A model generated the notes under the pieces. That model worked only from the letters and a program-made list of their open reading frames with translations. It made no database searches and had not been told where the DNA came from. A stretch of DNA of 38,540 nucleotides from Methanomassiliicoccales archaeon (GTDB lineage Archaea > Thermoplasmatota > Thermoplasmata > RBG-16-68-12 > SOIM01), in assembly GCA_030593295.1 (NCBI GenBank), contig JAUVHO010000018.1, forward strand, positions 1 to 38,540, given 5' to 3'. Below are positions 1-38,540 of the stretch, piece after piece. The position numbers and the translations under genes were made by a program. How positions within the stretch are numbered: position 1 is the first letter of the stretch; every line of letters starts with the position of its first letter.

Positions 1-9
1 AAGAAAACC

Positions 10-300
10 TCAGTCACTTTCCTCCCTCACCATTATTATAGCTTTCACTGGACATTCCTCAGCGCATATCCCACAGCCCTTGCAGTACTTGAGGTCGATC
101 TCTATCTTGCCCCCTTCCCTCTTGATGCACGCGTCCGGACACACCAGCCAGCATATGTCGCAGTTGGTGCACTTCTCCTGATCAACCTCAGGCCTCTCGC
201 TCCTCCACGCACCGGTCAGGTTGTCCTCGCTCCACCCGGGCTCGAACACAAGTGTGCTCTTGGCCTTCTTGATGAACTTCTCGTGCTTTTCCAGACCCAT
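10..300 (-). CDS. porD: 2-oxoacid:ferredoxin oxidoreductase, delta (ferredoxin) subunit
   Basis: A 96-residue ferredoxin-like subunit that carries electrons from the thiamine-diphosphate catalytic subunits of a pyruvate- or other 2-oxoacid:ferredoxin oxidoreductase to external ferredoxin, in the cytoplasm. Two complete 4Fe-4S motifs are visible: C44-x2-C47-x2-C50-x3-C54 and C73-x2-C76-x2-C79-x3-C83. The N-terminal segment with PGW and GAWRSERP is typical of PorD rather than of free ferredoxins. It lies 8 bases downstream of the gamma-subunit gene on the same strand, the usual gamma-delta-alpha-beta order, so the alpha and beta genes are expected beyond the left edge. The 2-oxoacid (pyruvate, branched-chain or aromatic) cannot be decided from this subunit. 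Confidence 0.92.
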   Translation of the reverse strand: MGLEKHEKFIKKAKSTLVFEPGWSEDNLTGAWRSERPEVDQEKCTNCDICWLVCPDACIKREGGKIEIDLKYCKGCGICAEECPVKAIIMVREESD

Positions 301-308
301 ATCGATAC

Positions 309-893
309 CTACAGTTTGTCTAACTTGTTGAACGCCTCTTCTGCGGCTTGGAAATTCTTATCGGCTGCTTCGGGGAACCTGTTATCGATCGCTTTCCTGA
401 CATTGTCCATTTCAACGAATCCAGTTGCCTTGGCGAACGCTCCCAGCATTGTCGTGTTGGTAATCGGCCTTCCGAGTATCCGAGTCGATATCTCGGTCGC
501 GTCTATCGTCCAGATCTCATAGCCGTTGTTCTCCAGCTTGTACCCGTACTTGCCTTCTTTCAGGACATTTTCCACATCCTTCGGGGACATCTGGGTGTTG
601 AATATCATCTTGCCGTTGTCCTCGAACCCCAGGAGTATGTTCACGAAATGCCAGATGGTGGGATCGAATACACAAAGCGTCTCAGGACTTGTGACGGCGC
701 AACGGAGAAGAATTGGTTGATCGGATATCCTCAACGAGCATATCGAAGGCCCGCCTCTCCTCTCGGGACCGAATGTCGGTATTGACTGCGCATAATCCCC
801 GCCATAGGCTGCGGCTTCAGAAAGAAGGTTACCAGCGGTTACGATTCCTTGCCCTCCCCTGCCGAACAACTTGATCTCGTGAAGTTCTTCCAT
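309..893 (-). CDS. porG: 2-oxoacid:ferredoxin oxidoreductase, gamma subunit
   Basis: The 194-residue gamma subunit of a pyruvate/2-oxoacid:ferredoxin oxidoreductase, which binds the CoA side of the reaction in the four-subunit archaeal enzyme. The N-terminus has the family signature FGRGGQGIVTAGNLL (about residues 10-24) followed by PTFGPERRGGP, characteristic of PorG/KorC. The length matches the family (180-200). The gene ends in TAG and is followed after 8 bases by the delta subunit. The ATG is about 33 bases downstream of a TATA-like box read on the minus strand (AACTTAAATAC, 921-931), so the mRNA leader is very short. Substrate specificity remains open. Confidence 0.92.
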   Translation of the reverse strand: MEELHEIKLFGRGGQGIVTAGNLLSEAAAYGGDYAQSIPTFGPERRGGPSICSLRISDQPILLRCAVTSPETLCVFDPTIWHFVNILLGFEDNGKMIFNTQMSPKDVENVLKEGKYGYKLENNGYEIWTIDATEISTRILGRPITNTTMLGAFAKATGFVEMDNVRKAIDNRFPEAADKNFQAAEEAFNKLDKL

Positions 894-920
894 AACAGCC
901 GTTGAGAAAGTTCGATGAGC

Positions 921-931
921 GTATTTAAGTT
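921..931 (-). promoter_or_regulatory. TATA-like box of porGD
   Basis: The minus strand reads AACTTAAATAC, centred about 33 bases upstream of the porG ATG. Archaeal transcription normally starts about 25-27 bases downstream of the box centre, which gives a leader of only a few bases. Confidence 0.55.
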
Positions 932-944
932 TTCGTTGGGTAGG

Positions 945-2879
945 TCAGATTGCTTTCCCGATGCCATCGATGGCGTCCGTGTTCTCGACCGATGACAGGT
1001 CACCCAGTTCCTCCCCCAGATACTTCGCCCTGATGATTCTCCTGATAATCTTGGCTGACCTTGTCTTTGGCAGATCGGTCACGAACATGAGCTTGTCCGG
1101 TCTGAGAGGTTTACCAAGTTTGTTGCCGACCTGGATTCTGAGCTCTTCCCTCAGTTCCTCACTCGGTTCGAATCCTGGCCCGAGCACCACGAAGGTTATC
1201 ACGGCTTCTCCTTTGATCTCGTGAGGGACACCAATGGCGGCCGCTTCTGAAACTGCATTGTGATCGATCAGAGCCGACTCCACTTCCGCGGGGCCAGTTC
1301 TCCTTCCGGCCACCTTGATGACATCATCCGATCTCCCGTGCAGAGACCAGAAGCCGTCCTCGTCCACGTACGCCCAATCGCCGTGATACCAGATGTCCGG
1401 CCATTTCGACCAGTAAGTGTCGATGTACCTGTCAGGGTCTTTCCAGAATCCCCTCGTCATGGACGGTGCGGGCTTGGTAGCGATCAGATGGCCCATCTCC
1501 TGCCTCACCGGATTCCCGTCCTCGTCAACACAGTCGATGGCCATGCCCAGACCAGGGCCTCTGAGAGTGCATGGTTTGAGTGCGGTAATGGGAAGCGGTG
1601 AAAGGAAACAACCGACTATCTCCGTGCCCCCAGAGATGTTGATGATAGGGATCTTCTTCTTCCCGACAACCTCGAAGAACCAGTTCCAGGATTCTGGGTC
1701 CCAGGGCTCCCCCGTTGAACCTAGGTATCTCAAACTGCTAAGGTCGTGCTTGGTTACCCATTCCTCGCCGAAGGTCATCAGCATTCGGATCGCGGTTGGC
1801 GAGATACCCAGATGTGTTATCTTGTGCCTCTCGATCATGTCCCACAACCTGTCGGGTTCGGGATAGTTGGGAGCTCCTTCGAAGATGAAGAGCGTGCCGC
1901 CCAGAGAGTGAACCCCGATTATCTCCCAGGGCCCCATCATCCAGCCGATATCGCTCAGCCAGAAGAACACAGTGTCCGGTTTGACGTCGAAGAAATAGCC
2001 GAGTTCTTTCACGATTTGGGCAAGGCATCCACCGTGAGTGTGCACAGCACCCTTGGGTTTTCCTGTGGTGCCAGAAGTGTAGATGAGAAGCGCATAATCT
2101 TCGGAATCCATGTGCTCGGTTGGACATTCAGCAGGCTGATTTGCCAGGAAGTCGTCCCACCAGACATCTCTTTCATCGTTCCAGGGTATATCTATCCCCA
2201 ACCTCTTCAGGACAACGACCTTCTCAACGGTTGGAACGTTCTCCAGCGCCCTGTCGGCCTGGGGTTTGATCGATATCTGCTTTCCCCTTCGGTATGAACC
2301 ATCAGCAGTGAACAGAACCTTTGACTCAGCATCGGATAGACGAGACGAAAGTGCAGATCCACCATAGCCAGAGAATATCGGGATGACAATGGCACCTATC
2401 TTCATGACGGCATAGAACGCGATCACGATTTCCAGGGACATGGGCATGTAGATCCCCACTGAGTCACCCTTTCTGACGCCGGATGCTCGGAGAGCGTTAG
2501 CGCACTTGTTCACCTGCTCGTACATCTCGAGATAGGTCAGCTTGCGGATCTCTCCATCCTCTCCTTCCCAGATGAGGGCCGGATGGTTCTTCAGGTCGGT
2601 GTCAGCATGCTTGTCGATGCAGTTGTGTACAACGTTCACCTTTCCGCCGAGATACCATTTCGCCCATTGGATCCCTTCTGATGTGTCCAGAACCTGATGA
2701 TATGGCTCATACCATTCTATGTTCAGGTCCTCCATGATCGCATCCCAGAACCATTCCAGCTCGTCGGCGGAGCGCTGGATGAGCTCGTCGTAGTCCTTGA
2801 TCCCGTGTTTTTTCATAAAGCGCTTGATGTTAGAATCGTCCAAATAACTCCCCGTCGGTTCCCAAACAACGTCGGACAT
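945..2879 (-). CDS. AMP-forming acetyl/acyl-CoA synthetase
   Basis: A 644-residue adenylate-forming ligase that activates a carboxylic acid with ATP and CoA to the acyl-CoA, AMP and PPi. The length and layout match acetyl-CoA synthetase: an ACS N-terminal region (EWYEPYHQVLDTSEG), the P-loop YTSGTTGKPKG near residue 270, the GWMMGPW segment, the WYHGDWAYVDEDGFW core motif, and the C-terminal LPKTRSAKIIRR motif holding the lysine that is acetylated in Acs. At the position of the Acs motif WWQTETG the protein has ISGGTEIVG, so the tryptophan that closes the acetate pocket is missing. That suggests a larger acid than acetate (propionate, branched-chain or acetoacetate-like). It is followed 51 bases later by porGD on the same strand, which fits joint acyl-CoA metabolism. 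Confidence 0.88.
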   Translation of the reverse strand: MSDVVWEPTGSYLDDSNIKRFMKKHGIKDYDELIQRSADELEWFWDAIMEDLNIEWYEPYHQVLDTSEGIQWAKWYLGGKVNVVHNCIDKHADTDLKNHPALIWEGEDGEIRKLTYLEMYEQVNKCANALRASGVRKGDSVGIYMPMSLEIVIAFYAVMKIGAIVIPIFSGYGGSALSSRLSDAESKVLFTADGSYRRGKQISIKPQADRALENVPTVEKVVVLKRLGIDIPWNDERDVWWDDFLANQPAECPTEHMDSEDYALLIYTSGTTGKPKGAVHTHGGCLAQIVKELGYFFDVKPDTVFFWLSDIGWMMGPWEIIGVHSLGGTLFIFEGAPNYPEPDRLWDMIERHKITHLGISPTAIRMLMTFGEEWVTKHDLSSLRYLGSTGEPWDPESWNWFFEVVGKKKIPIINISGGTEIVGCFLSPLPITALKPCTLRGPGLGMAIDCVDEDGNPVRQEMGHLIATKPAPSMTRGFWKDPDRYIDTYWSKWPDIWYHGDWAYVDEDGFWSLHGRSDDVIKVAGRRTGPAEVESALIDHNAVSEAAAIGVPHEIKGEAVITFVVLGPGFEPSEELREELRIQVGNKLGKPLRPDKLMFVTDLPKTRSAKIIRRIIRAKYLGEELGDLSSVENTDAIDGIGKAI

Positions 2880-2910
2880 GGCCTCCCCTTGGACTGTGAA
2901 ATGGAATCGG

Positions 2911-2920
2911 GTATATTAAC
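2911..2920 (-). promoter_or_regulatory. TATA-like box of the acyl-CoA synthetase gene
   Basis: The minus strand reads GTTAATATAC, centred about 36 bases before the ATG at 2879. A purine-rich stretch (AAGGGGAGG) lies directly before the start. Confidence 0.5.
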
Positions 2921-2948
2921 GCTACTGGAGGAGACATAAAGCCGAAGA

Positions 2949-2954
2949 TTTAAA
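2949..2954 (+). promoter_or_regulatory. TATA box of the membrane-protein gene
   Basis: TTTAAA is centred 30 bases before the GTG at 2982. With normal archaeal spacing the transcript would begin at or within a few bases of the start codon (leaderless). It lies back to back with the promoter of the divergent synthetase gene. Confidence 0.5.
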
Positions 2955-2981
2955 GTACAACCACACGCCAATCTGGTTATC

Positions 2982-4286
2982 GTGGAGCGGAAAGGAGAGA
3001 AGAAGAAGGACACAAGAAAGCGATGGTTGGTAGGTCTATTGATCGGAGTCAATCTGATCATTCTGCTTCCGATTGCTGCGAATATCATGATGAATCCGGA
3101 TCGGTTCATTCGTCAAACTCAACCTTCCTCGGAAAAACCGCACTTATCCGTCGACGGGGAGGGAAACGCCCGTGTGCATTTCATTAGCTGGATAGACGAA
3201 TACGGTGATCAGACATACAACATTGCCTACGCGAGAATTGACGGTCAAGGTGGCATAACGGATGGGCCCAAGTTTGTAGATGACTATCCAATGAACACTT
3301 ATCCTGAAGAGAGCGAAAAGCACATCAGGGATTCGGCAGGAAATGACCATTTCTTCTTCTCAAAATTCGATTCGCCCGAAGGCCTTTACTGGGATGATGA
3401 GTACCTGAAGCATACGGTAATTGATTGGCACGGCCAGGTGGTAGTTGATAACAACACTATCGCGAGTTTTCCCAGGCACCAATATTCTTACCACAGTCCA
3501 AGCATATTCGGGATCAAACTGGAAAGACGCTCGAATGACATACACATTGCGTGGTACGTGAACACCGTCTACGCGGGCAACTACTACGAAGTCTATTACA
3601 TGAAGATCAACACTGACAGTGAAATCCTAGTTCCTCCGATCAGGTTGTATGTATATGACGGGGGGCCGTTGATACCGTACTTCTTGGTTTTCTTGGGCAT
3701 TCCGTTGAGTTCTGTAGCAGCTTACTTCGTTCTTTCCAGAAGAATCTCATCCACAGATTATTCTGAGAATACGATGCGGTCACCCCTTACTAGAAGAACG
3801 AAATCGGCGGGAATCGTGCTGTTGGTGAGCGTTCTTGTCTTAGTTCTTACCACCCTATTCATTGCTCCTCCGGTGTTGGGAATCTTGATACGCGAACCAT
3901 GGGGTTCCACTACGGTCGTCTTTGTCGGCTTCATGATAGCCCTAGCAATCCCGGTAGTGTTCCTCGCTGGCTTCACCATGATGCTTCTCGACAAAGATGG
4001 GAAGGACTACCTCTGGCATCAACAGGCAGTAAAATCCGGGTTTGCGGCATCCTTGTTAGCCACGTACCTTTCCTTCATGATGATTTCAAGCATTATGTCC
4101 CCCATTAATTCCCTGGGGGGCATCCTATTCTGGATTATCGTGACGTATCCAATCTTCTTATTCGTCGCAACGGGTCTGGCTGCTGAGAGGTCCCTAAGAG
4201 CATTGGCCGCGTGGAGAAAAGAGAAGAAAGATGAAATTGTGGAAGAATCTGACATTGATTCAGAAATCCAAGACGATGAAGAGTGA
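2982..4286 (+). CDS. Membrane protein with extracellular beta-propeller-like domain, function unknown
   Basis: I do not recognise this 434-residue protein. It starts with GTG and a lysine-rich cytoplasmic tail. A membrane segment follows at about residues 15-36, then an outside domain of about 190 residues, then five more hydrophobic segments (about 228-252, 277-300, 309-335, 352-373, 380-402) and an acidic C-terminus (EESDIDSEIQDDEE). The outside domain holds two similar stretches, SVDGEGNARVHFISWID (about 56-72) and NDIHIAWYVN (about 185-194), each followed by a YxxxYARI/YYMKI-type strand. This resembles single blades of the beta-propeller repeats common in archaeal surface proteins. Two blades alone would not close a propeller, so it may oligomerise. 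The stop codon directly abuts the stop codon of the opposing leuB-type gene. Confidence 0.7.
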   Translation: MERKGEKKKDTRKRWLVGLLIGVNLIILLPIAANIMMNPDRFIRQTQPSSEKPHLSVDGEGNARVHFISWIDEYGDQTYNIAYARIDGQGGITDGPKFVDDYPMNTYPEESEKHIRDSAGNDHFFFSKFDSPEGLYWDDEYLKHTVIDWHGQVVVDNNTIASFPRHQYSYHSPSIFGIKLERRSNDIHIAWYVNTVYAGNYYEVYYMKINTDSEILVPPIRLYVYDGGPLIPYFLVFLGIPLSSVAAYFVLSRRISSTDYSENTMRSPLTRRTKSAGIVLLVSVLVLVLTTLFIAPPVLGILIREPWGSTTVVFVGFMIALAIPVVFLAGFTMMLLDKDGKDYLWHQQAVKSGFAASLLATYLSFMMISSIMSPINSLGGILFWIIVTYPIFLFVATGLAAERSLRALAAWRKEKKDEIVEESDIDSEIQDDEE

Positions 4287-5411
4287 TTACCTCATTGTCT
4301 TTATCTTCTCAGCAATAGCCGTTCCGACCTCACTGCACTTCGCATCTCCGCCAAGGTCGTAAGTGAGAGTCTTTCCCTCTTCCAGAACAGCGACAACGGC
4401 CTCCTCCACCTTCTTCGCCGCGACGAGTAGATTCTGATCGTTCTTTCTCAGCCCCATCCAGTCCAACATCATCTTGGTTGCACCGATCGCGGCCATTGGG
4501 TTCGCCTTGTCCTTGCCAGCGTGCTTGGGGGCACTTCCGTGTATAGGCTCGAACATTGCGTGATTGTCACCGATGTTGCCACCAGCGGCCATTCCCATCC
4601 CTCCTTCCAGAACGCTTGCCAGATCGGTCGCTATATCCCCGAACATGTTGGGGAAGACAGTAACGTCGTACCATTCAGGATTCCTGATGACCCACTGTGT
4701 GAACGCGTCAATATAAGCGTAATCCTTCTCAATGCCCGGATAACCTTCTGCGATCTCGTCATAAACCTGCCTGAACAACCTGCAGCCAGCCATCACATTG
4801 CTCTTGTCAACACAGGTAACCCTCTTCTTCCCGTCATATGGCGCCCCGTTCCGCCTCGTGCACGCCTCAAACGCGAACTTGATGACCCTCTCGCAGCCCT
4901 TTCTCGTGATTGTCCTTCCATCAACGGCAAGTTCCCTGACTCCTCCCCTGGCCAGGAATCCTCTTATCGGAGTATAGCAGCCCTCGGTGTTCTCCCTGAC
5001 GGAAAGGAAGTCCACCTTCCCGGGTTCCCAGACGTCCTTGAACTCGTTGGAGATCTTGTGCCTCACATTGGGATAGAGCTTGGTCGGCCGGACGTTCGCA
5101 TACAGGTCAAGTCCGAATCTCAATCCAAATACGACGTCGGTTCCAGCGAGGTCCCCGTTAGGAAGGATCGCTTTGGGGTGACCGATGGCGCCCAAGAGGA
5201 TAGCGTCCGCATCGTTCTTGCACGCGTCGAAAGCTTCCTCGGGCCACTCCTTGCCAGTTTCGAGATAGTACTCTCCACCACACGGGAAAGTCTCCCTCTC
5301 AAAGCTAACCGGGTAGACCTCTTGGACGGCCTCCAGGACCTTGATGGCTTCCCAAATGACATCCTTTCCGATCCCATCGCCGGGTAGGATAGCTATCTTG
5401 TACGTGGTCAT
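4287..5411 (-). CDS. leuB: 3-isopropylmalate/homoisocitrate-type dehydrogenase (beta-decarboxylating)
   Basis: A 374-residue beta-decarboxylating dehydrogenase that oxidises and decarboxylates the 2-alkylmalate made by its operon partners. Family features are ILPGDGIGKDV at the N-terminus, the substrate arginines in DLYANVRPTKLYP, VRENTEG, the Lys in CVDKSNVM, the metal-binding aspartates in MFGDIATDLAS, and HGSAPKHAGKDKANP near the C-terminus. In NAD-linked isopropylmalate dehydrogenases the residue after the GSAP motif is usually Asp. Here it is Lys-His, as in NADP-linked isocitrate dehydrogenase (Lys-Tyr), so NADP may be the cofactor. It overlaps leuD by 4 bases and is the last gene of the operon. 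The substrate (isopropylmalate, methylmalate or homoisocitrate) is not settled by sequence. Confidence 0.85.
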   Translation of the reverse strand: MTTYKIAILPGDGIGKDVIWEAIKVLEAVQEVYPVSFERETFPCGGEYYLETGKEWPEEAFDACKNDADAILLGAIGHPKAILPNGDLAGTDVVFGLRFGLDLYANVRPTKLYPNVRHKISNEFKDVWEPGKVDFLSVRENTEGCYTPIRGFLARGGVRELAVDGRTITRKGCERVIKFAFEACTRRNGAPYDGKKRVTCVDKSNVMAGCRLFRQVYDEIAEGYPGIEKDYAYIDAFTQWVIRNPEWYDVTVFPNMFGDIATDLASVLEGGMGMAAGGNIGDNHAMFEPIHGSAPKHAGKDKANPMAAIGATKMMLDWMGLRKNDQNLLVAAKKVEEAVVAVLEEGKTLTYDLGGDAKCSEVGTAIAEKIKTMR

Positions 5412-5911
5412 TCCCCTGCCTCCAGGATGCGCCTGACCTTGTTGATCAGGCCACCTGCCTCTAGTATCCCCAATACGTTCTCAGGTAGTGGATTCGTCTT
5501 GATAATCTTTCCTGAGGATAGGGTAATCTCACCCTTTCCGATATCTGCCTGTATCTCCTCTCCTTCCTCGACCAGATCGATTAGTTCTTGGCTTTCCAGC
5601 ACCGGAAGTCCCAGGTTGATCGCGTTGCGGTAGAAGATCCTGGCGAATGTCCGTGCGACCACCAAGGAGACTCCAGCGGCCTTCAGTGCGACCGGCGCGT
5701 GCTCTCGACTGGACCCGCAGCCGAAGTTCCTGCCAGCGACTATGATGTCGCCTTTCTGCACTCCTCCTGCAAACTCGGGGTTAAGGTTCTCCATGACATG
5801 CTTTGCGAGCTCGCTCGGATCGGTGATCGTGAGGTATGGACTGGGTGTTATGTCGTCCGTGTTGACGTTGTCCCCGAACTTCCATATCCTGCCCGAGAGT
5901 GTTGTCTCCAT
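5408..5911 (-). CDS. leuD: 3-isopropylmalate/homoaconitate dehydratase small subunit
   Basis: A 167-residue swivel-domain subunit that pairs with LeuC to isomerise a 2-alkylmalate to its 3-alkylmalate. The family motif [10 protein letters not shown] lies near residue 65, preceded by the substrate-contact segment [11 protein letters not shown] and followed by [15 protein letters not shown]. The length (about 165) is that of the archaeal LeuD/HacB type, not the longer bacterial one. The start codon lies directly beside the leuC stop codon (TAG), and the stop overlaps the leuB start (ATGA), so translation is probably coupled. Archaeal enzymes of this kind often act on several chain lengths, and the specificity-determining loop was not resolved here. 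Confidence 0.9.
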
Positions 5912-7171
5912 CTAAACGCTCCTTGGGTCGGTTATCTCACCGTACAGCGCTGATGCCGCAACGGTCCATGGTGAAGCCAGATAAACGAATGATTCCGGAT
6001 GTCCCATTCTCGCCACGAAGTTCCTGTTGGTGGAACTGATGCAGGCCTCGCCAGCAGCCAGCATCCCGCCGTGACCGCCGAAACATGGTCCGCAGCTCGG
6101 TGCGCAAATGGTCGCTTTTGATTCCAAGAAGATGTCGAACAGTCCCTCTTTCATTGCCTGATGGTAGATCTTCTGAGAGGCCGGCATCACGATCATCCTT
6201 ACGTCCTTGTGGATCTTCTCGCCTTTGAGTATCTCCGCGGCGGCCCTCAGGTCCTCAATCCTTCCATTGGTACATGAACCCAGGAACGCCTGGTGAACCT
6301 TGACGCCTTTCAGCTCACTCACACCCTTCACATTATCCACGTTCGAGGGGCAAGCCACCTGGGGCTCCAAATCGGTGATATCGAAGTTCCTCTCTTCCTG
6401 GTAGACCGCATCTTCATCAGATCTCACGGCTTCGTACTCCTTGCCGGTCCAAGCGAGATATTCCTCGGTCTTGGCATCGGGTGAGATGATACCTGTCTTG
6501 GCGCCCATCTCGGTAGCCATGTTGCACATCGTGAGTCTATGTGAAATGCCAATTGAATCGACGGTAGGACCGGTGAACTCGATCGCCTTGTAGATGGCCC
6601 CATCCACTTTCAGTTGGCCGATCACTTTCAGAATGATATCTTTCCCATCCATCCTGGGACCCATTGATCCATCCATGATGACCCTGAGGTTCTCGGGGAC
6701 CTTCAGCCAGAGCTCCCCCAGAGCAAAGACCGCGGCCATCTCTGTGAACCCTATTCCTGTTGCGAAAGCACCCAAAGCCCCAGCTGTGGGAGTGTGCGAA
6801 TCAGATCCGACGACCAGCATCCCCGGGAGCACCCAGCCGTCCTCTGCCAGAATCTGGTGCGCGATTCCACCCCTGCCAACATCCAGGAAGTTGTCTATTC
6901 CCTGTTCGTTCACAAAGTCCCTTATCGTCTTGTGCAGGCTGGCGCTCTTGACGTCAGAAGCGGGCACCCAGTGATCCAAGATTATGACTATCTTGTCCTT
7001 GTCCCAAATCTTCTTTGCGCCCATCTCTTTGAAGGACTTGATAACGAAAGTACAGGCCTCATGGCTCATGGCCAGGTCCACCTTGGCATCGACTATGTCG
7101 CCCGGTCTGACGCTTTCCCTACCGCTCGCACGTGCGAGTATCTTCTCTGAGAGTGTCGCTCCCGCAGACAT
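5912..7171 (-). CDS. leuC: 3-isopropylmalate/homoaconitate dehydratase large subunit
   Basis: The catalytic 4Fe-4S subunit of an aconitase-family dehydratase, about 419 residues, as in archaeal LeuC/HacA. The three cluster cysteines are visible in FLGSCTNGR and [11 protein letters not shown]. The N-terminal [21 protein letters not shown] and [19 protein letters not shown] segments are typical. An in-frame TTG exists at 7180, but family members begin close to the ATG at 7171, so that start was chosen. It follows the synthase gene after a gap of only a few bases. The product works with LeuD. Leucine, isoleucine (citramalate route), 2-aminoadipate lysine or coenzyme-B-type elongation are all possible. 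Confidence 0.9.
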
Positions 7172-7180
7172 GATCTTCAA

Positions 7181-8425
7181 CTACTTGGGGGGATTCACCC
7201 CAGCATCCTTGGCGATCGCCCAGAACTCCTTGTCGGAAATGCCTCGCCTTTCTTCCTCCCTCTCCCTGAACGTCTTGATGAACTCCACCTGTTCCTTCTT
7301 CCCCTTGTGTTCCGCTCTATCCTTTATCCCTTCGACGATCTTCGTGACCTGCTCAGGTGCGACGCCTATTCCAGCCTTCTCCAGCTTGTCGGCGACCGCC
7401 GCATGGCCGGTGTGTTTGCCGAATATGAACTTCCTTGTCCTGCCTATTTTCGCACAATCCATCGGCTCATATGTGAGGGTTTTCTTCAAGACGCCGTCCG
7501 CGTGAATGCCGGATTCGTGTGAGAACGCGTTGTATCCGACTACGGGTTTGTTGATGGCCAATGGTATTCCTGAAATCTCCTCCACCATCGTAGAGAGCTC
7601 ATAGAGCTTGCTGATGTCAATGCCAGTTCGGTAATCGTAAAGCACTTCCAGGCCCATGACCAGTTCCTCAAAGGAAGTGTTCCCGCTTCTCTCGCCTATG
7701 CCGTTGACTGTCGTGTGGGGGATCTCGACCCCGCATTCGACGGCCGCCAGAGAGTTTGCGACCGCCATTCCAAGGTCGTTGTGACCGTGAAAGGACAGCT
7801 GAACGGGTTTGAACCTCTCCTTGATCTCCCCCAGCCACCACCGCATCGCGGAGGGCGTCATCACGCCCACGGTGTCGCAAAGCACTGCTCTCTTGGCACC
7901 GGCTTCGGTGCACGCGTTGTAAAGCTCGGCGACGAAATCCAGATCGGCCCGTACCGTGTCTTCGGTGACAAATGCGACATCCAATCCGTGGTCCCTGGCG
8001 TACTCACAGGATCCCACCGCTATCTCCAGTACCTTCTCTCGGGTCATCTGCAACTTGTATTTGAGGTGGAGATCACTGCAAGCGATGAATATGCTGGTCT
8101 CATCCACGTCCGCGTCCACACAAGCATCGATGTCCGACTTCACCGTCCTGGCTGCCCCGATGATAGTGGCCTTCAGCCCTTCGTTGGCGACCGCCTTGAC
8201 CGCCTTGAACTCCTCCTTGGAGACGACCGGGATGCCCACGTCCATTATCCCAACGCCCATGTCGTCCAGCATCTTTGCGATCTTGAGCTTCTCATCGACA
8301 GTGAAGAACACACCAGGGGTCTGCTCCCCGTCCCTGAGGGTTTCTTCCCAGATAACGACCTTGTCGGGAAGGCCCTTGATGATGTCTTTCTCGAGAACAT
8401 AGTTATGAACTAGATCTTCTTCCAT
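7181..8425 (-). CDS. 2-isopropylmalate / homocitrate / citramalate synthase family
   Basis: A DRE-TIM metallolyase-type synthase that condenses acetyl-CoA with a 2-oxoacid, the first step of the operon's chain-elongation pathway. Visible features are LRDGEQTPGVFFT, the metal-binding HGHNDLG, NGIGERSGN, and HESGIHADG near residue 300. The protein ends about 100 residues after that point with no LeuA-type regulatory domain. At about 414 residues it is therefore built like homocitrate synthase (NifV, Lys20, AksA) rather than feedback-regulated LeuA or CimA. A GTG at 8446 would add seven residues, but a TATA-like box centred at about 8467 predicts transcription start near 8440, which excludes that codon. 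The ATG at 8425 is preceded by GGGGGCGGAG and was chosen. Confidence 0.85.
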   Translation of the reverse strand: MEEDLVHNYVLEKDIIKGLPDKVVIWEETLRDGEQTPGVFFTVDEKLKIAKMLDDMGVGIMDVGIPVVSKEEFKAVKAVANEGLKATIIGAARTVKSDIDACVDADVDETSIFIACSDLHLKYKLQMTREKVLEIAVGSCEYARDHGLDVAFVTEDTVRADLDFVAELYNACTEAGAKRAVLCDTVGVMTPSAMRWWLGEIKERFKPVQLSFHGHNDLGMAVANSLAAVECGVEIPHTTVNGIGERSGNTSFEELVMGLEVLYDYRTGIDISKLYELSTMVEEISGIPLAINKPVVGYNAFSHESGIHADGVLKKTLTYEPMDCAKIGRTRKFIFGKHTGHAAVADKLEKAGIGVAPEQVTKIVEGIKDRAEHKGKKEQVEFIKTFREREEERRGISDKEFWAIAKDAGVNPPK

Positions 8426-8463
8426 GCTCCGCCCCCTTGATGGCACTGAAAAGGACTATTCGG

Positions 8464-8470
8464 TATTAAA
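8464..8470 (-). promoter_or_regulatory. TATA box of the leu-type operon
   Basis: The minus strand reads TTTAATA, centred about 42 bases upstream of the preferred ATG at 8425. The predicted transcription start (about 8440) supports that ATG over the upstream GTG. Confidence 0.5.
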
Positions 8471-8527
8471 TCTGGTGTGAGAAGTGGTGACAATCACTGG
8501 GGTTCGTCTGGCTCTGCTCCTGGTGTT

Positions 8528-8539
8528 TCTCAGCTGAGA
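8528..8539. promoter_or_regulatory. 12-bp perfect palindrome between divergent promoters
   Basis: TCTCAGCTGAGA is a perfect inverted repeat lying between the TATA boxes of the divergent leu-type operon and the nfu gene. A dimeric regulator could bind here, but a 12-bp palindrome can also arise by chance. No second copy was noticed. Confidence 0.25.
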
Positions 8540-8585
8540 GTTGTCGAATATTCCAAATGTCCACTACGAGAGTTACAAGAAAAGG

Positions 8586-8593
8586 TATTTATG
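8586..8593 (+). promoter_or_regulatory. TATA box of nfu
   Basis: TATTTATG is centred 37 bases before the nfu ATG at 8626, which fits a short leader of about 10 bases. Confidence 0.5.
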
Positions 8594-8625
8594 CCCAATC
8601 CACAATCTGACTGATAGGTGTCTGA

Positions 8626-8856
8626 ATGAGAGACAAAGTCGAGAAGGTCCTGGAAAAGCACATAAGGCCTGCCCTTAGAGCGGATGGCGGGGACATAGAG
8701 CTCGTCGATGTGGACGAGGCCGCAGGCGAGGTCAAGGTCCGATTGCAGGGTGCATGCGCAGGCTGCCCGATGTCCCAGCTCACAAGCCTCACAGTTGTAG
8801 AGAGGATCCTGAAACAGGAGATCCCAGAGCTCAAGAAAGTCATGACCGTGACGTAG
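8626..8856 (+). CDS. nfu: NifU C-terminal-like Fe-S scaffold protein (Nfu)
   Basis: A 76-residue protein consisting only of the NifU C-terminal (Nfu) domain. It holds a transient Fe-S cluster at the interface of a dimer and passes it to apo-proteins. The signature is present: RPALRADGGDIELVD in the first half and C44-x2-C47 in GACAGCPMS. The length matches stand-alone archaeal Nfu proteins. It is a single-gene unit with its own TATA box, divergent from the leu-type operon whose LeuC needs a 4Fe-4S cluster. It ends in TAG and is followed by a T-rich tract. The many Fe-S enzymes in the window give it plausible clients. Confidence 0.92.
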   Translation: MRDKVEKVLEKHIRPALRADGGDIELVDVDEAAGEVKVRLQGACAGCPMSQLTSLTVVERILKQEIPELKKVMTVT

Positions 8857-8865
8857 ATCTGGTGA

Positions 8866-8890
8866 TTTCTAACTTCTTTTCTTCATTCTT
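8866..8890 (+). terminator. T-rich archaeal termination tract after nfu
   Basis: A pyrimidine-rich stretch begins 10 bases after the nfu stop and contains CTTCTTTTCTTCATTCTT. Archaeal RNA polymerase terminates at such T-tracts without needing a hairpin, and none is seen here. Confidence 0.4.
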
Positions 8891-8932
8891 GGATATGGCC
8901 TAGAGGGAGCTCTACAAGGTCCCAGCGGAAGA

Positions 8933-8942
8933 CTTATTAAGT
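8933..8942 (+). promoter_or_regulatory. TATA box of the MBL-fold hydrolase gene
   Basis: CTTATTAAGT is centred about 29 bases before the ATG at 8966. That places the transcription start at or just before this ATG and argues against the TTG at 8945 as the start. Confidence 0.5.
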
Positions 8943-8965
8943 AGTTGCAGACCATAGTTAAGGGC

Positions 8966-9916
8966 ATGGACGCGGAGGGGAACGTCCACAGAATTGTAGT
9001 ACCCACACCTCTACCACTGGGAAGCACGAACGTCTATATGATAGACGCAAAACCGATCACTCTGATAGACACGGGTCCCGACACGGACACGACCCTTATG
9101 GACCTCAAAGCAGGCCTGAGCGACATCGATCTCGGCTTCAAGGACATTGAGAGAATTGTGCTCACTCACGGACATGTGGACCATTGCGGACTGGTCTGTG
9201 AGCTTTCAAAGGTTTCCGACCCAGAGATACTGGCACATGAACAGGACAGGGATATGATAGAGGACTTCGGCGCGGCCTCGAGTGAGAGGTTCGAGCAGTG
9301 CAAAGAACTGCTGGAAAGCACAGGCGTTCCGTCTCAGACCCTCCAGGTCCTGCGGGAGTTCATGGAGTTCCTTGGATCGCTGACACATACTTGCACGGTA
9401 ACAAGGCCGCTCAAGGACGGGGACAAGATAGACTTCGAGAACGACGAGATGGACGTGATCTACACGCCTGGACATTCATCTGGTTCTGCATGCTACAAGT
9501 ACGGTGATGTGATCTTCTCCGGAGATTCCCTTCTGATAGAGAACTCCCCCTGCTCGGTGTACGGTGGTGCGGACAAGAGATCGATGGGGCTGGACGACTT
9601 CCTGGATTCAATGAGGAAGCTCTCCAAATACGGCGCGAAGCTGGTGTACCCGGGACATGGCGATCCTTTCGAAGATATTGAAGAACACGTGACGATGATG
9701 CAGAAAGCGTACGAAGCAAGAAGGGATACGATAACCGGCTACCTGGAAGGCGAGGGGCTCACGGCATTCGATCTCATGAACCGTGTTTTCGGAAACATGT
9801 CCATAGAGCAGGTGCTCATGGGATTGGGCGAGACTTTGGGTCACCTAGAGATACTGGTGGAGGAGAAGGCCGTCAAGACCGAAGAGAGGGATGGATTGGT
9901 CTACTACAGCGTCTAA
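8966..9916 (+). CDS. MBL-fold (metallo-beta-lactamase superfamily) hydrolase
   Basis: A 316-residue cytoplasmic metallo-hydrolase. The dinuclear metal site is visible as H68-x-H70-x-D72-H73 in THGHVDHCG, followed by YTPGHSSGSACY (third-motif His), FSGDSLL (bridging Asp) and YPGHGDP (last His). The C-terminal 70 residues (AYEARRDTITGYLEGEGLTAFDLMNRVF onward, shown in parts) look like the winged-helix tail of the LACTB2-like group, which includes RNases and thioesterase-like enzymes. The ATG at 8966 was chosen over an upstream TTG because the TATA box lies about 29 bases before it. Its substrate is unknown. It could be a glyoxalase-II-like thioesterase or a nuclease. Confidence 0.85.
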   Translation: MDAEGNVHRIVVPTPLPLGSTNVYMIDAKPITLIDTGPDTDTTLMDLKAGLSDIDLGFKDIERIVLTHGHVDHCGLVCELSKVSDPEILAHEQDRDMIEDFGAASSERFEQCKELLESTGVPSQTLQVLREFMEFLGSLTHTCTVTRPLKDGDKIDFENDEMDVIYTPGHSSGSACYKYGDVIFSGDSLLIENSPCSVYGGADKRSMGLDDFLDSMRKLSKYGAKLVYPGHGDPFEDIEEHVTMMQKAYEARRDTITGYLEGEGLTAFDLMNRVFGNMSIEQVLMGLGETLGHLEILVEEKAVKTEERDGLVYYSV

Positions 9917-9983
9917 ATCTGTAATCCCTTCGGCAAACTATACATGGAAAAGGAGTTGGACATTAGAAGCCATCGACCGAAAG

Positions 9984-9989
9984 TATTTA
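9984..9989 (+). promoter_or_regulatory. TATA box of the interrupted beta-helix gene
   Basis: TATTTA is centred about 25 bases before the ATG at 10011. This supports that codon as a leaderless start rather than an in-frame ATG at 9891 inside the preceding gene. Confidence 0.5.
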
Positions 9990-10010
9990 GCGACAGAGGA
10001 AGGTTTGAAT

Positions 10011-12281
10011 ATGGGATGTCCGGGAATGGAAGTCAAGTCCAAGAGCCTGATCGTTGTGGTGATCGTCCTCATGAGCACTTTCTTTCTGGCTTCGATGATC
10101 CTGCCAGTAAATGTGAGAGCATCCACCCTTTACGTGGGCGGAACCGGTCCCGGTAACTACACCACGATACAAAGCGCAATAGACGATGCAGCGCCAGGCG
10201 ACACCATCTACGTGTTCAAGGGGATATACACAGAACTTGTCGAAGTTGACAAAACCCTTTCCCTAGTCGGAGAGGACAGAGATGAGACCATAATTGACGG
10301 AATGGGATTGGGAAACGTGGTCAACATAACCGCTGACTGGGTGAACTTCACAGGTTTCAAGGTTACAGGAGGCAGCAGCGATGGCTATGCTGCTATACGC
10401 CTCTTTGGTGTCCGGGATTGCTATATCGCAAACAACAACGTCTTTTCAAATGGCAAGTTTAGCATCTTACTAAAAATCTCCGACAACACTACAATCTCAA
10501 ACAACGTTCTTTGGGACAATTATTATGGCATAGACCTCTGGGATTCAAACGGCAACGATATTGTGGGTAACACTGTCTCAGGTGCCAGTAGAGGAATTGA
10601 CCTTCTTGACTCAGACAACAACACAGTTGCCGACAACCTTGTCTCAGGAAACGGCCGCGGCATCGCTCTGTGGTGGGGCTCCACTGGTAACACTCTGATC
10701 AACAACACGGCCTTGAGCAATTATGATGAAGGTATCTACCTTTATCACTCCAATTCCAATGATGTCATCAATAATGCCATCAGCTCGAGCTACCATGGCA
10801 TCCATATCGTTCATTCGGACAACAACACAGCCTCGGATAATCATGTCTGGAACAATGAGAACGGGTTTCGACTTTTTTCCTCCGATGGAAATATGGTCGC
10901 CTACAACTCTGTCATCTTGAACAGTCAATACGGCATGACGCTTACTGCCTCCAGAAACAACAGCATCCATCACAACAACATCATCAACAACTCTCAGCAA
11001 GCAGCCGATGATATGGACACAAACCAGTGGGATGACGGCTATCCCTCCGGCGGGAATTACTGGAGTGACTATGTAGGCGTTGACGTCTTCAGCGGACCCA
11101 ACCAGGACATACCCGGAAGCGATGGCAAGGGAGACACTCCGTACGTCATAGATGCGGACAGCGAAGACAGGTACCCGCTCGTGGCTCTTGTTCCGCGTCC
11201 TCCATCGGCACCTTTGAACCTCTCGACCTTCCCTGGAGACCAGCAGATAGCTCTCACGTGGGATCTTCCCTCCTTCGACGGCAGTCTTCCGATCACCAAC
11301 TATCGAATATACCGCGGGACCGCACCGGGCGGTGAGTTTTTCTTTGCCGAGATAGGAAATGTCCTAACCCATCTTGACACAGGCTTGACAAACGGGTAGC
11401 TGTACTGCTACAGGGTCTCAGCGGTGAACGGAGTTGGAGAAGGGCCTCTGTCGAATGAAGCGTGTGCCACGCCGACAACCACACCGGGAGCGCCTATGTT
11501 ATTGCATGCAAATCTAAGTGGTAGTGGCCTGGAGAACGTCACTGTCAAATGGAATCTCTCTTCGGATGATGGAACTGGCCAGGATTCGGTTGTTGGATAT
11601 TTCATCTACAGGGGCACAACCTATGATGTCGATGCTGTGGGATATCAGCCAGTTGCCACCGTTCCCAGTGGAACTATCGAATACAATGACGATATGACCG
11701 GAGAGGGCGACCCGAGCAACTACTTCTACCAGATATGTGCGGTCGATCTCAACAATCTGACCAACTGCTCTGCGAACCAGGCTGGCAAGTTCACGCGTTC
11801 ATTGTTGAATGGGCCCAACCTTGTGTCAATCCCGCTGATCCAGTCTGATAACAACATTGAGACGGTTCTCCAAACGCTGAAATGGGACAAGGCCTGGACG
11901 TACGACTCATCGGCCCAGAAATGGAAGTCGCACACGTTGTTCAAACCCTACAAGGGAGAACTGGAAGAAATGAACACGAGCATGGGCATCTGGGTCAATG
12001 TCATGCAACCCTCCAATCTGACGGTTGCGGGGATAGTGCCAACCAGCACATCCATCTATCTTCATGCAGGATGGAATCTCGTGGGTTTTCCCTCATTCAA
12101 TGTCTCCTACGCAGTCTCAGACTTGAAGGCAACTGTGGGTGTTGAGAGAATAGAGGGGTTTGAAGCTTTGACGCCACCTTACTTCCTCAGAGCACTGACC
12201 GATGGAGATGTCTTGCAGGCGGGGTTCGGCTACTGGGTCAAAATGTTGAGCGACGGTTCATGGACAGTTGTCAATTCCTAG
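10011..12281 (+). pseudogene. Secreted NosD-like beta-helix/FN3 surface protein interrupted by an in-frame TAG
   Basis: One reading frame runs from the ATG at 10011 to the TAG at 12279-12281, broken only by a TAG at 11397-11399. The frame is the same on both sides, and homology is continuous through a fibronectin type III domain. The paralogue at 18288-21185 has Gln at this site (TNGQTYFY), so a single CAG-to-TAG change explains it. Order: signal peptide (about residues 1-38), the LYVGGTGPGNYTTIQSAIDD start of the beta-helix, Asn-rich ladder repeats to about 385, FN3 (396-), second FN3 (about 493-590), and a C-terminal domain with GWNLVGF (594-756) and no membrane anchor. If TAG stops translation, a 462-residue truncated product is secreted. 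It could be a recent pseudogene, a phase-variable state, readthrough or a sequencing error. Confidence 0.8.
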
Positions 12282-12350
12282 GCATGAGAAACCCTTATCT
12301 AGTCTGACACCTATTGAACATCCGCTTATCTAAGCATCCCTCCACAACGG

Positions 12351-12402
12351 GGCCGTTCACAACCTGATTTTCAACTGGAACGGCCTCAAACTTATTTCTT
12401 TC
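12351..12402 (+). terminator. Hairpin plus T-rich tract after the beta-helix gene
   Basis: GGCCGTTC (12351-12358) pairs perfectly with GAACGGCC (12378-12385) across a 19-base loop. A T-rich run (CTTATTTCTTTCC) follows, resembling an intrinsic terminator about 70 bases after the stop codon. Confidence 0.45.
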
Positions 12403-12473
12403 CAAATGTATGAGAGGTTCGCACTTGCTTATGATGATGAATCCGAAGATTGGGACACATCCGCCACGTAAGG

Positions 12474-12480
12474 TTTAATA
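12474..12480 (+). promoter_or_regulatory. TATA box of the dCMP deaminase gene
   Basis: TTTAATA is centred 36 bases before the ATG at 12513. The predicted transcript would exclude the in-frame ATG at 12450. Confidence 0.5.
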
Positions 12481-12512
12481 CTCATTCTGGCTTTTCCAAA
12501 CGGGGAGTGAGG

Positions 12513-12962
12513 ATGAAGAGGATTTCTCGCGACGAATACTACATGAACATCGCCATCGACGTCTCCAAAAGGGGTACCTGCACGAGGAGACAGATAGGCT
12601 CTGTTGTGGTGAACGGTGACGAGATCAAGAGCACTGGTTATAACGGGAATCCTAGAGGCTTGCCCCACTGCGACGAGATCGGGTGTATTAGGGACGAGCA
12701 GAACATCCCGTCGGGAGAGAGGTCGGAGGTATGCACCGGAGTGCACGCAGAACAGAACGCCCTCCTGCAAGCGGGGAAGGGTGCTAACGGCGCAACGTTG
12801 TACACAACCATCGTTCCGTGCAACACATGCGCAAAGATGATCATAAACGCGGGAATCAAGCGAGTCGTCTATCTTGACGATTATCCGGAGAGAATGGGAC
12901 TGGATCTCCTGAACGAGGCAAAGATACCTGTCGAAAAGATGGAACTGGGAAAAGACCAGTAA
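12513..12962 (+). CDS. dCMP deaminase (ComEB/deoxycytidylate deaminase family)
   Basis: A 149-residue zinc deaminase converting dCMP to dUMP for thymidylate synthesis. The active-site motif H78-A-E80 and the zinc ligands C103-x2-C106 (PCNTCAKMII) are present, as are the family segments GSVVVNGDEIKSTGYNG and CTRRQ. The ATG at 12513 was preferred over one at 12450. It is preceded by the ribosome-binding sequence GGGGAGTGAGG, it begins where family members begin, and the TATA box at 12474-12480 lies downstream of the earlier ATG. The opposing radical SAM gene ends 8 bases after this stop, so the two are convergent. Deamination of free cytidine compounds is less likely because the phosphate-binding region is of the dCMP type. 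Confidence 0.9.
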   Translation: MKRISRDEYYMNIAIDVSKRGTCTRRQIGSVVVNGDEIKSTGYNGNPRGLPHCDEIGCIRDEQNIPSGERSEVCTGVHAEQNALLQAGKGANGATLYTTIVPCNTCAKMIINAGIKRVVYLDDYPERMGLDLLNEAKIPVEKMELGKDQ

Positions 12963-12970
12963 ACGGCCTT

Positions 12971-13840
12971 CTAGAAGATCTCCCTGGACACATCCTTTTG
13001 AAGAAGTCCGACCGCGTCAGCCTTGCATCTGGCGCAATGTCTCATTTGGGGAAGTGCAGTCTCGCAGTAATCCCTTATGAGATCTACCTCCTTCCTCGAT
13101 GGAGCTCTGCGCTTTTCAAAACCCGATCCCTCAACGGGAATCAGGGGCATCACGTTCAAAACATGGGCTCCCAGGTCGGCCGCCCTCTTGGCGATCTTGG
13201 ACATCTGGTCGTCGTTGATCCCTGGTATCAGAACCGAGTTGATCTTGACCAACATGCCCGAATTCACGAACTCTTCCACAGCTTGCCATTGGTTCTGGGA
13301 GAGGACCTTGAAAGCGAACTCGCCCTTGAAGGTGCTGCCGTTCCACTTCACCCAGGAGTAGATTTTCTTGCCTATATGAGGATCGACCGCGGCGATGGAA
13401 ACAGTGACAAAGCCAAGTCCCAGTTCCCTCAGTCTGTCCGTGTACAAGGGTGCCAGAAGTCCGTTGGTCGCCAGACAAAGGTGGAGGTCCGGATGCATCT
13501 TACCCACAAGCTCCAATGTCTCGAAGGTCTCCTCGTTAGCCAGAGGTTCACCCGGGCCGGCTATTCCGACCACCGAAAGGTTGTCGAGCTTCTTCCTGGC
13601 AATCCTGACCCTTCTGACGGCCTCAAGCGGATCAAGGATGACAGAAGTCACTCCAGGTCGGTTCTCATTGGGGCAGTCGTACTTCCTGTTGCAGTAGTTG
13701 CATTGAACGTTGCACTCGGGCGCGACGGGGAGGTGTATCCTGCCAAAACTGCATGATGCGTTCAGATTGAAGCAGGGATGGTCCACTGCAGATTCCAAAG
13801 AAAGAACGGAGTCGACCTCCGCTGACGTCCCCTCGCCCAT
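12971..13840 (-). CDS. NifB-like radical SAM protein
   Basis: Closely resembles NifB, the radical SAM enzyme that fuses two 4Fe-4S clusters into the 8Fe-9S-C precursor of the nitrogenase cofactor. Numbered from the ATG at 13840 (289 residues), the SAM-cluster motif is C43-x3-C47-x2-C50 in ECNVQCNYCNRKYDC. Also present are NRPGV, GIAGPGEPLAN, NSVLIPGINDDQ, NVMPLIPVEGS and the C-terminal RHC269ARC272KADAVGLL that ligates an auxiliary cluster. The length is that of archaeal NifB without a NifX domain. However, the usual HPCYSEEAHH of NifB reads HPCFNLNASC here, losing the EEAHH residues. A TTG at 13888 is too close to the TATA box to be the start. With no nif genes in the window, an alternative substrate is possible. 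Confidence 0.8.
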   Translation of the reverse strand: MGEGTSAEVDSVLSLESAVDHPCFNLNASCSFGRIHLPVAPECNVQCNYCNRKYDCPNENRPGVTSVILDPLEAVRRVRIARKKLDNLSVVGIAGPGEPLANEETFETLELVGKMHPDLHLCLATNGLLAPLYTDRLRELGLGFVTVSIAAVDPHIGKKIYSWVKWNGSTFKGEFAFKVLSQNQWQAVEEFVNSGMLVKINSVLIPGINDDQMSKIAKRAADLGAHVLNVMPLIPVEGSGFEKRRAPSRKEVDLIRDYCETALPQMRHCARCKADAVGLLQKDVSREIF

Positions 13841-13890
13841 AGGGATATCAGATACGGTTCCCTTTATTTGTCTTTTGCATATCTCCAATC

Positions 13891-13900
13891 TCTTTATACA
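13891..13900. promoter_or_regulatory. Shared TATA-like element between the NifB-like and V4R genes
   Basis: TCTTTATACA reads as TGTATAAAGA on the other strand, so the same bases offer a TATA box in both directions. On the plus strand it lies about 30 bases before the ATG at 13930, and on the minus strand about 55 bases before the ATG at 13840. Confidence 0.45.
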
Positions 13901-13929
13901 ACATAATCCATCTCGCTGGCGATGACCGC

Positions 13930-14463
13930 ATGGAGGTCGAGCGGGTGTTGACTCATATGACCAAAGATGATCAAGTCGCGGAGAAACTTCAGTTCGATAT
14001 GGAAGAAGGGGAGCTTTCGTTCAACGGCGTAAGGTACATCCTCATCAGACCAGAGACGGTCGTGAGGTTCCAGAAGGAGGCGGAGAGGGCCATGGGAGAA
14101 AGGACGTCGGCAGCGATGTCACTGGGCGGCTATGAAGGGGGTTCGCTTTCCACCAAGGCCTACAAGGAGAGGTTCGATCTGTCCAATAAGGAGGTCGCGG
14201 AGTTCATGTGCAACATGGGTTCCCAGCTTGGATGGGGCAGGTTCGAGCTTGTTGAGCTCGGTGAGCGGCTGGTCGTTGAGGTTCACAATTCTCCCTTCGC
14301 GGAAGAGTACGGTTCTTCGGAGGGCGCCATATGCCACATGATAGAAGGCGTAATGGCCGGAATGGGAAGCACCGTCCTGGAATCCAATGTAAGATCGACC
14401 GAGGAGAAGTGCAAAGCCAAAGGAGACGAGTTCTGCCGTTTCGTTATCGAGAAGGTGGAGTGA
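13930..14463 (+). CDS. V4R-domain protein
   Basis: A 177-residue soluble protein whose second half matches the V4R (4-vinyl reductase) domain, a small-molecule-binding fold related to heme-NO-binding domains. The hallmark is ICHMIEGVMAGM followed by ESNVRSTEEKCKAKGDEFC and RFVIEKVE at the very end, giving the conserved C and the C-x-x-x-G-D-x-x-C-x-F pattern. The N-terminal 60 residues hold VRYILIRPETVVRFQKEAE, typical of stand-alone archaeal V4R proteins. It has no DNA-binding domain. It is divergent from the NifB-like gene with a common TATA element, so co-regulation and a ligand-sensing role are plausible but unproven. The stop lies 1 base from the opposing hydantoinase B gene. Confidence 0.8.
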   Translation: MEVERVLTHMTKDDQVAEKLQFDMEEGELSFNGVRYILIRPETVVRFQKEAERAMGERTSAAMSLGGYEGGSLSTKAYKERFDLSNKEVAEFMCNMGSQLGWGRFELVELGERLVVEVHNSPFAEEYGSSEGAICHMIEGVMAGMGSTVLESNVRSTEEKCKAKGDEFCRFVIEKVE

Positions 14464-14464
14464 T

Positions 14465-16129
14465 TCACTCCTTGTATCCGTAATCCCGCTGAGCGCTCTT
14501 CTTTGATATCTTGCCGTCCAGGAGGTCCGCTTCTACCAGCTTTCTGTCCCTATTCTTGGGGTTGCCGTAGCCTCCGCCGCCGGGGAGTCTCAAACTGACA
14601 ATGTCCCACTTGTTGAGGAAGCTGACGCCTTTTGCCTTGGCCCTTCTCTCACCCTTGTCGTCGACAAGATAGAAGATCCCTTTTGCACCTTCCATGCCGC
14701 CGAACAGCCCGAACGGTGGTCTCTCTTGTGTGTCCCCGTATCTCGCCCATGAGACGTCGTCCACCAGGAACATGATGTCCCTTCTCAATCCCATGGCGCC
14801 CCTGAACTTGCCCGGTCCGCCACTGTCCTGGATGAGTTCGAACCTCTCGATCCTCACCGGATACTCCAGCTCGATCGCCTCTATTGGAGTGTTCATGAAC
14901 CTTGCCAGGTGAGAGTCCTGACCGTCCTTGCCATCGATCGTTGGCAGTGCACCAGCACCACCACCTTGAATGTCTGTGTACACCCACCTTTCTCCCTTGT
15001 AGAACCCACTGAATCCGCATGTGGTAATCTGTCCGTGACTCCCTGCCATGACCTTTTCTGGAGCGGCCTTGGCCAGTGCCTGGAGCATGGCCTCCACGAT
15101 CTTCTGCGAACAATTGGTCCTCGCCGCCACTGCGGACGGGAGTTTGGGGTTGATGATTAATCCTTCTTCGGCGTCTATCTCCACGGGCCTGTAACAACCG
15201 GAATTGGGAGGAACGTGCGGGTCCGCGACTGCGATCATGGTGTAGAAAACGGCTGCGTGGGTTGTCGCGATGGGGCAGTTGATGTTGCCTTTGACCTGCT
15301 TGCTGGTCCCCTTGAAGTCCACCTTTGCTTTGTCGTCCTTGATTTGTATGTTCACTTGGACAGGGATCAGATCATCCGTCACTCCATCGTCGTCGATGTA
15401 AGCCTTACCTGTGTACGTTCCATCCGGGAGGTTCCTCAATCCCTCCCTCATTCTGGTCTCGGAATAGTTCAGCAACCGCCTGAGGCATTTGTGGACCACG
15501 TCCACTCCGTACTTCCTGTAGATCTGCTGGATCTTCTTGATGCCAACGTAATTGGAAGCGACCTGCGCCTTGATGTCGCCGATGGTGTTGTCAGGCACCC
15601 TGATGTTGTTCCTGATTATCGCGAAGACGTCGTCGTTCTCCTTGTACCTCTTGTAGAGCTTGATCATGGGTATTCTGAGGCCTTCCTGATAGATCTCGGT
15701 CATACCGCCAGCTACTCCGCCGGGGACCATTCCCCCCATGTCTGATTGATGAGCGATTGTACCTACGAAGCCCACCAGGTTCTTACCGTAATGCACCGGA
15801 GAGAATGTCTGGACGTCCATGATGTGCTGCCCGCCCATGTACGGGTCGTTGGAGATTATCACGTCCCCGGGATGGAGGTCCTTGCGGTCGAAGTGACTTG
15901 CTAGTGTCTTCATGGTGAGTTCGAAACCGGTGAGAAGCATCGGTGCATGATGTGCCTGAGCGATCGTGTCTCCCTCGTCGTTGAAAATCGCACATGTGAT
16001 GTCCATTATTTCCTTGATTATCGGGGACCTGGCCGTCCTGACCAGGGTGTAGCCCATCTCGTCGGCGATCTGTTCCATCCCGAACCGAATGACCTGCATG
16101 GTGATGGGGTCGGCCTTGTACTTCGCCAT
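14465..16129 (-). CDS. hyuB: Hydantoinase B / acetone carboxylase alpha-like subunit
   Basis: A 554-residue HyuB-family subunit that works with HyuA in ATP-dependent hydrolysis of hydantoins or 5-oxoproline, or in carboxylation of ketones such as acetone or acetophenone. Family features are SPIIKEIMDITCAIF, HAPMLLTGFELTMK, DVIISNDPYMGGQH, a glycine-rich GMVPGGVAGGMTE segment, and the C-terminal FRGAMGLRRDIMFL and LRLPGGGGYGNP. Those glycine-rich motifs and the length match the family. It overlaps the hyuA stop by one base (TAATG), so translation is coupled. No carboxylase gamma subunit is adjacent, which favours hydantoinase/oxoprolinase activity over acetone carboxylation, but the substrate is not identifiable. 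Confidence 0.9.
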   Translation of the reverse strand: MAKYKADPITMQVIRFGMEQIADEMGYTLVRTARSPIIKEIMDITCAIFNDEGDTIAQAHHAPMLLTGFELTMKTLASHFDRKDLHPGDVIISNDPYMGGQHIMDVQTFSPVHYGKNLVGFVGTIAHQSDMGGMVPGGVAGGMTEIYQEGLRIPMIKLYKRYKENDDVFAIIRNNIRVPDNTIGDIKAQVASNYVGIKKIQQIYRKYGVDVVHKCLRRLLNYSETRMREGLRNLPDGTYTGKAYIDDDGVTDDLIPVQVNIQIKDDKAKVDFKGTSKQVKGNINCPIATTHAAVFYTMIAVADPHVPPNSGCYRPVEIDAEEGLIINPKLPSAVAARTNCSQKIVEAMLQALAKAAPEKVMAGSHGQITTCGFSGFYKGERWVYTDIQGGGAGALPTIDGKDGQDSHLARFMNTPIEAIELEYPVRIERFELIQDSGGPGKFRGAMGLRRDIMFLVDDVSWARYGDTQERPPFGLFGGMEGAKGIFYLVDDKGERRAKAKGVSFLNKWDIVSLRLPGGGGYGNPKNRDRKLVEADLLDGKISKKSAQRDYGYKE

Positions 16130-18192
16130 TATCTACCACCCCCCACTTTGACAACGATGTTGCCGTAGGCGTCCACTTCCCCATCGGAGCCCGGAATGAG
16201 CACCGATGTGGACATCCTCTCCTCCACGATGCACGGGCCTTTCAGAACGTTCCCGCACCGCAGCAGGGACCTATCATAGATGTTGTTGTTCCTGAAGCCA
16301 GTCTCGTCGAAGAAGACCTTTCTCTGTCCCTTTAGAGCAGGTTTTGGATCCTTAGAGGCTTTCTTCATCTTTGGAAGCTTGAGCTTTGGTGACTTACCCA
16401 GTGCCCTGACCCTTATGTTCACGATCTCAACATTCTCGACGGGGGAACTGTACTGATAGACCTCCTGGTGCAGCTTGTTGAAGTCCCTCGCGATCTTCCC
16501 CATATCTTTGGATGTCAGCTTCTGGGTCCTCTTGATGGGGATGTTCAGTTCGTAGGATTGTCCGTGGAATCTCATATCCGCGGTCCACAGTATCTGGCTC
16601 TGCTTCTCGGACACGCCTTCGGCCTTCAGCTGCCGGACCGCTTTCTTCTCCAGTTTTGTGAACTCTGTGACCAGTCTCTTTGCGTCAAGTTCCGCCAGAG
16701 ATGCCTTGAACGTCCTCCAGTAATCGTGTCTTGTATCGGTGATCAGAAGCCCAAAGGCCGAGAAGTTGCCCGGGAGCGTGGGAATGACAACTCTTGGGAT
16801 CCCGATCTCTTTCGCCAATTGGACCGCGTGCAGTGGGCCAGCGCCGCCGAATGCGACCAGACCGAAGTCCCTGACGTCGTGCCCCTTCTCGGTGGAACTG
16901 ATGCTTATTCCCTTGACCATGTTGGCGTTGACCACCCTGATGACGCCGTTTGCGGCCTTCTCGACGCTCCACTTGAGCTCCTTGGAGATGTGTTCTCTGA
17001 TCGCCTTCTTGGCCAGTTCAAGGTCAAGGCCCATTCCTCCCCCGAGGAAGTAGTCTGGGTTCAGCCTTCCAAGAACCAGATTCGCATCTGTGACCGTGGG
17101 CTTCGATCCTCCCAGATTGTAACATGCAGGACCGGGATCTGAACCCGCGCTCTGAGGACCGACATTGAGTATGCCGCCGACGTCCAACCATGCGATGCTG
17201 CCTCCGCCTGCACCAATTCCCGCGACGTCAACGACCGGGATCTTCACAGGAAACCCTTCGAACTTGCCCTCGGTCGAAATCGCTGGCTCCCCCTTCTCGA
17301 TGAGGCAGATGTCAAAACTTGTACCGCCCATGTCCACCGAAAGCGCGTTGAGGTTCTTGGTCTGATTAGCGATGTGAGAACCTGATACTGCACCTCCGAC
17401 CGGGCCGGAGTTCACGATGCTTACCGCCATCCCGATCGCAGAATCGGGAGTTATCATGCCCCCGCCGACCTGCATTATGCGGAGGTCCACCTTGCCAAAC
17501 TTCTTGCTGAGCTTCTTGTCCAGGGTCTGAAGGTACCTGTCCAGTATGGGTTGGAGATATGCATTGATCACGGTAGTGGAGGACCTCTCGTACTCCCTGA
17601 ACTCTGGGGAAACTTCAGATGAAAGCGACAAGTAGGCCCTGGGGTAGACCTCGTTGATGAGCTTGGCAATCCTCCTCTCGTGCTTGGGGTTGAGGAATGA
17701 GAACAAGAGGGAAACTGCAATGGATTCCACCTTCTCTTTCTTGAAGAACTTGATGACATTTCTGGTCGCATCCTCATCCAGTCGCCTGATGATCTTGCCG
17801 TCCCTGTCCACTCTCTCCGGGACTCCTTTTCTCCACCGTCTGGGTACTAATGGTTCTGGGTTTCGAACATAGAAGTCATACAGCCCTTCTTGGGGCCTCT
17901 GGAACCTGGCGATCTCCAGCACGTCAAGGAATCCATCAGTTGTGATCAGCCCCGTTCTGGCGCCCTTTCTCTGGATGAGGGCATTGGTGCCGATGGTGGT
18001 CCCGTGGACGACGTAATCGACATCCTTCATTGACGCTCCGCTCATCTTGAGGACGCTGCCCAGTCCTTTCAAGACACCCATTGACAGATCTTTCGGGGTG
18101 GTCAGGACCTTTTCGTAGGTGGTCTCTCCCGTCTTATCGTCGATCAGAACCAGATCGGTGAATGTGCCCCCAACATCTATGCCCAGTCGCAT
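16129..18192 (-). CDS. hyuA: Hydantoinase A / oxoprolinase-like ATP-binding subunit
   Basis: A 687-residue member of the HyuA/OplaH family with an actin/Hsp70-like ATPase fold. It uses ATP to activate the substrate that HyuB processes. The phosphate-binding start MRLGIDVGGTFTDLVLID is at residue 1, followed by HGTTIGTNALIQRKGA (about 66-81), LSVDMGGTSFDICLI (second phosphate motif, about 284-298), GAGGGSIAWLD, GPQSAGSDPGPACY, and VAFGGAGPLHAVQLAKEIG (about 450). The ATG at 18192 has a good ribosome-binding site (GGGGAGGAG, 4-base spacing). It is the first gene of a two-gene unit with hyuB. The window gives no clue to the substrate. Confidence 0.9.
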   Translation of the reverse strand: MRLGIDVGGTFTDLVLIDDKTGETTYEKVLTTPKDLSMGVLKGLGSVLKMSGASMKDVDYVVHGTTIGTNALIQRKGARTGLITTDGFLDVLEIARFQRPQEGLYDFYVRNPEPLVPRRWRKGVPERVDRDGKIIRRLDEDATRNVIKFFKKEKVESIAVSLLFSFLNPKHERRIAKLINEVYPRAYLSLSSEVSPEFREYERSSTTVINAYLQPILDRYLQTLDKKLSKKFGKVDLRIMQVGGGMITPDSAIGMAVSIVNSGPVGGAVSGSHIANQTKNLNALSVDMGGTSFDICLIEKGEPAISTEGKFEGFPVKIPVVDVAGIGAGGGSIAWLDVGGILNVGPQSAGSDPGPACYNLGGSKPTVTDANLVLGRLNPDYFLGGGMGLDLELAKKAIREHISKELKWSVEKAANGVIRVVNANMVKGISISSTEKGHDVRDFGLVAFGGAGPLHAVQLAKEIGIPRVVIPTLPGNFSAFGLLITDTRHDYWRTFKASLAELDAKRLVTEFTKLEKKAVRQLKAEGVSEKQSQILWTADMRFHGQSYELNIPIKRTQKLTSKDMGKIARDFNKLHQEVYQYSSPVENVEIVNIRVRALGKSPKLKLPKMKKASKDPKPALKGQRKVFFDETGFRNNNIYDRSLLRCGNVLKGPCIVEERMSTSVLIPGSDGEVDAYGNIVVKVGGGR

Positions 18193-18247
18193 CGGTCTCC
18201 TCCCCTGAATCGTACAATGAAAGAGTTGGTTCTGGAAAAGGAAAGTC

Positions 18248-18258
18248 GGTATTTGTAG
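18248..18258 (-). promoter_or_regulatory. Possible TATA box of hyuAB
   Basis: The minus strand reads CTACAAATACC, centred about 61 bases before the ATG. The implied leader of roughly 35 bases contains the strong ribosome-binding site, unlike most genes here. Confidence 0.35.
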
Positions 18259-18287
18259 TTAACCGAGCATGGAGAAGTTGACAGTTC

Positions 18288-21185
18288 TCATTCAGAAGGT
18301 GGCTCCTCTATGTCGACAATCTCGTCTTCCTCTGATTCTTTCTTCCTCCTCCGAGACAAGAAGTATACGATTGAAAGCAAGATTAGAAGGGCCGCGACGA
18401 CAGTGGCGACTGCTATCCATATTGCGTCTTCTGGTTCAGTGGGAGGAGGTGGCTCATAGTTGTCAACCCTCACCGTCGTGTTCACCACAATGGAATAGTC
18501 CTCACCGTCATAGGATCGGAAGTAAATCGTGTGATTTCCGTCAGAAACATCGGTAGACGCCCATAGTTGAGTCCATAATTCGGTACCGTAAATCTCGAAC
18601 CAAGAGCCGTCATCAATCTTCATCTCGACCTTCTCCACCGTCCCATCAGAATCCGAAGCTGTACCATCCAGGAAGAAAGTTCCTGATACAACGCTCCCAT
18701 TGGTCGGATACGTGATAGTGCATATCGGGATTTCATTGAAGGGTGTCGCGTTTGCCTCGCCTGACCTGGGACCTTCTCCAAAAACATTAGTCGCGCTGAC
18801 TTGATAGAAATATGTTTGACCGTTCGTCAGGCCACTGTCTATGTAGGTCAAGACATCTCCAACCTCGACGAGTTCTGTCTCCCCGCCAGAAGCGTCTCCC
18901 CTGTAGACAGTATAATGGAGAGTCGGACGTCCGCCGTTCCACAAAGGCTCGAGCCACGTCAGCACTACCTCTCCATTTCCTGGCAAAGCCTGAAAATCCC
19001 ACGGTTCCGAGGGGGAAGAGGGGATATCGAATTCCATGAGAGGATACCAGTCTCTGTTAGATGCCCCTGGAATATCAAACGGCACATCACCAATTCCGTC
19101 GCTACCAGCCTGATCTTGGTTAGGACCACTGAACGCATCATCTCCGTTATAGGAAGCCCAGAAGTTACCTCCATCAGGGTAGCTGCTATTCCAGAAGTTC
19201 GTACCGTCGTCGAATGCATAACTGAGGCGATTGTGATATAGTAAGTTCTCAGAGGATGAGTAGAGGGAGATGCTTGCTTTGCTATCGCTGAACCCATTCC
19301 TGGCAACAATGTTCTCATGGCTATTCCAGATGAGAATCCCCACCTCGTCGTTATAGAGAAACAGGTTGTCGATGATGAAGTTGTTCTTGGAATGATTCAG
19401 AAGAAGCCCATTCATATCGCTGTTTCTCAGAGTGTTGTTGGATATCACATTGTTCAGATTCCCTGTCGAGTAGAAATGGATGCCATTCTCATCGTTTCCA
19501 GACATGGAATTGCCATCTACTGTGTTATTGTGGTTGGATGTGCCAAATCTGATGCCGTCATGAGTGTTCCCTGAGAAGGAGTTGTTGCGAATATCATTAC
19601 GGTCGGCACCAGTCAGGTACATTCCGTATGAGTTGGCCCCGGCCGCATTTTCGTCCAGAGTGTTGTCGTCCGATTGGTAAAGGGTGATGCCGTATCCACT
19701 TGTGTAAGAAGCACTGTTGTCAGTGATGTGGCTGTGGTCGGTGTAGAACAAGTAGATCCCGTTTCCTGTGTTCCAGTTAACAGTATTGCTCGCAATCTCG
19801 AGGTTTGAGGAATAGGCGGTGGCAATCCCTATGTCACCTTTACTGACATTCTGATTCTCCACAATCGTGCCAGTGCAGTTAGCAAGGATAACCTGTCCCG
19901 CACCGGACGGGATCGTTCCGCCGGTGACGTTCTTCCAATAGCGGACGGGTTTGCCATTGACCGTATTAGATGTGTCAATGATGTGAGTATTCCAGAACTC
20001 AAGATAATTGCCGACCAACACGATTCCGTTCTCCACCATCGAGTTTGAAGAGAATCTGCCATTGGTTGATTCCCAGACAGCAATCCCTGACGCATTGTTA
20101 TAGGATATTGCATTGCCAGAAAACGTGTTGTTATGCGAGTTTTGAAGGTAGAACGCATCCCAACTGCTGAATGATACTGTGTTGTCAACAAAGGTGTCAT
20201 TGTTCGAGCTATCTAGATGAAATCCATCTCCATTGAACGCTACTGTATTGTTGACCGCTAAGTTACCATCAGAGTACACAAGATGGATGCCCCACAATTT
20301 ACTAAACAGGACAGTGTTGTTTGCTATGTAGTTACCCGATGAGACACCTATCATAATCCCCATGGTCGCGTTGCTGATGTACTGATTCTCCACGACCACG
20401 CCCGTGCAATTGCCCATTATCACCTGACCGGCGTCAGAAGGTACGGTTCCGTTGGTGGCGTTCTTCCAATACCGTACAGGCTTCCCGTTGACAGAATTAG
20501 AGGAGTCTATCGAATGGGTGTTCCAGTGCTCAACGAAGATACTGTAAACATAAAAACCATTCTCGACCAGGGTATTGCTGGTGAAGATATCCCGACTGGA
20601 CCAGAAAATCCCAATCCCTCCATAGTTGCTCCGTGAAATGCTATTGCCGGCGACGAAGTTGTCATTGGATTCCTGCAAAGTAATTCCGCTCTGGTTGTTC
20701 GAAACCAACGTATTGTTCGTGATAGAGTTATTATGAGATTCATAAAGATCGATACCAGACATAAAATGCGAGACATTGTTGTTGGATATGGAGCAGTTCT
20801 CCGCGTACATCAATGATATTGCCGAGACCCAATCATCATTCTTAGTCAGAGTGAATCCAGTAACATTGACCCAATCAGCCTGGATCACCATTCCGCTCCG
20901 TTCGTAGTTGCCACCGATTATGGTCGTGTCTCTGTTCTCACCAACGAGGGAGAGGGGGGCGTAGATGTGAACGTACTCAGGATATGTTCCGCTGAAAACG
21001 TACACCGTATCACCAGGATTTGTGTTATCGACTGCTGCCTGGATGGTCGTGTAGTTTCCGGGGCCACCTCCGCCCACATACAGAGTGGTTGCGCTAACAT
21101 TCTCAGGTAAAACTGACAGAGCGTAGCTGAAGCAAGTAAGGGCGATTATAACACTAACAGCAAAGCACCGTTTTCTCTCATTCAT
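18288..21185 (-). CDS. Large secreted NosD-like beta-helix protein with FN3, Ig-like domain and membrane anchor
   Basis: A 965-residue cell-surface protein. It has a signal peptide (about residues 1-31), then LYVGGGGPGNYTTIQAAVD opening a right-handed parallel beta-helix of NosD/CASH type (to about residue 710) made of Asn-rich turns such as SNNNVSH and NNTLVSN. A fibronectin type III domain (about 722-812) follows, then an Ig-like domain with SDGNHTIYFRSYDGEDYS (about 818-905), a PPPTEPE linker, a transmembrane helix (about 919-943) and a short charged tail RRRKKESEEDE. Many N-x-S/T sites suggest surface glycosylation. An 85-residue module containing WNTH and VNGKPVRYWKN occurs twice (about 20345-20570 and 19815-20035). 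Carbohydrate binding or cleavage is typical for this fold, but no catalytic residues can be assigned. Confidence 0.85.
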   Translation of the reverse strand: MNERKRCFAVSVIIALTCFSYALSVLPENVSATTLYVGGGGPGNYTTIQAAVDNTNPGDTVYVFSGTYPEYVHIYAPLSLVGENRDTTIIGGNYERSGMVIQADWVNVTGFTLTKNDDWVSAISLMYAENCSISNNNVSHFMSGIDLYESHNNSITNNTLVSNNQSGITLQESNDNFVAGNSISRSNYGGIGIFWSSRDIFTSNTLVENGFYVYSIFVEHWNTHSIDSSNSVNGKPVRYWKNATNGTVPSDAGQVIMGNCTGVVVENQYISNATMGIMIGVSSGNYIANNTVLFSKLWGIHLVYSDGNLAVNNTVAFNGDGFHLDSSNNDTFVDNTVSFSSWDAFYLQNSHNNTFSGNAISYNNASGIAVWESTNGRFSSNSMVENGIVLVGNYLEFWNTHIIDTSNTVNGKPVRYWKNVTGGTIPSGAGQVILANCTGTIVENQNVSKGDIGIATAYSSNLEIASNTVNWNTGNGIYLFYTDHSHITDNSASYTSGYGITLYQSDDNTLDENAAGANSYGMYLTGADRNDIRNNSFSGNTHDGIRFGTSNHNNTVDGNSMSGNDENGIHFYSTGNLNNVISNNTLRNSDMNGLLLNHSKNNFIIDNLFLYNDEVGILIWNSHENIVARNGFSDSKASISLYSSSENLLYHNRLSYAFDDGTNFWNSSYPDGGNFWASYNGDDAFSGPNQDQAGSDGIGDVPFDIPGASNRDWYPLMEFDIPSSPSEPWDFQALPGNGEVVLTWLEPLWNGGRPTLHYTVYRGDASGGETELVEVGDVLTYIDSGLTNGQTYFYQVSATNVFGEGPRSGEANATPFNEIPICTITYPTNGSVVSGTFFLDGTASDSDGTVEKVEMKIDDGSWFEIYGTELWTQLWASTDVSDGNHTIYFRSYDGEDYSIVVNTTVRVDNYEPPPPTEPEDAIWIAVATVVAALLILLSIVYFLSRRRKKESEEDEIVDIEEPPSE
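19815..20035 (-). repeat. Second copy of the WNTH/NGKPVRYWKN module
   Basis: Encodes EFWNTHIIDTSNTVNGKP, RYWKNVTGG and GAGQVILANCTG, matching the upstream copy at 20345-20570 in the same gene with about half to two thirds of residues identical by eye. The repeat is clear at protein level and degenerate at DNA level. Confidence 0.7.
20345..20570 (-). repeat. First copy of the WNTH/NGKPVRYWKN module
   Basis: Encodes EHWNTHSIDSSNSVNGKP, RYWKNATNG and DAGQVIMGNCTG within the beta-helix. A third, more diverged copy lies in the beta-helix gene at 33690-35681 (about 34765-34985). Confidence 0.7.
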
Positions 21186-21312
21186 ATCCCAAGCATCCTC
21201 AGACTTCGTAGCCCAATCCTCGTAGATATTCTTTCTGGTACACTCTTTGTATGTGCTGCATTTCTCAGAATCTGGCTTTAGATTTGCTCATATCAAGTCT
21301 CGTGAAGAAAAC

Positions 21313-21320
21313 TATTAATA
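21313..21320 (+). promoter_or_regulatory. TATA box upstream of a 32-codon small ORF
   Basis: TATTAATA is a strong archaeal TATA match about 56 bases before the ATG at 21373, implying a leader of about 30 bases. It is the best argument that something is transcribed rightwards here. Confidence 0.45.
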
Positions 21321-21372
21321 CTCATTGAAGACATTCATTCATACAGCAACAAACGAGAGAGTTGAATAGGAT

Positions 21373-21471
21373 ATGTCAGACCAGAAGTTCAAACAACTCT
21401 TCGAAGAACGCCTTCGTGAATTCATGAAGGAGAACGAAGATCTTTTGAATCAAATAGCCGATAGGTTCTGA
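21373..21471 (+). CDS. Possible 32-residue small protein
   Basis: A short frame encodes MSDQKFKQLFEERL then REFMKENEDLLNQIADRF, a highly charged peptide with the heptad-like spacing of an amphipathic helix. A good TATA box lies upstream, and purine-rich GAGAGAG and AGGAT precede the ATG. Its last 22 bases overlap the 3' end of the opposing Fic-like gene. Length is near the limit for confident calling and no family is recognised. Small helical partners are common for toxins, so an antitoxin-like role is conceivable, but the convergent arrangement is unusual for such pairs. The rest of the 21186-21449 interval shows no other gene. Confidence 0.35.
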   Translation: MSDQKFKQLFEERLREFMKENEDLLNQIADRF

Positions 21472-21902
21472 GTAATCCACTCTCGTATTTCGTTTTCGGA
21501 CGCGCAATAGTTCTCGAATCTCTCCAAAGTTTCCAGGAGTTCGTCATCTGTCATTTGTACAAGTTTCTTGCCGAAAGCCCCCAGTATCTGATCAATCAAT
21601 CCAAGTGCGGTCCGGTGGTTACAATTCTTTAGTGGCTGGCGATTTGTGAAGAAATGAAAAGCCCAGGCTGCAATCTCAATATATGGAAGTCGACTGCCAA
21701 CTCTTTCCTTGAGCCCCTCTTCGAACTCATCGATTAGATTCGATAGTCTGACACCTTCCTCGAAAGTCTCCGGGCAGTGAACATCCCTTCCCGTGCCGGT
21801 CTTGGCCACTCTGAGATAGACCTCTTTCACTTCCTCCAAACCGAACTTGGTCAGGAACTCATACCCTTCTGAATCTTGATTCAAATCCTCTTCATGAACC
21901 AC
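21450..21902 (-). CDS. Fic/Doc-family-like protein with altered active site
   Basis: A 150-residue protein resembling the Fic/Doc fold, whose active members transfer AMP or phosphate to target proteins. The helix pair and motif are recognisable: IEIAAWAFHFFTNRQPLKNC then NHRTALGLIDQILGAFGKKL. Aligned with the Doc motif HPFxDGNKRTAL, it reads QPLKNCNHRTAL. Asn, Arg and Thr remain, but the catalytic His is Gln and the Asp is Asn, so usual AMP- or phosphotransfer is doubtful. The GTG start is about 27 bases from a weak TATA-like CTTAAG, consistent with a leaderless message. It sits alone between two giant surface-protein genes, with only a tiny convergent ORF nearby. Confidence 0.6.
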   Translation of the reverse strand: MVHEEDLNQDSEGYEFLTKFGLEEVKEVYLRVAKTGTGRDVHCPETFEEGVRLSNLIDEFEEGLKERVGSRLPYIEIAAWAFHFFTNRQPLKNCNHRTALGLIDQILGAFGKKLVQMTDDELLETLERFENYCASENEIREWITQNLSAI

Positions 21903-21925
21903 GACACCGAATCGAGCGGGGAACT

Positions 21926-21933
21926 TAAGACCC
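21926..21933 (-). promoter_or_regulatory. Weak TATA-like box of the Fic-like gene
   Basis: A CTTAAG-centred stretch lies about 27 bases before the GTG at 21902, the spacing expected for a leaderless transcript. The match to a TATA consensus is poor. Confidence 0.3.
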
Positions 21934-21954
21934 TTTACATCTGAGTCTAGTCAC

Positions 21955-24480
21955 TCAAGAGGTGCCCTCGAGCACCCACACCCAGTAGGCATGACCGACC
22001 ACGAATGTTTCAGAATCATTCAGTTCTCTTGTGTAGAAAGGTGGGCTCATTGGATCGTATTCCTCCACCCTTACCGCGCCTGTGATGTTCTTGAATTCGG
22101 CCGCTGTGCATATCTGCCCATGGTCTGAATAACCGATCAGATTCCAACCAGTCACCAAGTTGGCAGGGGTTGGTGATGGCACATTTCCTGCGACGGTGAG
22201 ATTTGAATCTTCAGTGACATTAACCCAGAAACCCATCGTATGGTCGATATTGATGCTGGCCAAGCTATAGGGTTTGGATTTCACAACGGAACTCCATTCT
22301 TTGGTGATTGAATCAAAGAACCACGCCTGGCTGAAGGGCAGACTTCCCAATACGGAATCAACCCTAGGGTCATGCAGAACAAGAGGAACAGATACGAGAT
22401 TGGGACCTTTGGCCAGACTTCGAGTGAACTTCCCGACCTGATCGTCAGAGCATCTCGTCCTATTGTTCACATCCACCGCGCACACCCGATAGAAGTAGTT
22501 GCTGGGATCTCCCTCACCTGCCAAAGCATCTTCGAACTCAAACGTCCCGTTAGGCACGCTGGCAATGAGTTGATATTCATCACCATCGGAGCTGAAGTTG
22601 GACCCTCTGAAGACCCTGTACTCGACGACCGATCCCTGTCCGGAACCATCGTCCATGGACAAGGACCAGTTGATGGCCACATTCTCCCTGTCATTTCCGC
22701 TCAGAACGGCTTTCACACTAGTGGGGGATGCCGGTATCGCAGTGGGAATGGAGGCGGCCTCGTTCGATCTGGGACCTTCACCGACACCGTTCACAGCAGT
22801 GACTCTGTAATAGTGGCGCGCACCATTCGCCACTGTTGTATCATTGTAGTGGGTGAACCACGGTTGATCGGCAATACTGACTTCCTCTCCGGCACCAGTT
22901 CTCCTGTAGACCTTGTACGATGTCACTGGGAAACCTCCGTCAGAACTCGGTGGAGACCATGTCAGGTCCACGTATCCATCCCCCCAGGAGGCCAGCAGAT
23001 CCTCCGGTGCGGTCGGCAGATTCCAGGGAGGACTGATCAAGGGATAGAGATCCTGGCTGTTGGAGTCTATCTCATAGGGGACGTTGCCGATGCCGTCTGG
23101 ATCCGACTCGTTCTGGCTTGGGCCCTTGAACTGATCCGTACCGACATAATCGCTCCAATAATTCCCTCCAGCGGGATATCCATACTCCCAAGAATTCTCA
23201 TTCCCCTTATTGTCCCTAACCTGCTTGGTGTTGTTCTTGAACTCGTTGTGGAATGTGACCATGCCTTCGGAATTCTCCAGATACATCCCGCGCAAGTTCT
23301 CCGAGAAGATGTTGTTGGTTACCGTTGAGTTGGCAGTCTGGGTAAGCCGTATCCCGTCCACATTGTTGGAATGGAACCGGTTCCTGGTAAGTGTCAGTTC
23401 ATCCGAGTTGGATGCTGCGAACCCGTGGATCCAGTTATCGTAGACTTGGTTCCTCGTGAAGGTGATATTTGACGAAGCCTCCGAATAGGCGCCGTTAGCG
23501 TTACTGAAGGGGATGTTATCGGAAATGGTGATGTCCCAGGAGGCAGAGATGTATACACCAAACCGGTTTGTCCTGAAAAGGGTCCTAGATATGCTAACAT
23601 TACTGGAGTTGTACACGTGGATGCCGTGGACGTCGTTATCGATGATGTTGCTCAGATCCACCGTGATGAGAGAAGAGGAGTCGAAGTACATGCCTTGGAG
23701 GATGTTACGCGTGGCCTCGGAACCGGAGATTGATATGGAAGATGATGCAAGAAGTGCAAGGCCAGTTGGGTTCTCCGTGTACGTGTTGCCGGAAAAAGTG
23801 ATGTCTGTGGAAAGGCTGACACGAATCCCTTCGATCTGATTCATAGTTATCTCGTTCTCAAGTAGGGAGATGCCGCTTGATGATGAGATGGTAGCGCCGA
23901 CCCGGTCGTTCTGAGAGAAAGTGTTCGCCTGAATTGTAATGTTGTATGAGGTTACGACGGCCAGCCCGTCATGCCGACCGTTGCCTTCCACGAGGTTGGC
24001 TTCGATCGAAATGTCGTAGGAATCCTTGATGTACAGACCTCCCTCATTGTCTGTGATGTTGTTGGAGACAATGTCCACACTGCTTGAACCCCTTATGTTC
24101 ATGCCTTTCCAGTTCTCGGTGATGTTGGAACATTCGACACGTCCATTGACCAGGTCCCTCAGGGATATCCCGTAGTAGGTCAATCCACTGGAATGCACGA
24201 ACACGTTGCGAACGATGAAGTGGGCGCTGGTCTCCCGGATGGTTATGCCGCTGGCCTTTCCAGCCTTGATCTCCCATCCCTCGATGACATACGGGTCTGA
24301 TGCCGTACCATTGCCGCCGGTCACCCCATTGACCGCATTGAAGTCTTCGTTCCCGAAAATGTATATCGTTGAGTGTGGAATGAAAGAGTCTCCACCCTCG
24401 CGTGTAGGACCACCAATGACCAGTGTCCCACTGACTAGAAGTGTGCACACAACACCAATTATCCATGCTCGGATTCTCAT
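21955..24480 (-). CDS. Large secreted NosD-like beta-helix protein with two FN3 domains
   Basis: An 841-residue exported protein. It has a signal peptide (about 1-25, IIGVVCTLLVSGTLVIGG), an N-terminal domain with STIYIFGNEDF and DPYVIEGWEIK, and a NosD/CASH parallel beta-helix of repeats such as SYDISIEANLVEGNG to about residue 480. Two fibronectin type III domains (about 489-578 and 580-675) and a C-terminal domain (about 683-841) with GPNLVSVPLV, MGFWVNV and GWNLIGY follow. That last domain is shared with the interrupted gene at 10011-12281. There is no C-terminal membrane helix, so the protein is released or held by another mechanism. The ATG at 24480 with AGGGATGTGAGG upstream was chosen over a TTG 21 bases earlier. 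Polysaccharide binding is likely, but enzymatic activity is unproven. Confidence 0.85.
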   Translation of the reverse strand: MRIRAWIIGVVCTLLVSGTLVIGGPTREGGDSFIPHSTIYIFGNEDFNAVNGVTGGNGTASDPYVIEGWEIKAGKASGITIRETSAHFIVRNVFVHSSGLTYYGISLRDLVNGRVECSNITENWKGMNIRGSSSVDIVSNNITDNEGGLYIKDSYDISIEANLVEGNGRHDGLAVVTSYNITIQANTFSQNDRVGATISSSSGISLLENEITMNQIEGIRVSLSTDITFSGNTYTENPTGLALLASSSISISGSEATRNILQGMYFDSSSLITVDLSNIIDNDVHGIHVYNSSNVSISRTLFRTNRFGVYISASWDITISDNIPFSNANGAYSEASSNITFTRNQVYDNWIHGFAASNSDELTLTRNRFHSNNVDGIRLTQTANSTVTNNIFSENLRGMYLENSEGMVTFHNEFKNNTKQVRDNKGNENSWEYGYPAGGNYWSDYVGTDQFKGPSQNESDPDGIGNVPYEIDSNSQDLYPLISPPWNLPTAPEDLLASWGDGYVDLTWSPPSSDGGFPVTSYKVYRRTGAGEEVSIADQPWFTHYNDTTVANGARHYYRVTAVNGVGEGPRSNEAASIPTAIPASPTSVKAVLSGNDRENVAINWSLSMDDGSGQGSVVEYRVFRGSNFSSDGDEYQLIASVPNGTFEFEDALAGEGDPSNYFYRVCAVDVNNRTRCSDDQVGKFTRSLAKGPNLVSVPLVLHDPRVDSVLGSLPFSQAWFFDSITKEWSSVVKSKPYSLASINIDHTMGFWVNVTEDSNLTVAGNVPSPTPANLVTGWNLIGYSDHGQICTAAEFKNITGAVRVEEYDPMSPPFYTRELNDSETFVVGHAYWVWVLEGTS

Positions 24481-24650
24481 CCTCACATCCCTCGTACTCA
24501 ATTGGGTCGAGTATTGATATCAAGATTGTGTAGCCAGTGTGTTTATGTCTGAATTAAAACCGGACATTGTGTTGGACAATATTTTGTGGAAGAACCGTAG
24601 CATCCATTGAAACATGAACACAACGCCCAGAAACCACACGCAACAACCAT

Positions 24651-24658
24651 TTTATACT
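24651..24658 (+). promoter_or_regulatory. TATA box of the beta-oxidation operon
   Basis: TTTATACT is about 102 bases before the ATG at 24757. Transcription is predicted near 24680, leaving a leader of about 75 bases, long for this window. Confidence 0.5.
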
Positions 24659-24690
24659 GCATTCCAGATTTCGCAGACGTTGGTAAAGGG

Positions 24691-24734
24691 GAGAGGAGGT
24701 CTGAAATAGCCAGTTCGTTTTGGAACGTCCTCTC
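24691..24734 (+). promoter_or_regulatory. Hairpin-forming leader of the beta-oxidation operon
   Basis: GAGAGGA (24691-24697) can pair with TCCTCTC (24728-24734). Inside, GTTC (24713-24716) pairs with GAAC (24723-24726) over a 6-base loop. It lies between the predicted transcription start and the ribosome-binding site GGGG (24746-24749). It could be an RNA control element or an operator. No known riboswitch is recognised. Confidence 0.3.
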
Positions 24735-24756
24735 GAAGTAGTAAAGGGGCTTCACA

Positions 24757-25896
24757 ATGGACTTCGATTTCGATGAGGAGCATGAGTTATTCCGAAAGAG
24801 CTTGGAGAAGTTCGTCGAGAACGAAGTACTCCCGGTCGCACAGGAGATAGATGAAAAGGGGAAGTTCCCTCACGAGCTCTTCAAGAAGGCTGGTGACCTC
24901 GGTTATTTCGGCCTGAGATATCCGACGGAGTACGGAGGGACCGACGGCGACAGCATCATGTTCTGCATACTCTGTGAGGAGCTGGCTAGAGGTTCATTGA
25001 GCTTTGCGACGGGAGTGATGATGCAGGCGCTGCAGAGCACTCATTTTCCATTCAAGTCGGGAACTGAAGAGCAGAGGCAGAAGTACATAGTCCCGGCGAT
25101 AAAAGGGGAGAAGATGGGGGCATTCGCCCTCACCGAGCCGGACGCGGGTACGGATCTGGGGTCCTTAAGGACCACAGCGGACAAGGATGGCGACGAATAC
25201 GTTCTAAACGGAACGAAGGCATGGACGACAAATGCCCAGGTCGCGGATTTCTTCACCGTCTTGGCTGTAACGGACAAGGAAAAGAAACTCAGAGGTGTGG
25301 ATTTCTTCTTGGTCGAAAGGGACAACCCAGGCCTGACGGTGGGTAAGGATGTGCAGAAACTTGGACTGAGAGGGACCGAGACGGCGGAGCTGGTTCTCGA
25401 AGACTGTCGCATACCTAAAGAGAACCTGCTTGGAGAGGAAGGGACGGGTTATGATTCTCTTATGGACATCCTCGCTGAGATACGCATAATGACAGGGGCA
25501 CTGTCCGTCGGCCTTGCCCGCTCCGCACTGGACATGGGAGTGAGATACGCCAATGAGCGCGTACAATTCGGAAGACCCATCGGGAAGTTCCAAGCGGTTA
25601 GGATGAAATTGGCAGATGTTGCCACCGAATTAGAAGCAGCGAAGTTCCTCGTATACTACTCGGCCTGGCTGATGGACAAAGGTAGGAAATGCACAAAGGA
25701 GGCCGCCATGGCGAAGCTCTTCGCGACCGAGATGGCTGTCAAGGCTACGGATGAGGTTTCACGAGTGTTCGCAAGTTATGGGTTCTCAATGGAATATCCA
25801 ATTCAAATCCTGCTAAGGGACGCCAGGTTCCTCATAATTGGAGGAGGAACGTCCGAGATATTGGGACTTATCATAGGAAGAGAGTTGGGATTGTGA
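24757..25896 (+). CDS. Acyl-CoA dehydrogenase
   Basis: A 379-residue FAD flavoprotein that introduces the trans-2 double bond into an acyl-CoA. Family motifs are YPTEYGGTDGDS (about 55-66), FALTEPDAGTD (123-133, flavin contact), WTTNAQVADF, RYANERVQFGRPIGKFQAV (about 263-281, FAD adenine region), and GGGTSEI (362-368). The position of the MCAD catalytic Glu is Gly363. In the IVD/LCAD type the Glu sits in helix G directly before Arg, but here that residue is Ile242 with Glu241 one step earlier. The catalytic base is therefore unclear. It is the first gene of the operon, has a GGGG ribosome-binding site 7 bases before ATG, and is followed after 4 bases by a hydratase. Branched or short acyl-CoAs are likely substrates given the mutase downstream. 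Confidence 0.92.
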   Translation: MDFDFDEEHELFRKSLEKFVENEVLPVAQEIDEKGKFPHELFKKAGDLGYFGLRYPTEYGGTDGDSIMFCILCEELARGSLSFATGVMMQALQSTHFPFKSGTEEQRQKYIVPAIKGEKMGAFALTEPDAGTDLGSLRTTADKDGDEYVLNGTKAWTTNAQVADFFTVLAVTDKEKKLRGVDFFLVERDNPGLTVGKDVQKLGLRGTETAELVLEDCRIPKENLLGEEGTGYDSLMDILAEIRIMTGALSVGLARSALDMGVRYANERVQFGRPIGKFQAVRMKLADVATELEAAKFLVYYSAWLMDKGRKCTKEAAMAKLFATEMAVKATDEVSRVFASYGFSMEYPIQILLRDARFLIIGGGTSEILGLIIGRELGL

Positions 25897-25900
25897 TCGA

Positions 25901-26362
25901 ATGACATACAAATTCAAGGGAAAGAAGTTCGACGAGTTCGATGTTGGGCAGGAGTTCACCACCGCGTCCAGGACGATAACCGAGGGGGATGTCTCAACGT
26001 TCGCCGGTCTTTCAGGCGACTTCAATCCGTTGCACACGGACGAAGAACACGGAAAAGGGACACCTTTCGGAGGCAGGATCGCGCATGGACTGCTGGCCGT
26101 GGCAGTTTCGACGGGTCAGGCGAACCAATTGGGGATCTTCGAGGGTACGACGATAGCGCTCCTCAGCATGAGCTTCAAGTACACTGGCGCGGTCAAGTTC
26201 GGGGACACGATCCACACCGTTCTCAAGGTGGCGGAGAAGAAGGAGACCAGCAAGCCGGACAAGGGAGTTATCACCTTTGACGTTTCAACGCTCAATCAGA
26301 AAGACGAATCGGTCGTCGAAGGCCAGTGGGTCATAATGCTTCAGAGGGAGGCGAGTTCATGA
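25901..26362 (+). CDS. MaoC-like (R)-specific enoyl-CoA hydratase
   Basis: A 153-residue hot-dog-fold hydratase that adds water to 2-enoyl-CoA, usually giving the (R)-3-hydroxyacyl-CoA. The catalytic pair D40 and H45 is present in GDFNPLHTD, followed by FGGRIAHGLL with the conserved Gly-His. The N-terminal FDVGQEFTTASRTITEGDVSTFA is typical of the MaoC/PhaJ group. It lies 4 bases after the acyl-CoA dehydrogenase and overlaps the next gene by 4 bases (ATGA), so it belongs to the same transcript. Using a MaoC hydratase with an SDR dehydrogenase replaces the usual crotonase and HAD-type 3-hydroxyacyl-CoA dehydrogenase of beta-oxidation. Confidence 0.9.
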   Translation: MTYKFKGKKFDEFDVGQEFTTASRTITEGDVSTFAGLSGDFNPLHTDEEHGKGTPFGGRIAHGLLAVAVSTGQANQLGIFEGTTIALLSMSFKYTGAVKFGDTIHTVLKVAEKKETSKPDKGVITFDVSTLNQKDESVVEGQWVIMLQREASS

Positions 26363-27102
26363 GATTGAAGGACAGAGTTGCCATAGTAACAGGTGGTGGA
26401 AGTGGGATCGGAGAGGCCACCGTGCTGAGATTCGTGGAAGAGGGGGCCAAGGTCGCCATCGTGGATGTCGTAACGGAAGGCGCCAACAAGGTCGCAGAAG
26501 CGGTCAAAGAGAAAGGAGGAGAAGCGCTCGTTCACCAGGCAAACATAGTCAAGAAGGATGAGGTGGACGGGATGGTAGCGGCTACACTGGATCGGTTCGG
26601 AAGAGTTGACATTCTCATAAACAACGCAGGCATCAACAAAGACGCGATGACCAAGAAGATGACCGAGGAGCAGTGGGACCAGGTGCTGGAAGTCAACCTG
26701 AAGGGAACATTCCTTTGCTCTCAATCGGCCGCAAGACCGATGATGGAACAGAACTACGGCAGGATAATCAACACCGCATCCATAGGCGCACTGGGTAGCG
26801 TCGGTCAGGCCAACTATTCCGCTTCCAAGGCGGGCGTGATGGGTTTGACGAAAACCCTTGCGCTGGAACTGGCCAGATACAGTATCACGGTAAACTGCAT
26901 TTCACCAGGAGCAACCAAGACCCCAATGCTGGCAAAAATGCCAGAGGAGATCGCAGAGATGCTCGTAAAGAAGATTCCACTGAGAAGGTTCGCTGAACCG
27001 GAGGAACTTGCCAACGCGCACCTTTTCCTAGCAAGCGAAGAAGCTGCCTACATCACAGGCCAGATCATATTCGTGGACGGCGGGATCAGCGTGGGGTTCT
27101 GA
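26359..27102 (+). CDS. SDR-family 3-hydroxyacyl-CoA / 3-oxoacyl dehydrogenase (FabG-like)
   Basis: A 247-residue short-chain dehydrogenase/reductase. The nucleotide motif TGGGSGIG begins at residue 11, NNAG at 88-91, and the catalytic residues are S141, Y153 and K157 (ANYSASKAG). Asp36 at the end of the second strand (AIVDV) favours NAD(H) over NADP(H), which fits an oxidative role: (R)-3-hydroxyacyl-CoA from the MaoC hydratase to 3-oxoacyl-CoA. The ATG at 26359 overlapping the preceding stop was preferred to one at 26326, since the SDR fold begins there. FabG-like naming reflects similarity only. Fatty acid synthesis is unlikely in an archaeon. Confidence 0.9.
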   Translation: MRLKDRVAIVTGGGSGIGEATVLRFVEEGAKVAIVDVVTEGANKVAEAVKEKGGEALVHQANIVKKDEVDGMVAATLDRFGRVDILINNAGINKDAMTKKMTEEQWDQVLEVNLKGTFLCSQSAARPMMEQNYGRIINTASIGALGSVGQANYSASKAGVMGLTKTLALELARYSITVNCISPGATKTPMLAKMPEEIAEMLVKKIPLRRFAEPEELANAHLFLASEEAAYITGQIIFVDGGISVGF

Positions 27103-27111
27103 GGAGAGAAC

Positions 27112-28527
27112 ATGGCTGGCATAATCTCGTATGGAGTGTACCTTCCCAACTATCAGATGTCCGGAGATGTCCTTCAGAGAGCTTGGGGTAAACCGGCTGG
27201 AAAGGGAACTAAGGTAGTGTCCAACTACGATGAGGACAGCCTCACCATGGCAGTCGCAGCCTCCTTGGAGTGCCTCAAGGATCTGGGAGTGGGCATCATA
27301 GACGGCCTATATTTCTCATCAACGACAGCTCCCTACGCGGAGAAGATGAACGCGTCGGTCATCGCGACAGCGTTGGACCTCAACAGAGATGCTTTCACGA
27401 TGGACATCGGTTCTTCCCTCCGATCTGGGTCCAACGGACTGAAGGTTGCATTTGACACTATATCATCAGGTTCGAAGACCAACATAGTAATGGTGGCCTC
27501 GGACAGCAGGATGGCGGAGCCAGGTTCTTACTTAGAGCCATTCCTTGGGGACGGCGCGGCAGCATTCCTGATCGGCAAGGGTAACCCGATAGCGGACATA
27601 GTGGACTATCACTCAGTTTACGACGGACTGCCGGATGTTTGGAGAAAGCAGGATGACCAGTTCCTGCGCCACGACGATGTGCGCTACTCGCGGACAGAGC
27701 ACTACGGAAGGAACATGATGAACGCCATTGAGGGACTCTTCGAGGACGGCAACTACCGCGTCGAGGACTTCTCCAAGGCTGTTATCTTCTCCCCGGACGG
27801 GAGGAGTCACATGACCGTAGCCAAGAACCTCGGATTCCAGCAAGAACAAGTGCAGGACACGCTGATGCTGAAGACCGGTTTGATCGGTTCGGCCCACGGG
27901 CTCATGATGCTGGCAGTCGCACTCGACGAGGCAAAGCCGGACGACCTGATGATGTTCGCCAACTACGGGGACGGTGCCGATGCGTTCGCCATCAGGGCCA
28001 CCAAGTTCATCGAGGACAATGAGAAGGGTTCGCTGCCGGAAGTCGAGAAAGAGAGGAGATCGATAGGTTCGTACACGAAATATCTCGCTTTCAGGAACCT
28101 GATCGGAAACTACCAACTGGAGACGCCGTTCACTTCCATCCCGCTCCTCAGAAGGGAGGAAGAGCTGAGCATAAGGCTACATGGAAAGAAGTGCAACGGA
28201 TGCGGCAAGGTGATGACGCTGGCTCTGAAGGTCTGCCCCCACTGCAAGTCGGCTGAAGACTTCATGGACGTCAGGTTGTCCAAGAGAGGTAAGATCGTCA
28301 CGTACAGCCAGGAGCATTACTATCCTACGCCCGAGCCTCCGGTAACGATGGCGGTCATCGATCTGGAGGGCGGCGGAAGGATACTGGCGCAGATGACGGA
28401 TACGGAAGCGAGCGAGGTGAAGGTGGACATGCTGGTAGACCTGACCTTCAGGAGACTTCACACCGGAGGAGGGTTCGTCAACTACTCCTGGAAGTGCAAA
28501 GCTGCTAGAGGAGGCGGCTCGAAATGA
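27112..28527 (+). CDS. HMG-CoA synthase-like protein fused to a DUF35 zinc-ribbon/OB domain, catalytic residues lost
   Basis: A 471-residue fusion. Residues 1 to about 345 follow archaeal HMG-CoA synthase (start GIISYGVYLPNYQM, DEDSLTMAVAASLECL, GDGAAAFLIG, MMFANYGDGADAF). About 350-471 is a DUF35 acyl-CoA-binding domain with zinc-ribbon cysteines C361, C364, C375 and C378, then an OB fold. Against archaeal HMG-CoA synthase the nucleophilic Cys in EFACKAGT is Leu103 (SSLRSG), the Glu before HPYA is Thr71, and the active-site His region FHQPNGK reads FSPDGR. It is therefore probably not a synthase. It overlaps the thiolase start by 4 bases. Free-standing DUF35 proteins bridge thiolase and HMG-CoA synthase in archaea, so a scaffold or CoA-channelling partner of the thiolase is inferred. 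Confidence 0.85.
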   Translation: MAGIISYGVYLPNYQMSGDVLQRAWGKPAGKGTKVVSNYDEDSLTMAVAASLECLKDLGVGIIDGLYFSSTTAPYAEKMNASVIATALDLNRDAFTMDIGSSLRSGSNGLKVAFDTISSGSKTNIVMVASDSRMAEPGSYLEPFLGDGAAAFLIGKGNPIADIVDYHSVYDGLPDVWRKQDDQFLRHDDVRYSRTEHYGRNMMNAIEGLFEDGNYRVEDFSKAVIFSPDGRSHMTVAKNLGFQQEQVQDTLMLKTGLIGSAHGLMMLAVALDEAKPDDLMMFANYGDGADAFAIRATKFIEDNEKGSLPEVEKERRSIGSYTKYLAFRNLIGNYQLETPFTSIPLLRREEELSIRLHGKKCNGCGKVMTLALKVCPHCKSAEDFMDVRLSKRGKIVTYSQEHYYPTPEPPVTMAVIDLEGGGRILAQMTDTEASEVKVDMLVDLTFRRLHTGGGFVNYSWKCKAARGGGSK

Positions 28528-29708
28528 CCTTCAAGGACAAGATCGCCATCATCGGGGCAGGATGCACCAAGTTCGGCGAGAACTTCAACATGAGCTACGG
28601 CGACATGGTCTTCGAAGCTGCCAAAGAGGCGTTCGAGAATGCTGGTGTCGAAGGGAAGGACATTGATGCTGCCTGGCTCGGGACCGCTTTCCCTGATGCT
28701 GGTGTCTACAAGGGACGGTCGGGGATGGACCTCGCTGAACCTCTGGGCATGTTCGATATCCCTATCACAAGAGTCTCCAATTACTGCGCGACGGGAGGGG
28801 ACGCATTCAGAAACGGATGCAACAGTCTGCTGTCCGGGGAAAGCGATCTTGTTCTTGCGCTGGGCGCTGAGAAGCTCAGGGACAGGACGCCACAGGACAG
28901 TATCGTGAGAATGATGGTGGACACCGGCCACCCAATCTACCAGAAGGGTTTCACCGCTGCCGGGACGTTCGCTGTCGTCGGGACCCGGTACATGCACGTT
29001 TATGGGGACATCACGGAACAACTCGCAAGAATCTCGGTGAAGAACCATTACCACGGATCCATGAACCCGAAGGCGCATTACCAGAAACCTATCACTCTGG
29101 AGACCGCTTTGAAATCTCCAATGGTGGCCTATCCGGTCAACCTAATGGGCAGCTGCCCGACCACGGACGGGTCTGCTGCGGTAGTACTCACCAGGGCCGA
29201 AGACGCGAAGAAGTACACCGATGATTACGTTCTTCTCAAGGGCTATTCACTTTCAATATCAACCGGCTGGGACCTCCCGTTCTATGATCCAGATTATGAT
29301 TTCCTCGGTTACAGGGCAACTCAGGTCGCGGGACAGAATGCGTACAAGCAGGCGGGCATAGAGAACCCGTTAAAGGAACTGGACCTGGCCGAGATGCATG
29401 ACTGCTTCAACGTGGTGGAGTTCATAACGTACGAGGACTTAGGACTCTGCGAGAAGGGCAAGGCAAGCGAACTGATCGACAATGAAGTTACCACACTGGG
29501 AGGAGTACTTCCCGTGAACGTCAGCGGTGGATTGCTGAGCTGCGGACATCCAGTGGGTGCGACTGGGGTAAGAATGCTGTATGAGCTCACCAAACAACTT
29601 CAGGGCAAGGCGGAGAAGAGACAGGTAGAGAACGCAAGGTTGGGACTGGCACATAACATCGGAGGACCAGGAGCGGTCGCATCAATCACGATCCTCGGAG
29701 CGAAGTAA
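28524..29708 (+). CDS. Thiolase (acetyl-CoA C-acyltransferase, SCP-x/archaeal type)
   Basis: A 394-residue thiolase performing CoA-dependent cleavage of 3-oxoacyl-CoA to acetyl- or propionyl-CoA plus shortened acyl-CoA. All catalytic elements are present: nucleophile C88 in [13 protein letters not shown]292 in [10 protein letters not shown], and C340 with H342 in [12 protein letters not shown]. The fold resembles the SCP-x/archaeal thiolases that work with DUF35 partners rather than bacterial FadA. The ATG overlaps the stop of the DUF35 fusion (ATGA), indicating coupled synthesis of the presumed complex. The mutase small subunit begins one base after its stop. Confidence 0.92.
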
Positions 29709-29709
29709 C

Positions 29710-30105
29710 ATGAAGAACCCCATAAGGGTCCTGATAGCAAAACCCGGCCTGGACGGTCATGACAGAGGAGCCAAGGTCGTTGCTATTGCTTTGAAAGAAG
29801 CCGGGATGGAGGTCATCTACACGGGCCTGAGACAAAGTGTGGAGCAGATAACCAGTGCCGCGCTCCAGGAGGACGTTCAGGTAGTAGGTCTGAGCATCCT
29901 GTCCGGCGCGCATATGCCAATCACAAAGAAACTGATGAAGATGATGAAAGAAGAAGGGCTCGATGAAGCGATGGTGCTGATAGGAGGCAACATTCCCAGG
30001 AACGATGTCAAGAAGTTGAAGGCACTGGGCGTCAGGGAAGTGTTCCCGACGGGTTCCAAGTTCGACGATATCGTTAAGTTCATTCAATCCAACATTCCCA
30101 ATTGA
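29710..30105 (+). CDS. Methylmalonyl-CoA mutase small (cobalamin-binding) subunit
   Basis: A 131-residue B12-binding domain that carries adenosylcobalamin for the mutase encoded next. The base-off/His-on signature is clear: [10 protein letters not shown] (His is the lower cobalt ligand), LSILSGAHM and LIGGNIP. The length is that of a separate archaeal subunit, split from the large subunit. It converts (R)-methylmalonyl-CoA to succinyl-CoA together with its partner. It sits in the beta-oxidation operon between thiolase and the large subunit, with gaps of a few bases. An epimerase and a MeaB/ArgK chaperone, usually nearby, are not in this window. Confidence 0.93.
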
Positions 30106-30131
30106 GTTGGTCATCCAGTAAGGTGCGAGAG

Positions 30132-31736
30132 ATGAAGAAGAAAGTGGAGTTGCCAGATGTTGTGCTCGAATCCGGGATAAAGGTGAAGCCGATCTATGGG
30201 CCGGAGGATGTCAAGGACATAGACTACGAGAAGGACATTGGGGAACCGGGAGAGTATCCGTTCACCCGCGGGATTCACAAGTACATGTACCGGTTCCGGC
30301 CGTTCACCATGAGGCAGTACTCTGGATTCGCGACCGCGAAGGAGACCAACAAGCGGTTCAAGTATCTCATCAAGCAAGGGCAAACTGGATTGAATGTTGC
30401 TTTTGATTTGCCTACTCAATGTGGGTTGGATTCTGACGATCCTTTGGCCGAGGGAGAGGTTGGAAGGGTTGGAATGGCCATCGACACTCTGAAGGACATG
30501 GAGGACGCGTTCGAGGGGATACCGATAGACAAGATCGGCACCTCGTTGACAATCAATTCAATGGCGCCGATAATGCTGGCGATGTATGTTATTGTTGCAG
30601 AGAAACAGGGCGTTCCAGCTAATGAGGTCAGAGGAACTCTGCAGAATGATATCCTCAAGGAGTACATCGGAAGGGGGACCTGGGTCTTCCCGGTTGAGCC
30701 ATCCATCAAACTGATAGGGGACACGATAGAGTACTGCTCCAAGTACGCGCCCAAGTACTACCCAGTTAGCGTTTGTGGCTATCACATCAGGGAATCGGGT
30801 GCCAATCCAGTTCAGGAAATCGCGTATGCATTTCTAATCGCGAAGGCATACATCCAACATGTTCTGGACAGGGGACTGGATGTTGATGATTTCGTTCCGA
30901 GATTCTCGTTCAACTTCGACATTCACGGCAACCTCTTCGAGCAGATAGCGAAGTTCAGGGCGGCAAGAAGACTGTGGGCGAGGATAGTGAAGGAAGACCT
31001 GGGTGCCAAGGACCCGAAGTCGATGCAAATGAAGATGATAGCTGGTGGTGGCGGTGGAGGGTTGACCATAGAACAGCCAGAGAATAACATCGTCCGTGGT
31101 GCCTACTACGCATTGATCTCCTCACTCAGTGGCACTCAAACAATGGCCTTGTGTTCTTACGACGAGGCCTACACCATACCTTCCGAGAAGGCGGCTGTTA
31201 TTTCTCTCAGGACAATGCAAATCCTTCTGGACGAAATGGGTCTGCGGGACACGGTGGACCCGCTGGCTGGTTCCTATTACATCGAGAGTTTGACTAGTGA
31301 ACTTGAGAAGCTCATCTGCGAGATGATGGAAAAGGTGGACAAGAAAGGCGGGATAGTCAAAGCAGTGTCCGATGGGTACATCCAGAACGAAGTGGCAAAG
31401 CAGGCTTTCCTACTGGAAAAGGGCATCCAGGAAGGCAAGATCATCAAGGTGGGCGTCAACAAGTACCGAGAAGAGGAAGAGGAGAGGGAGATTGAGTTCC
31501 ACGATTACAAGTCTGAGGAAGCAGAGAAGCAGATCAAGAGGCTCAAGAAGGTGAAGAAGGAGAGGGATGACTCGAAGGTGTCCAAAGCTCTCAAGGAACT
31601 GAAGAAGGCTGCGGAAGCTGGAGATAACCTGATGGATACGGTGATCGATGCTGTCAGGGCTTATGCTACGGTCGGAGAGATCACTGCGACGATGAAAGAG
31701 GTCTACGGGGAGTTCAAGGAACCTGTGAGGTTGTAG
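30132..31736 (+). CDS. Methylmalonyl-CoA mutase large (catalytic) subunit
   Basis: A 534-residue TIM-barrel subunit of adenosylcobalamin-dependent mutase. Recognisable features are YPFTRGIH, RPFTMRQYSGFATAKETN, GLNVAFDLPTQCG, LQNDILKEYIGRG, VCGYHIRESGANPVQE and FRAARRLWARI. The Tyr of MRQYSG and the Arg ten residues after the Gln of LQND match the two carboxylate-binding residues of methylmalonyl-CoA mutase, arguing against isobutyryl-CoA mutase. An in-frame TTG at 30102 overlaps the previous stop. The ATG at 30132, with AAGGTG six bases upstream, is preferred. The C-terminal 80 residues are rich in Lys/Glu and likely helical. The gene ends in TAG, one base before the next ATG. Confidence 0.93.
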   Translation: MKKKVELPDVVLESGIKVKPIYGPEDVKDIDYEKDIGEPGEYPFTRGIHKYMYRFRPFTMRQYSGFATAKETNKRFKYLIKQGQTGLNVAFDLPTQCGLDSDDPLAEGEVGRVGMAIDTLKDMEDAFEGIPIDKIGTSLTINSMAPIMLAMYVIVAEKQGVPANEVRGTLQNDILKEYIGRGTWVFPVEPSIKLIGDTIEYCSKYAPKYYPVSVCGYHIRESGANPVQEIAYAFLIAKAYIQHVLDRGLDVDDFVPRFSFNFDIHGNLFEQIAKFRAARRLWARIVKEDLGAKDPKSMQMKMIAGGGGGGLTIEQPENNIVRGAYYALISSLSGTQTMALCSYDEAYTIPSEKAAVISLRTMQILLDEMGLRDTVDPLAGSYYIESLTSELEKLICEMMEKVDKKGGIVKAVSDGYIQNEVAKQAFLLEKGIQEGKIIKVGVNKYREEEEEREIEFHDYKSEEAEKQIKRLKKVKKERDDSKVSKALKELKKAAEAGDNLMDTVIDAVRAYATVGEITATMKEVYGEFKEPVRL

Positions 31737-31737
31737 G

Positions 31738-32925
31738 ATGAAACCGCTGTTGGACGGAGTTAGAATTCTGGATTTGTCTCACATGCTGGCTGGCCCGTAC
31801 TGCACCCTGATGTTGGCCGACCTAGGTGCCGAAGTGATAAAGATCGAGACACCTGGTGAAGGGGACCGGATAAGGCGAATGGGCATCTACAAGATCGGTG
31901 GGCAGAGCGCATATTTCCTGAGCGTCAACAGGAACAAGAAGAGCGTCACCTTGAACCTCAAGTCGGACAGAGGGAAGGAGATATTCTACGAGCTGGTGAA
32001 GAAATCCGATGTGGTGCTGGACAACCTGAGACCTTCGACGCTGGAGAAACTTGGCGCGGCCTATGAGGAAATCAAAAAGCACAATCCCAAGATCGTTTCG
32101 TGCTCCATAACCGCCTTTGGGCCCACTGGTCCGTACGCCGATCGTCCTGCTTTTGATCTCACGCTTCAGGCGATATCCGGGGCCATGTCATACACCGGAG
32201 AGCCGGGGAGACCTCCGGTAAGATTGGGTCTTCCCATGGGAGATTTGGCGGGGGCGATGATGGCGGCCTATGCCATCTCGTCAGCACTGTACAAAAGGGA
32301 AACGACGGGAGAGGGCTGCAAGCTGGACATCAGTCTGTTGGATTGTATGGTCTCACTTCACACTTACGTTACGCAATACCTCATTGCAGGGTCTCCGATC
32401 CCAGAACCTATAGGGTCTGGCCACATCTCGGTGGTTCCGTACGGTGCATTCAGAACTGCGGACGGTTGGATCACGATCGCGGTCTTCACAGAGAGATTCT
32501 GGAAGAACTTCTGCGAGATTCTGGGAATATCGGAGCTAGCGACGGACGAACGGTTCGCGACCAACAACGACAGGAGCAAGAATAGGGAGATCCTCATTCC
32601 GATAATCGAAGATAAGCTGGATGACAAGACAACGGACGAGTGGGTGGAGATCCTCAGCAGGGAACGGATTCCATGTGGAGCGTTGAAGACGGTCGATAAG
32701 GTGCTGGAGGATCCTCAGGTCAGGCATCGGAACATGGTCGTGAAGATTGAGATTCCGGAAGGGGGAGAGACGGAAGCCATAGGGAATCCGGTGAAGGCAG
32801 AGGATGTGGAACAGGAGTACAAGTTCTCGCCAGAGCTCGGGGAGCATACGGATGAGATGTTGAGAGAACTAGTTGGTCTCGATCAACATGAAATAGAGGA
32901 CCTCAGAAAAAACCGGATCGTGTAA
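31738..32925 (+). CDS. Family III CoA transferase (CaiB/BaiF)
   Basis: A 395-residue family III CoA transferase that moves CoA between an acyl-CoA and a free acid. The N-terminus GVRILDLSHMLAGPYCTLMLADLGAEVIK (cited in parts) and the catalytic Asp169 in GLPMGDLAGAM are diagnostic, and VNRNKKSVTLNLK is the CoA-contact segment. It lies one base after the mutase gene and so is translated from the same operon. A natural role would be to exchange CoA from succinyl-CoA, the mutase product, to an incoming fatty or branched acid, closing the pathway without ATP. Other donors cannot be excluded. Confidence 0.9.
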   Translation: MKPLLDGVRILDLSHMLAGPYCTLMLADLGAEVIKIETPGEGDRIRRMGIYKIGGQSAYFLSVNRNKKSVTLNLKSDRGKEIFYELVKKSDVVLDNLRPSTLEKLGAAYEEIKKHNPKIVSCSITAFGPTGPYADRPAFDLTLQAISGAMSYTGEPGRPPVRLGLPMGDLAGAMMAAYAISSALYKRETTGEGCKLDISLLDCMVSLHTYVTQYLIAGSPIPEPIGSGHISVVPYGAFRTADGWITIAVFTERFWKNFCEILGISELATDERFATNNDRSKNREILIPIIEDKLDDKTTDEWVEILSRERIPCGALKTVDKVLEDPQVRHRNMVVKIEIPEGGETEAIGNPVKAEDVEQEYKFSPELGEHTDEMLRELVGLDQHEIEDLRKNRIV

Positions 32926-32958
32926 CAGAGAGGTTGTGATGACATAGTAAGTCCAGAA

Positions 32959-33678
32959 GTGGAGAATGCTCAAGATTATCCACCCGAACCGTTTTCCATA
33001 TACTTTCTCACGAGAGTCAAAGGGGGGTATGAAGTCGTGGTGCGAGGAATATACGAAGGGCTTGTTCATCTCGGATGGAAGCTCGCTGAACTGGATCTTT
33101 ACAAAGGGAACAATGAAGTGGATACCAGTGACATGCTACCAGTGGAGGTATTGCGGGTCCCCCTTGTTAAATTGAGACACACAGCCAGCGCCAAGTTTCT
33201 GAAGGATGATCGACACGTCTTCGTTTGGATAGCGTATGATGCCGTTTTCGACGATGGGGCACCACCACATGGGATTGAAATCATGTCCCACAACACATTC
33301 TTCGACAGTCCCGAGGCGTTCAACGAGCTGAAGACACTCTTCTCCCACCTTCATCTTCCTGAGAAGACTGTGGTGACAGGAGACACGTTTTTCACCTTTA
33401 TGGATGAGGGGAAGACCTGGCTATTCATGTGGAACGACCAAGCATCTGGATTCAATTGGATTGACACAATGAAGTGCTCGATGTGGGAGAACTTGATGAA
33501 CTCATTTCCAGCTATGGAAGAGAACCTTCTGGCCAAGGTTGACGAGTACTGCATAGTCGCAATGGGAGAGTCGCCATTCGCTGAAAAGGACGAAAAGGTC
33601 AAGGTCTCTCCAACGGCACGAAAAAGGAAGCCCAAGTCGTACATACCCAAGTGGTTTCGGGGACAGAGAAGTCCGTGA
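32959..33678 (+). CDS. Hypothetical protein, 239 residues
   Basis: No family recognised. The GTG start follows the CoA transferase by 33 bases with neither a clear TATA box nor a strong ribosome-binding site, so it could be the last gene of the operon or separate. The protein appears soluble, with no signal peptide or membrane helix. It is rich in aromatic residues, with paired segments HVFVWIAYDAVFDD and TWLFMWNDQASGFNW, and ends in a basic tail (ARKRKPKSYIPKWFRG). Codon use is more A/T-rich than in the operon upstream. The start is uncertain. It converges on the beta-helix gene with an 11-base gap. Confidence 0.65.
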   Translation: MENAQDYPPEPFSIYFLTRVKGGYEVVVRGIYEGLVHLGWKLAELDLYKGNNEVDTSDMLPVEVLRVPLVKLRHTASAKFLKDDRHVFVWIAYDAVFDDGAPPHGIEIMSHNTFFDSPEAFNELKTLFSHLHLPEKTVVTGDTFFTFMDEGKTWLFMWNDQASGFNWIDTMKCSMWENLMNSFPAMEENLLAKVDEYCIVAMGESPFAEKDEKVKVSPTARKRKPKSYIPKWFRGQRSP

Positions 33679-33689
33679 ATACCGGCACT

Positions 33690-35681
33690 TTATCCTTGCT
33701 TCTTCCACCAGCCTCTGAGAAGAAGACGAATTGTGATTAGATTAAGTGAGACTACGGCACCCAGTAAGAGGATAGCCTCCCAGAACCAATTCTCCTCTGC
33801 TTCTGGTGCATTGTCAACCATCAGAATGATTGATACTTCGTTCGAATAGCGAAAACCATCATGGGAACGAGCATAGAGAGTGTGTTTTCCATCGGAGACA
33901 AGTGATGTGTTCCATGGAAATGTCCATGAGGTAGTTCCATCCGTCAGTACCCATTCATCACCATCATCAATTCTGACCTCGACCGCCCTAACGATCCCAT
34001 CGGAGTCGTAAGCTGTTCCGAAGATGATGTGAGTACAATGGATTTCAGTCCCAGTGGGAGGACCAGTTATATTGCACAACGGGATGTTGTCTGTAAAAGG
34101 CTGAAGAGGAAGCTTAACGGGTTTCATGAAGGGATACCAGTCCTTAACGAAGCTCTCCTGAATCACATATGGCACATCACCAATTCCATCGCGCCCCAGG
34201 CCATCTTGGAATGGTCCACTCTTCTCATCAACGCCTTTGTAGTCGCTCCAGTAGTTGCCTCCAGATGGATATCCACTTGACCACGAATTGGTCCTGGTGC
34301 CGGGGTGAGTTTGAATTGAATTGTTTACGAAGTTGTTGTGAAAAATCACATTGCCTCCAGAGTTACTAAGATATATCCCACGACTGTTATTTGAAATGAA
34401 GTTGTTGATGATCTGATTTCTATCGGAATGATGGAGCCCAAGGCCATAATCACCATTCCATTCAATGTTGTTCGCAGAGAGGTGGGTCAATTCCGAGAAG
34501 TAGAGTATCAAGCCATCAAATCTGGACAAGTTGACTACATTGGCTTCAACAACGTTACCGAAGGACCGACCGATACGAATGCCAGTGTAGCTATAGAGGA
34601 CAGTGTTATTTGTCAGAGTGTTGTTGCCAGAGTAGTGTAGTGTAATTCCATCGTAATTCTCCAAGGCAGTATTGTGTATGACGGTATTATTCTCAGAATG
34701 TGCAAGGCTGATACCATCGAAGTTTCCTGAAACTAGGTTGTTCGAAATCACGTTGCCTGAGGAGAAGCCAAGCTGAATTCCTAAGGAAGCATTGCTCAAA
34801 GACAAACCCTCGACAAGCACATTTGAACAATTGGCCAGTATGACCTGTCCTGCATTCGATGGAACTGAGCCATGGACAACATTACTCCAATAATAGAGAG
34901 TTCTTCCGTTGACCATGTTTGAAGAGCCCATGGTATGAGAATTCCAATACTCGAGAGAGTTTCCCTCAAGGAGGATTCCGTCGTTTGTCAGAACGTTGCT
35001 TAGGATGGTAGTGGTTGTCGAATCTTGAAGGTAGATACCATGCCTGTTATCTGAGATTACATTGCCAACGATAGAGTTGTCACTTGAGTCGCGGATACGA
35101 ATTCCGTAGAATGAGTTCGAAAGCCAGTTGTTGCTTATCCAGTTGTTGTTGGAATGGGAGAGAAGGATGCCACCCTTGGAGAGAATGCTATTGGTAATCG
35201 AGTTGTTGTTGGATTGTCTGAGATGAACTCCAGGATCGCCACGAGGAATGACTGTACTATCAATAGTGCAATTATCCGCGCTTTCGAGTTCCAGTCCAAC
35301 GGCCCATTTGCCTGTGATTGTGAGTCCAGTGATATTGACCCAGTCGGCAGTGACTTGTATGACATAACGTCCTGAACGAGATTCAAGTATCGTCAGGTCC
35401 TTGTCCTCTCCAACAAGTGAGAGTGTCTTGTTCACCAGTACGCTTTCCTCATAGGTCCCAGCGAATAAGAAAATAGTATCACCGGGGCTGGCATCGTCCA
35501 CAGCGCTCTGAATTGTCGTGAAATTCCCAGGTCCAGATCCTCCGACATATAATGTGGGAGCTCTGACAATTCCTGGCAAAGCAATCAAGACGACAGGAAA
35601 TGTGCTCATCAGAAAGAGAAGGGTAACAATCAACTTGGATTTCTTGTCTGAACATTCCACAACGAAGTCTTTCAGTCCCAT
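33690..35681 (-). CDS. Secreted NosD-like beta-helix protein with Ig-like domain and membrane anchor
   Basis: A 663-residue surface protein, the shorter cousin of the one at 18288-21185. It has a signal peptide (about 15-38, LIVTLLFLMSTFPVVLIALPG), the LYVGGSGPGNFTTIQSAVDD opening, an Asn-ladder parallel beta-helix to about residue 490, and one WNSH/NGRTLYYWSN module (about 34765-34985). An Ig-like domain with SDGKHTLYARSHDG (about 530-625) and a single transmembrane helix (about 631-655) ending in WWKKQG follow. It lacks the FN3 domain of its relative. The start is ATG at 35681, directly after an in-frame TTG. It lies 74 bases downstream of gctB on the same strand, and 35685-35755 shows no clear promoter. 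Confidence 0.85.
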   Translation of the reverse strand: MGLKDFVVECSDKKSKLIVTLLFLMSTFPVVLIALPGIVRAPTLYVGGSGPGNFTTIQSAVDDASPGDTIFLFAGTYEESVLVNKTLSLVGEDKDLTILESRSGRYVIQVTADWVNITGLTITGKWAVGLELESADNCTIDSTVIPRGDPGVHLRQSNNNSITNSILSKGGILLSHSNNNWISNNWLSNSFYGIRIRDSSDNSIVGNVISDNRHGIYLQDSTTTTILSNVLTNDGILLEGNSLEYWNSHTMGSSNMVNGRTLYYWSNVVHGSVPSNAGQVILANCSNVLVEGLSLSNASLGIQLGFSSGNVISNNLVSGNFDGISLAHSENNTVIHNTALENYDGITLHYSGNNTLTNNTVLYSYTGIRIGRSFGNVVEANVVNLSRFDGLILYFSELTHLSANNIEWNGDYGLGLHHSDRNQIINNFISNNSRGIYLSNSGGNVIFHNNFVNNSIQTHPGTRTNSWSSGYPSGGNYWSDYKGVDEKSGPFQDGLGRDGIGDVPYVIQESFVKDWYPFMKPVKLPLQPFTDNIPLCNITGPPTGTEIHCTHIIFGTAYDSDGIVRAVEVRIDDGDEWVLTDGTTSWTFPWNTSLVSDGKHTLYARSHDGFRYSNEVSIILMVDNAPEAEENWFWEAILLLGAVVSLNLITIRLLLRGWWKKQG

Positions 35682-35755
35682 CAATGGTTCAAGTGAGATG
35701 GTGGATACTTCAAAGTTGCGTGGTACCTACCACAAACATACCAGAAAAAGGGATT

Positions 35756-36541
35756 CTAATCAACCCGTCCAATCACAACTCTATCAGGATCTATCTCTTC
35801 TCTCAGAATCTTGAGCTCATCTTCTGTCGGCGGTCCCAGCTGTTCAAGCTCATCGGCCACAACTGGCTCAAACTCCATGTTCTCCAGAACGTCCTCTTTA
35901 GTGACTCCAGGACACAACCCAATCAACCGCATCACTTTGGTCTCCTCATCAAAATCGAAGAGAGCCTTTGATGATACAACCCTGTGCGGTCCGCTGTCTC
36001 TCGGAAGTCCCGCATTCTCCCTCGCACCTGGACCATCCAGATAACCAGGAGAAGTAATGAAATCTACCCGCTCCAGGAACCTCCTCTTCTCATGTTGCAT
36101 CAGAACGATCGTCTTCCAGCACAAGGAAGCGACCTCATTGCCTCCACCACTGCCAGTGAACCTCTTCTTGGGCTTCTCATAATCCTTGCCGATGATTGTG
36201 GAGTTGATATTCCCGTACTTGTCAATCTGAGCCGCCCCCAGGAACCCGTAGTCGATATACCCCATCTGAGCTTGAGCCATCATCCTGTTCATTGACATCC
36301 ATGAAAATGACCTGTAGCTGTTCCTAGCATCCGCCATCATGTTCCTCTTGAACGGTGTGGCCACCTCCGGACCGATCGCACCATACTCGTACACTTGACA
36401 GATATTGGGTGAATACAACTTCTGAGCCAGAATGGCAGCGATTTGGGGCATCCCATAGCCCACAAAGACCGTCCTATTGTCCTCGATCAACCTGGAAGAG
36501 AGGCATATCATCTGCTCGACGTCGGTGTAGGTCTTGCTCAA
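35756..36541 (-). CDS. gctB: Glutaconate CoA-transferase-like subunit B
   Basis: The beta subunit of a family I CoA transferase, about 261 residues. The likely catalytic Glu is in CQVYEYGAIGP (residue 52 from the chosen start). FTGSGGGNEVASLC and FITSPGYLDGPG are typical of GctB-type subunits. Two starts compete: ATG at 36562, which would overlap gctA by 25 bases, and TTG at 36541, which overlaps the gctA stop as TTGA and has GGAGGG six bases upstream. The TTG is preferred. The pair transfers CoA between acetyl-CoA and a dicarboxylic or hydroxy acid (glutaconate, 2-hydroxyglutarate) or a related acid. The exact substrate is not determined. Confidence 0.88.
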   Translation of the reverse strand: MSKTYTDVEQMICLSSRLIEDNRTVFVGYGMPQIAAILAQKLYSPNICQVYEYGAIGPEVATPFKRNMMADARNSYRSFSWMSMNRMMAQAQMGYIDYGFLGAAQIDKYGNINSTIIGKDYEKPKKRFTGSGGGNEVASLCWKTIVLMQHEKRRFLERVDFITSPGYLDGPGARENAGLPRDSGPHRVVSSKALFDFDEETKVMRLIGLCPGVTKEDVLENMEFEPVVADELEQLGPPTEDELKILREEIDPDRVVIGRVD

Positions 36542-37515
36542 TAGTATCCCTCCTTGATCCATTCGCGTTCCTTCAGCTCCTTCATCCTCGCCTCCCCGCC
36601 GACCATTTCCATGTAGTCCTCGTGACCTGAAATCGAGTGAACATACTTGTCGATGTACTCCCCCAGTTCCTCCAGGCTCCTTGCGGCGAAGAACTCCTCC
36701 AAGTGTTCTGAGTCATACGAATAATATCCAGGAACAGTCCCTGGGTGTGCACCATAGGGCGCAACAACAACCGCGTTCACCATGTAGTATGGAATCGTAG
36801 TCTTCCCAGGATCCTTCTTTATCTCGTCGGTGCTGATAATCTCTTCAGTGGACAAAATGACATTCTTAGAAGCCGCAGCAGTCTCAAGCGGAGTAATGCT
36901 CGGACCGTAGACCCTGGCGTTACCGTAAACATCACATTGATTCACATGGATAATCGCAACATCGGGGTTGATAGCAGGCACCAATGCGACTTTCTTGCCG
37001 GTAAATGGCTCCTCGACCACCTTAGCTCCAGAATGTTTGAAAGTATCCGTCCCCAGCAAGGACCGAGCAGGCAAGAATGGAACGCCCATCGCCCCGGCCA
37101 GATGCCTCAAGGCCAGAGTCCCGTTCGACCAATCGATCGTCTTGACGATACCATTCTCAATAGCCTCGAACAAAGGCCTCCCAAGACCGGCAAACCCCAC
37201 ATCGATCTTCGAGACGCAGCCTCCTCCGACAAGAAGAGTAGTATCCAGCAGAGTAAACTTCGCAGCGATCCACAGGTCCTTCTTCTTCTGCCTGACGATC
37301 TCCCTCTCGATGGACATTGGGCCTCTGACCATGGAGCTCAGATCATAGCTGATGTAGTCGCCATCATTCACGAACTTCCTCACAGCCTCATGCTCGTCCA
37401 TGACCTTTTCTTCCAGCGCCCTGGTCTTCTTGTCCCTCATCCATTCTCTGACGTCGTCCACGTCCTGCAGAAGCACCTCACCCATTCCAGATTCTAGCAC
37501 GTCCAACTCATCCAC
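36538..37515 (-). CDS. gctA: Glutaconate CoA-transferase-like subunit A
   Basis: The alpha subunit of the same family I CoA transferase, about 325 residues. It shows the GctA-type core: VRKFVNDGDYISYDLSS, GGCVSKIDVGFAGLG, LGTDTFKHSGAKVVEEPFTG and PDVAIIHVNQCDVYGNARVYG. The N-terminus (SGMGEVLLQDVDDVREWM) is longer than in the classical bacterial enzyme. A GTG at 37515 opens the frame but touches the ribosome-binding sequence GGAGGT. A TTG at 37506, nine bases after it, may be the real start (322 residues). It overlaps the MoaD-like gene by 8 bases if the GTG is used. Its place downstream of aldehyde oxidoreductase suggests amino-acid fermentation. Confidence 0.88.
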   Translation of the reverse strand: MDELDVLESGMGEVLLQDVDDVREWMRDKKTRALEEKVMDEHEAVRKFVNDGDYISYDLSSMVRGPMSIEREIVRQKKKDLWIAAKFTLLDTTLLVGGGCVSKIDVGFAGLGRPLFEAIENGIVKTIDWSNGTLALRHLAGAMGVPFLPARSLLGTDTFKHSGAKVVEEPFTGKKVALVPAINPDVAIIHVNQCDVYGNARVYGPSITPLETAAASKNVILSTEEIISTDEIKKDPGKTTIPYYMVNAVVVAPYGAHPGTVPGYYSYDSEHLEEFFAARSLEELGEYIDKYVHSISGHEDYMEMVGGEARMKELKEREWIKEGYY

Positions 37516-37774
37516 CTCCTACCGGGTAGGAAACAAGTATCTCATCACCGTCACTCAGTATAACGTTCTTCTCGCCGATCTTTCCGTTCACGGCGAACAA
37601 CACCTCTGGGCCTTCAGGACTGCCTTCGACCCTGTCCCGGAACTTCCTTCCGTACTTGGAGCACATGAGCTCGATCAGGTCATCCAGCGTCTCGCCATCG
37701 AACTCCAGTTCATCCTTCCTAGTCTTAGCGAGCTCCGAAAACGTCCCGAAGAACTTCACCTTGACCCGAGGCAT
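37508..37774 (-). CDS. MoaD/ThiS-like small ubiquitin-fold protein (SAMP-like)
   Basis: An 88-residue beta-grasp protein. It starts VKVKFFGTFSELAKTRKDELEF, holds LFAVNGKIGEKNVILSDGDEILVSYPV, and ends in Gly-Gly-Gly. The terminal glycines are thiocarboxylated in MoaD to donate sulphur to molybdopterin or tungstopterin, or are used for protein conjugation in archaeal SAMPs. The aldehyde:ferredoxin oxidoreductase two genes upstream needs a pterin cofactor, so a cofactor-sulphur role is the simpler inference. The codons for its last glycines (GGA GGT GGA) also form the ribosome-binding site for gctA. It follows the zinc-finger gene after 7 bases. Confidence 0.88.
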   Translation of the reverse strand: MPRVKVKFFGTFSELAKTRKDELEFDGETLDDLIELMCSKYGRKFRDRVEGSPEGPEVLFAVNGKIGEKNVILSDGDEILVSYPVGGG

Positions 37775-37781
37775 CGAACCC

Positions 37782-37970
37782 TTAGGTTGTTTTTCTGATA
37801 AAAGACCTTTTCCTTGGGGCGAAATCCTTACCAGCGCACGCGTAACACAGTTCCTTGGTCTCCTTGTAGTGGTCCTTGCACACCGCGCTCCCGCACTTGG
37901 AGCACTTGTACACCCTCTCGAACTTCTTGGTGAGGTCGATCCTTCTCTTGCACAACTTGCATACTGGCAT
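37782..37970 (-). CDS. Small zinc-finger protein
   Basis: A 62-residue protein with the cysteine pattern CKLC, CSKCGSAVC, a nearby His and CYAC, enough ligands for two zinc ions in a treble-clef or LIM-like arrangement. The tail is basic (PRKRSFIRK). No specific family was recognised. It lies between the aldehyde oxidoreductase and the MoaD-like gene. A GTG at 37979 overlaps the oxidoreductase stop as GTGA and would add three residues. The ATG at 37970 is given because the first Cys pair follows directly. A role in assembly of the neighbouring oxidoreductase or in nucleic-acid binding is speculative. Confidence 0.7.
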   Translation of the reverse strand: MPVCKLCKRRIDLTKKFERVYKCSKCGSAVCKDHYKETKELCYACAGKDFAPRKRSFIRKTT

Positions 37971-37975
37971 CGCGA

Positions 37976-38540
37976 TCACTTCTTCGCCAGGAGCTTCCTC
38001 TTTCCGAGGTCCTCTACCACGTCCTTCAGCCCCGAGTCGATCAGCTTCCTCTTCTTCTGAAGACCCGTCTTCGCATCCCAGCCACGTATCCTGTAATAGT
38101 GGTCGATCATCTTGTTGAGCCTGTCCTCGGGGAACGTCTGGCCTTTGGCCGCACCCGACGTGAGGGGTTCCTCAATGAATCTCCTGGGCAGGGTGTCATC
38201 CTTCCTCCTTATGCCGAATCTCACGTTAATGGCCCTCTCGAGGTTGACGATCCTGTCTCCCGCCTCGAGCATTCCATAATAGTCCAGTTCCATTCCGGTC
38301 GCAGCTGAGATCCATTCGTGGTACTTGATGGAATGAGTATCTTTTCGGCCTTCTGATTTGGCAAGCATCTCCGGGATCGGATAACCGGCATAGTAAGAGG
38401 CATGCATGAACCTGCATGTGCCCATGGAGTCAGAAATCGCTGCAATATTCTCGTGCCAGACGACCATGTTGACCTTCCCGCCGTATGTTCTCAGCGTGAC
38501 AGATTCACCCGAACCGAATATCTCCTTCCCGACATCTTCT
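37976..38540 (-). CDS. Aldehyde:ferredoxin oxidoreductase, C-terminal part (cut by window edge)
   Basis: The C-terminal 187 residues of an aldehyde:ferredoxin oxidoreductase, a tungsten-pterin enzyme oxidising aldehydes to acids with ferredoxin. The frame is open to the right edge, so the gene is partial and the Met at 38467 is internal. Diagnostic segments are ISDSMGTCRF, whose Cys corresponds to the last ligand of the 4Fe-4S cluster, then GDRIVNLERAINVRFGIRRKDDTLPRR and YYRIRGWDAKTGLQKKRKL (each cited from a longer match). It is the most upstream visible gene of an operon with zinc-finger, MoaD-like and CoA transferase genes. Its preferred aldehyde is unknown. Confidence 0.9.
   Translation of the reverse strand, partial: EDVGKEIFGSGESVTLRTYGGKVNMVVWHENIAAISDSMGTCRFMHASYYAGYPIPEMLAKSEGRKDTHSIKYHEWISAATGMELDYYGMLEAGDRIVNLERAINVRFGIRRKDDTLPRRFIEEPLTSGAAKGQTFPEDRLNKMIDHYYRIRGWDAKTGLQKKRKLIDSGLKDVVEDLGKRKLLAKK

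Follow-up and report, generated by a model that had tools for sequence, protein, structure and literature searches.

Our analysis implies that an archaeal gene at positions 27112 to 28527 encodes an HMG-CoA-synthase-like pseudoenzyme fused to a DUF35 domain, and that this protein is probably the non-catalytic scaffold or lid subunit of a DUF35-dependent thiolase that serves the degradation of organic acids; we infer both the complex and this role from the loss of the catalytic triad and the pairing with a thiolase gene. The window, by which we mean the whole analysed stretch of 38,540 nucleotides from a Methanomassiliicoccales archaeon, carries the gene within an operon whose members run in one direction in the order given here, with the domains and active-site codons of the fusion listed below it:

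24757..25896, + strand: acyl-CoA dehydrogenase, same operon (Pfam)
25901..26362, + strand: MaoC-type enoyl-CoA hydratase (Pfam)
26362..27102, + strand: SDR (FabG-like) 3-hydroxyacyl-CoA dehydrogenase (Pfam/NCBIfam)
27112..28527, + strand: fusion gene of the HMG-CoA-synthase-like pseudoenzyme and DUF35, intact ORF of 471 aa
27112..28104, + strand: HMG-CoA-synthase-like domain of the fusion, residues 1-331 (NF003274 1-331; 6esq_I 3-328; Foldseek)
27322..27324, + strand: codon 71, Thr in the column of the catalytic Glu (alignments)
27418..27420, + strand: codon 103, Leu in the column of the nucleophilic Cys (alignments)
27787..27792, + strand: codons 226-227, Phe-Ser in place of His-Gln of the FHQPNG motif (alignments)
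28171..28509, + strand: DUF35 part of the fusion, zinc ribbon and OB fold, residues 354-466 (Pfam; 6esq_E match; Cys conservation)
28524..29708, + strand: thiolase, SCP2/HDCF type (C88 at 28785-28787; HDCF at 29397-29408; H342 at 29547-29549)
29710..30105, + strand: B12-binding (small) subunit of an acyl-CoA mutase (TIGR00640 above cut-off)
30102..31736, + strand: methylmalonyl-CoA-mutase-type large subunit (PF01642, TIGR00641 above cut-off; active-site motifs)
31738..32925, + strand: CaiB-type (family III) CoA-transferase (PF02515)

The archaeal HMG-CoA synthase (HMGCS) profile NF003274 matches residues 1-331 of the fusion with 219.5 bits (E 6e-65; curated cut-off 244) and TIGR00748 gives 166 bits (E 1e-48; curated cut-off 353). 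Compared with what characterizes HMG-CoA synthase (EC 2.3.3.10), the domain has the fold, lacks the catalytic Cys, Glu and His and misses both curated cut-offs. The initial annotation had placed such a synthase-like stretch at the N-terminus; the similarity to the archaeal enzyme stands, but the stretch ends near residue 331 and not at residue 345. The Pfam families zf-ChsH2 and OB_ChsH2_C, which together correspond to DUF35, match residues 354-447, the latter with 44.8 bits (gathering score 27.1) and the former with 21.7 bits, slightly below its cut-off of 23.2. The Cys4 zinc ribbon is nevertheless complete (C361, C364, C375, C378), and a fusion of a synthase-type domain to a DUF35 domain with all four zinc-ribbon cysteines is present, as had been proposed.

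The catalytic columns were read from an alignment that set the fusion against canonical HMGCS from its own archaeal class, the copy from the same genome (G000:C60:22619-23644) included. The replacements described earlier at the catalytic sites (Leu103, Thr71 and SPDG) were all three found in the alignment, where IFSPDG of the window faces canonical FHQPNG and the His column itself is occupied by Phe226. The T71, L103 and F226 substitutions are repeated in two genomes of the same genus (95 and 94% identity) and two of the same family (72 and 72%). Chance or sequencing error as the source of the triad loss is ruled out by this recurrence, and the Cys is absent family-wide. A Cys/His/Glu triad elsewhere in the same pocket would have contradicted the pseudoenzyme claim; across 112 fusion rows, residues 1-335 contain no Cys or His column that is at least 80% conserved, and the claim holds against this check.

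The single-chain AlphaFold model of the fusion, built from a 76-sequence alignment, has a pLDDT of 93.3 and a pTM of 0.94. The nearest PDB folds to the synthase-like domain found by Foldseek are the HMGCS of 6esq (6esq_J, TM 0.91), PhlA (0.88) and MucA (0.88), each of them a subunit of a thiolase/DUF35 complex. The model thus predicts that the HMGCS fold is intact in spite of the triad loss. Within the genus, dN/dS of the fusion is about 0.10, equal in both domains, and that of the thiolase is about 0.03. The fusion is under purifying selection, yet it is less constrained than its partner thiolase.

About 115 fusions were gathered from a dozen phyla with search patterns that left all three catalytic positions free. 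A scan of GTDB contigs yielded 80 loci, every one with a full-length fusion, from Dehalococcoidia/Chloroflexota, Desulfobacterota and other deltaproteobacteria, Rokubacteria, Nitrospinota, Acidobacteria, Bacillota and Actinomycetota and, among archaea, from Jordarchaeia, Methanolliviera and Thermoplasmata. None of the 87 aligned fusions, a set that contains a few near-duplicates, has Cys, Glu or His at the respective catalytic column: the Cys column holds L, I, T, A or V (mostly Leu, Ile or Thr), the Glu column is nearly always T, and the His column varies freely (Y, P, F, N, S, D, T, A). The four zinc cysteines are present in every one of the 87. A further 22 more divergent fusions likewise lack the nucleophilic Cys (0/22); two of them have Asp at the Glu position and one (L126) has the His without the other two residues. 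The triad and the Cys were also found in none of six plasmid-borne homologues (from Novosphingobium, Variovorax, Rhodococcus, Azoarcus and Haladaptatus). Five actinobacterial fusions (L138, L140, L141, L143, L144) do not have the four zinc cysteines of DUF35, and therefore zinc is not essential in every family member. Sampling of whole genomes found the family in 67 of 198 genomes (about a third) from the phylum of one Desulfobacterales representative, in 31 of 199 (about a sixth) from the phylum of an actinobacterium and in 13 of 201 from the phylum of a Dehalococcoidia genome; a narrower query gave 5 of 390 in the window's own phylum. Family members carry the annotation 'OB-fold domain-containing protein'. 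One triad-less fusion (L039, 10001-11413) scores 248.3 bits with NF003274, above the cut-off of 244, and pipelines would therefore give it the misleading name hydroxymethylglutaryl-CoA synthase.

On a tree rooted on the canonical HMGCS group, canonical archaeal HMGCS form one group (SH-aLRT 100) and every dead form lies on the opposite side, which holds PhlA/MucA, unfused dead HMGCS (L119 to L122) and the fusions. One clade (support 100) contains 48 of the 51 fusions. Homologues from aerobic plasmids fall among the main fusions, except that of Haladaptatus, which lies near the unfused forms; in the tree with the plasmid homologues, ES2-1 and Haladaptatus are long branches. With the root so placed, this topology makes a single loss of the catalytic triad likely, and the fusion of HMGCS to DUF35 may have arisen more than once, because the placement of the Haladaptatus protein near unfused forms points to a possible additional fusion event. 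At the Haladaptatus plasmid locus (L165, 6829-9416), which could represent this second event, the thiolase is located upstream of the fusion. Other archaea of the class (L119, 5178-7803; L120; L121; L122) have thiolase, dead HMGCS and DUF35 as three genes, with T/T/Q at the Glu, Cys and His positions of the HMGCS, and several of these genomes also have a canonical HMGCS elsewhere. The initial annotation's picture of a scaffold newly arisen at this locus does not survive: the fused form belongs to an old, widespread family, and on the tree the dead forms keep to one side and canonical HMGCS to the other. A separate observation concerns two adjoining family-I CoA-transferase subunits (PF01144) at 35756-37515 on the - strand of the window. 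A homologous pair lies directly behind the unfused thiolase, dead HMGCS and DUF35 set of L119 (5178-9501), which suggests a shared pathway.

An intact thiolase had been noted as the next gene, overlapping the fusion by four bases, and both points hold: the thiolase start overlaps the end of the fusion at 28524-28527, and the motifs C88, H292-D293-C294-F295 and G341-H342 are kept. Its closest solved structures are 7yvy, an archaeal-type acetyl-CoA acetyltransferase, and 6hsj, an SCP2-thiolase type 1 (E 8e-61). A thiolase lies directly downstream of the fusion at 72 of 86 loci, or at 72 of the 79 with room to see it. Seven loci end within 400 bases at a contig edge, three have the thiolase a gene or more away, and four (L042, L050, L058, L108) have no neighbouring thiolase despite the room. 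The C, HDCF and GH(P) motifs are kept in 73 of 73 partner thiolases, that of the window included. Pairwise distances of fusions and thiolases correlate with r = 0.82 (the best of 500 permutations reached 0.12), a correlation that is owed in part to common descent. More telling than this value are three Chloroflexota genomes that each carry two pairs in tandem, where each fusion and its own thiolase fall in the same subtype. Judged by these sequence comparisons, the fusion and the thiolase are inherited as matched pairs.

The proposed beta-oxidation-type setting of the fusion was borne out as well, with acyl-CoA dehydrogenase, MaoC hydratase, SDR dehydrogenase and thiolase genes around it. SCP2-thiolases handle 2-methyl-branched 3-oxoacyl-CoAs. 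Two Desulfobacterales-type loci combine the fusion-thiolase pair with acyl-CoA dehydrogenase, enoyl-CoA hydratase, methylmalonyl-CoA mutase and MeaB, and the B12 subunit also occurs in this setting; one of the loci has a carboxylase subunit, the other a methylmalonyl-CoA epimerase. Such gene sets, with mutase, MeaB and carboxylase or epimerase, fit the release of propionyl-CoA. The window mutase has the Tyr of RQYSG and the Arg of GRGTW, which we take to be marks of methylmalonyl-type mutases. However, C18 of the same genome encodes a further, separate propionyl-CoA route (methylmalonyl-CoA mutase, epimerase and carboxyltransferase), and the mutase of the window operon could thus serve another substrate. 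Partner genes differ widely among fusion loci, one estrogen-type cluster among them. From the gene content and the type of thiolase we tentatively consider a substituted, likely 2-methyl-branched 3-oxoacyl-CoA giving propionyl-CoA as a candidate substrate.

Three paralogues of the methylmalonyl-CoA-mutase large subunit were found in this one genome (window 30102-31736, + strand; G000:C18:7009-8547; C21:18220-19761), and that of the window has the lowest Pfam-model score of the three. Right behind the operon lies an ORF of 239 residues (32959-33678, + strand) with no Pfam or NCBIfam match. The operon is flanked by several very large repeat-rich proteins (18288-21185, 21955-24501 and 33690-35684, - strand; 9891-11399, + strand) resembling surface proteins of the right-handed beta-helix type; the one at 9891-11399, the sole member of this set scanned, has a NosD/Beta_helix match. 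Isocitrate/isopropylmalate dehydrogenase, aconitase-family and HMGL-like synthase genes stand in a row at 4287-8446 (- strand), as for leucine or 2-oxoacid chain elongation, and a small ORF at 21450-21902 (- strand) contains the stretch KNCNHRTALGLI, whose sequence resembles a Fic/Doc motif.

A close parallel comes from PhlACB of Pseudomonas and from MucABC (PDB 5m3k, 9skh, 9vbo), which likewise combine a dead HMGCS-like protein, DUF35 and a thiolase-fold catalyst. PhlA is HMGCS-like without the Cys and Glu, PhlB is a DUF35 protein, and the thiolase-fold PhlC is the sole catalyst (PMC6392133). All three subunits are required, and separately expressed subunits give no activity when mixed; they assemble from A2C2 and B4 as (A2C2)2B4 around a shared cavity lined by all three, and the complex is active without added CoA (PMC6392133). 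PhlA had been called inactive earlier (PMC2954200). PhlA and MucA share the fold of the window domain and its side of the tree, away from canonical HMGCS. However, PhlA and PhlB are separate chains where the window has one, PhlACB is biosynthetic and makes an antibiotic whereas the setting of the window is catabolic, and PhlC performs CoA-independent acyl transfer whereas the window has an SCP2/HDCF-type thiolase. The archaeal complex of acetoacetyl-CoA thiolase, DUF35 and HMG-CoA synthase (6esq/6et9) comprises the same three families and provides the closest fold, but its HMGCS is active in the mevalonate pathway, whereas the triad of the window protein is gone and its neighbours belong to beta-oxidation. 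The genome has its own complete archaeal HMGCS-thiolase-DUF35 operon on C60 (L125). A mevalonate-pathway role of the fusion was ruled out in view of this separate operon and of its mostly bacterial relatives. In the catabolic systems BbsAB, ChsH2-Ltp2 and Shy-Sal, too, a thiolase-fold enzyme is bound by a DUF35 domain (PMC12329534), but none of them has an HMGCS-like part.

A non-catalytic HMGCS scaffold is thus not unprecedented, as had been implied, since PhlA is a published dead partner (PMC6392133, PMC2954200). The reading of the fusion as a non-catalytic scaffold in a beta-oxidation operon remains the best one, but such a scaffold is not new here. A general mention that DUF35 is fused to 'members of the thiolase superfamily' exists (PMC2954200). 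We did not find the HMGCS-DUF35 fusion in catabolic operons, or its breadth, in the literature searched, and the papers on acetone growth of Desulfococcus biacutus and on Desulfococcus multivorans make no mention of it. What was known already is a dead HMGCS in a thiolase/DUF35 complex; what is new is the fusion, the catabolic setting and the breadth. One published cluster appears to contain a member of the family. The edc estradiol cluster includes EGO55_13555, an 'HMG-CoA synthase' beside a thiolase and without an assigned step, for which the authors, finding that the synthase reaction makes no sense there, proposed 'other activities (e.g., thiolase)' (PMC7793797). As in the window, this gene adjoins a thiolase and lies between dehydrogenase and hydratase genes. 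In the estradiol degrader Novosphingobium sp. ES2-1 (L163), the corresponding cluster has at that place a triad-less HMGCS-DUF35 fusion of the fusion clade, which shares about 32% identity with the window protein; the gene after it encodes a thiolase with YCATG, HDCF and GHP motifs. EGO55_13555 itself is likened to the family by gene order in ES2-1, through which we infer its identity. A role as a thiolase subunit would account for this unplaced gene.

By analogy with these systems, the gene would encode the non-catalytic half of a two-gene thiolase, its dead synthase and DUF35 domains doing the job of PhlA plus PhlB, or of archaeal HMGCS plus DUF35. DUF35 would clamp the dimeric thiolase; a dimer of the dead synthase would complete the larger complex and form a wall of the active-site cavity of the thiolase, whose residues C88, H292, C294 and H342 would do all the chemistry of C-C cleavage. 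The complex would take the final step, in which a substituted 3-oxoacyl-CoA is cleaved with CoA, and propionyl-CoA from a 2-methyl-branched substrate would pass to the methylmalonyl-CoA route. The earlier suggestion of CoA channelling has less behind it for this pair than for the archaeal complex, since the pair lacks a second active site that could receive the intermediate.

One could argue that the synthase-like domain retains enzymatic activity through a rebuilt active site and works on a pathway intermediate as, for instance, a hydrolase, a retro-Claisen lyase or a second thiolase. This would agree with the other activity proposed for EGO55_13555 (PMC7793797), with purifying selection as strong in the synthase domain as in DUF35 and with the family-wide conservation of the polar residues D98, D131, R133, E142, D147 and R178. 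According to the 112-row set, R133, G146-D147 and E77 are conserved specifically in the fusion family, whereas D98, D131, E142 and R178 are common to canonical HMGCS and therefore look structural. Additionally, neither a Cys nor a His is conserved within residues 1-335, Leu, Ile or Thr occupy most of the Cys column, the His column is freely variable and a complete thiolase already adjoins; we consider a rebuilt enzyme unlikely. The dead domain could also be a regulatory sensor of acyl-CoA or CoA that adjusts thiolase activity and is not a mere scaffold. Its pocket fold is retained, and the Lys that follows HQPNG in canonical HMGCS is replaced in 87% of fusions by Arg, which could keep CoA phosphate binding. 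However, the same residues could serve packing, and PhlACB works without added CoA (PMC6392133), which leaves a sensor distinctly improbable.

The loss of all three catalytic residues and a dN/dS about three times that of the thiolase could be expected of a decaying, functionless HMG-CoA synthase paralogue. Set against dN/dS of about 0.10 in both domains, intact ORFs in a dozen phyla, zinc ligands in 87 of 87 fusions and a conserved operon position, such a paralogue is extremely improbable; chance, frameshift and pseudogene decay were ruled out by the selection and conservation data. A different question is whether the same architecture acts on 2-acylsuccinyl-CoA, as BbsAB does in anaerobic toluene degradation, with CaiB activating a substituted succinate by drawing on the CoA of the released succinyl-CoA. 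The bbs-type steps employ a CaiB transferase, acyl-CoA dehydrogenase, hydratase, SDR dehydrogenase and DUF35 thiolase, and the window operon has one gene for each. Its DUF35 and thiolase do match the BbsA and BbsB models (NF053627/NF053628), but with 32.8 and 174 bits they stay far below the cut-offs of 250 and 750, by which membership in BbsAB was rejected. Most bacterial relatives have no CaiB neighbour and BbsAB has no HMGCS-like part, and we regard this substrate as rather doubtful.

The scaffold or lid subunit of a DUF35-dependent thiolase therefore remains our preferred reading of the fusion. On balance, we lean towards a widespread, as yet unnamed two-gene thiolase class with the dead HMGCS-DUF35 protein as an obligate subunit, to which many automatically named bacterial 'HMG-CoA synthases' without a mevalonate role would belong. 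Such thiolases would be a general device by which anaerobic and aerobic catabolism (of fatty acids, steroids and estrogens) cleaves 3-oxoacyl-CoAs that are bulky or branched. The thiolase-subunit reading offers an assignment for the 'HMG-CoA synthase' of the estradiol cluster (PMC7793797), and this can be put to the test in a cultivable, genetically tractable strain. The unfused active, unfused dead and fused dead forms represent a natural series for the change from an enzyme to a scaffold.
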